Source of the DNA: a virus
Virus record (IMG/VR): IMGVR_UViG_3300021062_000086
Coordinates: 1 to 39,732 of that record
Length of the DNA: 39,732 nt
Direction: 5' to 3' (one strand)
Below the pieces are notes generated by a model that saw only the letters and a program-made list of their open reading frames with translations, ran no database searches and was not told where the DNA came from. Shown here piece after piece: positions 1-39,732 of this stretch. Every line of letters begins with the position of its first letter. Position 1 is the first letter of the stretch. Both the position numbers and the translations under genes were made by a program.

Positions 1-41
1 TGGTTGCCACGATAACGGGAAGCCCGTGGACGTGGCAACCA
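1..41. other. Snap-back hairpin at contig start
   Basis: The first 10 bases (TGGTTGCCAC) are the exact reverse complement of bases 32-41. In the second copy of this locus, the bases before the shared repeat (39598-39607) are different and continue the amidase reading frame. The first 10 bases are therefore best read as a fold-back assembly or library artefact rather than phage sequence. Confidence 0.7.
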
Positions 42-135
42 TCCGGAGGTGGCATCTCGACCGGGGATGGGCCGATATCGGTTATCACGTCGTTTTACAG
101 CCCGATGGGCAGCGGGATAAGGGCCGGGGGCTCAG
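11..135. repeat. Terminal direct repeat, left copy (circular overlap)
   Basis: This 125-base stretch is identical to 39608-39732. It shows that the sequence closes into a circle, or is circularly permuted or terminally redundant, with a unique length of 39,597 bases. Confidence 0.9.
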
Positions 136-421
136 GGAGAAGGGCGCAGGCGTTGAGGGAGCCAATGAGGGTTCTACCCACGTCTGCCTGATCGGCCGTG
201 ACCGGTTTACCGCCCAGCAGTTTCACGCCCTGCGCTATTTCATCGATTCCATGGTGACGACCTACTCGATCAAGCCCTGGGAGTTGTATGGGCATTACCA
301 ATTCCCGAGCGCGATCAAGCTGGGGAAGACCTGCCCCAATATGGACATGGCCAGGATCATCACCTGGTACCACCTGGATCTGGACGAGGCGATCAAGCCC
401 TATCTGCTGCTGGATCAGTAA
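11..421 (+). CDS. Endolysin, T7-lysozyme-like amidase (3' part)
   Basis: This is the rest of the amidase that begins at 39569. Joined across the circle the protein is 149 residues, close to the 151 of T7 lysozyme. The family (Amidase_2/PGRP fold) is a zinc N-acetylmuramoyl-L-alanine amidase that cuts the bond between MurNAc and L-Ala in peptidoglycan. The ligand pattern is complete: His9 (LHCSDT, in the 5' part), His108 (GHYQF) and Cys121 (KTCPN). Tyr38 (GYHV) and Lys119 match the catalytic Tyr and Lys of T7 lysozyme. There is no signal peptide, so export would need a holin. An apparent GTG start at 26 is an internal Val codon. Confidence 0.9.
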   Translation, partial: DNGKPVDVATIRRWHLDRGWADIGYHVVLQPDGQRDKGRGLREKGAGVEGANEGSTHVCLIGRDRFTAQQFHALRYFIDSMVTTYSIKPWELYGHYQFPSAIKLGKTCPNMDMARIITWYHLDLDEAIKPYLLLDQ

Positions 422-452
422 AACTGATTGAGTTTATAGATCTGATCAGTTT
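421..452. repeat. 8-bp inverted repeat after the endolysin
   Basis: AAACTGAT (421-428) pairs with ATCAGTTT (445-452) across a 16-base AT-rich loop, starting at the last base of the endolysin stop codon. There is no U-tract after it, so it is at best a weak terminator or a processing site. From here to 512 I see no gene. Confidence 0.4.
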
Positions 453-512
453 AGCTTATGGGAGTAGTACCACGATGAACCATGGAACCCCTGACGATCG
501 GACGATCCCGCC

Positions 513-719
513 GTGGAACTATTTCTCCTGCCGCTTTTCGGCATCTCGCTGGCCTGCAATGCCTTCCTCTACCTAAAAGCCCGCCACAAGCCGCCCGTTC
601 GTCAGGAATCCTACGACGCAAGAGCGCTGCTTCACGACCTGACCTCAGGCGTTGCCATTATCGAGGTGCGTAGGATTGCGCCTACGGACGTTTTCCTGAG
701 GTCTCCCCGCCATGGTTGA
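513..719 (+). CDS. Small single-TM phage protein
   Basis: A 68-residue protein with a GTG start. Residues 1-21 form a hydrophobic membrane anchor (ELFLLPLFGISLACNAFLYL). A short basic stretch follows, then a tail ending DVFLRSPRHG. To my recollection, the pattern 'LLHDLTSG...RIAPTDVFLRSPR' recurs in small phage membrane proteins of unknown role. It overlaps the next gene by 8 bases (ATGGTTGA), which implies translational coupling to the cytidylyltransferase. The function is unknown. Confidence 0.6.
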   Translation: MELFLLPLFGISLACNAFLYLKARHKPPVRQESYDARALLHDLTSGVAIIEVRRIAPTDVFLRSPRHG

Positions 720-1437
720 GATCACGAACGTCTGCATCGGCATTCAGGCCCGGACGAATAGCAGGCGCTTTCCCAGAAAGGCGTTTGCGCTTCTCGATGG
801 CCAGCCCCTTCTCTCGCATGTGATCGGCTCCTGTAAGAGGGCTGCGCGCTTTGTGAATCGTCACACCGGAAAAACGGGCGTGCATGTGAGTATCGCGCTC
901 CTCGTTCCTTTCGGTGATGAGATCAAAGACAAGTTCAGGCATCTCGCGTCCGTCATCGAAGGGCCTGAGGAGGATGTGCTCGCGCGCTACCAGGCCATGT
1001 CCGATCAGGTGAATGCCCAGTACATCGTGCGGGTCACTGGTGACTGCCCGCTCATTTCAGAGACTGTCATCCAGAAGTGCATCAATAACGCGATCAAGGA
1101 TGCCTGCGACTACTACTCGAACGTCGAAGAGACCTGCCGCACCTGGGCTGATGGGATGGACTGCGAAGTCATCTCTTCGAAGCTCCTTCGCTACGCTTTT
1201 GATCACGCAACGGAGGCCCCTGACCGTGAGCACGTGACGACCTTTCTCCGCAGGGAGCCTCCCGAGTGGGCCCGGTGCGGGACGTTCTTCAATGACGCCT
1301 TTGACCAGGCCCATTTCAAGTTCTCGGTCGATACGCCTGAGGACTTAGAGCGCGTGAGAGAAGAGTTCGAGAAGATCAAGAAGAAGCGCCAGGCTGCCCA
1401 GGAGAAGTTTGGCAAACAGCTGGTTCACCGGTTCTAA
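712..1437 (+). CDS. SpsF/NeuA-type cytidylyltransferase
   Basis: A 241-residue protein of the SpsF family, the CMP-sugar synthetase-like proteins of spore-coat polysaccharide and nonulosonate clusters. Such enzymes would activate an acidic sugar with CTP. Visible motifs are the N-terminal nucleotide-binding loop IQARTNSRRFPRKAF (residues ~11-25), VTGDCPLI (~105), DGMDCEVIS, REHVTTFLRR (~173) and the family's C-terminal SVDTPEDLERV (~208). The length is normal for the family. The next gene in the pathway sense (aminotransferase) is separated from it by an HNH gene. The exact sugar substrate cannot be read from sequence. Confidence 0.85.
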   Translation: MVEITNVCIGIQARTNSRRFPRKAFALLDGQPLLSHVIGSCKRAARFVNRHTGKTGVHVSIALLVPFGDEIKDKFRHLASVIEGPEEDVLARYQAMSDQVNAQYIVRVTGDCPLISETVIQKCINNAIKDACDYYSNVEETCRTWADGMDCEVISSKLLRYAFDHATEAPDREHVTTFLRREPPEWARCGTFFNDAFDQAHFKFSVDTPEDLERVREEFEKIKKKRQAAQEKFGKQLVHRF

Positions 1438-1449
1438 GGGAGGGATGAG

Positions 1450-1914
1450 ATGAAGCGCTGTAAGGGCTGTGGGACTGAAAAACCGCTAGCCGAATTCTAC
1501 AAGGATTCTACAAGTCGCGATGGTGTGCGCGGCAAATGCAAAACATGCCTTTTAACCGCCACGCGTGAGTATCGGAAGACGGAAAAGGGTCGACAGGCCG
1601 CAATCTTGGCCACGCGCAAATATCAGAGCACAGATCGGGGTAAGCTGGTCCTGGATGCATACAAAAAATCCCAAGACAGATGGTTAGCAATAAGGCGGTA
1701 TTGGAAAACAGAAAACTATAAAATGCGGAACCGCGTTTATGCCCGGGTTAGAAAAGCACTGATGACGGGAAAGCTGATCCGACAAGCATGTGAGATTTGC
1801 GGTGATCCAAATTCGCAGGCTCACCATACCGATTATAGCAAGCCACTAGACATTACGTGGCTTTGTCGCATCCATCATTTGGCAGAACATGGAAGGGCTG
1901 CCCATGCCGCATAA
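1450..1914 (+). CDS. HNH endonuclease with N-terminal zinc knuckle
   Basis: A 154-residue protein with an SD (GGGAGGG) before its ATG. The N-terminus has a CKGC...CKTC zinc knuckle, the middle is a basic linker, and the C-terminus is an HNH unit: CEIC, then AHHTDYSKP, then WLCRIHHLAEHG. This layout is typical of free-standing phage HNH homing nucleases that cleave DNA. Its AT-rich codons differ from the GC-rich flanks, which points to separate acquisition. It sits inside the sugar operon and overlaps the aminotransferase start by 11 bases. The target is unknown. Confidence 0.85.
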   Translation: MKRCKGCGTEKPLAEFYKDSTSRDGVRGKCKTCLLTATREYRKTEKGRQAAILATRKYQSTDRGKLVLDAYKKSQDRWLAIRRYWKTENYKMRNRVYARVRKALMTGKLIRQACEICGDPNSQAHHTDYSKPLDITWLCRIHHLAEHGRAAHAA

Positions 1915-3124
1915 GTGGAAACCACCAAAATGGGACTACCAGCGGCGAGCTATGGAGTGTATTGCTCAGGGTTCGCTGACAAACAGTAAGAGGCCCTCCT
2001 GTTTGATCGAGGGAATCTACCCTACTCATCTAGCTACCGGTCATGGCGCTTATGTATGGGATGTTGAAGGAAACAGGTTCTTAGACTTTATCTGCGGCCT
2101 GGGCTCAAACATCCTGGGCTACGGGCACCCGGAAGTCACTGAAGCCATCATCCACCGGGCGCACCAGGGAGCGACGCTTTCGCTCAGCTCCTATACTGAG
2201 CTTTTCACCGCTGAGAAGGTCAAAGAACTCGTCCCCTGGGTCGAGCAAGTGAAGTTCCTAAAGACAGGCTCCGAAGCCTGCCAGGCAGCACTCAGGATCG
2301 CCAGGGCCTATACCAAGCGGAACCGCGTCTACACCGAAGGATATCACGGGTGGTCTGACGAGTTCGTCTCGCTGACCCCTCCCGCATTGGGAGTGATGCA
2401 TCATCAGTGGATCCGGAAGCTTGAGGCGGCCGAAATCGAGCCCGATACAGCTGCCGTCATCATCGAGCCCGTCATGCTCGATACAAGCGACGACCGAATT
2501 GCCTGGCTCAGGCAGCTGCGGGAATTCTGCACGCGTAATGGAGTCGTTCTCATCTTCGATGAGATCATTACGGGCTTCAGGTATCCAGGTTTCACCGTAG
2601 CTCAGCATTACGGCATTCAGCCGGATCTCATCTGCCTGGGGAAGGCGATCGCCAATGGGATGCCCTTGTCAGCAGTCGCAGGCAAGCGCGATCTCATGAG
2701 CGGACAGGAGTATTTCGTCTCTTCGACCTTTGCGGGCGAGACGCTGTCTCTGGCCGCTGCCACAAAAACGATGCAGCTCCTTCAGACGAAATATCGACTT
2801 GAGCACCTCTGGGAGAAGGGCGGGCAATTCCTAAAGGCCTTCAATTCCATCTGGCCCGGGATGATCCAGATCGAAGGGTATCCGACGCGGGGCTACTTCA
2901 AAGGCGATCCCGAGGTGAAGGCCAAGTTCTGGCAGGAGGCTTGCCGGGCAGGGATTCTCTTTGGCCCCTCCTGGTTCTTCAACTTCCACCATATATCCGT
3001 CATGGATCAGGTTCTGAATACCTGCTCAGACATTTTGACCCGGATCAGGACAGGGTCTGTACAACTTGAGGGCAAAGCCCCTCAGAGTCCATTTGCCGCC
3101 AAAGTGAGGGAGGGAAAGGCATGA
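1904..3124 (+). CDS. Class III PLP aminotransferase (GSA-aminomutase-like)
   Basis: A 406-residue fold-type I, class III PLP enzyme, resembling glutamate-1-semialdehyde 2,1-aminomutase. The pyridoxal lysine is Lys247 in LGKAIANGMPL, and the ring-nitrogen Asp is Asp219 in FDEIITGFR. GSEACQAALRIARAYTKR and the N-terminal VWDVEGNRFLDF are also characteristic. I chose the ATG at 1904 because GGAAGGG lies just upstream; an in-frame ATG at 1889 is possible. In SpsF/SpsE-type clusters these enzymes are thought to aminate a sugar precursor. Here it lies between the cytidylyltransferase and an acetyltransferase, so a role in amino-sugar (nonulosonate) synthesis is inferred rather than haem synthesis. 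Confidence 0.85.
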   Translation: MPHKWKPPKWDYQRRAMECIAQGSLTNSKRPSCLIEGIYPTHLATGHGAYVWDVEGNRFLDFICGLGSNILGYGHPEVTEAIIHRAHQGATLSLSSYTELFTAEKVKELVPWVEQVKFLKTGSEACQAALRIARAYTKRNRVYTEGYHGWSDEFVSLTPPALGVMHHQWIRKLEAAEIEPDTAAVIIEPVMLDTSDDRIAWLRQLREFCTRNGVVLIFDEIITGFRYPGFTVAQHYGIQPDLICLGKAIANGMPLSAVAGKRDLMSGQEYFVSSTFAGETLSLAAATKTMQLLQTKYRLEHLWEKGGQFLKAFNSIWPGMIQIEGYPTRGYFKGDPEVKAKFWQEACRAGILFGPSWFFNFHHISVMDQVLNTCSDILTRIRTGSVQLEGKAPQSPFAAKVREGKA

Positions 3125-3315
3125 GTGAGATTGATACAAAGATCCAGGCACTCGTCGAATGGCGAGAGAAGCTGAGAAAGATGGAGATGGAACTGAAGCA
3201 TGAGCAGGGGAAGTTCGGCGAAGCCTTCGGCGCATTTCTGAAGGACAACGTCGGCGTTTCCGAGAACTTCCACCTGGTGGATCTCATCCAGAAGCTCTGG
3301 GAGAAAGCCGCGTGA
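3121..3315 (+). CDS. Small coiled-coil hypothetical protein
   Basis: A 64-residue charged, helical protein (IQALVEWREKLRKMEMELK) with likely coiled coil in its first half and no membrane segment. Its ATG overlaps the aminotransferase stop (ATGA) and its own stop overlaps the start of the acetyltransferase, so it is translated within the sugar operon. It could be an accessory subunit of one of the neighbouring enzymes. I do not recognise the family. Confidence 0.6.
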   Translation: MSEIDTKIQALVEWREKLRKMEMELKHEQGKFGEAFGAFLKDNVGVSENFHLVDLIQKLWEKAA

Positions 3316-3926
3316 TCGCCTACGGCTACGGGAAGAACGTCAGTCTCGGGCCGCTCGATCGCCATTTCATGCATCTGATCAAGGAATGGCGGAACGATTA
3401 CGCGACCTGGCGCACCTGCAGGCAGAACGATCTCATTTCGGATTACGCCCAGGAGAAATGGTATGAGCGCCAGGCGCAGGATCCGTCGATCAAGATGTAC
3501 ATCATCAAGGCCGAAGGAAAGCCTGTCGGCGTCTGTGGACTGACGTCGATCGACCCCTGGAACCACAGGGCTGAATTCTCCCTCTACATTGCACCCAATG
3601 AGCGTAAGCATGGGCACGGGAGGGCAGCCCTTCAGACGCTCGTTAGCCACGGCTTCTATACGCTCGGGCTCAACTGCATCTGGGGTGAATCGTTTGAGGG
3701 CAATGCCGCCCAGAAGATCTTTCAGGACCTGGGGTTTAAGCTCGAGGGCTCAAGGCGCGCATTTTACTACCGCGAAGGCGAGTATCTCGATGCGCAGCTT
3801 TACAGCCTGCTCAGAGATGAGTGGTTCTCGCACGCTGCTTACCCGAACAAGATCCCGCTTCGGATGGAAGACTGGCAGCGGTTCAATCAGGCGGGGCAGC
3901 CTGCTTACTCTAGAGCCGTAGGGTGA
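3312..3926 (+). CDS. GNAT N-acetyltransferase (PseH/RimJ-like)
   Basis: A 204-residue protein with a GTG start overlapping the preceding stop. It has the GNAT_3 layout: a substrate strand (KEWRNDYATWRTC) near residue 25, VGVCGLTSID (~75), an acetyl-CoA loop RKHGHGRAAL (~98), and ESFEGNAAQKIFQDLGFKLEG (~130) with the family's Asn. Relatives include PseH, which acetylates a UDP-amino-sugar in pseudaminic acid synthesis, and the RimJ/RimL protein acetylases. Position downstream of an aminotransferase and a CMP-transferase favours acetylation of a sugar amine. The acceptor is inferred only. Confidence 0.8.
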   Translation: MIAYGYGKNVSLGPLDRHFMHLIKEWRNDYATWRTCRQNDLISDYAQEKWYERQAQDPSIKMYIIKAEGKPVGVCGLTSIDPWNHRAEFSLYIAPNERKHGHGRAALQTLVSHGFYTLGLNCIWGESFEGNAAQKIFQDLGFKLEGSRRAFYYREGEYLDAQLYSLLRDEWFSHAAYPNKIPLRMEDWQRFNQAGQPAYSRAVG

Positions 3927-4156
3927 AGCGCGTGCTCTGGCTCGGGATCGTGATCGGAGTGCTCCTTTCGATCGCGCTCCTGGCCTTGGGGCTCCTCCTC
4001 TTCGGCCAGCGGCCGAGCCCGATCCCCTATGATAAGCCTGCGCCTCAGCAGCTGGTGAGATCGGGGCGGTTTACCTTCAAGCCCGAGCCCGTGAAGCGGA
4101 AGCCCGTCGTGAACGATGACGTTAAGGCGTATTTGGCTGAGAAAGAGCAGCGTTAG
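3923..4156 (+). CDS. Small membrane protein
   Basis: A 77-residue protein with a GTG start overlapping the acetyltransferase stop. Residues ~4-28 form one strong membrane helix (IVIGVLLSIALLALGLLLFG), followed by a proline- and lysine-rich tail. Its last 35 bases overlap the 3' end of the leftward lipoprotein gene, so the two transcription units converge here. The function is unknown. Confidence 0.5.
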   Translation: MKRVLWLGIVIGVLLSIALLALGLLLFGQRPSPIPYDKPAPQQLVRSGRFTFKPEPVKRKPVVNDDVKAYLAEKEQR

Positions 4157-4397
4157 CTGGATCCTGCTTACAGGTAGCAAAGCCACCTTCTCCGCCGCAG
4201 TGGTAGACCTTGCCTCGGCAAATGGCTGTCCAGGAGTGAGTTGAGGAGAGGAACGCGCGTCGCTGATCAACAATTTGGATTTCTTGGGGAGGGCAGCCAA
4301 CCTGGGGCGCAGTGATCGATTGGCGCTTTTTCATCCCCGAGCACCCAGGGCCTGATGCGAGGAATAGGGCTATTCCCATGAGAATGGCAGTTTTCAT
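4122..4397 (-). CDS. Putative lipoprotein or secreted Cys-rich protein
   Basis: A leftward 91-residue protein. MKTAILMGIALFLASGPGCSG looks like a signal peptide ending near a Cys, although the lipobox (G-P-G-C) is not ideal. The mature part has four more Cys (VGCPP, AICRGK, YHCGG, ATCKQ), suggesting disulfides in the periplasm. It lies downstream of the leftward HTH gene, where phages often carry lysogenic-conversion genes expressed from the prophage. A surface or superinfection-exclusion role is possible but unproven. No strong SD is visible. Confidence 0.5.
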   Translation of the reverse strand: MKTAILMGIALFLASGPGCSGMKKRQSITAPQVGCPPQEIQIVDQRRAFLSSTHSWTAICRGKVYHCGGEGGFATCKQDPANAALSQPNTP

Positions 4398-4461
4398 GCT
4401 TTGAGTATCGGTCGGAATTCCGATCAAATGAATGTGTCAAAAAAAGCACAATCGAAAGGGT

Positions 4462-4665
4462 TTACCTCTCGATGATCAGATCGGAGACCTTAAGTCCGAG
4501 AGCCTTGGCGCAGCGGATCAAGGTATCAATCCTGGGATTGCCGGTACGTTGCATAAGGCGATGTACGTTTTGGGCTGAGCCCTTCTTGTAGCCCATGGCG
4601 AGCGCAAGCTGGCGCTTAGATATCTTGCGGGTTTCGCAGATTTTCTTGATGAGAAGCCGGGCCAT
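4462..4665 (-). CDS. Small XRE-family HTH regulator
   Basis: A leftward 67-residue protein that is essentially one Cro/C1-type helix-turn-helix (HTH): KRQLALAMGYKKGSAQNVHRL holds helices 2-3, and the C-terminal IRCAKALGLKVSDLI is the usual helix 5. There is no effector or dimerisation domain. The upstream 220 bases contain inverted repeats that could be its operators. Together with the CI-like and Cro-like genes it makes three HTH proteins in the switch region. Confidence 0.8.
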   Translation of the reverse strand: MARLLIKKICETRKISKRQLALAMGYKKGSAQNVHRLMQRTGNPRIDTLIRCAKALGLKVSDLIIER

Positions 4666-4885
4666 TTCTGAAGCTTACGCCAAGATTTAAGTCCGCGAAA
4701 TTCTGTCTTAAATGAGAGTATCTCACGTGTGAGACTAGCTATTGCCGAATTGGCAATTCCGGCTTGCCGCTCTGGTGGCGGTATTCCGCTGGGGATACTT
4801 AAAAAAATGAAATTGCGCATATTGCATTTCGCGCGACCGCACCGTATGTAGGGGCCCGTCAGGTTTTTGTGTGGTGGGGCACTCA
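4666..4885. promoter_or_regulatory. Divergent intergenic region with inverted repeats
   Basis: This 220-base gap separates the leftward HTH gene from a rightward ORF. It is AT-richer than its flanks and holds two clear dyads: TCTCAC-GT-GTGAGA (4721-4734) and ATTGCC-GAATT-GGCAAT (4741-4757). They have the size of phage repressor half-sites. I could not assign a confident -35/-10 pair. Confidence 0.5.
4721..4734. promoter_or_regulatory. Perfect 6-bp dyad, candidate operator
   Basis: TCTCAC and GTGAGA arms flank a 2-base centre, lying about 55 bases upstream of the leftward HTH gene. A second dyad (ATTGCC/GGCAAT) starts at 4741. Confidence 0.45.
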
Positions 4886-5266
4886 ATGAAAAAGATCAGT
4901 AAAAAGTCGCGACGTGGGATTGAGATCAAGTTGACTGTCGCTCAACTTAAAGAAATGTGCGCATGGGTCCTTTACCTGGCCAATCTAGACGATCTTGATG
5001 ACTCGATCGACGTTGATCTTCTGATGGGTGTCTGCACGGACACCTATTCTAGGATGGCTCAGATCCTACAACATGCGACGCTTCAAAAGCGCTTCGAGCA
5101 TCTTGGTGATGGTGACCAGCCCCTGGCGGTCAATGGCGCCAAGGGCCCAGAGAAGAGGCAACGGAATCGTCGCCAGGTCAAGCCGCGGGGGCAGCTCCGG
5201 CGCGTGATCAAGCCGCGCATGAAGTTCCTTCAAGCTGGCGAGAATTTCATCAATCGTTTCAGTTGA
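4886..5266 (+). CDS. Hypothetical protein overlapping the repressor antisense
   Basis: A 126-residue ORF. The first ~60 residues, encoded before the repressor gene begins (4886-5065), look protein-like: a basic start (KKISKKSRRG) then acidic helices (LANLDDLDDSIDVDLL). The remainder runs 201 bases antisense to the 3' part of the leftward repressor and is basic and low in complexity. Either the two genes really overlap, or only part of this ORF is used. A 5' frameshift or truncation is possible. The function is unknown. Confidence 0.35.
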   Translation: MKKISKKSRRGIEIKLTVAQLKEMCAWVLYLANLDDLDDSIDVDLLMGVCTDTYSRMAQILQHATLQKRFEHLGDGDQPLAVNGAKGPEKRQRNRRQVKPRGQLRRVIKPRMKFLQAGENFINRFS

Positions 5267-5575
5267 TGGGACAGGATGATCCGACGTCGCACGGACGTGC
5301 TCTTCAATCGCTACGAGCGCGTCCATTGCGCTAATCGGGGCGAATCGGGCGGAGGGTGGCTTTTCTGGGTCGAGCAGTTCCGAGACGGTGATCCCGAAGC
5401 CCTTGGCGATCTTCTCCAGGCCCTTGATTCCTGGGTCAGTTTTGCCGGCGAGATAGCGGCTCAAAGTATAATGCTTTAGGCCCATTGCTGCCGCGGCCCT
5501 TTTCTGATCCCAGTTCAGCTTCTGGATCATCCGGCCAAAATTTCGGTTTAAAATCGAAAGAGTATCCTTAGACAT
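5066..5575 (-). CDS. CI-like repressor, XRE HTH domain
   Basis: A leftward 169-residue protein from the ATG at 5575. The N-terminus is an XRE HTH (KRAAAAMGLKHYTLSRYLAG) followed by KGLEKIAKGFGITVSELLDP, the standard helix 4-5 region. The C-terminus is helical and has no visible LexA/S24 peptidase motif, so induction by RecA-type self-cleavage is not evident. It diverges from the Cro-like gene across a 51-base gap with TTGCA repeats that are likely operators. No SD precedes the start, so its mRNA may be leaderless. This is the most likely lysogeny repressor. Confidence 0.8.
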   Translation of the reverse strand: MSKDTLSILNRNFGRMIQKLNWDQKRAAAAMGLKHYTLSRYLAGKTDPGIKGLEKIAKGFGITVSELLDPEKPPSARFAPISAMDALVAIEEHVRATSDHPVPSTETIDEILASLKELHARLDHAPELPPRLDLATIPLPLLWALGAIDRQGLVTITKMLEALLKRRML

Positions 5576-5591
5576 TTTTTGCAATTTTTAG

Positions 5592-5620
5592 TTGCAGTTT
5601 TTGCAAACTGGATCTATAAC
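5592..5620 (+). promoter_or_regulatory. Rightward early promoter (PR-like) with operator
   Basis: TTGCAG (5592-5597), a 17-base spacer and TATAAC (5615-5620) form a good sigma70-type promoter. An inverted repeat TTGCA-GTTTT-TGCAA (5592-5606) covers the -35 box, and TTGCA recurs at 5579-5583, consistent with repressor/Cro control. The expected start of transcription is at about 5627, the A of the Cro-like ATG. Confidence 0.65.
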
Positions 5621-5626
5621 CTGATC

Positions 5627-5845
5627 ATGAAGAGCCGTGCATCCCAAAAGTGGATCCAAGACTGGATGATCCGCTGGCGGGTAACTGGATCCGAGTTAGC
5701 GAATGAACTGGGGATTGCCCCTAGCACGCTATGGCGATTCCTGAACGGTAAGACGGTGCGCATGAGGTACCCCAGCATAGTTGTCCTGCGCGAAACGATG
5801 GAGCGAATCGAAAACCGAATCGCTGAGCAACGGCAGGCAAGCTGA
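5627..5845 (+). CDS. Cro-like HTH protein
   Basis: A 72-residue protein from the ATG at 5627. Its HTH reads GSELANELGIAPSTLWRFLNG (residues ~22-42), similar to XRE/Cro proteins. It is the first gene rightward of the repressor and probably the antirepressor Cro of this phage. There is no SD before the ATG, and the predicted transcription start falls on the ATG itself, so the mRNA is probably leaderless. Confidence 0.7.
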   Translation: MKSRASQKWIQDWMIRWRVTGSELANELGIAPSTLWRFLNGKTVRMRYPSIVVLRETMERIENRIAEQRQAS

Positions 5846-5919
5846 CGGCTACCTGAATGTAATGTGCAACGCAACATTGCCTTGCGCAAGATGTGCGTCT
5901 TTGGCGCGGATGGAGAAAT
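5846..5919. promoter_or_regulatory. Short gap with palindromes
   Basis: It contains AATGT...ACATT arms (about 5859-5876) and the perfect palindrome CTTGCGCAAG (5881-5890). These may be Cro or repressor sites. The SD for the next gene (GGAG, 5912-5915) is at the end. Confidence 0.3.
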
Positions 5920-6174
5920 ATGTCCACATTAACCGATTTAGTTGCGGACGAGTTCGTAACCGACAGCGATCTGGACGAGTGCCTGGACATGTACGCGCGC
6001 GGATTCATCAGCAAGGCAGAGCTTTCCGACCGCCTCGAGTTCCTGCTTCACCTGGCAGAGAACCGCGCGCAGCGGAAGCTGTACGGCGCGTGTGAGCCGG
6101 ATGATCCGTATGCCAAAGCTGGGGCCTGGGACGATTCATCGGGGGATGAACATGAAAAAGGAGTACCCGCATGA
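5920..6174 (+). CDS. Hypothetical early protein
   Basis: An 84-residue acidic, helical protein (MSTLTDLVADEFVTDSDLDE...). The ATG at 5920 is favoured by GGAGAAAT just upstream. It overlaps the nuclease start by 4 bases (ATGA). It is positioned like the small control or recombination-accessory genes downstream of cro. I recognise no family. Confidence 0.6.
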   Translation: MSTLTDLVADEFVTDSDLDECLDMYARGFISKAELSDRLEFLLHLAENRAQRKLYGACEPDDPYAKAGAWDDSSGDEHEKGVPA

Positions 6175-7049
6175 TCATTACCAATCACTCGAACCTCCCC
6201 CAGCCGCTCTTTGAGGCGGTCTCAAACGACAGCTATTCGAAGGGCAAGGCCGATATCTCGGTCACTCAGCTTCTCGATCCGCCTCGGAAGGTCGCGCTCA
6301 CTGAGCAGCACTGGGATGAGATCACGGAAGACTGCTCAGACCGCATCTGGTCGCTCGTCGGCCAGGTGATGCACGGGATCCTAGAGCGCGCCAATACGAC
6401 AGGCGTTGCTGAGCGTAGGCTTTACGTGAAATGCGCAGGGTGGACGGTCTCAGGGAGCCAAGATGCGTACTACGCGAATGGTCTCCTTCAGGACTATAAA
6501 TTCGTGACGTCGTGGAAGTTCAAAGGGGGAAAGGCGCCGATTGAATACGAGGCTCAGGCTAACCTCTATGCTGAACTCCTTCGCGCCAACGGGCACCCCG
6601 TCAGGAAGCTTCAGATTGTAGCCATCCTGCGCGACTGGAGCAAGATCGAGGCCTCCCGGGACCCTGAGTATCCCCAGAAGCAGGTCATGATCATCAATGT
6701 CCCGCTCTGGCCCGAGGCTGATGCGCAGAAGTTCATGCGGGAGCGCGTAATCCTGCACCAGCAGGCGCGGGTTGAGCTTCCCCTCTGTACGGCTGAGGAG
6801 CGCTGGGCTAAGCCCGACGTATTCGCCGTCATGGCGCAAGGGAAGGCCCGGGCCGTGAAGCTTTACGAGAGCGAAGAAGAGGCTCATGCGCACGCGAGCC
6901 AGAACCCAGCTTATTTCGTTCAGAAGCGACCGGGGGAGAGTACGCGCTGTAAGCACTACTGCTCGGCTGCCAAGTTCTGTTCGCTTTACCAAGCCATTCA
7001 AGAATCAAAAGATGACCAGCCAGCCTTGGGCAAGCAGGCTGCGTCGTAA
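6171..7049 (+). CDS. Cas4/RecB-like PD-(D/E)XK nuclease
   Basis: A 292-residue protein with the PD-(D/E)XK exonuclease layout: GQVMHG (His68), Asp98 in GSQDAYY, and D108-Y-K110 in the LQDYKF core. Cys55 (EDCSD) and a C-terminal CKHYCSAAKFC (Cys260, 264, 270) give the four Cys that in Cas4 and AddB hold an iron-sulfur cluster. A role as phage recombination exonuclease is inferred from the SSB-like gene just downstream and from its early position. There is no CRISPR array or Cas1 nearby, so an adaptation role is unlikely. Confidence 0.75.
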   Translation: MIITNHSNLPQPLFEAVSNDSYSKGKADISVTQLLDPPRKVALTEQHWDEITEDCSDRIWSLVGQVMHGILERANTTGVAERRLYVKCAGWTVSGSQDAYYANGLLQDYKFVTSWKFKGGKAPIEYEAQANLYAELLRANGHPVRKLQIVAILRDWSKIEASRDPEYPQKQVMIINVPLWPEADAQKFMRERVILHQQARVELPLCTAEERWAKPDVFAVMAQGKARAVKLYESEEEAHAHASQNPAYFVQKRPGESTRCKHYCSAAKFCSLYQAIQESKDDQPALGKQAAS

Positions 7050-7070
7050 TCTACAGGCCCAATGGAGTGA

Positions 7071-7577
7071 ATGCATATGCAATTCCCAGAATGGGGATCC
7101 GGAATCGGAAAGCACATACTGAGACTGAAGGACGGTGACTCGATCCAAGGGGTGTTCCGGGGTGAGATCACCCGGTTCTATCAGCATTGGAAATCGGGCA
7201 GGTCGATCATCTGCCCGGGGAGAGACACCTGCGATCTTTGCCAGAGCGAGAACGAGGATGACAGGCGCGCCAATGGACGCTTCAGGATCAATTTCTTGAT
7301 CTATGTCGACGGCCAGTGGGGAGCCAAGGTGTTTGAGGGCGGAAAGCGCGTCTTTGAGCAGCTGAAGGCGCTTAATCAGGACTGCCCGCTTGAGAAGATG
7401 CGGGTCAGGATCTCAAAGTCGGGAGAAGGGAAGAATTCCCAGATTGTGATCTCGCCTGTTCCCGGTGAGGCGGGGCTGATCAAGCCTGCGGTTGAGAAGG
7501 AGCTTCAGTCAGTCGAGCTGATCGATCTTGCGATGGGTGAGCAGGAGGAGAAGGAGCTTGAGGAGGCGCCTTTCTAG
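7071..7577 (+). CDS. SSB-like DNA-binding protein with acidic tail
   Basis: A 168-residue protein. The core (residues ~20-140) looks beta-rich and includes CPGRDTCDLC, a probable zinc site. The C-terminus is strongly acidic and ends in Phe (GEQEEKELEEAPF), the hallmark of single-strand binding proteins such as T7 gp2.5, where the tail binds replication partners. It lies 21 bases after the exonuclease. An in-frame ATG at 7077 is better spaced from GGAG (7064-7067) and may be the true start. An annealing role in recombination is possible. Confidence 0.6.
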   Translation: MHMQFPEWGSGIGKHILRLKDGDSIQGVFRGEITRFYQHWKSGRSIICPGRDTCDLCQSENEDDRRANGRFRINFLIYVDGQWGAKVFEGGKRVFEQLKALNQDCPLEKMRVRISKSGEGKNSQIVISPVPGEAGLIKPAVEKELQSVELIDLAMGEQEEKELEEAPF

Positions 7578-7678
7578 TGTACACGAAAGACGAGCGCGCA
7601 GCGGTGTGGGCGACACTCGGTTTGGGGATCGCAGCGATATCGGCAGCGATCTATATTCTGGGCATGGAAGCCTTCTGA
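7577..7678 (+). CDS. 33-residue membrane peptide
   Basis: A GTG start overlaps the last base of the previous stop. The product (start VYTKDERAAVWATLG) has one hydrophobic helix, LGLGIAAISAAIYILG, and ends MEAF. It is translationally coupled to the SSB-like gene. The function is unknown. Confidence 0.45.
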   Translation: MYTKDERAAVWATLGLGIAAISAAIYILGMEAF

Positions 7679-7692
7679 GAGAAGGACGAGAG

Positions 7693-8103
7693 ATGAGTAA
7701 TCGAACGATGAGAACGGATGATGAAAAGCGCCAGATTGTTACGCTGATCGACAAGCTTGTCAGCGAGGGCAAAGGCGTGAATGAGGCCTGTAAGAAGATC
7801 GGGATCAACCCGACCCTTTACTACGGCTGGCGGAAGACCTTGCCTCCGGTTAAGGCGAAGGTCACTTCGCCCAGCGCCTCAACGCCTGCGCCCATTGAGA
7901 CCACAAGCTTTGACGTCCAGACGGGGATTACGGTGACGATGCAGATTCCTCCTGGCGTCTTGGAATCCATGGTGAAGAACGCGATTCAGGAGATCCTGAC
8001 GAGCAGGCTTGCGACGATCTTTCAGCAGCCTGCGGTACCGTTCAACGGGACGCTTCTGGGCAAGGCCTATACGGAATCGCACAATTCAACAGCAGCGCAG
8101 TAG
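7693..8103 (+). CDS. HTH protein (transposase-type HTH)
   Basis: A 136-residue protein from the ATG at 7693. The N-terminal ~55 residues form an IS3 OrfA/HTH_8-like HTH (EACKKIGINPTLYYGWRK). The rest has a Pro/Thr-rich linker and a helical end (LESMVKNAIQEIL). No integrase core is present, so this is a regulator rather than a transposase. It precedes excisionase and integrase. Confidence 0.6.
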   Translation: MSNRTMRTDDEKRQIVTLIDKLVSEGKGVNEACKKIGINPTLYYGWRKTLPPVKAKVTSPSASTPAPIETTSFDVQTGITVTMQIPPGVLESMVKNAIQEILTSRLATIFQQPAVPFNGTLLGKAYTESHNSTAAQ

Positions 8104-8114
8104 GTTGGGGTGGG

Positions 8115-8175
8115 CAGATGCGGGGTGGGTCAAGGCGAAAGGAGACCCCCCGTAGCTGGGCTCGCCCTGCATCTG
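8115..8175 (+). ncRNA. Structured RNA candidate before xis-int
   Basis: The 88-base gap before the excisionase folds well. CAGATGC (8115-8121) pairs with GCATCTG (8169-8175). Inside are GGGTC (8127-8131) with GACCC (8144-8148) and a GGGC-TC-GCCC hairpin (about 8158-8167). Together they would make a three-way junction ending 9 bases before the SD of the excisionase gene. It could be a leader that tunes xis-int expression, or a DNA cruciform site. Confidence 0.45.
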
Positions 8176-8191
8176 AGAAGTGGGGGGAACA

Positions 8192-8476
8192 ATGAAAGCA
8201 GAAGTGATGCGGCTTGACCGTGACTGGTGGAAAGAGGACCGAAAGCCAACCCAGGCCAAGGCCATGATTGTAAGGCCCAAGGTAAAGGGTGTTCCCAGTC
8301 AGTTCTTTTCGGTCAAGGAGATCGCTGCGCGCCTCAGCGTGAGCATCGATCGGATCTATGATTACATTCGCCTGCGGGAGCTGGATGCCCAGCCCATAGG
8401 GCGCACCTGGCGGATCAGCCTTGAGGCTCTTGAGGCATTCCTGGAAACGCAGCGCCTGAAGCGGAGAGTGGGCTGA
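8192..8476 (+). CDS. xis: Excisionase-like HTH protein
   Basis: A 94-residue protein from the ATG at 8192 (SD GGGGGG). Residues ~37-88 are an HTH_17/MerR-like winged HTH: FFSVKEIAARLSVSIDRIYDYI, then QPIGRTWRISLEALEAFLE. This 'excisionase family' domain binds DNA, and the gene overlaps the integrase start by one base. Recombination directionality factor is the natural call, although such domains also occur in plain regulators. Confidence 0.7.
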   Translation: MKAEVMRLDRDWWKEDRKPTQAKAMIVRPKVKGVPSQFFSVKEIAARLSVSIDRIYDYIRLRELDAQPIGRTWRISLEALEAFLETQRLKRRVG

Positions 8477-9600
8477 TGCCTCAGTACAGGGAAGGGCGGA
8501 AAGCCCCCTGGATGGTACAATGGCGGGACATGGGGAAGGTCAAAACCCGCTCATTTACCCGGAAACAAGACGCAATTGAGTTTGAAGGCAAGGTTCAGAT
8601 TGACCGCCAGAGGGTGAAGGCCGGACTTGCCGCTCCCCTGGATGAGATCCTGCTCATTGACTTTGCCAAGCGGTGGATCAGGAAGCGCTATGCCGAGATG
8701 CCGCTTGGGACGGTCAAGAATGACGATTCGAGGCTCAAGAACTTCTGGCTCCCCAGGTTTGGGGTGAGGCCCATGCAGAGCATCTCGACTGCTGAGGTTC
8801 TCGAGGCATTGGATGAGCTTCAATACGAGATGAAGAAAACGGTCGCGACCCGGAATCGGTACCGGGCGCTCATGCACAAGCTCTTTCAGGACGCCTTCAT
8901 GGAAGGCAAGGTCTTGGTCAATCCGATCAGCCGAATTCCGCTCAAGCCCGAGCCGATCAAGTCCAAGCAGGTTCTGAGCTGGGAGGAGCAGGGGAGGTAT
9001 CTTGAGGCCCTCCGGGCAGAGGGGATTCACTACTGGATGCTGGGCCAGCTCCTGCTTTGGACAGGCGCCCGGATCTGCTCGGCCAATGCGCTTCAGTTCC
9101 AGGATATCGACTGGGAGGCGTCCGTCGTCCAGGTCAGGCGCCTTGAGGACCGAGCCTTGGGTGAGGTCGTGGAACGCCAAAAGGGGAAGGGCGAAGGAGG
9201 GGAGACCCTGGTGCCCCTCTTCCCAAGGCTCAGGGATGCGATTGATGCATTCCGGAGTGAGACGAAATGGACCCGGCCTCAGGACTACATCGCGTCAAAG
9301 CCTGAAGGGGGATTCATCCCTTACGACACGTTCAAGGATGTCCACAGGCGGGCGATCACCGAAGCCAAGGTCACCCGGGTAACGATCCATGACCTCAGGC
9401 GGACGTTCGCGACGAATGCCGAGCGCGCCGGGTACTCCAAATCTGAGATCAAGGACATGCTGGGTCATTCGACGGTGCTTGTGACTGAGCGGTACACGAA
9501 GAAAGACATTTCGCACTTGGTTGAGAAGGGCAAACGGATCGGCTTTGGAGCTGGCCTGCAGGACGTCGTGGTGTCGATCACCGGGGGGGCCAAGCGGTGA
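8476..9600 (+). CDS. int: Tyrosine integrase
   Basis: A 374-residue site-specific tyrosine recombinase. It has an N-terminal arm-binding region (QYREGRKAPWMVQWRDMGK), a core-binding domain (~residues 58-150) and a catalytic domain with Arg199 (TGARICSAN), His305 and Arg308 (HDLRRTFAT), His331 (LGHST) and the nucleophile Tyr340 (TERYTKK). All five are in the expected order and spacing. It catalyses phage integration and, with excisionase, excision. The probable attP lies immediately downstream, including a tRNA-Leu 3' end and arm-type repeats. Confidence 0.95.
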   Translation: MPQYREGRKAPWMVQWRDMGKVKTRSFTRKQDAIEFEGKVQIDRQRVKAGLAAPLDEILLIDFAKRWIRKRYAEMPLGTVKNDDSRLKNFWLPRFGVRPMQSISTAEVLEALDELQYEMKKTVATRNRYRALMHKLFQDAFMEGKVLVNPISRIPLKPEPIKSKQVLSWEEQGRYLEALRAEGIHYWMLGQLLLWTGARICSANALQFQDIDWEASVVQVRRLEDRALGEVVERQKGKGEGGETLVPLFPRLRDAIDAFRSETKWTRPQDYIASKPEGGFIPYDTFKDVHRRAITEAKVTRVTIHDLRRTFATNAERAGYSKSEIKDMLGHSTVLVTERYTKKDISHLVEKGKRIGFGAGLQDVVVSITGGAKR

Positions 9601-9604
9601 GAAT

Positions 9605-9659
9605 CTGTCAGCCAGGTGTCAGCCAAGATTTCGGTCGGTCCCAGGACTTTTGTCAGCCA
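9605..9659 (+). repeat. Integrase arm-type repeats, left cluster
   Basis: TGTCAGCCA occurs at 9606-9614, 9617-9625 and 9651-9659. The 19-base unit starting at 9605 (CTGTCAGCCAGGTGTCAGC) recurs exactly at 9859-9877, on the other side of the core. Confidence 0.75.
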
Positions 9660-9683
9660 GAATCAGAATTCCTGAATGAAGTC

Positions 9684-9743
9684 TGGTGCCGAGGGGGGAA
9701 CTCGAATCCCCACGATCCTTTCGGATCCCAGGATTTTAAGTCC
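9684..9743 (-). other. attP core: 3' part of tRNA-Leu(UAA)
   Basis: Read leftward, 9743-9684 gives anticodon loop CTTAAAA (anticodon UAA), a long variable arm with GATCCGAAAGGATC, a T arm GGGGA-TTCGAGT-TCCCC, acceptor strand CCTCGGC, discriminator A and encoded CCA. Pairing of the anticodon stem fails beyond its three inner base pairs, and no D arm or 5' acceptor strand follows, so it is not a complete tRNA gene. Integration would restore the 3' end of the host tRNA gene. Confidence 0.85.
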
Positions 9744-9858
9744 GTCCAACGGGTTTTCGTAAACCACAAGAAAACACAAATTTCAACGCGATCACCGAGG
9801 CTTAGTGCCGTTTTGGCATTGGGCGGTTTACCGGCTTTTTTGGCGGTTTTCGAGCCCT

Positions 9859-9879
9859 CTGTCAGCCAGGTGTCAGCAG
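9859..9879 (+). repeat. Integrase arm-type repeats, right cluster
   Basis: TGTCAGCCA (9860-9868) and TGTCAGCAG (9871-9879) repeat the spacing of the left cluster. They lie about 115 bases beyond the tRNA core. Confidence 0.75.
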
Positions 9880-9964
9880 AGCATTGAACGCAGTACCCGC
9901 GCCGGCAGGACGCTGGGCGGGGGTCTACGCAGGAAGCGGTCAACGATAAACGAAGGGGGCAACA

Positions 9965-10198
9965 ATGCATTCGAAGATCACTCGCAGCACGCTAGGACTG
10001 CGGCAGGCCATTTTTGACGAACTCGACAAGGTGCTGGCCGGCGAATCGACACCGGCTCGAGCCAACGTGGTCATCAAGGGCGCCAGTCAGATCATCGCAA
10101 TCTCGAACATGGAACTCGACTACGCGCGCTTTCTCGCTTCGATGGGCAAAGCGGGGCTTCAGCCTCAGATGCCCGAGCCGCTCATGCTGGGGAACTGA
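9965..10198 (+). CDS. Small conserved phage early protein
   Basis: A 77-residue helical protein. The pattern LRQAIFDELDKVLAGESTPARAN...ASQIIAISNMELDYAR resembles a small early phage family seen near replication and regulatory genes; its role is not known. It has a GGGGG-type SD and is the first gene after attP. Confidence 0.6.
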   Translation: MHSKITRSTLGLRQAIFDELDKVLAGESTPARANVVIKGASQIIAISNMELDYARFLASMGKAGLQPQMPEPLMLGN

Positions 10199-10200
10199 CC

Positions 10201-10707
10201 ATGGCCGTCTGCCTCGTGTGCGGGATCACTCACGGGGAGAAGATTGGGGACGACGTATTTCAGATCTACCTGAATGCGTCGTCCAGACTTCTTTTCAGGA
10301 ATCTTCGCAAAGCAATCGACATTCAGTCTCTACCAGCCCCGCTATGTGCGGAATGTGTAGAGGAATTCAGATCCTGGCTCGACAAGCGGATGCCGCTGAT
10401 GGCGGCGGAATTTGGCGTTCACGTATTGAGTGCCCGCCTCAAGCACCAAAGTATCAGGGATGGACTTGAGCGAGCGCGAAGAGAGGGGAAACGCATTGGT
10501 AGGCCGGCGAAGCATTCCGAGGAATTGAAGAACAAGGCCTTCAATTTACGAGAGCAGGGCATGAGCTATCGGCGGATTAGCGATTTCCTGGGGCTGGCTG
10601 GGGGCACTGTGGCCAGAAGGATTGTTGAACGGGTTCGGGCGGAGCGGCGTTGGGAATCAGGGGGGCATCGTGGCGCGCATCAGGTACATCAAGCCGGAGT
10701 TCTTTGA
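10201..10707 (+). CDS. Zinc-binding protein with resolvase-type HTH
   Basis: A 168-residue protein. The N-terminus has CLVC and CAEC pairs, a likely zinc site. From residue ~84, GLERARREGKRIGRPAK matches the linker and C-terminal part of serine resolvases. It is followed by an HTH (EQGMSYRRISDFLGLAGGTVARRI). The resolvase catalytic domain is absent, so it should bind but not recombine DNA. Its 3' 38 bases overlap the replication gene. A regulator role is inferred. Confidence 0.65.
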   Translation: MAVCLVCGITHGEKIGDDVFQIYLNASSRLLFRNLRKAIDIQSLPAPLCAECVEEFRSWLDKRMPLMAAEFGVHVLSARLKHQSIRDGLERARREGKRIGRPAKHSEELKNKAFNLREQGMSYRRISDFLGLAGGTVARRIVERVRAERRWESGGHRGAHQVHQAGVL

Positions 10708-11512
10708 GGACGTTGGGCTGGCGGGTCTCAGCCGGGAGGCCAGGCTCCTGTACGTGGGTCTGTGGTGTTTCATGGACAGGCAGGGAATCTGCGACGGCGA
10801 TCCGCGTCTGATCAAGCGGAACATCTTTCCATATGACGACGACCTGACCGCGAAACGGGTCGCAGAGCTCATCCAGGAGCTAATTGACACCGGACGAATT
10901 CGTGGACTGATCCACGAGGGCAAATCGTATCTCTATTCGCCCACATTCAAGAAGCATCAGAAGTGTCACCCGAAGGAGGAGGCGAAGTTCGCGATTCCTG
11001 AGGAGACATTGCTAGACACTTGCCAGCCAGTTGCTAGCAAGTGTCCGACCACTGACAAACCACCTGCCAATCCGCCTTTAACTTTAACGGGTAACTCTAA
11101 CTTTAACTCTAACGGGGAACTGAAGGTGATCCGCGGACACAAGCCGCGGCTCAACCCGGCAGCGAAGACCGAATCGAAATCTTCGGGGGTCTGGGAAGCC
11201 TACCGAGAAGAATACCTCGCACGGTGGAAGGTCGACCCGAAACGGAACTCCCGGGTCAACTCTCAACTCTGCCAGCTCGTCGACCGCCTGGGAGCCGAGG
11301 ACGCCGTCCAGGTGATCCGGTTCTACGTCCATCACCCCGATGCCTACTACGTGAAGTGCCGCCATCCCGTCGGCGCCTGCCTGCTCGACGCGGAGAAGCT
11401 TTACACCGAATGGAAATCCAAGCGGGTCATCACCCGGGTCGAGGCCCAGGCGATGGAGACGGTCGAATACCAACGGGGTCAACTCGAACGTATTGCAGCG
11501 GGGGAACTATGA
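10670..11512 (+). CDS. O-like replication initiator
   Basis: A 280-residue protein from the GTG at 10670 (SD GGGGGG). Residues 1-90 look like the winged-helix domain of phage replication proteins (ARIRYIKPEFFEDVGLAGLSREARLLY). A low-complexity linker (Pro/Thr, NSNFNSNGE) and a helical C-terminal domain that would recruit the next protein follow. Such proteins bind the phage origin. The linker is coded by near-repeats of ACTTTAACTCTAAC (11091-11115), where an origin could lie, as lambda's lies inside O. Confidence 0.7.
   Translation: MARIRYIKPEFFEDVGLAGLSREARLLYVGLWCFMDRQGICDGDPRLIKRNIFPYDDDLTAKRVAELIQELIDTGRIRGLIHEGKSYLYSPTFKKHQKCHPKEEAKFAIPEETLLDTCQPVASKCPTTDKPPANPPLTLTGNSNFNSNGELKVIRGHKPRLNPAAKTESKSSGVWEAYREEYLARWKVDPKRNSRVNSQLCQLVDRLGAEDAVQVIRFYVHHPDAYYVKCRHPVGACLLDAEKLYTEWKSKRVITRVEAQAMETVEYQRGQLERIAAGEL
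11091..11116. repeat. Short direct repeats inside the initiator gene
   Basis: TAACTTTAACGGG and TAACTTTAACTCTAACGGGG form AT-rich short repeats in an otherwise GC-rich gene. They are a possible iteron or unwinding element, as in lambda O. They also encode the flexible linker, which may be explanation enough. Confidence 0.3.
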
Positions 11513-12144
11513 CTGCAGACGAGATCAAGAAACTGAAGGCGCTCATCGTGGCAACGTCGCTTTACTACGGGCACCGGATCCCCGACGAGGTCTTGGTTCT
11601 CTACGTCGAGGACCTGGCCGATCTCGACTATCCGGCTGTGGCCCGGGCGATTGGCGAGCTCAGGCGCGACCCCCGGACGACGCGCTTTCCGCTTCCGGCC
11701 CTGATCCGGGATCGCATCCAGCCTGCTGACACGAGCGAGAACGAGGCCCGGGACTCAGCCGCCCGGATCGTGGCCGCCGTTGCCCGCTACGGTTGGAGTA
11801 ACCCCATGCGAGCGAAGGAATACGTCGGGGAACTCGGCTGGCACGTGGTTGAGCGCCAGGGCGGATGGCTGAACGTCTGCCAAATGCTGACCCATGACAA
11901 CGTGGGATTCCTCCAGGCGCAGTGGAGAGAGGCGGCGATATCGGCGCAGAGGCTTGCGAGGATGGGGAGACTCGATCAGGCACCTAAGCTGCCCAGCTCT
12001 CGTGGCGGACTTCAGGCGATTGGACAGGCATCCGGTCCCGTGAGTGGGTTGGCCAGAATCGAAGATCAGATTCGGGATCTCAGAGATCGTGCTTGGTCGG
12101 AATCGGGCGGAGTTCTGAAGCTTCCGGAGGACACGTCCGCATGA
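11509..12144 (+). CDS. P-like helicase loader
   Basis: A 211-residue protein whose ATG overlaps the initiator stop (ATGA). The first 70 residues (ADEIKKLKALIVATSLYYGH, then RIPDEVLVLYVEDL) followed by AIGELRRDPRTTRFPLPALI are typical of phage replisome organiser or helicase-loader proteins placed after an O-like gene. It would deliver the host replicative helicase to the origin. No ATPase motif is present, so it is P-like rather than DnaC-like. Confidence 0.6.
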   Translation: MTADEIKKLKALIVATSLYYGHRIPDEVLVLYVEDLADLDYPAVARAIGELRRDPRTTRFPLPALIRDRIQPADTSENEARDSAARIVAAVARYGWSNPMRAKEYVGELGWHVVERQGGWLNVCQMLTHDNVGFLQAQWREAAISAQRLARMGRLDQAPKLPSSRGGLQAIGQASGPVSGLARIEDQIRDLRDRAWSESGGVLKLPEDTSA

Positions 12145-12509
12145 GGAGCCAGAAATACGGCGCTCGCCGCTGCGAGTTTCAGGGGTATTCATTCGCAAGC
12201 CGGCTTGAGCGTGGCGTTTTCCTACTCCTGAAGGCGATGGAGCAGGCGGGCGAGATCAAGGTGCTCAAGGTGCAGGATGAGGTGCGACTGAGCGAGGCCA
12301 GGATTATCTACAAGCCCGATTTCAAATTGTGGGACTTTCGCACCGGATGCGAGGCATGGGCAGAGGCGAAAGGTTTCGCGACTCGAGACTGGCTCATGAA
12401 GAAGAAGCTTTGGGCGTCCTACGGCCCAGGACCTTTGATGATCTTCATGGGCCGCGCTGAGAATCCGAAGCTAGTGGAGACGATCATACCGAAGGGGGCA
12501 GCAGAATGA
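12141..12509 (+). CDS. DUF1064-type Holliday-junction nuclease
   Basis: A 122-residue protein starting MRSQKYGARRCEFQGYSF. The family pattern is present: a Glu in SRLERGVF, a strand ending YKPDF (Asp) and EAWAEAKG (Glu-x-Lys). These make a PD-(D/E)XK-like site as in T7 endonuclease I. The likely role is to resolve branched DNA before packaging. Its ATG overlaps the loader stop (ATGA). Confidence 0.7.
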   Translation: MRSQKYGARRCEFQGYSFASRLERGVFLLLKAMEQAGEIKVLKVQDEVRLSEARIIYKPDFKLWDFRTGCEAWAEAKGFATRDWLMKKKLWASYGPGPLMIFMGRAENPKLVETIIPKGAAE

Positions 12510-12646
12510 GCATCGTTGGCGGCGGAAGGTCAATGGTTCGGACCTATCCGATTCCAGATAACTTCTGGGAAGTGATGGGGCTTATGGGTGCAATGGCAGG
12601 GATCTGCCTATGTGCATGGTGGATGATCAATCGGGGGAATAGATGA
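12506..12646 (+). CDS. 46-residue membrane protein
   Basis: It starts MSIVGGGRSMVRTYPIPDN. One hydrophobic helix, VMGLMGAMAGICLCAWWMI, lies near the C-terminus. It overlaps both neighbours by 4 bases. The function is unknown. Confidence 0.5.
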   Translation: MSIVGGGRSMVRTYPIPDNFWEVMGLMGAMAGICLCAWWMINRGNR

Positions 12647-12828
12647 AATCGATCAAGGACCTGGTGCGTGAGATCGCCAGGCGCGAGGGGAAGAAGTCTC
12701 AGGTGGGGGTGGGCAATATCAGGGAGGTGATCGGCATCCTGAGTGACATGTATCTCGATCACTCATTCGCGATGAACGCGATTCTGTACAAGAACGGCCA
12801 GCGCCGGGCGAAGAAGGGGAAGAAGTGA
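12643..12828 (+). CDS. Small basic hypothetical protein
   Basis: A 61-residue protein rich in Lys/Arg at both ends (ARREGKKS and RRAKKGKK). The middle, VGVGNIREVIGILSDMYLD, is a common pattern in small phage proteins. It could bind nucleic acid. It overlaps both neighbours. Confidence 0.55.
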   Translation: MKSIKDLVREIARREGKKSQVGVGNIREVIGILSDMYLDHSFAMNAILYKNGQRRAKKGKK

Positions 12829-12965
12829 TGTGCGAGTGGTGCGACGTGATGGATGAAAAGGCGGATAAGCTCAAGCGCCTGGATGCCGAGGCGAGGCTGG
12901 CGCTTCTCAATACGCCGGACCTTTGGCCTGAGCTGCAGTGGGATAAACTTTCGAGCTGCCTGTGA
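12828..12965 (+). CDS. 45-residue hypothetical protein
   Basis: It starts MCEWCDVMDEKADKLKR, with a CxxC pair and a charged helix. The ATG shares a base with the preceding TGA. It might bind a metal. The function is unknown. Confidence 0.45.
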   Translation: MCEWCDVMDEKADKLKRLDAEARLALLNTPDLWPELQWDKLSSCL

Positions 12966-12976
12966 CGGGGGTTGAA

Positions 12977-13069
12977 ATGGGCATGGGATTTCTGATCGGG
13001 TGCGTAGTCGGGGTGGGCATCATGGCCTTTATCACAGGCGCACGGGATGGGTGTCGTCATGATGACTGA
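12977..13069 (+). CDS. 30-residue membrane peptide
   Basis: MGMGFLIGCVVGVGIMAFIT is a single membrane helix followed by a short charged tail. It overlaps the next gene by 8 bases. It is an inferred gene, based on reading-frame packing and coupling. Confidence 0.4.
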   Translation: MGMGFLIGCVVGVGIMAFITGARDGCRHDD

Positions 13070-13337
13070 GGTGAGAAGCACGGAAGAGCCGAGCGCGCTA
13101 CTCGGCTGGATCAAGGGACTTCAACTCGGCCCCGATGACCATGGGTCTAAGATCCAGTTTGCGATGCTGCTCGGCCGAGGCGAGCTGGACTATCTCGAGA
13201 TGGAAGTAGGCGCTTACACGGCGGGGCTAGACCGCGAGCCCTACTTGGCGCTCAAAGCGGACCGCGTGCCGTGGTGGGCGCTTAAGCGCGTGATCGGGTT
13301 TATCCCGAATCGGGCAGGTGAGCCGTGGATGCACTAG
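13062..13337 (+). CDS. Hypothetical protein, paralogue of the next gene
   Basis: A 91-residue protein starting MTEVRSTEEPSALLGWIKG. It shares LLGWIKG, an LE(M)EVG strand and EPYLALKADR...GFIP with the next gene, so the two are a tandem duplication that has diverged. The fold looks alpha/beta. The function is unknown. Confidence 0.55.
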   Translation: MTEVRSTEEPSALLGWIKGLQLGPDDHGSKIQFAMLLGRGELDYLEMEVGAYTAGLDREPYLALKADRVPWWALKRVIGFIPNRAGEPWMH

Positions 13338-13374
13338 ACACGGCGTTCATTGCGAGCTGCAGGGAGGTGGGGAA

Positions 13375-13638
13375 GTGATCGAGATCAGAGACAAGCGGAA
13401 TGGTCATTCTCTTCTCGGATGGATCAAGGGCAAGAAGCTAGGGTCCTACCCAGTAGGGCTATGGATGACTTTTCCGATCCTGACGAATGCCGGAATGACT
13501 GAACTCAAGCTGGAGGTCGGCAGACTGATACCGACCAAGATGAAACCCTACTTATGCTTGAAGGCTGATAGGAGACAACTTCGGAGGCTCAGAAAGATAC
13601 GGGGCTTTGTAGAGAACGACGGGAAGAACCGTCCATGA
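13375..13638 (+). CDS. Hypothetical protein, paralogue of the previous gene
   Basis: An 87-residue protein with a GTG start, chosen because GGGAGGTGGGGAA lies just upstream. SLLGWIKGKKLG, LKLEVG and KPYLCLKADR align with the upstream gene. The function is unknown. Confidence 0.55.
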   Translation: MIEIRDKRNGHSLLGWIKGKKLGSYPVGLWMTFPILTNAGMTELKLEVGRLIPTKMKPYLCLKADRRQLRRLRKIRGFVENDGKNRP

Positions 13639-13850
13639 GCGCTCCCATCACCCTTCACGCCATCCTGGTCCGCGTCTCGACCACCGCAGACGGCGGCTGG
13701 CGCGTGACGCTGGATGTACCCCAAAGCGATGCGGATCAGGTGATGCGGCTCTCGGCGCTTCGGGACTGCGCGCTCGGGGTCGCGATCGTTCCTGAGACTG
13801 ATAGTCAGGGATTAAACAGAGAAAAAACAGAGGAGAGGCCCATATGGTGA
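13635..13850 (+). CDS. Hypothetical protein
   Basis: A 71-residue protein. An N-terminal beta-rich stretch (HAILVRVSTTADGGWRVTLDV) is followed by one helix (SDADQVMRLSALRD) and a charged tail. It resembles small phage early proteins of unknown role that share 'TxDGGWRVTLDVP'. It overlaps both neighbours by a few bases. Confidence 0.55.
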   Translation: MSAPITLHAILVRVSTTADGGWRVTLDVPQSDADQVMRLSALRDCALGVAIVPETDSQGLNREKTEERPIW

Positions 13851-14236
13851 AAGGACGTTTCAAGCCAGGGCAGTCCGGGAATCCCAAGGGGCGGCCGAAG
13901 CTTCCTCCGGAGCTGAAGGCGATCGATAGCCTGACGAAAGACTCTCTTCGGAAGCTCGTCTCGAAGTTCCTGCACATGACCAGAGCCCAGGTGATGGAGA
14001 TCGTCTCAGATCCAGCGACGCCTGCGATTGATCTCTACATCGCATCGATCATCCACAAGGGTGTGAACGAAGCCGACCCCGGCCGGCTTGAAATGCTTCT
14101 CAATCGCTCGATCGGGAAAGTGGTCGATGAGGTTTCCCACCAGTTCCCCCGGCCCACGATCATCGAGAAGCGGGACGGGACGCGGGTGGAACTCGGCTAT
14201 GAGGCAGCCGAGCGGAAAGAGGAGGAGGAGAGTTGA
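13844..14236 (+). CDS. DUF5681 protein, candidate small terminase
   Basis: A 130-residue protein. The N-terminal RFKPGQSGNPKGRPK is the DUF5681 signature, found in phage proteins often annotated as small terminase subunits or DNA-binding packaging factors. The middle is helical. The large terminase lies about 6.5 kb downstream, an unusual separation, so the packaging role is inferred. It overlaps the NeuB-like gene start by 4 bases. Confidence 0.6.
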   Translation: MVKGRFKPGQSGNPKGRPKLPPELKAIDSLTKDSLRKLVSKFLHMTRAQVMEIVSDPATPAIDLYIASIIHKGVNEADPGRLEMLLNRSIGKVVDEVSHQFPRPTIIEKRDGTRVELGYEAAERKEEEES

Positions 14237-15123
14237 GCACGATTGAAGTCGGTCCTGATCTTAAGATCGGCGACGGATGTAAGCCCTTCATAATTGCCGA
14301 GGTCGGCAGCAACTGGCGTGACATTCACGATTGCCTGAGATCGATTGAGGCAGCGAAAGAGGCGGGAGCAGATGCGGTCAAGTTTCAGCTCTTCAATGAG
14401 CAGGCGCTTTATGGCGTTCTCAGTCTCACGGATGCGACAGCGCCTGACTCGGATATCCCCCTTGAGGAACTTTATGCGCGCGGGAGCTTAAGAAAGCGCT
14501 TGCCGGGTGAGATGCCGCCTGAGTGGATCCCGCTCCTTTCAGCCCACTGCGATGAGCATGCGATTGAATTCCTGTGCTCGGCCTTCTCGCCCGAGCTTTA
14601 CGACGTGGTTAACCCTTACGTCAGGATCCATAAGGTCGCATCCTCCGAGATGGCGCATATCCGAATCTTGGATAAGCTCAAAGGCTACGGGAAGCCCGTG
14701 CTCCTTTCAACCGCAGGGCATAGCGAGACGGAGATCCGGCTTGCGCTTAGGCGCCTGGGCGAGACGCCTGTCGTTCTCATGTACTGCGTAGGAGCCTATC
14801 CAGCACGGCGGACAGAGTTGTGGAAACTTTCGCGTTTCGCTCATGAGTTCCGGGTGCCCGCAGGGCTTTCGGATCATTCAACCGAGATCCTGGCCATGAC
14901 ATGGGGAACCGGTGCTTGTGTGATTGAGAAGCACTTTACGGTAATTCCCGACGTGATGACGCCTGACCGGCCGCATAGTCTGATCCCGTCTGAATTTAAG
15001 GAAATGGTGCAAGCGATCCGTGGGAATCTGCCTGAACAGAACGCCGACGACAATTCGATGCGGCTCCTGCATCACAGGCGCTTGATCGCCCTACGCGATC
15101 TTAAGAAAGGCGACGTTCTGTAA
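14233..15123 (+). CDS. NeuB/SpsE-type nonulosonate synthase, truncated by TAA
   Basis: A 296-residue product of the sialic-acid-synthase family, which condenses phosphoenolpyruvate with a six-carbon N-acyl-amino sugar to a nine-carbon acid. Motifs are PFIIAEVGSNW with the PEP-site Glu, ADAVKFQL, HKVASSEM, LLSTAGHSE, GLSDHST, IEKHFTV (metal ligand) and DRPHSLIPSEF, so the TIM-barrel active site is intact. The frame stops at TAA 15121-15123 after LKKGDVL, at the start of the C-terminal SAF domain. The rest of that domain is still readable downstream in the same frame. The barrel alone may be inactive, because in NeuB the SAF domain of one subunit caps the active site of its partner. Confidence 0.8.
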   Translation: MSTIEVGPDLKIGDGCKPFIIAEVGSNWRDIHDCLRSIEAAKEAGADAVKFQLFNEQALYGVLSLTDATAPDSDIPLEELYARGSLRKRLPGEMPPEWIPLLSAHCDEHAIEFLCSAFSPELYDVVNPYVRIHKVASSEMAHIRILDKLKGYGKPVLLSTAGHSETEIRLALRRLGETPVVLMYCVGAYPARRTELWKLSRFAHEFRVPAGLSDHSTEILAMTWGTGACVIEKHFTVIPDVMTPDRPHSLIPSEFKEMVQAIRGNLPEQNADDNSMRLLHHRRLIALRDLKKGDVL

Positions 15124-15276
15124 GAAGGCGAGACGTTTGGCATCTACCGCTCGCACGTGCCGTCACTCGACTGGCTTCCGCCTCATGCGGCTCCGAGCAT
15201 CGAGGGGCACCGGGTCAGGGTGAACATTCAGGCGGGCCATGCGATTGGCCGCTGGGATTGGGATGGTGAGAGATGA
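15124..15276 (+). pseudogene. In-frame continuation of the NeuB SAF domain
   Basis: Past the TAA, the same frame continues for 50 codons (EGETFGIYRS, then IEGHRVRVNIQAGHAIG) to a TGA at 15274-15276. The sequence matches the end of SpsE-type SAF domains. That TGA overlaps the next ATG (15273) in the ATGA manner used throughout this genome. The original gene therefore probably ran 14233-15276 (347 codons), and one nonsense codon, sequencing error or read-through site now splits it. Confidence 0.8.
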
Positions 15277-15827
15277 GGGAAGACGAGAAGGCCTGGCTCG
15301 CCCAGGTGCAGGCGCGGGTGGATGCGGTGCCTCCTCCCCCGTGGACGTATGCGCACGGCGATGACCTAGACCACTGGGAGCTCTGGAACTCAGAGACCGG
15401 CGAGCATTTGGTTCAAGATGATTCAGGTGTAGAGCCTTCGACTGAGTTCTTGGAGTTTATAAGTCATGCGCGTTCAGACATCCCGCGTCTGCTGGCGCTG
15501 GTGGAGGAACAAGAGGCAAAGATAGCGGTACTTCGCGCTGAGGTAGCCGAATGGAAAGCTGCGGCTGAGCATCCATCTAGACTGGACAAGTGGCTGCAAG
15601 AATCTGAGTGGGCTATCAAGTGGGCAGAGGGTGAAAAGAAGCTCGCCCTGGCCACGGACGCGCTGGAGGAAGCCAAAGAGGGATTAATGTCTGCTGCGGA
15701 GACGCTAGGTAACTGTTGCGAGGAAAGATGTGTCCCGACGCACTTAGAAGTAGCGTCCAATAAGGCATATTTGGACGGCGCCCGCCAGGCCCTCGCCCAG
15801 CTGCGGGGAGAGGGGGAGAAGGGATGA
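15273..15827 (+). CDS. Ea22-like hypothetical early protein
   Basis: A 184-residue helical protein (SDIPRLLALVEEQEAKIAVLRAEVAEWKAA) with coiled coil from ~residue 65 to 150. This resembles ead/Ea22-like accessory proteins of lambdoid and other phages, whose role is unclear. Its ATG overlaps the ancestral NeuB stop. Confidence 0.55.
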   Translation: MREDEKAWLAQVQARVDAVPPPPWTYAHGDDLDHWELWNSETGEHLVQDDSGVEPSTEFLEFISHARSDIPRLLALVEEQEAKIAVLRAEVAEWKAAAEHPSRLDKWLQESEWAIKWAEGEKKLALATDALEEAKEGLMSAAETLGNCCEERCVPTHLEVASNKAYLDGARQALAQLRGEGEKG

Positions 15828-16039
15828 GCGACATACAGATATTTCATTGTGGCCCACCCAAAGACCATATCTGCGATTCGGACGGTCCCGAGTTGTGTGG
15901 CGGCGAAAACCCAGACGGCACTTACTGGCAGGGGCTGGCAAGTGACCCAGAGAGCCGCAGGCGTGCTCGCTGGGGTTCGGTCTCGTGCTCTAAATGCGGA
16001 ATGACCGCTATGGAGCGCGGGATGTGGGAGGGGCCATGA
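15824..16039 (+). CDS. Small Cys-rich hypothetical protein
   Basis: A 71-residue protein. CGPPKDHICDSDG and CSKCGMTAMER give a likely zinc site. It resembles the many small phage zinc-ribbon proteins without known role. It overlaps both neighbours by 4 bases. Confidence 0.55.
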   Translation: MSDIQIFHCGPPKDHICDSDGPELCGGENPDGTYWQGLASDPESRRRARWGSVSCSKCGMTAMERGMWEGP

Positions 16040-16233
16040 CCGCCCCCTACTCGGAGCGGCTCAAGCGCATCTTGGCTGTAGTCGAACGCCAAGCGAACGA
16101 CGCCGGACTTTGGTGCCAGCCTGGAACCATAGGCGAAGCATACGTGCAGTATGCCTTGAGGCACCTGCACGCTGCTATCGAAGGCGATGAGCAGATGGAG
16201 GCTTTCTATGGTGAGCAGTATGGCGAAGGGTAG
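16036..16233 (+). CDS. Hypothetical protein
   Basis: A 65-residue helical protein from the ATG at 16036 (SD GGGAGGGG). The sequence TAPYSERLKRILAVVERQAND shows no motif I recognise. It overlaps the next gene by 26 bases. Confidence 0.5.
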   Translation: MTAPYSERLKRILAVVERQANDAGLWCQPGTIGEAYVQYALRHLHAAIEGDEQMEAFYGEQYGEG

Positions 16234-16690
16234 TCACGAGGAGCGGGCCAGGGAGATAGTCGAGAAGTGGTTCGAAGGCATCCTTCGAGGTGAGGGCACC
16301 TTTGCGCAGATTAGAATTTCGGAGTCGGTTTACTTTGCGCTCGTGAACCGCATCACCGATGCTCTGGAGGCTTCAGCTGCCGAAGCGCGAGCCCGGGCGC
16401 TGGAGGAGGCTGGTGTGGTTCTGGCCAATGAGGTGGCTAGTTCGAACGCCCATTATGGCGCCGCGAGCTTGGCTATCCGTCGGCGAGACGCTCAACTCGC
16501 CTTGGCTAAGGAGGCTCTAGAGTTCTACGCTAGCTACATCCCACCACACCGGCCCATTAGCCCCGAAAGTGCGGACTTTGAACGCAACTTTGGTATTGGC
16601 AGAGTGGCGAGCCAGGCACTTGCCAAGCTAGCGTCCGCCAGGACGGACGAGGCCAACGGCCGAAGTCAGGAGGAGCCGCCCCGTGAGTGA
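16208..16690 (+). CDS. Hypothetical early protein
   Basis: A 160-residue Ala-rich helical protein. The start at 16208 was chosen for GGAGG six bases upstream; MAKG at 16220 is an alternative. The C-terminal part (LAKEALEFYASYI...VASQALAKL) resembles the Ea22-like gene upstream in style. The function is unknown. Confidence 0.5.
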   Translation: MVSSMAKGSHEERAREIVEKWFEGILRGEGTFAQIRISESVYFALVNRITDALEASAAEARARALEEAGVVLANEVASSNAHYGAASLAIRRRDAQLALAKEALEFYASYIPPHRPISPESADFERNFGIGRVASQALAKLASARTDEANGRSQEEPPRE

Positions 16691-16916
16691 AGTTGAGAAG
16701 AAGGCGGAAGCCTATGCGTCGGCCTGTGTCGACAATCCTCGCGACCAGCTCGATACACCCAGTGAGATGCGTTATCACGCCTACCTCGCCGGCTACCTTG
16801 AGGCGACCCAGGACGCGGTAGCGGCATGCGAGAAGGTGGGCAATGAGCCAGGATGCGACTACCCAGCACGGCGAGTGGCCGAGGAGATTCGCGCCCTGGC
16901 CGGGGAGGGGAAGTGA
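16683..16916 (+). CDS. Hypothetical protein
   Basis: A 77-residue protein with a GTG start and SD GGAG. The sequence KAEAYASACVDNPRDQ...AYLAGYLEA is a pattern seen in small phage accessory proteins. No catalytic motif is visible. Confidence 0.5.
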   Translation: MSEVEKKAEAYASACVDNPRDQLDTPSEMRYHAYLAGYLEATQDAVAACEKVGNEPGCDYPARRVAEEIRALAGEGK

Positions 16917-17107
16917 AGCGATGGAAAGCCGAGTGGAGGCTCTACTGGCATTGCCTATTTCGCTTCCATCGAAGCTGGCGGGCGTATGACAATTGCCGCG
17001 CCGATGGCTCTGGTGGCGATGTGTATTACCTTGGATGTGACGACTGTCAGGACGAATTTTGGAGACGTGATGACTATGTTGGTAAGACGCTTCTCTGGGA
17101 AGTCTAA
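16913..17107 (+). CDS. Small basic protein with CDDC motif
   Basis: A 64-residue protein with a GTG start (SD GGGGAGGGG). The Trp/Arg-rich N-terminus (RWKAEWRLYWHCLFRFHRSW) precedes GCDDCQDEFW, a possible metal or redox site. The function is unknown. Confidence 0.5.
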   Translation: MKRWKAEWRLYWHCLFRFHRSWRAYDNCRADGSGGDVYYLGCDDCQDEFWRRDDYVGKTLLWEV

Positions 17108-17143
17108 GCGCCGCCCCGCCCGGCGCACTGGGGGGAAGAAGTG

Positions 17144-17464
17144 ATGGGACGCGGTGTTACCATTCCGTTCAACTCCAACCTGCTTAAGGCGGAGCTAATT
17201 CGTCGCAGTTGGACCATTGAGATGGTTGGTGAGGCTTTAGGCGTGTCGCGACAAGCCGCAAACGCTTGGTTTGTCGCCGAGCGCATTCCGCCTAGATGGC
17301 TTTCTGATTTAACTGAGAAGCTCAACCTTGATGTTTCTTTCATCAAACAGGTGCTGGACTATCAAGATTCTCCTAAGGACTTGATGCGCGAGATTATCAA
17401 GCTCCGAAACGAGAATGCCAAACTGAAAGCCGCCATAGTGGCGCTTACCCAAGAGGACCCATGA
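17144..17464 (+). CDS. XRE-like HTH protein with coiled-coil tail
   Basis: A 106-residue protein from the ATG at 17144. WTIEMVGEALGVSRQAANAW is an HTH, followed by PPRWLSDLTEKLNLDVSFI. The C-terminus, MREIIKLRNENAKLKAAI, is a coiled coil likely used for dimerisation. It may control the late genes, because it lies at the end of the early region. Confidence 0.65.
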   Translation: MGRGVTIPFNSNLLKAELIRRSWTIEMVGEALGVSRQAANAWFVAERIPPRWLSDLTEKLNLDVSFIKQVLDYQDSPKDLMREIIKLRNENAKLKAAIVALTQEDP

Positions 17465-17640
17465 CCCCGAAGCGTGACCTGCTCGCCGAACGCGAAGAAT
17501 ATGAAGAGCGCATCGCCATCTGCATCCATGACGGCGGCTTAAGCGAGAAGGAAGCCTACCAGGTGGCCGACCGGGTGCTCTGGGACAAGATTCATGGGCG
17601 GGGGGCGTATGCGAAGAGGGAGGAGCGGGATGAGCACTAA
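17461..17640 (+). CDS. 59-residue hypothetical protein
   Basis: It starts MTPKRDLLAEREEYEERIA. Highly charged and helical, with the pattern AICIHDGGLSEKEAYQVAD seen in small phage proteins. Its start overlaps the HTH gene stop by 4 bases and its end overlaps the next gene by 11. Confidence 0.5.
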   Translation: MTPKRDLLAEREEYEERIAICIHDGGLSEKEAYQVADRVLWDKIHGRGAYAKREERDEH

Positions 17641-17824
17641 GTCCACTATGGCCTATGGCGAGGGCTACCACTTGTATCGCGAGATGTATGAGGACGGTCT
17701 GTATCTGGAGTGGGATTGTGGCTCTACTCGGCTACTGCTGCAAATTTCAGAGACCCGAGCGCGAGACTTGGCTGCTGGACTTCAAAGATACCTGAAGGAG
17801 ATAGCAGAGGATGCGGAGGAGTGA
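17630..17824 (+). CDS. Hypothetical protein
   Basis: A 64-residue protein from the ATG at 17630 (SD GGAGGAG). A short beta section (YLEWDCGSTRLLLQIS) is followed by a helix. The function is unknown. Confidence 0.45.
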   Translation: MSTKSTMAYGEGYHLYREMYEDGLYLEWDCGSTRLLLQISETRARDLAAGLQRYLKEIAEDAEE

Positions 17825-17825
17825 G

Positions 17826-18044
17826 GTGATTGTGGACCAGCTCATTATGAGCCTGAACACGAGGAAGCGCGCCTGGGAGGTTGCCGCTACCTTTGAGGGG
17901 CAGCTTGTCGTCATCGGTACCTATCGGGACAAGCGGGTGGCGCAAAAGGTCATGGCGGCTGTGCAGAAGTTTGCCCAGTTAGAGGAAGCCTGCAGGTACG
18001 AAGCGGTAAAGGCTGCCATACGGAAGCAGCCCCAGTTACCATAA
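17826..18044 (+). CDS. Hypothetical protein
   Basis: A 72-residue protein. The GTG at 17826 sits 4 bases after GGAGGAG; an ATG at 17811 is an alternative start. The beta-hairpin WEVAATFEGQLVVIGTYRDKR followed by a helix resembles small nucleic-acid-binding proteins, but I cannot name a family. Confidence 0.45.
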   Translation: MIVDQLIMSLNTRKRAWEVAATFEGQLVVIGTYRDKRVAQKVMAAVQKFAQLEEACRYEAVKAAIRKQPQLP

Positions 18045-18074
18045 TCAACCTTATCGGACCCAAGGAGGTAAATC

Positions 18075-18275
18075 GTGCCGCTACTTGACCTAGATTCCTG
18101 CTCAGTATGCGGCGAGAAATTCGAGTGGGTCCACGACCTGAGCTTCCCAGTGCCCAGGCACAAGCCTTTCTGCTCGGCCGGCCGACCACTCACGGTCGAG
18201 GATATCGACAGGATGAAGGAGATGATGGAAAAGTGGGCGGCGAGCTTGCCGCCTGCGTTTGGAGATATTGAATAG
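18075..18275 (+). CDS. Small zinc-binding hypothetical protein
   Basis: A 66-residue protein with a GTG start after an excellent SD (AAGGAGG). CSVCGEKFEWVH at the N-terminus and FCSAGR at residue ~34 may hold zinc. Its last codons overlap the first copy of a 20-base direct repeat. Confidence 0.55.
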   Translation: MPLLDLDSCSVCGEKFEWVHDLSFPVPRHKPFCSAGRPLTVEDIDRMKEMMEKWAASLPPAFGDIE

Positions 18276-18289
18276 CTTTCCCCGTGCGG
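18270..18289 (+). repeat. 20-bp direct repeat, copy 1
   Basis: GAATAGCTTTCCCCGTGCGG is repeated exactly at 18534-18553. The two copies bracket the gene at 18303-18539. In both copies the TAG is a gene's stop codon. Confidence 0.85.
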
Positions 18290-18302
18290 AAGGAGGCCGG
18301 AA

Positions 18303-18539
18303 ATGCCCAAGTTCCGCAAGAAACCCGTTGTGATTGAAGCCGTGCAGTGGTTCCCGGGAGTGGACGTTGATGGGGTACTTGAGAACGAGAACCCGCAAGA
18401 GATTTACGGCGTGGTGAGCACACTTGAGGGGTTTATGAAAGCATCCCCCGGTGACTGGATTATCACTGGCGTGAAGGGTGAAAAGTATCCGTGCAAGCCG
18501 GAGATATTTGAGGCGACGTATGAACCAGTAGAAGAATAG
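18303..18539 (+). CDS. Conserved small phage protein (cassette gene)
   Basis: A 78-residue protein with SD GGAGG. MPKFRKKPVVIEAVQWF and PGDWIITGVKGEKYPCKPEIFEATYEPV match a very common but uncharacterised phage family. The gene and its SD lie between two 20-base direct repeats, as if inserted as a unit between the upstream gene and the structured RNA. Confidence 0.7.
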   Translation: MPKFRKKPVVIEAVQWFPGVDVDGVLENENPQEIYGVVSTLEGFMKASPGDWIITGVKGEKYPCKPEIFEATYEPVEE

Positions 18540-18553
18540 CTTTCCCCGTGCGG
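18534..18553 (+). repeat. 20-bp direct repeat, copy 2
   Basis: Identical to 18270-18289. Its TTTCCCCGTG part is the 5' strand of the closing helix of the RNA candidate that follows. Confidence 0.85.
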
Positions 18554-18662
18554 CGTGGATGGACACGCAGGAGCCTGGTTGACGGTGCAAGCCACGTGGA
18601 GGCGGATTTCTAGGGTCCGCCAAAATTGCACTTAGCCGGAATCAAGCCCGACCACGGGGAAA
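18541..18662 (+). ncRNA. Structured RNA candidate, five helices
   Basis: This is non-coding in all frames, with extensive pairing. P1 is TTTCCCCGTG (18541-18550) with CACGGGGAAA (18653-18662). P2 is GCGTG with CACGC (18553-18557/18564-18568). P3 is TTGA (18579-18582) with TCAA (18642-18645), extended by GG/CC with a bulge. P4 is GTGCAA with TTGCAC (18585-18590/18626-18631). P5 is GGCGGA with TCCGCC (18601-18606/18616-18621). It matches no RNA class I can name. The transcript would be read-through from the early operon. Confidence 0.6.
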
Positions 18663-18663
18663 G

Positions 18664-18728
18664 GCGGCGGGATGGCCAACTGGGGCAGGTCTCACGGGAC
18701 CACGGCGTTCGACCCGCCGGCCCGCCGC
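18664..18728 (+). ncRNA. GC-rich stem-loop after the RNA candidate
   Basis: GCGGCGGG (18664-18671) pairs with CCCGCCGC (18721-18728) and encloses a small GGTC/GACC hairpin (18688-18701). No U-tract follows. It may be part of the same RNA or a rho-type stop region. The bases 18729-18780 show no further structure. Confidence 0.4.
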
Positions 18729-18791
18729 TGATTTCACTAGACAACCCGCACGGATCCCTTATTCCCTAAAAGACTGAGAAGGAGAAAAACG

Positions 18792-18836
18792 ATGCCTAAG
18801 AAGACTAAGAAGACCGGCAAGAAATCGAAGAAGTAA
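18792..18836 (+). CDS. 14-residue lysine-rich micropeptide
   Basis: The product MPKKTKKTGKKSKK has 8 Lys of 14 residues and follows an excellent SD (AAGGAGAAAAACG then ATG). Such a short, highly basic peptide could bind RNA or DNA. It is an SD-supported ORF with no known homologue. Confidence 0.4.
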   Translation: MPKKTKKTGKKSKK

Positions 18837-18914
18837 GCCGCAGTCAAGCGAAGCGGGCCAGGAAACCCCAATAGCTCTATCCTCTCTGGCCCGCCTACCC
18901 TTTCCCATCAAGCG

Positions 18915-20483
18915 ATGCCGAAACCCGATAAACCCACGCCGCCCGGGCAGTCGAAGAAATGGAAACGCGCGATCGAGATCATTGAACGTCTCTCGAACGC
19001 GGCTGAGTTCTTTGGACCCAAGGTGGAGCTTCCGCTCGAATCCCATCCCTGGGGGCGTGAGATTCTCATGCGGCAGACGTTTGGGAGAAAATGGCTCAAG
19101 GAGCTTTTGGAGATGCCGGATGACGAAACGACAGGCGGTGGGACGGGAGGAGTGCCGGGGCCGCAGGGTCCTCCGGGACCGCAAGGGCCCATCGGACCCG
19201 TTGGGCCCGCAGGCCCGGTTGGACCCGCTGGTCCGGCAGGTGTTCAGGGGCCGCAAGGCGCTCCTGGTCCCGCTGGACCTCCAGGTCCTCCAGGAGCACA
19301 AGGTCCTTCCGGTCAGCCTGGAGTACCTGGTCCTCAAGGCCTACCTGGACCGAAAGGTTTACCAGGTGCAGATGGGCTGCAAGGACCCCAGGGCCTGCCC
19401 GGGCCCCCCGGTCCAAAAGGTGATATCGGCCCTACTGGACTATCTGGACAGCCTGGATCCCCGGGGCCGCAAGGGCCCCAAGGTCCCAAGGGCGACCAGG
19501 GACCGCCTGGTCTGCAGGGCGCTCAAGGTCCCGTCGGTCCCCAAGGCCCGAAGGGGGAAATGGGTCCTCCAGGCGAACGAGGCCCAGAAGGTCCAGCAGG
19601 CAATCAAGGTCCAGTTGGACCAGCAGGTCCAAAAGGCGACAAAGGCGACCCGGGCGCGCAAGGCCCGCAAGGGATCCAAGGCGTCGCGGGACCTCAAGGC
19701 CCGGTAGGTCCGCAAGGCCCTCCCGGCCCAGCAGGCTCGGGCGGCGGCACGGGTGAAGGGATTCCGGGGCCTCCTGGCCCTCAAGGGCCGAAAGGAGACA
19801 AGGGTGATGTGGGTCCGATGGGGCCGCAGGGCATTCAGGGTCCTCCGGGCGTTGGCGCGGGTGATCCTGTTCCTGGACCACCGGGTCCACAAGGAGCGGA
19901 CGGCCCGCCAGGCCCAGAAGGCCCTCCAGGACCTGCTGGCCCCCCCGGCGCCGACGGTTTGCCCGGCCCCGTTGGACCCAAAGGAGATCGAGGCGATCCG
20001 GGTCCATCTGGCCCAGCAGGCGTTCCTGGCCCAGTGGGACCACAGGGACCAGCCGGTCCAATAGGTCCAGTCGGACCCCAAGGCCCCCCCGGACCCGCGG
20101 GAGGAGGAGGCGGAGGAGGAGCGCTCCCCTTCCCGGTCATGACGAAGCGCACCTACTTTACACTGGAAGCGATGAACGCGGTCGTCGCCGTTTTTGGCCT
20201 CCCCTCGGACGCTGAAACTCAGGCGGTCTATTCGTCAAACGCGAAGCTTCTAGCCCTAAGAGTCCTTCAAGAACTTGGCGATGATCCTGCAACGCTCATG
20301 ACGGTGATCAGTAAGCGCGCGTACTTCGCTGCCTGGATCATGAATGCCATTGTGAAGATCAACGGGATGCCAGAAAGCGACGCCGACCGTGCTACCGTCG
20401 CCCAGCAGGCGGTGGAATTCGCTGAGCAGGGGCTCACGGGCTTAGGTGAGGCGTCCAGTGATATGATTAGCGTGACGGGGTGA
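18915..20483 (+). CDS. Collagen-like structural protein
   Basis: A 522-residue protein. Residues 1-78 are a helical head. Residues ~79-400 are Gly-X-Y collagen triplets rich in Pro, broken by two flexible stretches (GSGGGTGEG near 275 and GVGAGDPV near 315). Residues ~405-522 are a C-terminal domain made of two related units, [16 protein letters not shown] and [16 protein letters not shown]. Phage collagen-like regions form trimeric fibres. It lies upstream of the terminase, so a fibre or head-decoration role is likely. The tract is repetitive and could change length by recombination. Confidence 0.8.
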
Positions 20484-20592
20484 ATGGTGATTGGGTGACC
20501 CAGCGCCAGAACGCCTTGAGGCGATTCAGTACGATTTCGGACAGTATTCGGCTGATGATGCTCCCAAAAATTCCGAGGATCCATTCGGTCAT
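20467..20592 (-). CDS. 41-residue leftward amphipathic peptide
   Basis: On the minus strand an SD (AAGGAG) is 7 bases before the ATG at 20592. The product starts [20 protein letters not shown] and continues with Arg/Trp-rich residues ([11 protein letters not shown]). It has the look of a membrane-active or small helical peptide. It overlaps the 3' end of the collagen-like gene antisense by 17 bases. It is one of the few leftward genes in the window. Confidence 0.45.
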
Positions 20593-20757
20593 CGTACAAC
20601 TCCTTTTGCCTAATTCCAGCGTGACGCCACTATTTAAGGTTAATCGATCGGACGGTTATCGGTCGAACCGCGGCTTTACCACTTTGATGAGTTGTCAGGG
20701 TGAATCGCGAATTGGGTGCGAAAAAACCTTTGTTTTTCTACTTATAAACAACAACTG
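20593..20757. promoter_or_regulatory. AT-rich gap before the large terminase
   Basis: It contains an inverted repeat CGGTT/AACCG (about 20649-20666), an A-tract and T-tract (20721-20739) and a possible -10 box TATAAA (20743-20748), but no clear -35. A start for the packaging transcript is plausible. A promoter for the leftward peptide should also lie here. Confidence 0.35.
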
Positions 20758-22074
20758 ATGCCTGAAACATTTGTTCCCCATTCTGATAAACAAGAGCAGC
20801 TGATTTTCTCCGACAATGAGTTAACCATCGGAGCCTTTGGAACCCAGTGGGGAAAGTCACAAGGCGGTGCTATCTGGATGAAACGCCAGATCCATGAGGG
20901 ATCTGACGGAAAATCCGCATTCCTTCTCATGGCGCCGACTTACAAGATCATGCAGCAGTCGATGCTTCCTTACTTCCTGCACTACATGGAAGGAGCGGGG
21001 GATCACAAGAAAGCCGAAGCGGTCTATGAACTCTATACCGGTGACTTAGTATTCCTGCGCACCGGAACGGATCCCAATTCGATCGTCGGTATCCCGAGGG
21101 TCAAAGCCTACTGGCTAGACGAGGCGGGCCTGGCGTCACTTTACTTCTGGGAGAACGTACTCGCGCGGGCGGCTGCGATCGGCGCCAAGGGTCTCCTGAC
21201 GACGTCCCCCTACACCTTGAACTGGCTCTACAAAGACTACATCAAACCCAAGCTTGCAGGCGGGCTCCCCAAAGTAAGGCTCCTTCAAGGGGCAAGCTGG
21301 GAGAATCCCTATCACTCACTTCATGACCCCAAGCGCCGGGCCGAGATGGAAGCGCAGATGGACCCCAGGCGCTTCAAGATGCTCTTTGGTGGAGAGTGGA
21401 GCTCGATGGTCGGACTCGTCTATGACTGCTGGGACGATGACCAGAACCTGGTCGAGCCCTTTGAGCTCCCCCCTGGGACGCGCTACTACGCAGGGGTCGA
21501 CTGGGGATTCACAGACCCCTTTGCGCTCAAGGTGAGAGCTGTGACGCCTGACGGTAGGCACTACGGCGTCTCAGAGTTTTACAAGTCAGGGCTGACCCTG
21601 ATGGATCAGATCGAGATCGCAAGACAAAAGCACCGCGTGTACGGCATTCAAACCTTCTGGTGCGACCCTAGCCAGCCCGGGTCGATTGAGGAGATGGGCC
21701 GGGCCGGGCTCCCGGCTGCTCCTGCTGACAATGACATTCGCCGCGGCATTGATCTTCATTATGAGTTGATCAAAACGCGCAGGTACAAGGAGTTCAAAGG
21801 GGCGTGCCCTTACTCAGCCGATGAAAGGCAGATGTACCACTACCCTGAACCCAAGGACCTAAAGCCTGATCAGGACTCAAAAGATCAGCTCCCTGTGGGC
21901 CAGAATGACCATGCGATGGATTGTGATAGGTATTTAACGCTCATGACCTACCGGGCGCAGTCGAAGAAGGCTCCCCGGGCGCCTGAGGCAGCCCCCGTAG
22001 AGGAGGACATTCACGCCCGGATGGAACGGCTCCGGAGGCCGAGCCGGAGGAACCAGTCTGAATCCTGGTCTTGA
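20758..22074 (+). CDS. terL: Terminase large subunit
   Basis: A 438-residue packaging motor. The ATPase has Walker A GTQWGKS (G28-S34) and Walker B YWLDEAG (Asp121, Glu122). The nuclease domain has Asp248 in GVDWGFTDPF, Asp303 in WCDPS and Asp388 in NDHAMDCDRY, the RNase H-like metal triad. It cuts concatemers and pumps DNA into the head through the portal. The ATG at 20758 lacks a strong SD. An in-frame GTG at 20716 gives an unnatural N-terminus. Confidence 0.9.
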   Translation: MPETFVPHSDKQEQLIFSDNELTIGAFGTQWGKSQGGAIWMKRQIHEGSDGKSAFLLMAPTYKIMQQSMLPYFLHYMEGAGDHKKAEAVYELYTGDLVFLRTGTDPNSIVGIPRVKAYWLDEAGLASLYFWENVLARAAAIGAKGLLTTSPYTLNWLYKDYIKPKLAGGLPKVRLLQGASWENPYHSLHDPKRRAEMEAQMDPRRFKMLFGGEWSSMVGLVYDCWDDDQNLVEPFELPPGTRYYAGVDWGFTDPFALKVRAVTPDGRHYGVSEFYKSGLTLMDQIEIARQKHRVYGIQTFWCDPSQPGSIEEMGRAGLPAAPADNDIRRGIDLHYELIKTRRYKEFKGACPYSADERQMYHYPEPKDLKPDQDSKDQLPVGQNDHAMDCDRYLTLMTYRAQSKKAPRAPEAAPVEEDIHARMERLRRPSRRNQSESWS

Positions 22075-22077
22075 TCA

Positions 22078-22169
22078 TGGTATACTAGCCCTGTAAGCTT
22101 CCGCCTCGCAGTCCCACAATGCCGCATCCCCACAATTCCAGCCTGAATCACGCCTGAAAGGGCTTACCC
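22078..22169 (+). promoter_or_regulatory. Late promoter-leader module 1
   Basis: An extended -10 (TGG-TATACT, TATACT at 22081-22086) is followed by two boxes, ACAATGCC (22116-22123) and ACAATTCC (22132-22139). Then come CTGAA elements and the SD AAAGGG, which can pair with the CCC just before the start codon. It resembles the modules at 24406 and 36763 and would drive the portal unit. Confidence 0.6.
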
Positions 22170-22529
22170 CTGCTTTACGAGTACGCCTGCTCGAAATGTG
22201 AAGCGCGGTTTGATCTCTCGCGAAGGGTCGATGACCGGGATGATCCGGCGCCGTGCCCTTCCTGCGGTGAGGCCTCGAAGCGCCAGTTCACCGCTCGCGT
22301 CCATTTCGTGGGCGCCAAGGTCGAGCACGCCGAATGGAACCCAGGATTGGGGTGCATTACGAAGAGTAAGCGGCACCGAGAAGAGATCGCAAGGCAGCGG
22401 GGATTGATCGAAGTGGGCTCAGAAAGCCCCGAATCCATTCGTCAGCACTATGAACGAGAGAGACGCGAGAAACGCGAAGCCTCCTATGATCAGGCACTGA
22501 AAGAGGTACAGGAGCAGGTGAATGGCTGA
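22170..22529 (+). CDS. FmdB-like zinc-ribbon protein, CTG start
   Basis: About 119 residues. The N-terminus, LYEYACSKCEARFDL, and PCPSCGEAS form the CxxC...CxxC ribbon of FmdB-type regulatory proteins common in phage packaging modules. The frame has no ATG, GTG or TTG until 22308, downstream of the ribbon. The best start is CTG 22170, 7 bases after AAAGGG and 89 bases after the -10 box, matching the 88 bases in the sister modules. It overlaps the portal start by 8 bases. Confidence 0.65.
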   Translation: MLYEYACSKCEARFDLSRRVDDRDDPAPCPSCGEASKRQFTARVHFVGAKVEHAEWNPGLGCITKSKRHREEIARQRGLIEVGSESPESIRQHYERERREKREASYDQALKEVQEQVNG

Positions 22530-24387
22530 GGTCATACCGGTCCTTGGAGAGCACCAGGCCTTAGGCCAGGGAATGAATTCCACAGAGCCGGCAGAGTATA
22601 CGCCGTCTGAAGCCGAACGAAAAGCAATCGCGCTCGTCAACAAGCTCTTTGCCAAGGCGAAATCCTACCGCCAGCAGTACGACCAGCACTGGATGGATTA
22701 CTACCGGATGTTCCGGGGCAAGCAGTGGAAGGAGCAGCGCCCCTCCTACCGGCATAGCGAGGTCATCAACAAGATCTTTCAGACGATTCAAAGCGTCGTC
22801 CCTGTCATGACGGATGCGAGACAGCGCTTTGAGTATCTGGCTCAAGACCCGAGCGACATGGAGTTTGCGAAAATCCTAGATGAGGTCGCTGAATCCGACT
22901 GGCAGAGGCAGAACTGGACGTTCAAGTTAGCCGAGATCATCTTTGACGGGCATTTCTACGGGACAGGTCTCTCTGAGTGCGGATACGACGGCAAGGCACG
23001 CTACAACCAGGGGCAGATCACGCTCGATTCGCTCGATCCCTTCTACTTCTTTCCAGATCCGGATGCCAGGGACTGTAACGAACGCGCAAGCTTCATGATC
23101 TATGCGGAACCGATTGAGGTTTCGAAGCTGAAAAGAGAGTATCCCGAGAAAGCACCTTTCATCAAAGCGGATCTGATCGATCTCGTCCAGGGATCCAAGA
23201 CTGACGTTGACGTCGTCCGGTTCCGCTCGCCTGTCGATACCAAGACCATCATCGAAGGAACGAGCGTCTATGACGCCTCCGTGCGCGATCAGGCGCTCAA
23301 GATGACGGTCTATCTTAAGTCAGAAGAGGTCGAGGAGGAGGAAAAGCGCTCAGTCGGCCCCGATGGACAGGAAGTCGTCGAGTACGAGAAGCGCCTGAAA
23401 TACCCGAACGGGCGAAAAATCTGTGTCGCAGGAGGCGTTCTCCTTCACGATGGGCCGAATCCATTCGATGACGGGCTTTTCCCCTATGCAAGACTCGTCA
23501 ACTACATCGATCCGCGCACGTTCTGGGGAATCTCTGAGATCGAGCAGCTCCAATCGCCTCAGAAGATCTATAACAAGCTCATCTCCTTTGCGCTCGACGT
23601 CCTGACCTTGATGGGAAACCCCATTTGGATCTGCGATGACACGGCCGGGATCGATACTGACAATCTGGTCAACCGACCCGGGCTTGTGGTTGAGAAGACT
23701 CCAGGCACGGAGGTCAGGCGCGAGGAGGGCGTTCAGCTTCAGCCCTACGTCCTTCAGCTCGCTGAGACGATGCGGAACTCGGTCGACGAGATTGCAGGCT
23801 CCCAGGAGGTCTCTCGAGGCGTCAGACCCGAGGGGATTACGGCAGCAAGCGCCATTGCCAGCCTCCAGGAGGCAGCTCAGACCCGGATCCGGCAGAAATC
23901 CCGCAATCTAGACGCGTTCCTTCAGTCAGTCGGCCAGCTCTACAAGAACCGGGTCTTTCAGTTCTACACGACCCCTCAGATCATCCGCGTCACAAACGAT
24001 CAGGCGGCATCCAAATACTTCAAATTTCATGTCCAGAATGAGCAGCAACCCGATGGATCGACTGTCAGGAAGGCCTACGTCAGGGATTACGTCCAAAATC
24101 CTGAGACGGGTCATTACTCAGAGACCCTGGAGACCCGGGAATTCATCCTGAGAGGGGATTTCGACGTGAAAGTCTCGACCGGATCGAGCCTACCCTTCGC
24201 GAAAGACGTCAAATTCAACCGTGCGCGACAGATGTACCTGGACGGTGTCTTTGACGAGGAGGAGTACTTGAAGGCTGCAGACATTCCCAACTGGCAGCCC
24301 ATCCTCGAGCGCGTGATGCAGAAGAAGCAGGCTGAAGCCCAGGCCCAGATGGCAGCGAAAGGAGCGCCCCAAGCAGTTCCCGCTTGA
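22522..24387 (+). CDS. Portal protein
   Basis: A 621-residue protein. The order of motifs suits podovirus-type portals: an N-terminal helical stem (VNKLFAKAKSYRQQYDQHW), RPSYRHSEVINKIFQTI, a DPFYFFPDPDARDC wing region, and the long helix region DEIAGSQEVSRGVRPEGITAA that lines the channel. The ring forms the DNA entry vertex and docks terminase and the neck. The C-terminus is Gln/Ala-rich. Confidence 0.85.
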   Translation: MAEVIPVLGEHQALGQGMNSTEPAEYTPSEAERKAIALVNKLFAKAKSYRQQYDQHWMDYYRMFRGKQWKEQRPSYRHSEVINKIFQTIQSVVPVMTDARQRFEYLAQDPSDMEFAKILDEVAESDWQRQNWTFKLAEIIFDGHFYGTGLSECGYDGKARYNQGQITLDSLDPFYFFPDPDARDCNERASFMIYAEPIEVSKLKREYPEKAPFIKADLIDLVQGSKTDVDVVRFRSPVDTKTIIEGTSVYDASVRDQALKMTVYLKSEEVEEEEKRSVGPDGQEVVEYEKRLKYPNGRKICVAGGVLLHDGPNPFDDGLFPYARLVNYIDPRTFWGISEIEQLQSPQKIYNKLISFALDVLTLMGNPIWICDDTAGIDTDNLVNRPGLVVEKTPGTEVRREEGVQLQPYVLQLAETMRNSVDEIAGSQEVSRGVRPEGITAASAIASLQEAAQTRIRQKSRNLDAFLQSVGQLYKNRVFQFYTTPQIIRVTNDQAASKYFKFHVQNEQQPDGSTVRKAYVRDYVQNPETGHYSETLETREFILRGDFDVKVSTGSSLPFAKDVKFNRARQMYLDGVFDEEEYLKAADIPNWQPILERVMQKKQAEAQAQMAAKGAPQAVPA

Positions 24388-24405
24388 GATTCCACGATTC
24401 TTGTG

Positions 24406-24496
24406 TGCTATAATTGCCGCATCGAGTAGTTCCACAATCCCACCTCGACACAATCCCCTAAAAACCGTCTGAAGTGCCCTTCCCAGGGAAGCCGCC
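24406..24496 (+). promoter_or_regulatory. Late promoter-leader module 2
   Basis: An extended -10 (TGC-TATAAT, TATAAT at 24409-24414) has a possible -35 TTGAGA (24384-24389). It is followed by AGTAGTTCC, two copies of ACAATCCC (24434-24441 and 24450-24457), CTGAAGTGCCC, and CTTCCC-A-GGGAAG, whose GGGAAG is the SD. The start codon is 88 bases after the first base of the -10 box. Confidence 0.7.
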
Positions 24497-24787
24497 ATGC
24501 CAGAAATGCCGCCCGAAGCTCCACAAGGAGCAGAAGGAGCGCCCCAACCCGGGGGTGCCCAGTCTCTCATCGCTGAAACCCACACGAATCTAGCCCAGAT
24601 CGCAGACATGCTCGCTCAAAGCGGGATGGAAGGCCCCGCAGGCCAGATGAAGCAGCTTCTCGACGGCTACAGGGCCGTGATCGAGGAGGTTGTCGGCGGC
24701 GGGGCGCCTCAGCAAGGCCCAGTGCCTGCTGAACAGGGCAATGTTCCTCCTGAAACGGCCGGAAAGCCTGCAGTGAGGGCCCTCTAA
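24497..24787 (+). CDS. Small Pro/Gln-rich head-module protein
   Basis: A 96-residue protein. Low-complexity Pro/Ala/Gln ends surround a helix (AQIADMLAQSGM...KQLLDGYRAVIEEVV). It is first in the scaffold/capsid unit and likely an accessory to assembly. It has no recognisable domain. Confidence 0.5.
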   Translation: MPEMPPEAPQGAEGAPQPGGAQSLIAETHTNLAQIADMLAQSGMEGPAGQMKQLLDGYRAVIEEVVGGGAPQQGPVPAEQGNVPPETAGKPAVRAL

Positions 24788-24788
24788 C

Positions 24789-25670
24789 ATGCTGGAAGGC
24801 ACTCCCTCAGGCGGATCCGCGCCCGATATCGACGTTGATGCCCTCTTAAACCAGATTGAGTCGCCGGGAAGCTCAGAGATCCCGATGACAGCGGCTGGGG
24901 CTGAGCCCAGTGTGGCGCAGGCTCCTCCTCAGCCGCCCCAAGAGTATGAGTTTACGGCGAACGGAAAGCCCATCAAGGCCCCGCTCGACAAGATTCTGCA
25001 GTGGGCCTCTCAGGGATACGACTATCCCCAGAAGATGGCGGAACTGAACCGCCGGCAGCAGGAGTTTGAAGCCCAGCAGAGGGCACTGAAAGAGATCGAG
25101 GGCCGCTACAAGCCCATTGATGATTACGTTCGCGAGAACCCGCAGTGGTGGGAGCATGTGGAAAGCTCCTGGAAGCAGCGGGAACAGGCGTTTGATCCCA
25201 ACAATCCCATCGCACAAGAGATTCAAGCCCTTCGCTCCCGACTGGGTGAGCAGGATCAGATCATCCAGGAGTGGAAACAGGAGCGCGAGCAGAGGCGGAT
25301 CCAAACCGAGGACGCCCAGTATCAGGAGCAGATGGAATCCATTCGGAAAGAGTTTCCGAATCTAGATCTCACCACTCCTGGGGCCGATGGCAAGTCACTC
25401 GAATACAAGGTCTTAGAGTACGCCCAGAAAGAGGGTATTAGGAACTTCAAGACCGCGTTTCGCGACTTTTACCATGACGAGATCCTGAAGCTTCATGCCG
25501 AGCGCGCGAAGGAAGAATCTGCCAAGGACCTGCAAAAGAAAACCAAGCTTGGACTATTGGGGAAATCCCCAACTCCTCAGCAGAGCTTGGCTCCGGTCCA
25601 AAACCTAAAATCCAAATCTTACGAAAGCATTCTGGACGAGGTGAAAGCCGAGCTCGGCCTGGGTGCTTAA
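24789..25670 (+). CDS. Scaffolding protein
   Basis: A 293-residue acidic, helical protein. It has a disordered N-terminus, then a segment starting YEFTANGKPIKAPLDKILQW, long coiled coil (MAELNRRQQEFEAQQRALKE), and a Lys/Leu-rich C-terminus that would bind capsid. It is placed directly before the major capsid gene. The assignment rests on composition and position. Confidence 0.7.
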   Translation: MLEGTPSGGSAPDIDVDALLNQIESPGSSEIPMTAAGAEPSVAQAPPQPPQEYEFTANGKPIKAPLDKILQWASQGYDYPQKMAELNRRQQEFEAQQRALKEIEGRYKPIDDYVRENPQWWEHVESSWKQREQAFDPNNPIAQEIQALRSRLGEQDQIIQEWKQEREQRRIQTEDAQYQEQMESIRKEFPNLDLTTPGADGKSLEYKVLEYAQKEGIRNFKTAFRDFYHDEILKLHAERAKEESAKDLQKKTKLGLLGKSPTPQQSLAPVQNLKSKSYESILDEVKAELGLGA

Positions 25671-25682
25671 TGGGGGAAGGCC

Positions 25683-26603
25683 ATGCCACTGACGTATGAC
25701 CAGCTGAGTGCGATCACTCAGAAGAAGTTCATTCCGAAGCTTTACGACAATATCTTTGACTCCAATGCGCTCCTGATGCGGCTCAAGAAGAAGTCGTATG
25801 AGAAGCTGGACGGCGGCGAGAGAATCGTCGTGCCGCTCAACTACGCGACTGTGACGAGCTCCGGTTGGTATTCGGGCGCCGACACGCTGCTCACGACCGA
25901 CAACGACGTCATGACCGCTGCCGAGTACACTTGGAAGCAGCTTTACGCCAATATCTCGATCACTGGCGCTGACGAGCGAAAGAACTCGGGCGACTCTCAG
26001 GTCCTGAGCTTGGTGAAAAACAAGGTCAAGATCGCCGAGAAGACCATGCTCGATAAGCTTGGAACCGGGATCTACTCGGACGGGAGCGACACGAAGTCGA
26101 TCGTGGGCCTCCGGGACATCGTGGCCACCGACCAGACCGTAGGCGGCATCTCTCAAAGCTCCTACAGCTGGTGGCAGGGCGGGGTCGATAGCACGACAAC
26201 CGTTCTTTCGATCGCTGCCATGCAGACCCGGTTCACTGCGGCTACTGTCAATAACGATAAGCCGACTGTGATCGCAACGACCCGGACGCTGTACAACTCG
26301 TACTACGCGCTTTTGCAGCCTCAGCAGCGGTTTCAGGACTCTGAGACCGCCAAGGGCGGCTTTGAGAACCTGATGTTCAACGGCGCGCCGGTTATTCCGG
26401 ATAGCTACTGCCCGGCCTCAAATATGTTCTTCCTGAACGAGAACTATCTCCACCTTTTCGTTCACAAGGATTGTGACATGAAGTTTGAGCCGTTCCAGAA
26501 GCCGGTGAATCAGGACGTCAAGACCGCCAAGATCCTGTGGATGGGGGCTTTCGGTAGCTCCAATAACAGGCTTCATGGGCGGCTCTCGGCCACAACTTCC
26601 TAA
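25683..26603 (+). CDS. Major capsid protein
   Basis: A 306-residue protein with SD GGGGGAAGG. The N-arm (LTYDQLSAITQKKFIPKLYD) is followed by an alpha/beta body with features of HK97-fold coat proteins: ERIVVPLNYA, ISITGADERKNSG, and near the C-terminus MKFEPFQKPVNQDVKTAKIL. No protease domain is fused and no protease gene lies nearby, so maturation may not use cleavage. Confidence 0.85.
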   Translation: MPLTYDQLSAITQKKFIPKLYDNIFDSNALLMRLKKKSYEKLDGGERIVVPLNYATVTSSGWYSGADTLLTTDNDVMTAAEYTWKQLYANISITGADERKNSGDSQVLSLVKNKVKIAEKTMLDKLGTGIYSDGSDTKSIVGLRDIVATDQTVGGISQSSYSWWQGGVDSTTTVLSIAAMQTRFTAATVNNDKPTVIATTRTLYNSYYALLQPQQRFQDSETAKGGFENLMFNGAPVIPDSYCPASNMFFLNENYLHLFVHKDCDMKFEPFQKPVNQDVKTAKILWMGAFGSSNNRLHGRLSATTS

Positions 26604-26621
26604 TAGGTGAGGTGAACACAC

Positions 26622-27110
26622 ATGGGATCCATGCAATGGCATAGTGCAGGCCCGATTCAGTTTGAATCGGTCTCTCAGGTCACGGCGACCCCGTCGGTCG
26701 ATCTGGGAACGAGGCTCTGGTATCAGGGCGAGGAGTACGTCTACTGCTACAATTCAGGGGGCGGACAGGCGAGCAAAGGCAATGGTGTCAAGTTCATCAC
26801 CGGTGCGAGCGGTTACTCGGTCGCTGCGACCTCGTTGACCGATACCTTCAGTCCGTGTGTCGGCGTGGTGAAGCACTCGACCATGGCGACGGCCGATTAC
26901 GGCTGGGTCATGGTGAGGGGCTTTGCGTCGGTTGTCATGGTGTCGGCCACGACCGCTGATTACAAGATGATTGCCTTGGGAGTGGACGGCAAGTTCATCG
27001 AGGCCTCTGGCACTACCACGATGGGGACTGCAACGGTTGTCGGATACGTCCTTGGGGCGAATACCGGCGCTGGCGGCACGGCCTACGCTTTCATCAAGAC
27101 CGGGGTCTAA
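26622..27110 (+). CDS. Capsid-associated or decoration protein candidate
   Basis: A 162-residue Gly/Ala/Thr-rich beta protein directly after the capsid gene (SD GAGGTG). It has no membrane or catalytic motif. Position and composition suggest a head decoration or stabilising protein. Its many Ser and Thr would be possible glycosylation targets. Confidence 0.6.
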   Translation: MGSMQWHSAGPIQFESVSQVTATPSVDLGTRLWYQGEEYVYCYNSGGGQASKGNGVKFITGASGYSVAATSLTDTFSPCVGVVKHSTMATADYGWVMVRGFASVVMVSATTADYKMIALGVDGKFIEASGTTTMGTATVVGYVLGANTGAGGTAYAFIKTGV

Positions 27111-27117
27111 TCCAACC

Positions 27118-27231
27118 ATGTTGAGGCGGGTGCGCTCAGTGCTGAGGGAGCTGACGCAGCAAATGCCCTTCCTGCGAGAAGGGCAGCCCGCCTCTACACA
27201 ATCTCACAAGGACAATCGACGATGGTTCTAA
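27118..27231 (+). CDS. Possible 37-residue leader peptide
   Basis: MLRRVRSVLRELTQQMPFLR and a basic tail are encoded across the RNA structure at 27123-27194, and its stop overlaps the Maf-like start (27222). There is no SD. It may be a leader whose translation opens the structure, or a chance ORF. Confidence 0.25.
   Translation: MLRRVRSVLRELTQQMPFLREGQPASTQSHKDNRRWF
27123..27194 (+). ncRNA. Three-way-junction RNA before the Maf-like gene
   Basis: GAGGCGGG (27123-27130) pairs with CCCGCCTC (27187-27194). Inside are TGCCCTTC/GAAGGGCA (27164-27171/27178-27185) and GCTC/GAGC (27134-27137/27148-27151). The SD for the next gene comes 13 or so bases later. A possible attenuator or processing structure. 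Confidence 0.5.
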
Positions 27232-28238
27232 AAACGGTAGAGATGGATTTCGAGTACATGAATATGATTCCTGGACCGCCCAGGAATCAGCAGGAGATGT
27301 ACGCCCAGGCCTGCAGCAACGATAAGACGACGGTCTCGACGTGGCGGCAGCAGTGGTTGGAACAGATCGCAGCCAATAAGGCCAGGTTCGGCTCCTTCAA
27401 AGCCCAGGGGATTGGGCAGCTCTACGGGAAGTTCGATAAGCAGCCCGTGATCGTGGCGGGCTCAGGGCCTTCGCTTAAGAATTCGATCGAAGACCTCAAG
27501 GACACGAAAGGGATCCCCATCCTCTCCTGCCTGCACAATTTCCATTACATGGAAGATCACGGGGTCAAGGTCGACTACTACGTTAGCCTGGACGCCGGTG
27601 CCGTCACGATTCCAGAGATCGCTGAAGGCGGGAAGAAGACGTTAGACGAGTACAAGGAGCTGACGAAAGACCGGACGCTCCTCTGTTTCATCGGGACGCA
27701 CCCGGATCTCCTCAAGCTCTGGCAGGGCAAGGTTCTTTTCTTCAACTGCCCGATCCCCGATGAGGGGCTTCTCTCTGAGATTGAGAAGATCGAGCAGTTC
27801 CATACTTACGTATCGACCGGCGGAAATGTCCTGGGAGCTGCGACCTACATTGCCAAAGCGATTCTAGGAGCCAACCCCATCGCCTGGGTGGGATCGGATT
27901 TCTGCTTCTCCTACTCCAAGCAGTTTCACCCGTGGAAGTCGAAGTACGACGGGAACCTGGGTGAGGCGATGCGGGCGGTCGACGTCTTTGGCAACAAGGT
28001 CCTCACCTGGGCAAGCTACTTCAACTTCAAGATCTGGTTTGACTGGCTGGCGTCGACCGTGGCCGGGCTCTACATCAACTGTTCAGAGGGCGGCACGATG
28101 GGAGCCTACCCCGAGGGCAACATCATGCAGATTCAGCAGATGCCGCTCAAACGATTCTTGTGGATGTACACGATGTACCATGAAATGCGGGCGCAGTGCT
28201 TAGAGCCCGAGAAGAAAGACATGAAAATTCTGTTCTAG
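27222..28238 (+). CDS. Maf/DUF115-type glycosyltransferase-like protein
   Basis: A 338-residue protein with the DUF115/MptE-like core: VIVAGSGPSLKNSIEDLK (~residues 83-100), DYYVSLDAGA (~120), and TGGNVLGAATYIAKAILGA followed by IAWVGSDF (~205-230). This core is shared by Maf proteins, which in flagellated bacteria attach pseudaminic or legionaminic acid to flagellin. It lies among capsid genes, so a virion protein is the likely acceptor. Related pterin kinases (MptE) are the main alternative. It pairs logically with the NeuB, SpsF and GNAT genes elsewhere in this genome. Confidence 0.7.
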   Translation: MVLKTVEMDFEYMNMIPGPPRNQQEMYAQACSNDKTTVSTWRQQWLEQIAANKARFGSFKAQGIGQLYGKFDKQPVIVAGSGPSLKNSIEDLKDTKGIPILSCLHNFHYMEDHGVKVDYYVSLDAGAVTIPEIAEGGKKTLDEYKELTKDRTLLCFIGTHPDLLKLWQGKVLFFNCPIPDEGLLSEIEKIEQFHTYVSTGGNVLGAATYIAKAILGANPIAWVGSDFCFSYSKQFHPWKSKYDGNLGEAMRAVDVFGNKVLTWASYFNFKIWFDWLASTVAGLYINCSEGGTMGAYPEGNIMQIQQMPLKRFLWMYTMYHEMRAQCLEPEKKDMKILF

Positions 28239-28251
28239 GAGGAGCGAGAAC

Positions 28252-28521
28252 ATGGCCTTTACGTTGGATATCATCAGTAAGTCGGTTTGGGGGAATAAGC
28301 GCCAGCACTGCGTTTCGTGCTCGATCGATTCGGCGAGCGGGAACATCGATACCGGCCTATCGGTGATTGATTACTTCTCGATTGGCCAGATCTCGATGGC
28401 GACTGCCTCACCCACATTCAAGAAGAACATCGGCTCGGGCGCGACCTCGAGGCCTGGAATCCTGAACATCAACTCAGCTGCCGCAGGGGACGTCTTTTAC
28501 GTCGTCGCAGTAGGACGGTGA
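28252..28521 (+). CDS. Small virion-associated protein candidate
   Basis: An 89-residue beta-rich protein (SD GGAGGAG). The sequence TLDIISKSVWGNKRQHC followed by INSAAAGDVFYVVAVGR resembles small proteins encoded after capsid genes. The role is unknown. Confidence 0.55.
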   Translation: MAFTLDIISKSVWGNKRQHCVSCSIDSASGNIDTGLSVIDYFSIGQISMATASPTFKKNIGSGATSRPGILNINSAAAGDVFYVVAVGR

Positions 28522-28524
28522 CCC

Positions 28525-28875
28525 ATGGCGCACGGTCATGGGTTTCGGGTTTTCTCAGTTACGATCGCATCAGGGGCGACTCTGAGCAGCGAGATCGACC
28601 TGGGGAGGCTCTTTCAGAAGGTTTACATTGACCCGACGGGTGCCAATTCCGAAGTCAGGTACCAGGCTGCTGAGAAAGCCTCAGGCACCTACCGGCAGGT
28701 GTATCTGCCTCAGGCGGCGGGAACTTCAACCGTCCAGGCAAACATCTGGAAGGTAGCAAGCGCAGTATCGGGAGGAGTCATCGAAGGCCCGACTGGGCTT
28801 CGGTACCTCAAGATTGAAACGACCGCTGCAGTGAGTGATGGGGCGACCCTGAAGCTGATCTGCGGCGATTTTTAG
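28525..28875 (+). CDS. Beta-rich structural protein candidate
   Basis: A 116-residue protein (FRVFSVTIASGATLSSEIDL). The Ser/Thr-rich beta layout and its place in the head module suggest a decoration or head-completion protein. I recognise no family. Confidence 0.55.
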   Translation: MAHGHGFRVFSVTIASGATLSSEIDLGRLFQKVYIDPTGANSEVRYQAAEKASGTYRQVYLPQAAGTSTVQANIWKVASAVSGGVIEGPTGLRYLKIETTAAVSDGATLKLICGDF

Positions 28876-28896
28876 ACGAAAAGGAGACGATCCCAG

Positions 28897-29271
28897 ATGG
28901 CCAATGTCCGCGTGTGGAACGATAACGTGCATCCTTACCGGGAGAAGTTCAAGGACTGGGATATCCATATCCCGCCTAAATCCTTCATCGAGATGGAAGA
29001 GGGCGAAGCGATCCTGTTTAGGGGCACGTTCAGCTTCCCGAAGCTTGATGCCGACGGCAATGACATGCCCGAGGGGTTTAAGATGATCCGGCTAGAGCCA
29101 ATCGGTCCATCTGAGCCCGTCAAGGTGGATGAGAACCGCTGCCTGGCCTGCACCTATAAAGCGTCGTCCAAGGCGGATCTCGATGAGCACGTCAATGCGA
29201 TGCATCTCGAGCAGATGGTCGATAAGGACGAGCAGGAAAAGCGCATCAAGGCCAAAGCCAAGGCGCACTGA
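28897..29271 (+). CDS. Head-module protein with C2H2-type zinc finger
   Basis: A 124-residue protein. The first ~80 residues form a beta domain (VRVWNDNVHPYREKFKDWD). Residues ~87-110 fit CLAC-x12-H-x4-H, a C2H2 finger pattern that is unusual in phage structural modules. The tail is Lys-rich. A DNA- or protein-contact role within the head or neck is possible. Confidence 0.6.
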   Translation: MANVRVWNDNVHPYREKFKDWDIHIPPKSFIEMEEGEAILFRGTFSFPKLDADGNDMPEGFKMIRLEPIGPSEPVKVDENRCLACTYKASSKADLDEHVNAMHLEQMVDKDEQEKRIKAKAKAH

Positions 29272-29282
29272 TCGGAGGAACC

Positions 29283-29753
29283 ATGGGGTTTAAGCGCGTC
29301 GAAGATCCGACAGCAGTGACGCTCAAGGGGAGATGGCGCGCTGAACTCCGTGGGCCGGATGGGGAGCTGAAAGAGGTCAGAGAAGGCAATAACGTCGTCT
29401 GCACGAACGGCAAGGAGTTCCTGGCCTCTTTTCTCCAGAGTGCAGCGGCTGCGGCCTCGACCTTCACCATGCGGTACATCGCCATTGGAACAGACTCGAC
29501 TGCCGAGGCTGCTGCCAATACCGCGCTCGGCACTGAGCTCGCTCGGCATACGGGGACCGTCAGCTACGTATCGAACCAGATCTACAAGGTGACGGCGACC
29601 TTTGCGACAGGCTCTGGCACGGGAGCCATCGTGGAATATGGTCTATTTAGTTCCAATACGGCTGGAACGATGCTCGCTCGTGATACGGAGAGCGCGATCA
29701 ATAAGGGCGCGAATGACACCCTGACGGTAGTCGCCCAGATCACGCTTTCCTAG
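29283..29753 (+). CDS. Structural protein candidate
   Basis: A 156-residue protein (SD GGAGG). RWRAELRGPDGELKE followed by NVVCTNGKEFLASFLQ and a Thr/Ala-rich beta section. The pattern 'GNNVVxTxGxxFLA...YIAIGT' is common in phage tail or base proteins of unknown role. Confidence 0.6.
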   Translation: MGFKRVEDPTAVTLKGRWRAELRGPDGELKEVREGNNVVCTNGKEFLASFLQSAAAAASTFTMRYIAIGTDSTAEAAANTALGTELARHTGTVSYVSNQIYKVTATFATGSGTGAIVEYGLFSSNTAGTMLARDTESAINKGANDTLTVVAQITLS

Positions 29754-29768
29754 CCCAAGGGAGGGGCA

Positions 29769-30167
29769 GTGGCTGATTTCTCGCAGACGATCTCGAATGT
29801 GGTCAACTGCTTCGGGGGATCGCCATCGACGAAATGGGGAAATAACGCTCCTTACACAATGACCTGGGGAACGTCCAAATGGGGCGAGGGCACGGAAGAT
29901 CTTCAGGTCGCAGTAGTGAAGCTGATTTCAAACTCACAATCCCTTTCTGACGACTATTCGCGCAGGGTAGAAAAGCTAGTTTCAAACGATCTGACGCCTA
30001 CGTCAGAGACGACCTCAGAGACGCTTCAGGACGGATCCGGCTGGAGATACGTATTCACGTCGGACACGACTGAGGCTGAGAACCGAGATGAAGCTTCCTA
30101 CTCCTCAGGGACGGCTGCGAGCACCAGCTGGACCTCTGCGACGGCTGCCTCTACCAGCTGGAGCTAG
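29769..30167 (+). CDS. Structural protein candidate
   Basis: A 132-residue protein with a GTG start and SD GGGAGGGG. Trp/Gly-rich (KWGNNAPYTMTWGTSKWGEG), ending in the direct repeat TAASTSW. Likely a small neck or tail component. The function is unknown. Confidence 0.5.
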   Translation: MADFSQTISNVVNCFGGSPSTKWGNNAPYTMTWGTSKWGEGTEDLQVAVVKLISNSQSLSDDYSRRVEKLVSNDLTPTSETTSETLQDGSGWRYVFTSDTTEAENRDEASYSSGTAASTSWTSATAASTSWS

Positions 30168-30172
30168 GCTCA

Positions 30173-30829
30173 ATGACGCCATCTGAACTCGAGACTCATG
30201 CGCGCAGGCGTTATAACGCCGTAGGCGATACCTTCTGGTCGCAGCAAGAGATCTTGGACTACCTCTACAACGCCTGCCTCCAGATGGCGCGCGAGGCGCT
30301 CGTCATCGAGCAGGCGTATACGACGACCACGGTCGCAGGAACGCAGGAGTATGCGTATCCGACGAACACGATTCAGATCAAGCGCGTCACCTACAATGGA
30401 TCGAAGCTCCAGCCGATCAACTTCAGGGAAGATGATGCGCTGACGGGTTTCAATGCGTCGACGACGGCTCAGGGGTCGCCTCAGTATTACGCGATCTGGG
30501 ATGAGACGCTGATCTTGAGACCCATCCCCGATGCGGCTCAGACGCTGAAGATTTACAGCTACAACGAGCCCCAGGCCATTACGATCACCTCCACTCTTGA
30601 GGTCCCCTCCCAGTTCCACATGGATCTTCTCGATTACGTGAATGCTGAGATGGCAGCCAAGGACGAGAATTTTAAAGCAGCTGAGTACTACATGAAGCAA
30701 TGGGCGGATAACCCCATGAAAGGGCTCATGGCCGCCAAGCGGTATGCGGCGAGAAAGAAGAGGGGTGATGCTTTCGCTGCGGTTCAGGATGAGGAGCGAC
30801 TCGGGATCACGATCCTAGGGATGGTATGA
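30173..30829 (+). CDS. Head-tail adaptor (gp6/gp11-like)
   Basis: A 218-residue protein. The pattern ELETHARRRYNAVGDTFWSQ, QQEILDYLYNACLQMA, YPTNTIQIKRVTYNG and a C-terminal helix pair matches podovirus adaptor proteins that bind the portal underside. It sits directly before the nozzle-like gene, with which it overlaps by 4 bases, as expected for a short-tailed phage. Confidence 0.75.
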   Translation: MTPSELETHARRRYNAVGDTFWSQQEILDYLYNACLQMAREALVIEQAYTTTTVAGTQEYAYPTNTIQIKRVTYNGSKLQPINFREDDALTGFNASTTAQGSPQYYAIWDETLILRPIPDAAQTLKIYSYNEPQAITITSTLEVPSQFHMDLLDYVNAEMAAKDENFKAAEYYMKQWADNPMKGLMAAKRYAARKKRGDAFAAVQDEERLGITILGMV

Positions 30830-32724
30830 GCGGGCAGAAGATCTATCCTGGCAGAAAGCCGATTCTCTTCGATGGGGGGCTCAACAATAAGTTTGAGCGC
30901 TCGATCATCGAGGACAATGAGTCGCCTGACTGCCTGAATGTCGTTTTTTCCAACGGATCTGTCGCAACTCGCGACGGGTTTGCCAAGCACAATACCGCTG
31001 CCATTGGGTCATTTGTGATCGATGGGCTTTACGTGAGGCGCGCCAACGACTCGACTGAGACCATGATCGCCTTTGCGGGAGGCTCGGCCTGGGCGTTGGG
31101 GGGAACGAGCTTTACGACGATCGCCTCAGCGCAGTCGGTCTTTACAGCAGGCGTTCGGGTCGGGGCTTCTCAGTTTGAGAACCATCTCTTTTGCGGCAAT
31201 GGATACGTGATCCCCTACAAGTGGAACGGGACGAACTGGACCCGTCACGGGGTGTATCCTCCGACGACGACTCATTCCGTAGCATCTCAGGCCGTAGGTG
31301 TCTTGACCGGCGATTACCGGTACAAGGTCACTGCAGTCAACTCGCAGAGTGTCGAAAGCGACGTGGGCCCAGTCAGCACGACATTCACTGCGGCCGGGGC
31401 TACCCTCCGGGTGTCCTCCATCCCGACCTTTGCGGCAAGCTTCGGGATCAGTGAGAGACGCCTTTACCGCACGGAGGCGGGGGGTAGCACTTTTAAGCGC
31501 GTGACGACGATCGCGGATAACACGACGACGACCTATGACGACAATAACGCCGACTCAGCCCTAGGTGCGACAGCTCCGACCGATAACGGCGTTCCGCCCA
31601 AGTACTCGGTGATCATCTATCACCAGCGGCGGCTTTTCATGAACGATCTCGCGAACCCGAGCTACGTCTGGTACACGGGTCTTGACGAGCCTTACACGGT
31701 CGCTTCAACCAACTTCTTTATCGCAGGCGATGCGAGCGCGGATCTGGTCAAGGGCTTCGGCGTCTATGACAACTCGCTTGTGATCTTCTGCGAGAAATCC
31801 GCCTGGATCAATTACATGCCATCTACTTCGGATTCGGATTGGCGCCGGGTCAGGGTAAAGTCGAGCTACGGGACGAAATCGCCCTTTTGTATCCTCGATT
31901 ACAATAACAAGACGCTCTTTCCAGCCATGCAGAATGACAAGCTGGCGGGTTTCGCAGCGCTCAACGGCGATACGGTCGATCCCTCGGCGACCCTTCTCAC
32001 CGTTTCGACCGCAGGAAGCGATCTCAAGAGCGAACGCATCGAGCCTGACGTCTTCAACATGCAGGAAAGTTACGTCGGGAACTTCTCGGGCATGGTGTTT
32101 AAGAATAAGGCCTACATCGCCGTCACCTACGGCTCAGGCCAGACGACGAATAACCGTGTCTATGTGATGGACTTCTCGATTTCCAACATTGCCAAACGCC
32201 AGAGAGAAGCTTGGGTCCCTTGGACGGGGCTGAACGCTGCTCAGTTCGTCATTTATGCCGGCAATCTCTACTACGGGTCATCGACTGCCACAGGATTCGT
32301 CTACAAGCTCAACTCAGGCGTCTATTCCGACGATGGAACGGCGATCAATTCCTATTTCTGGACGAAAGAATTCGACGGCGGGTCGGAAGACGCAGAAGCC
32401 CACAAGGACTTCCGGGATGCCCGCTTCCTGGTCGAAAAGGCCGGCGACTACTTCATGACCCTAGGCTGGCGGGTGGACTCAGACTCAGGAGACGGCGATA
32501 CCGCGCAGATTGATCTCGACCCGGGAGGCTCCCTGTGGGGTTCCATGGTCTGGGGGCGCGATAACTGGGGCGGCGGGGTGGATCAGCAGGAGATCAGGCA
32601 GCCCTTGGCGGGCGCCCGGGGTCAGAGGATTCAGTTCAAGTTCTCGAATCAGAACAGGGTGGGCCAGATGTTTAAGGTCCACTGGGGAAAGTTTTCCTAT
32701 AACCCGAAAGGGAGGAATAGATAA
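30826..32724 (+). CDS. Tail nozzle-like beta-propeller protein
   Basis: A 632-residue protein. Its start (GRKPILFDGGLNNKFERSII) resembles podovirus tubular-tail/nozzle proteins such as T7 gp12. The body is a run of beta strands with repeated Gly-Thr-Asn turns. NSQSVESDVGPVSTTF looks like a short Ig- or fibronectin-like insert, and ISERRLYRTEAGGSTFKRV follows it. It would form the DNA exit below the adaptor. Confidence 0.7.
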   Translation: MSGQKIYPGRKPILFDGGLNNKFERSIIEDNESPDCLNVVFSNGSVATRDGFAKHNTAAIGSFVIDGLYVRRANDSTETMIAFAGGSAWALGGTSFTTIASAQSVFTAGVRVGASQFENHLFCGNGYVIPYKWNGTNWTRHGVYPPTTTHSVASQAVGVLTGDYRYKVTAVNSQSVESDVGPVSTTFTAAGATLRVSSIPTFAASFGISERRLYRTEAGGSTFKRVTTIADNTTTTYDDNNADSALGATAPTDNGVPPKYSVIIYHQRRLFMNDLANPSYVWYTGLDEPYTVASTNFFIAGDASADLVKGFGVYDNSLVIFCEKSAWINYMPSTSDSDWRRVRVKSSYGTKSPFCILDYNNKTLFPAMQNDKLAGFAALNGDTVDPSATLLTVSTAGSDLKSERIEPDVFNMQESYVGNFSGMVFKNKAYIAVTYGSGQTTNNRVYVMDFSISNIAKRQREAWVPWTGLNAAQFVIYAGNLYYGSSTATGFVYKLNSGVYSDDGTAINSYFWTKEFDGGSEDAEAHKDFRDARFLVEKAGDYFMTLGWRVDSDSGDGDTAQIDLDPGGSLWGSMVWGRDNWGGGVDQQEIRQPLAGARGQRIQFKFSNQNRVGQMFKVHWGKFSYNPKGRNR

Positions 32725-33479
32725 TGCCGATGCCAGGACAGCAGGCGCAGCAGTCGCTGCCTGAATATGATCTCGCCAGGAAAAGGGCCCAGCAGCGGGT
32801 GACCGCATCGGGCCAGGAGCAGCAGGATGCCCTGAAGAGGCGGTTCGCGGCCCTCGGAGGGCTCAATAGCGGGGCTTACATCAAGCAGCAGCAGCTCGCG
32901 CAGGACAGGCAGCAGGAGCAGCTCCAGGACGCAAACGAGGGGATTGATGTTCAAGAAAACGCCGAACGCAGGCGGCTTCAGGAGCTGAAAGAGGGTAGGG
33001 AGTTTCAGGCTGGGGAAGCTCAGAAGCAGCGGGAGTTTGCCTCAGCTGAATCTCGGCTAGGCCGTGAGTTCGCCTCGGGTGAGTCTGCCCTGGGGCGAAG
33101 GTTCGCAGCTGAGCAGGCGCACCTGGGCCGCGAGTTTGATGCTGGGCAATCCGAAAAGCAGCGCCAATGGGCCAAGACTGAGGCCCATGACCAGCGGATG
33201 TTCCAGAAGCAGCTGACCGAGCAGGATCTGGAGTTTAAGAACAAGGTGTTTAACGCCGAGAACGCGGCGCGCATCGATCAGTTCAACTTGGCGCTCAAGC
33301 AGTTTGAGATGGATAAGGATACTACTGAGTTCAACAAGTGGCTGGCTCGAGAGGAGCTCAACCGGCCGGATGGGCTCATCAGAAGCATTGGAGGCCAGGG
33401 GGGCCTGTTCGGGCTCTATGGATCACGAAAAGGCGGCGGCTGGGCAGGAAAAGTGTTCGACCCAGGCGGGTTGTTTTAA
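32724..33479 (+). CDS. Internal virion protein with heptad-like repeats
   Basis: A 251-residue, strongly helical protein rich in Gln, Glu and Arg. Residues ~105-150 hold repeated units of the type E-x-x-LGREFA (SRLGREFASGESALGRRFA, then AHLGREFDAGQS). It looks like a long coiled coil. Position after the nozzle suggests an ejected or internal core protein. Confidence 0.6.
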   Translation: MPMPGQQAQQSLPEYDLARKRAQQRVTASGQEQQDALKRRFAALGGLNSGAYIKQQQLAQDRQQEQLQDANEGIDVQENAERRRLQELKEGREFQAGEAQKQREFASAESRLGREFASGESALGRRFAAEQAHLGREFDAGQSEKQRQWAKTEAHDQRMFQKQLTEQDLEFKNKVFNAENAARIDQFNLALKQFEMDKDTTEFNKWLAREELNRPDGLIRSIGGQGGLFGLYGSRKGGGWAGKVFDPGGLF

Positions 33480-33488
33480 GGGGGATCT

Positions 33489-33836
33489 ATGGCGCAGGTC
33501 ATGATGCCACAGAGAAGGGCTGGAACCCCATTCGGAGCAGTTGGATCCGCGGTGGGCTCGATCTATGGACCGGTTGGGTCTGCCATCGGAGGGGCCGCAG
33601 GCGGAATGCTCGATCAGCAGGGGGCGAGAAAGCCTCCCGGCGCGGTTCAGTCGCCCGGAAATGCCATTGATCGCAGAAAGCAGCAGCTGGATGAGGCGGA
33701 TCCTACCAAGGCCCTTGAGGCCGGGATTCAGTCGCTGCCTGAAATGCCCGACGAGGTGCGCGCTGAGTATGAAAAGCCGCTTATGGAAGCCTATCAGCGG
33801 GCAAGGGCGCAGAAGATGACTCCCGGAGGTGTCTAA
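33489..33836 (+). CDS. Glycine-zipper ejection protein candidate
   Basis: A 115-residue protein. FGAVGSAVGSIYGPVGSAIG is a glycine-zipper segment able to insert into membranes, and the rest is charged. Small Gly-zipper proteins occur among podovirus ejection genes and may help form the DNA channel. Confidence 0.55.
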   Translation: MAQVMMPQRRAGTPFGAVGSAVGSIYGPVGSAIGGAAGGMLDQQGARKPPGAVQSPGNAIDRRKQQLDEADPTKALEAGIQSLPEMPDEVRAEYEKPLMEAYQRARAQKMTPGGV

Positions 33837-34096
33837 TGGCGGTTGAAGTCAGTCGACCGAAGAAGAAGGAAAACGATGCGCTAGGAACTGCTGGGATGGG
33901 GCTCCAGATCTTCCAGGCGTTCAAGGGGTCGGGTGGAAAGCCTGGTGGGCAGGCGGATGCCTCGTCACAGTATAGCGGGGGCGGGAGTGGAGTCGGGATC
34001 TCATCGAAGAGGAGCCTAGCTCAGGCTGACGACGGCGGGGCGATGGGAAGGCGCTTTAAAACCCTTCGCGGCTCCGGCTATGGAGGGTACGCCTAA
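33836..34096 (+). CDS. Small Gly-rich virion protein
   Basis: An 86-residue low-complexity protein (SSQYSGGGSGVGISSKRS). It shares bases with both neighbours, which indicates coupled translation with the ejection proteins. The function is unknown. Confidence 0.5.
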   Translation: MAVEVSRPKKKENDALGTAGMGLQIFQAFKGSGGKPGGQADASSQYSGGGSGVGISSKRSLAQADDGGAMGRRFKTLRGSGYGGYA

Positions 34097-35022
34097 TGCC
34101 AGTCGCAGTGAATCAGCCGCAGAGGCGAGAAAGTGGGCTCGATAACCTTGTCAAAGCGCTCCAGGTCGCGCAGTCCATCTATGGCATCAAGACGGACATG
34201 TCGAAAGCCAAGCTCCTGAAAGAGCAGCAGGAGCGCGAGACGCAGATTGCGCAGGAGAAGGCTGGCCGTGAGAAGACCGAGTTTGAGCAGAAGCAGGCTG
34301 ATTGGCAGAACCAGAATAGCCCGGACAGTCAAGAGTCCATCTTGGGCAGGAAGGTTGCCGAGCAGGCGGGGTACAAGGTTAGTCCGACGACTACCGCAGC
34401 TCAGCTGAAGAACACTCCCGGACTGAAGGAAGTTGTCGAGTCGCTCGCCAAATCAAAGGCGACGGCGCAGACGGCAGAGCCGAAGGAGAATCAGGGGCGT
34501 GCCGCGCTTTTCGGTAAAATGATGGAGCAGGCGGAGCAGGACTTTTCCAATCTAACGCGATCAGGATTCGATCCGACTAGCCGGATGGCGGCGACAGGTA
34601 ACGCGATCACTCCAGAACCATTTAAAGGGGAGAACTGGAAGCTACAGAAGCAAGCAGAAAGGAACTTCCTAGCGGCCTACCTTCGTAGGACTTCTGGAGC
34701 GTCTATCAAAGATGAGGAAATCGAAGAGGGTGCGGTCCAGTTCTTCCCGCGTCCCGGCGACACTCCGGCAGTGATCGAACAAAAGGCTGCCAATCGGGCG
34801 CTCGCGATCGAGTCGTTAAAGATGGAAGCCGGGCACTTCTGGGGCAAGGTGAAGATCCCGCCGCGAATGCCGCTTGATCAGTCAAAAGCGGGCGGATTCG
34901 GAGTGCCAGGAGTTCAGGATGCGCAGGCCAAGGCGGCTCCCGAGATTGGAGCAGTCCAGAAGGGTTACCGATTCAGGGGAGGCGACCCTGCGAATCCTAA
35001 AAGTTGGGAGAAGGTGAAATAG
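34096..35022 (+). CDS. Internal virion / DNA-ejection protein
   Basis: A 308-residue protein with a helical N-terminus. ERNFLAAYLRRTSGASIKDE and VQFFPRPGDTPAVIEQKA followed by NRALAIESL are motifs that recur in ejection proteins of podoviruses. The C-terminal GYRFRGGDPANPKSWEKV is also a familiar terminal motif in such proteins. Confidence 0.65.
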   Translation: MPVAVNQPQRRESGLDNLVKALQVAQSIYGIKTDMSKAKLLKEQQERETQIAQEKAGREKTEFEQKQADWQNQNSPDSQESILGRKVAEQAGYKVSPTTTAAQLKNTPGLKEVVESLAKSKATAQTAEPKENQGRAALFGKMMEQAEQDFSNLTRSGFDPTSRMAATGNAITPEPFKGENWKLQKQAERNFLAAYLRRTSGASIKDEEIEEGAVQFFPRPGDTPAVIEQKAANRALAIESLKMEAGHFWGKVKIPPRMPLDQSKAGGFGVPGVQDAQAKAAPEIGAVQKGYRFRGGDPANPKSWEKVK

Positions 35023-35024
35023 CG

Positions 35025-36749
35025 ATGGCTGGCCCATGGGAAGACTATCAGAAGAAGGGAAAGTCTGATGAAAGCGGCCCATGGATGGACTATCAGGCTG
35101 CTCCTGCGTTTCCCAAGGACGCTCGGACCTTCGGACAAAAGGCCGTTGACGCTGCGGTTGGCGTGGCAAACAAGATCGACTCCTACACTGGGGCTCCAGT
35201 TCGGGCTGCCATTGGAGAATTTCAGAAATCAAACGATCTGGTCGCTGCTGGCCGCGCACTAAAGGGCCAGTTTGGAGAGGACCCGAAGCGGGCACCGACG
35301 GAACGTCAGATCGCTCAAAAGGCCGGTGTTTCGACTGAAAAGATCCCATTTCAGGCGCTTCCACTCCCTTTCAAGGCCGCTGCTCTGGCTGGTTATGGGC
35401 CGACCTATGAGGATGCCGCTGCGGTCGGCATCGGAGCGACAGCCGATCTTTCCAATATCATTCCCGCTGCAGGTCTAGCGGGAAAGCTCGCCAAGGGATC
35501 GACCACGTTCGCCAAGGCGGGGCAAGGACTGCAGAAGGGTGCGGAAGTCGTTAGCGGATTGGCCAGTAAGCTCGGCAGGAAGACGGCAGCTACACTTACC
35601 GGGCTACCCGAGAAGGACATTGCGACTTATGCCAGGCGGACCGGCGAAGTCGAGAAGCTGATCAAAGATAGCGGTGGGGAGCTTCCTGCTGCGGCCGACA
35701 AGATCAGGGAAGATCTTCAGACAGCCATTCGGGCGAAACGAAAGGAGCTGTCCGATCAGGTTGGAAAAAGCCTCCAGGCGGTGGGTCCTGAGCGTAATAT
35801 CGACATTCAGCCCGTTTTGGCCCAACTGGAGAAGGCCAAAGGAGCACTCAATCCGAACTATGACCGTGGGGCAATAGGTCAGATTGACGAGCTTATCCAG
35901 GAGATCAAGCGAGGGGCCAATGCCCAAAGTTCCCCCTTCCCAGGGGTTGAGAAGACTGAATACCTCGTCAGCGCCAAAGATTTGCACGACATTAAGGAGC
36001 TTCTTCAGGACCGAGCTCGATCAGCTTACCTGAAGGACGGCCAGATCTTTCAGGCGGCACCGCAGTCAGCCAGGGCCGCCAAGGCCGCGGGAGCCATCGC
36101 CAGGAAGCAGATCAATAGCATTGCACCTGAAGTCGGGAAGGCCAATAACCAGCTGGCCGCGCTGCATGAGCTTGAATCCAGGCTAAATAAGAATCTCCTC
36201 TCCCCTGGAAAAAGTGATTCGGCGCTCTATGCGGCTGGATCCGGTTCGAATCAGCGCAATCAACTGATGCTAAAGAAGATGGGCGATATCACTGGATACC
36301 CCATTCAGCAGAAGGCAGAGAATCTTTCGGCTGCACGGACGTTCAAGGACGCCCAATGGCTTCCGGCTGACAATACGGGTAAATCCGTCGCCAGGATGCT
36401 TGGTGGATTCGGAGCGGGTTTCCTTGTAGCTGGCCCGAAGGGGGCTATTGCCCTGGGTGCTTTGACCAGTCCCGCCGCGCTCAAGTTTGCGATTCGGACT
36501 GGTCGCGTATCGACTGAAATGGTCAGCAAGCTCGCTGGAGGCGCGAAAGACCTGTCGGATGCCACGATCGGACGAGCGTTCCGGGCGCTCAATACCGCTG
36601 AAGGACAGGCTGTACTGAAGTCCTATCGCGCTGGCGCCCCTGAAGCCGAGGGTATGGCTGGCGGTACCAGGAAGGTCGCTGCTGACGAGGAGGACAAGGG
36701 TCTGAAAGGCGCCATCCAGAGGAGGCAGCGCAAATCCTCTGGACCCTAG
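35025..36749 (+). CDS. Large internal virion protein with GPWxDYQ repeats
   Basis: A 574-residue protein from the ATG at 35025. The N-terminus has two copies of GPWxDYQ (AGPWEDYQ and SGPWMDYQ), a motif repeated at the start of many podovirus internal proteins. Helical regions, Ala/Gly-rich hydrophobic stretches (near residues 130-160 and 460-490) and a basic tail follow. No lytic transglycosylase motif is visible. It likely enters the cell envelope during DNA ejection. Confidence 0.65.
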   Translation: MAGPWEDYQKKGKSDESGPWMDYQAAPAFPKDARTFGQKAVDAAVGVANKIDSYTGAPVRAAIGEFQKSNDLVAAGRALKGQFGEDPKRAPTERQIAQKAGVSTEKIPFQALPLPFKAAALAGYGPTYEDAAAVGIGATADLSNIIPAAGLAGKLAKGSTTFAKAGQGLQKGAEVVSGLASKLGRKTAATLTGLPEKDIATYARRTGEVEKLIKDSGGELPAAADKIREDLQTAIRAKRKELSDQVGKSLQAVGPERNIDIQPVLAQLEKAKGALNPNYDRGAIGQIDELIQEIKRGANAQSSPFPGVEKTEYLVSAKDLHDIKELLQDRARSAYLKDGQIFQAAPQSARAAKAAGAIARKQINSIAPEVGKANNQLAALHELESRLNKNLLSPGKSDSALYAAGSGSNQRNQLMLKKMGDITGYPIQQKAENLSAARTFKDAQWLPADNTGKSVARMLGGFGAGFLVAGPKGAIALGALTSPAALKFAIRTGRVSTEMVSKLAGGAKDLSDATIGRAFRALNTAEGQAVLKSYRAGAPEAEGMAGGTRKVAADEEDKGLKGAIQRRQRKSSGP

Positions 36750-36762
36750 CCCAAGCCCGGGT

Positions 36763-36852
36763 GCTATACTTACGGCAGTTCAAAGTAGTCCCACGATTCC
36801 ACCCGACGATTCCCATCTGACAGTCTGAAGTGCCCATTCCGGGAGTCGTCGC
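36763..36852 (+). promoter_or_regulatory. Late promoter-leader module 3
   Basis: An extended -10 (TGC-TATACT, TATACT at 36765-36770) is followed by AGTAGTCCC, two ACGATTCC boxes (36793-36800 and 36806-36813), CTGAAGTGCCC and a CCC...GGG mini-hairpin around the SD. The start codon (GTG) is 88 bases after the first base of the -10 box, exactly as in module 2. Confidence 0.7.
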
Positions 36853-38217
36853 GTGCCCGCTCCATCAGTTACCTACACGTTTTCGAACTCGACCACAGCG
36901 GATGCGAGTCAAGTTAACCAGAACTTCACGGATATCATCAACGGCGTCAGTGACGGCACTAAGGACCTGTCGATCTCGGCCCTCACCTGTGCAGGGACTG
37001 CGACTCTGAACGGCAACGTAAACCTCGGCAATGCCTCAGGTGATGATCTCACGATCACGGCGAGTCTTGCATCCACCATCGCGATCAAGACGACGAACTC
37101 CTATGACATTGGCTCTTCGACCTTAGGCCTCCGGTCCATCTACTTCGGAAGCTCAGGGGGCGCGTTCGGAACGCGGCTCATCGGCGGCGCCGTTACTGGG
37201 AACATCACACTCACTCTTCCGATCACCGACGGCGATGCCAGGGATTTCCTCCAGACCGATGGCTCAGGCACCATGTCCTGGCAGCCGCACAGGCGTAGCG
37301 CCTGGGGCGGTTACAACGTCGGGATTGCCTGCTCAGTTGCCTCCAATGCGCTGACGATCGCTCTCAAAGGCGCTGACGGAAACGACGCCTCGGCTACCAA
37401 CCCCGTTGAGATCCCATTCCGAAGCTCAACCGCTGCGACAGGAACGGTCACTAACCGGACGGTTACTGCTGCTCTATCCATGACGGTCAGCTCGGGCTCG
37501 ACCTTGGGGCATACGGACGGGACTGCGCATCCCATCTATGTCTACGCGCTCGATAATTCTGGGACGGTGGAGCTCGCCGTCTCCCATACCCTCTTTGACG
37601 ACGGCACCCGGCAGTCGACGACCGCAGAAGGAGGCGCAGGAGGCGCGGATTCCAATGCGGTCATGTACTCGACGACTGCGCGCACCGACGTGCCCGTCAG
37701 GCTTCTGGCGAGACTCACCAGTAATCAGACGACGGCCGGCACCTGGGCAGCGGTTCCGACCGAGATCGCCGTGGGACACTTCGAACCTAAGCACGTTGGC
37801 GTCCGGGCTAGGACGGCCGCAGGTCAGTCGATGCTCAATACCGATACGACGATTGTCGTCTTCGGAACTGAGATCTATGACACTCACGGGGCATTTAACT
37901 CATCCACCGGTGTCTTTACCGCGCCTGCAGCCGGTTATTACCATGTGGCAGCTCACTGCCAGGTGTCTGATAGCTCGGCGGCTGGAATCTTCTTCTTAGA
38001 TCTCTATCAGAACGGATCAAACGTCTCGCGGCTCTGCTTCCAGGGGAAGATGGGGACGAATACCGAGAACGTGGGGCTCGGAGGCTCAGCCGTTGTGAAG
38101 TGCGCGGTAGGGGACACACTCGATGTTCGCCTGACGAACCAGTCCGGCGCCAATGAAACGCTGATAGCGACTGCTGCCCTCAACTGGATCGCAATCGACA
38201 AGTTCTATGACATTTAA
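36853..38217 (+). CDS. Tail fibre with C1q-like tip domain
   Basis: A 454-residue protein with a GTG start. The N-terminal ~130 residues (VTYTFSNSTTADASQVNQNF, then DLSISALTCAGTATLNGNVN) are typical of phage fibres. From residue ~318, FGTEIYDTHGAFNSSTGVFTAP and AGYYHVAAHCQ match the C1q/TNF-like trimeric beta domain seen at fibre tips. It is the likely receptor-binding protein and starts its own transcription unit. Confidence 0.8.
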   Translation: MPAPSVTYTFSNSTTADASQVNQNFTDIINGVSDGTKDLSISALTCAGTATLNGNVNLGNASGDDLTITASLASTIAIKTTNSYDIGSSTLGLRSIYFGSSGGAFGTRLIGGAVTGNITLTLPITDGDARDFLQTDGSGTMSWQPHRRSAWGGYNVGIACSVASNALTIALKGADGNDASATNPVEIPFRSSTAATGTVTNRTVTAALSMTVSSGSTLGHTDGTAHPIYVYALDNSGTVELAVSHTLFDDGTRQSTTAEGGAGGADSNAVMYSTTARTDVPVRLLARLTSNQTTAGTWAAVPTEIAVGHFEPKHVGVRARTAAGQSMLNTDTTIVVFGTEIYDTHGAFNSSTGVFTAPAAGYYHVAAHCQVSDSSAAGIFFLDLYQNGSNVSRLCFQGKMGTNTENVGLGGSAVVKCAVGDTLDVRLTNQSGANETLIATAALNWIAIDKFYDI

Positions 38218-38229
38218 CCGGGGGATCCG

Positions 38230-38493
38230 ATGAAACGCTTTGAGATCACCAACCAGGTCAACGGAATGAAGTTCGCCTATGAGGCTGATGAGGCCCGGGC
38301 GACTCTCGAGCCGGAGTGGGGTCCTAATCCAATCATTGTTGAAACCGATATCACGGCTGAGAAAGCACAGAAGAAAGCTGAGCGGGACGCAAGACGCGCG
38401 GCGATCAAGGACATTAAGAGGGCGAATACGATCCCGGCGCTCAAGGCGGCATTGGAAGCGCTCGCCAAAGAAGTGGGATTTGAGGTCGATTGA
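38230..38493 (+). CDS. Hypothetical protein after the fibre
   Basis: An 87-residue protein. A beta start (FEITNQVNGMKFAYEADEAR) is followed by charged helices (AQKKAERDARRAAIKDIKRA). It could be a fibre chaperone or a small accessory. No family recognised. Confidence 0.5.
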   Translation: MKRFEITNQVNGMKFAYEADEARATLEPEWGPNPIIVETDITAEKAQKKAERDARRAAIKDIKRANTIPALKAALEALAKEVGFEVD

Positions 38494-38495
38494 CG

Positions 38496-38774
38496 ATGCC
38501 TGACTGGGCCCACTGGGTGGAGATCGGCATTCTGGCCTTGGCAGGCGGGAATCTGTTTTTCATCCGGCGCCTGGTCACTAAGCTCGATGAGGCGTCAAAC
38601 GGAATCATTCAGATGCGCGCCGAAATGTCGAACTGGCGCCAGCAGATTAAACATATTGAAGATAAGATCGTGCTTCTCTTTAAGCACGTGGATGAGATCT
38701 CCGATCTGAAGCGGGACGTCGCAGTTCTGCAGACGATCATGGACGCAGTGAAGAAAACGCTCGAAAGGAGCTGA
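38496..38774 (+). CDS. Membrane-anchored coiled-coil lysis protein candidate
   Basis: A 92-residue protein from the ATG at 38496. Residues ~6-22 (WVEIGILALAGGNLFFI) form one membrane helix, then a long coiled coil follows. This shape fits an inner-membrane spanin subunit or a class of holin-like proteins. Its place at the head of the lysis cluster supports either. Confidence 0.55.
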   Translation: MPDWAHWVEIGILALAGGNLFFIRRLVTKLDEASNGIIQMRAEMSNWRQQIKHIEDKIVLLFKHVDEISDLKRDVAVLQTIMDAVKKTLERS

Positions 38775-38776
38775 GA

Positions 38777-39058
38777 ATGGAAAAGGTCGAAGTGAAGGTT
38801 TCGGTCGCGAAAGAGGCCCATGAGCTTGCGGAAGCCGTTAAGAAGCTCATCATCGCAGTGAAGGAGGCCGTGAAAGACGGCTTTCAGCCCGGGATGGACA
38901 TTCCGGTGATCCTAGCGCCCAACCTCCCCGCCCTTCTGGCTGGCGTGGACGGCCTGGATAAGCTCGGCGACGAGCTGAAAGAGGACAAGGCAGCCTTCTT
39001 GAAAGCCTGGCTCCTGGCTGGCGCTGATATCGCTGAAGCCCTGATCAAGAAGGCCTAA
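38777..39058 (+). CDS. Hypothetical lysis-cluster protein
   Basis: A 93-residue Ala/Lys-rich helical protein (VAKEAHELAEAVKKLIIAVK). It holds the mildly hydrophobic stretch IPVILAPNLPALLAGVDGLD. No firm membrane segment. The function is unknown. Confidence 0.5.
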   Translation: MEKVEVKVSVAKEAHELAEAVKKLIIAVKEAVKDGFQPGMDIPVILAPNLPALLAGVDGLDKLGDELKEDKAAFLKAWLLAGADIAEALIKKA

Positions 39059-39283
39059 ATGAGCTGGATTACGGGCCTCATCACTCTCATCAAGGCGGTC
39101 CCTGATTTCCTGAAGCTTGCCAAGGAGATCATGGGATTCCTGCATGAGGTCGCCGATTACTTCGAGCGTCATAAGAAGCTCAAGGAGCTCAAGGATGCAC
39201 TCGAGAAAGCCAGGAAGGAGAAGGATACCCGTGGGCTCGATGAGCTATTTGGCGGTTCTAAGCCTCCTCCCCCTGCTGCTTAG
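39059..39283 (+). CDS. Amphipathic lysis-cluster protein
   Basis: A 74-residue protein. A hydrophobic N-terminus (SWITGLITLIKAVPDFLKLA), a charged coiled coil (KKLKELKDALEKARKEK) and a poly-Pro end. It overlaps the next gene by 44 bases out of frame, an arrangement like Rz/Rz1 spanin pairs. A holin or spanin role is possible. Confidence 0.5.
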   Translation: MSWITGLITLIKAVPDFLKLAKEIMGFLHEVADYFERHKKLKELKDALEKARKEKDTRGLDELFGGSKPPPPAA

Positions 39284-39572
39284 CGGAATGGCCTGTGGAA
39301 GGCAGGGGATGCCCGCTTACTCAGGTAAGTTCTGGGCGGGCTCAAGCGAGGTCGAAGGGATTGAGAGGCGGCAGGATACCCCGCCCGGACTCCTCCGGTG
39401 CGGGGATCCCCGCTTTGACGGGTACATCTGCCTGTCGGCCAAGGACCTGGCCTGCCTGTATTCGACCTTCGTTCTCAACTGCTCGAAGTGGAAGAGCCTC
39501 AACCCCGGCTGCCCGAACGTGAGCACTGAGCAGGTGAAGGACGCCTTGGAAGCGATGGGGCTCCTCCGATGA
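39240..39572 (+). CDS. Putative lipoprotein, Rz1-like position
   Basis: A 110-residue protein from the ATG at 39240. MSYLAVLSLLPLLLSGMACG is a signal peptide with a Cys at residue 19 (lipobox S-G-M-A-C, imperfect). The mature part carries several Cys (CGDP, YICLS, LACLY, LNCSKW, PGCPN) and is longer than most Rz1 proteins. It starts inside the previous gene, and its end overlaps the endolysin start by 4 bases (ATGA). Confidence 0.5.
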   Translation: MSYLAVLSLLPLLLSGMACGRQGMPAYSGKFWAGSSEVEGIERRQDTPPGLLRCGDPRFDGYICLSAKDLACLYSTFVLNCSKWKSLNPGCPNVSTEQVKDALEAMGLLR

Positions 39573-39732
39573 TGCCCGTCAGGATCGTCCTGCACTGCAG
39601 CGACACCGATAACGGGAAGCCCGTGGACGTGGCAACCATCCGGAGGTGGCATCTCGACCGGGGATGGGCCGATATCGGTTATCACGTCGTTTTACAGCCC
39701 GATGGGCAGCGGGATAAGGGCCGGGGGCTCAG
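39569..39732 (+). CDS. Endolysin, T7-lysozyme-like amidase (5' part)
   Basis: The start (MMPVRIVLHCSDTDNGKPV) carries His9, the first zinc ligand. The gene runs off the window end and resumes at position 11 in the same frame; see the entry at 11-421. Its first ATG overlaps the lipoprotein stop. Confidence 0.9.
   Translation, partial: MMPVRIVLHCSDTDNGKPVDVATIRRWHLDRGWADIGYHVVLQPDGQRDKGRGL
39608..39732. repeat. Terminal direct repeat, right copy
   Basis: Identical to 11-135. See the left copy. Confidence 0.9.

Follow-up and report, generated by a model that had tools for sequence, protein, structure and literature searches.

The window analysed here covers positions 1 to 39,732 (39.7 kb) of IMG/VR virus record IMGVR_UViG_3300021062_000086, from an uncultured phage. 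PHROGs and Pfam matches identify an amidase (26-421), an HTH repressor-like gene on the minus strand (4465-4665), a tyrosine integrase (8476-9600), the terminase large subunit (20716-22074), the major capsid protein (25683-26603), an MptE/Maf-like gene (27222-28238) and a fibre-like gene with a C1q domain (36853-38217). The terminase is followed by an FmdB-like zinc-ribbon gene and then by the portal gene (22170-22524, plus strand, and 22522-24387; PF09723, E 4.8e-10; phrog_1076). Gene content, including the integrase and the HTH repressor-like gene, indicates that the phage is probably temperate. In IMG/VR, around 100 related loci were found whose late genes follow the same order. The capsid protein retrieved no relative from prokaryote genome contigs, and the portal region gave no blastn match among phage records. 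Within the window, a tRNA scan returned nothing and no Rfam family threshold was reached.

Three leaders in this genome share one layout, in which an extended -10 element (TGNTATAMT) is followed by two direct copies of a short box (ACRATNCC), all on the plus strand. In module 1, the element TGGTATACT (22078-22086) precedes boxes ACAATGCC (22116-22123) and ACAATTCC (22132-22139); in module 2, TGCTATAAT (24406-24414) precedes two copies of ACAATCCC (24434-24441 and 24450-24457); and in module 3, TGCTATACT (36762-36770) precedes ACGATTCC (36793-36800) and a second box at 36806 that reads CGACGATTCCC with its flanks (36804-36814). The positions given for these modules by an earlier, sequence-only reading are correct, as are its box spacings of 16, 16 and 13 (22116/22132, 24434/24450 and 36793/36806) and its start codons 89, 88 and 88 bases after the -10. 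The distance from the -10 down to the boxes is 19-29 nt, and 30-39 nt separate the box end from the start. That reading drew the motif too short, however: box 1 extends further than ACRATNCC, and AGTYCCACRATNCC is common to all three modules. Within module 2, CACAATCCC recurs exactly at a spacing of 16 (p=0.01).

Chance hardly accounts for this arrangement. The three TGNTATAMT sites are the only ones on the plus strand of the window, against 0.23 expected per strand (first-order Markov), and the full module of extended -10 and two boxes, likewise observed three times, is absent from 60 windows simulated under a first-order Markov model. Each module carries the TGnTATAAT-like element expected of a sigma-70 extended -10 promoter, and similar elements occur in the portal-scaffold gaps of relatives (combined p 3e-5). 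Pairwise shared-segment scores among the three leaders are 16, 16 and 11, the maximum in 594 random window pairs being 12. When module 2 is used as a DNA query against the window, the single match besides itself is module 3 (E 1.3e-4), with 73% identity over 80 nt. No strong box array lies outside the late leaders of the window; a complement of box 1 on the minus strand (17712-17728, 15/17) was judged a coding coincidence.

Which genes do these leaders serve? Module 1 had been assigned to the portal unit. The gene directly downstream lacks an in-frame standard start codon, and CTG 22170 is the likely start of the FmdB-like gene, so that the portal gene comes second. A GGG/CCC fold around the Shine-Dalgarno sequence had also been proposed for every module. 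It is predicted in module 2, where the hairpin CUUCC-CAG-GGAAG (24479-24491, plus strand) covers the ribosome site, but not in the others: the ribosome site of module 3, GGGAGTCGTCG (36841-36851; start GTG 36853), pairs with box 2 over 11 bp (p=0.007), and that of module 1 is predicted to pair with the 5' end of the leader.

Weaker arrays are found at two further gene starts. A fourth module, overlooked at first reading, consists of AGTAGTACCACGATGAA with ACGAT at 472, 494 and 502 (463-509, plus strand); it has no clear promoter and precedes a small membrane gene, labelled HDL here, that starts at GTG 513 and also has boxes upstream in the relatives G025 and G002. In G025 these boxes may extend into the coding frame. 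The box pair previously noted before the Maf-like gene, ACAATCTC / ACAATCGA at 27198/27212 (27198-27219, plus strand), lacks a promoter and gains weak support from box-like pairs in the Maf leaders of G001 (an ACCAAT pair) and G002. Tying the boxes to promoters, as first proposed, was too strict: boxes stand at the gene start with no recognisable -10 in G002 (terminase and FmdB leaders), in G016 (terminase leader) and in the HDL and Maf leaders, which ties the box to the start of the gene and not to the promoter. Boxes upstream of FmdB in G016 (L035 724, 829) were discarded as apparently coding.

Conservation in related phages had been named as the test of the paired boxes. The box sequence fails it and the architecture passes: syntenic relatives keep box arrays, each of two or three copies, in the untranslated leaders of late (virion) genes, with one sequence per phage. 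In the closest relative, G001 (L032), whose major capsid protein is 84% identical to that of the window, AAGCCCGCC / AAGCCAATC / CAGCCAATG come after TGCTATACT in the fibre leader, and AAGCACGCC / TAGCCAATT / AAGCCAATC after TGCTATCAT in the scaffold leader; read from the sequence, neither leader keeps the 89/88/88 distance from -10 to start. In G002 (L015/L016; 82%) the box is AA[CA]TTACAG, spaced 17/16 before the scaffold gene, 17/16 before fibre, 16/15 before FmdB and 16 before terminase. G025 has three copies of AACTTATCC spaced 16/15 before the scaffold gene and again before HDL, and G016 has TATTTATC at a spacing of 9 before both scaffold and terminase genes. CACCTAT is common to the portal and scaffold leaders of L031 and of L027, and G021 carries two copies of TTAAATTCCC ahead of its scaffold gene and a single one ahead of its fibre gene. 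Spacing thus ranges from 8 to 18 across phages and is largely kept inside one phage. Two patterns for the exact boxes of the window gave 6 and 16 matches in IMG/VR; none of the 16 had a family protein, and the matches looked like chance occurrences in other sequence.

The sharing of boxes within a phage is strong enough to be predictive. A box model was trained on the portal-scaffold leader alone in each of eight phages and used to scan both strands of all examined sequence from that phage. The best other match is a late-gene leader in six of them and the second-best in the remaining two, a result that random segments treated in the same way gave in 9 of 900 trials (~1%). The top match is module 1 in the window, the fibre leader in G001, HDL in G025, terminase in G016 and portal in L031; in G002, the terminase, FmdB and fibre leaders take ranks 1-3 and the Maf leader rank 4, and the rank 2 cases are fibre in G021 and portal in L027. 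All leader matches are on the sense strand. Leaders resemble one another more within than between phages (Mann-Whitney p=1.5e-6, in a comparison partly assembled after looking). Direct repeats reach p<0.02 by dinucleotide shuffling in 6 of 29 portal-scaffold leaders of 60-250 nt, whereas none of 85 coding controls reaches p<0.05 (Fisher p 1.3e-3); L073, L094 and L067, which bear integrases and long leaders, have no detectable repeat. A box sequence common within a phage and different between phages points to an undescribed, phage-specific switch of late expression, and the early suggestion of a site for a phage-specific factor coordinating late genes is well supported.

Could such repeats arise without selection for a recognised sequence? 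The leaders are C-rich and G-poor, most of 20 ranking within the top 5% when compared with windows from the genome they belong to, and the boxes might be a by-product of unstructured leaders of this kind (Rho-type or standby sites), read by no sequence-specific factor. We regard this as very improbable, since composition leaves unexplained the exact 8-14 nt repeats, the equal spacing within a phage and the success of the one-leader model. Alternatively, one leader cassette could have been duplicated recently in each genome and retained by drift, functionless. The identity between modules 2 and 3 fits such a history, but the promoter-proximal 20 nt are common to module 3 and its orthologue, the G001 fibre leader (CGGCAGTTCAAAGTAGTCCC / CGGAAGTTCAGAGTAAGCCC), and yet the two differ in their boxes, which match the other leaders of their own phage. 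In G002, G025 and G016, moreover, sharing is limited to boxes and spacing, and we give duplication hardly any credence.

The leaders also differ from other gene starts at the ribosome site. In 24 leaders the mean unpaired value of this site is 0.37, vs 0.45 at 98 other starts from those phages (p=0.001, with a few start codons assigned by eye), and its lower accessibility arises in several cases from pairing of the last box with the Shine-Dalgarno region. Across 20 leaders, the ribosome site pairs more strongly with the leader upstream of it than in shuffled sequences (combined p=6e-4), and the last box is the predicted partner in module 3, G001, L027, L031, L028 and L022. The fibre leader of G021 has the potential for a 12-bp helix of the box type, ATTTAAATTCCC with GGGGATTTAAAT, including one G-U, as read from the sequence. 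Modules 1 and 2 have no pairing between box and ribosome site, and it is therefore not universal. No single fold emerged as conserved among the leaders, which do not align across phages and so yield no covariation model. The DNA or its RNA leader had been left open as the target; accessibility, pairing and within-phage spacing, the first two from predicted folds, slightly favour action on RNA over an oriented DNA site.

Long leaders go together with integrases. Among 24 larger records, the portal-scaffold gap is at least 100 nt in all nine that bear an integrase and at most 63 nt in all 15 that do not, and a portal-scaffold leader of at least 80 nt is present in 9/9 and 0/15, respectively; L115, which has no integrase, was excluded because other sequence sits in its gap. 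Some of these records may be incomplete and hide integrases, and the comparison covers few independent lineages: on the capsid-protein tree both traits change five times, and the three well-supported independent pairs are all concordant, too few for significance. The boxes are probably connected with the temperate way of life.

Such a connection is what oriented, stoperator-like DNA sites would produce, at which a phage repressor binds asymmetric boxes in the prophage and blocks late-gene transcription; this would explain both the phage-specific sequences and the link with the integrase. The boxes are asymmetric, point one way, lie in short intergenic positions near gene starts, are phage-specific and occur in integrase-bearing members, all of which holds for stoperators (PMC9283540), and their spacing and orientation also suit an oriented DNA site. 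The immunity region of the window, however, has no box array. Between the HTH gene and the early genes lies instead a 20-bp near-palindrome, AGTATCTCACGTGTGAGACT (4717-4736), and a candidate operator so unlike the boxes argues against their being repressor operators. Nor do stoperators show arrays of two or three copies or a box that pairs with the ribosome site, and we consider this explanation unlikely on balance, if a credible one.

The late position of the boxes also suggests loading sites for an antitermination or late-activator protein (Q-like or nut-like) that modifies RNA polymerase for long late operons. Modules 1-3 combine a promoter with a transcribed element, and phage-specific recognition is usual in antitermination systems. 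The Q protein of phage 21 binds two direct 6-bp repeats, but these lie between -35 and -10 and not in the leader (PMC6606751). The Rfam scan speaks against a known element of this type, and no Q or N homologue was found by Pfam or PHROGs among the ORFs tested, Q proteins being strongly divergent. In G002, furthermore, a single late block has several arrays (terminase, FmdB, scaffold, Maf), where one loading site per operon would suffice. A loading site of either type therefore seems an improbable account.

We favour the view that the tandem boxes are cis-acting sites of a phage-specific late regulon, read by a putative factor mainly at the RNA level, with a probability of roughly 0.45. The factor, most likely encoded by the phage, would carry the specificity. 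It would recognise the two or three boxes of a late 5' leader, for the most part as RNA, would control use of the downstream ribosome site and/or the continuation of transcription, and may link late expression to the choice between lysis and lysogeny. Its targets in the window phage would be the leaders with extended -10 promoters before FmdB/portal, capsid and fibre and, with weaker action, those of HDL and Maf. A more specific version, which we hold to be doubtful, is that the late mRNAs of temperate members carry a phage-specific tandem RNA code and that a fast-diverging phage RNA-binding factor opens only the leaders of its own phage for translation. If so, the code would be an RNA-level counterpart of immunity specificity. 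Boxes acting on RNA would give temperate phages a new way to keep capsid and packaging genes silent, and a phage could distinguish its own transcripts from those of others. The arrays reveal an element of late-gene control in a phage family that is widespread yet uncultured; as boxes agree within a phage and differ between phages, covariation offers a route to the regulator, and training on one leader to predict the rest is applicable to other phage groups.

No published description of such arrays was found in the literature searched, the coverage of which was partial. Cluster A stoperators (L5, TipsytheTRex) are likewise short, asymmetric, phage-specific repeats of one orientation in intergenic regions of temperate phages; they differ in being 13-bp sites that the immunity repressor binds, with more than 20 in a genome, promoter regions included (PMC9283540). 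The boxes share the single orientation relative to transcription, but in the window they are found neither at early or immunity promoters nor genome-wide: they form arrays of two or three copies at late gene starts only, and the candidate operator of the immunity region is palindromic. The start-associated sequences (SAS) and extended SAS (ESAS) of Cluster K are also repeats upstream of start codons with unknown function, and the consensus of the extended part varies by subcluster (PMC3203893). SAS, however, take the position of the ribosome site, 3-7 bp ahead of the start in non-structural genes, and ESAS are inverted repeats (PMC3203893), whereas the boxes are direct repeats, mostly ~17-47 nt from the start of late genes, and those of modules 1-3 are not at the ribosome site. 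The Q-binding element of phage 21 resembles them in joining a late promoter to two direct repeats read by a phage protein, but the repeats are upstream of the start site (PMC6606751). None of the direct repeats of modules 1-3 lies between -35 and -10. The target of Com in phage Mu is a single structured site on one gene, and the Com/mom system is not known to have tandem boxes. The likeness lies in a small zinc protein of the phage that activates translation of a late mRNA by binding to it (PMC6483171). Closest in kind are the stoperators, the Cluster K SAS/ESAS and the Q-binding elements, each of which departs from the boxes in at least one of the defining features tested.

Five genes in the window belong to a nonulosonic (sialic-like) acid pathway; they encode a NeuA-like cytidylyltransferase (712-1437), a class III aminotransferase (1889-3124), a GNAT protein (3312-3926), NeuB (14233-15123) and, counted with them, an MptE/Maf-like protein (27222-28238). 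Because NeuB was found in 11 of the 12 larger records searched, it looks like a trait of the phage family. The pathway genes possibly act in glycosylation of the virion or of the host surface. Upstream of the Maf-like gene lies a hairpin (27111-27197), GAGGCGGG...CCCGCCTC around GCCCTTC-GAAGGGC. The related phage locus L014 has one in the equivalent position (CCCAGGCAGAAG...CTTCTGCCTGGG), as do some others, and the hairpin may be a processing or attenuation structure.

Among the late genes led by tandem boxes, two lack an in-frame ATG, GTG or TTG at the expected start: the zinc-ribbon FmdB-like gene of the window (22170), whose start codon is likely CTG, and the small membrane gene HDL of a relative, G025 (about 1400-1500 of locus L127). 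In another relative, L071, a tRNA-Met-like gene read from the sequence (6696-6839) has FmdB on one side and the portal gene on the other. A collagen-like tail-fibre-type protein (522 aa; window 18915-20483) directly precedes the terminase, outside the tail region. Behind the integrase gene, the stretch at ~9684-9750, whose nucleotides look like the 3' portion of a tRNA-Leu gene, is a candidate attachment site.
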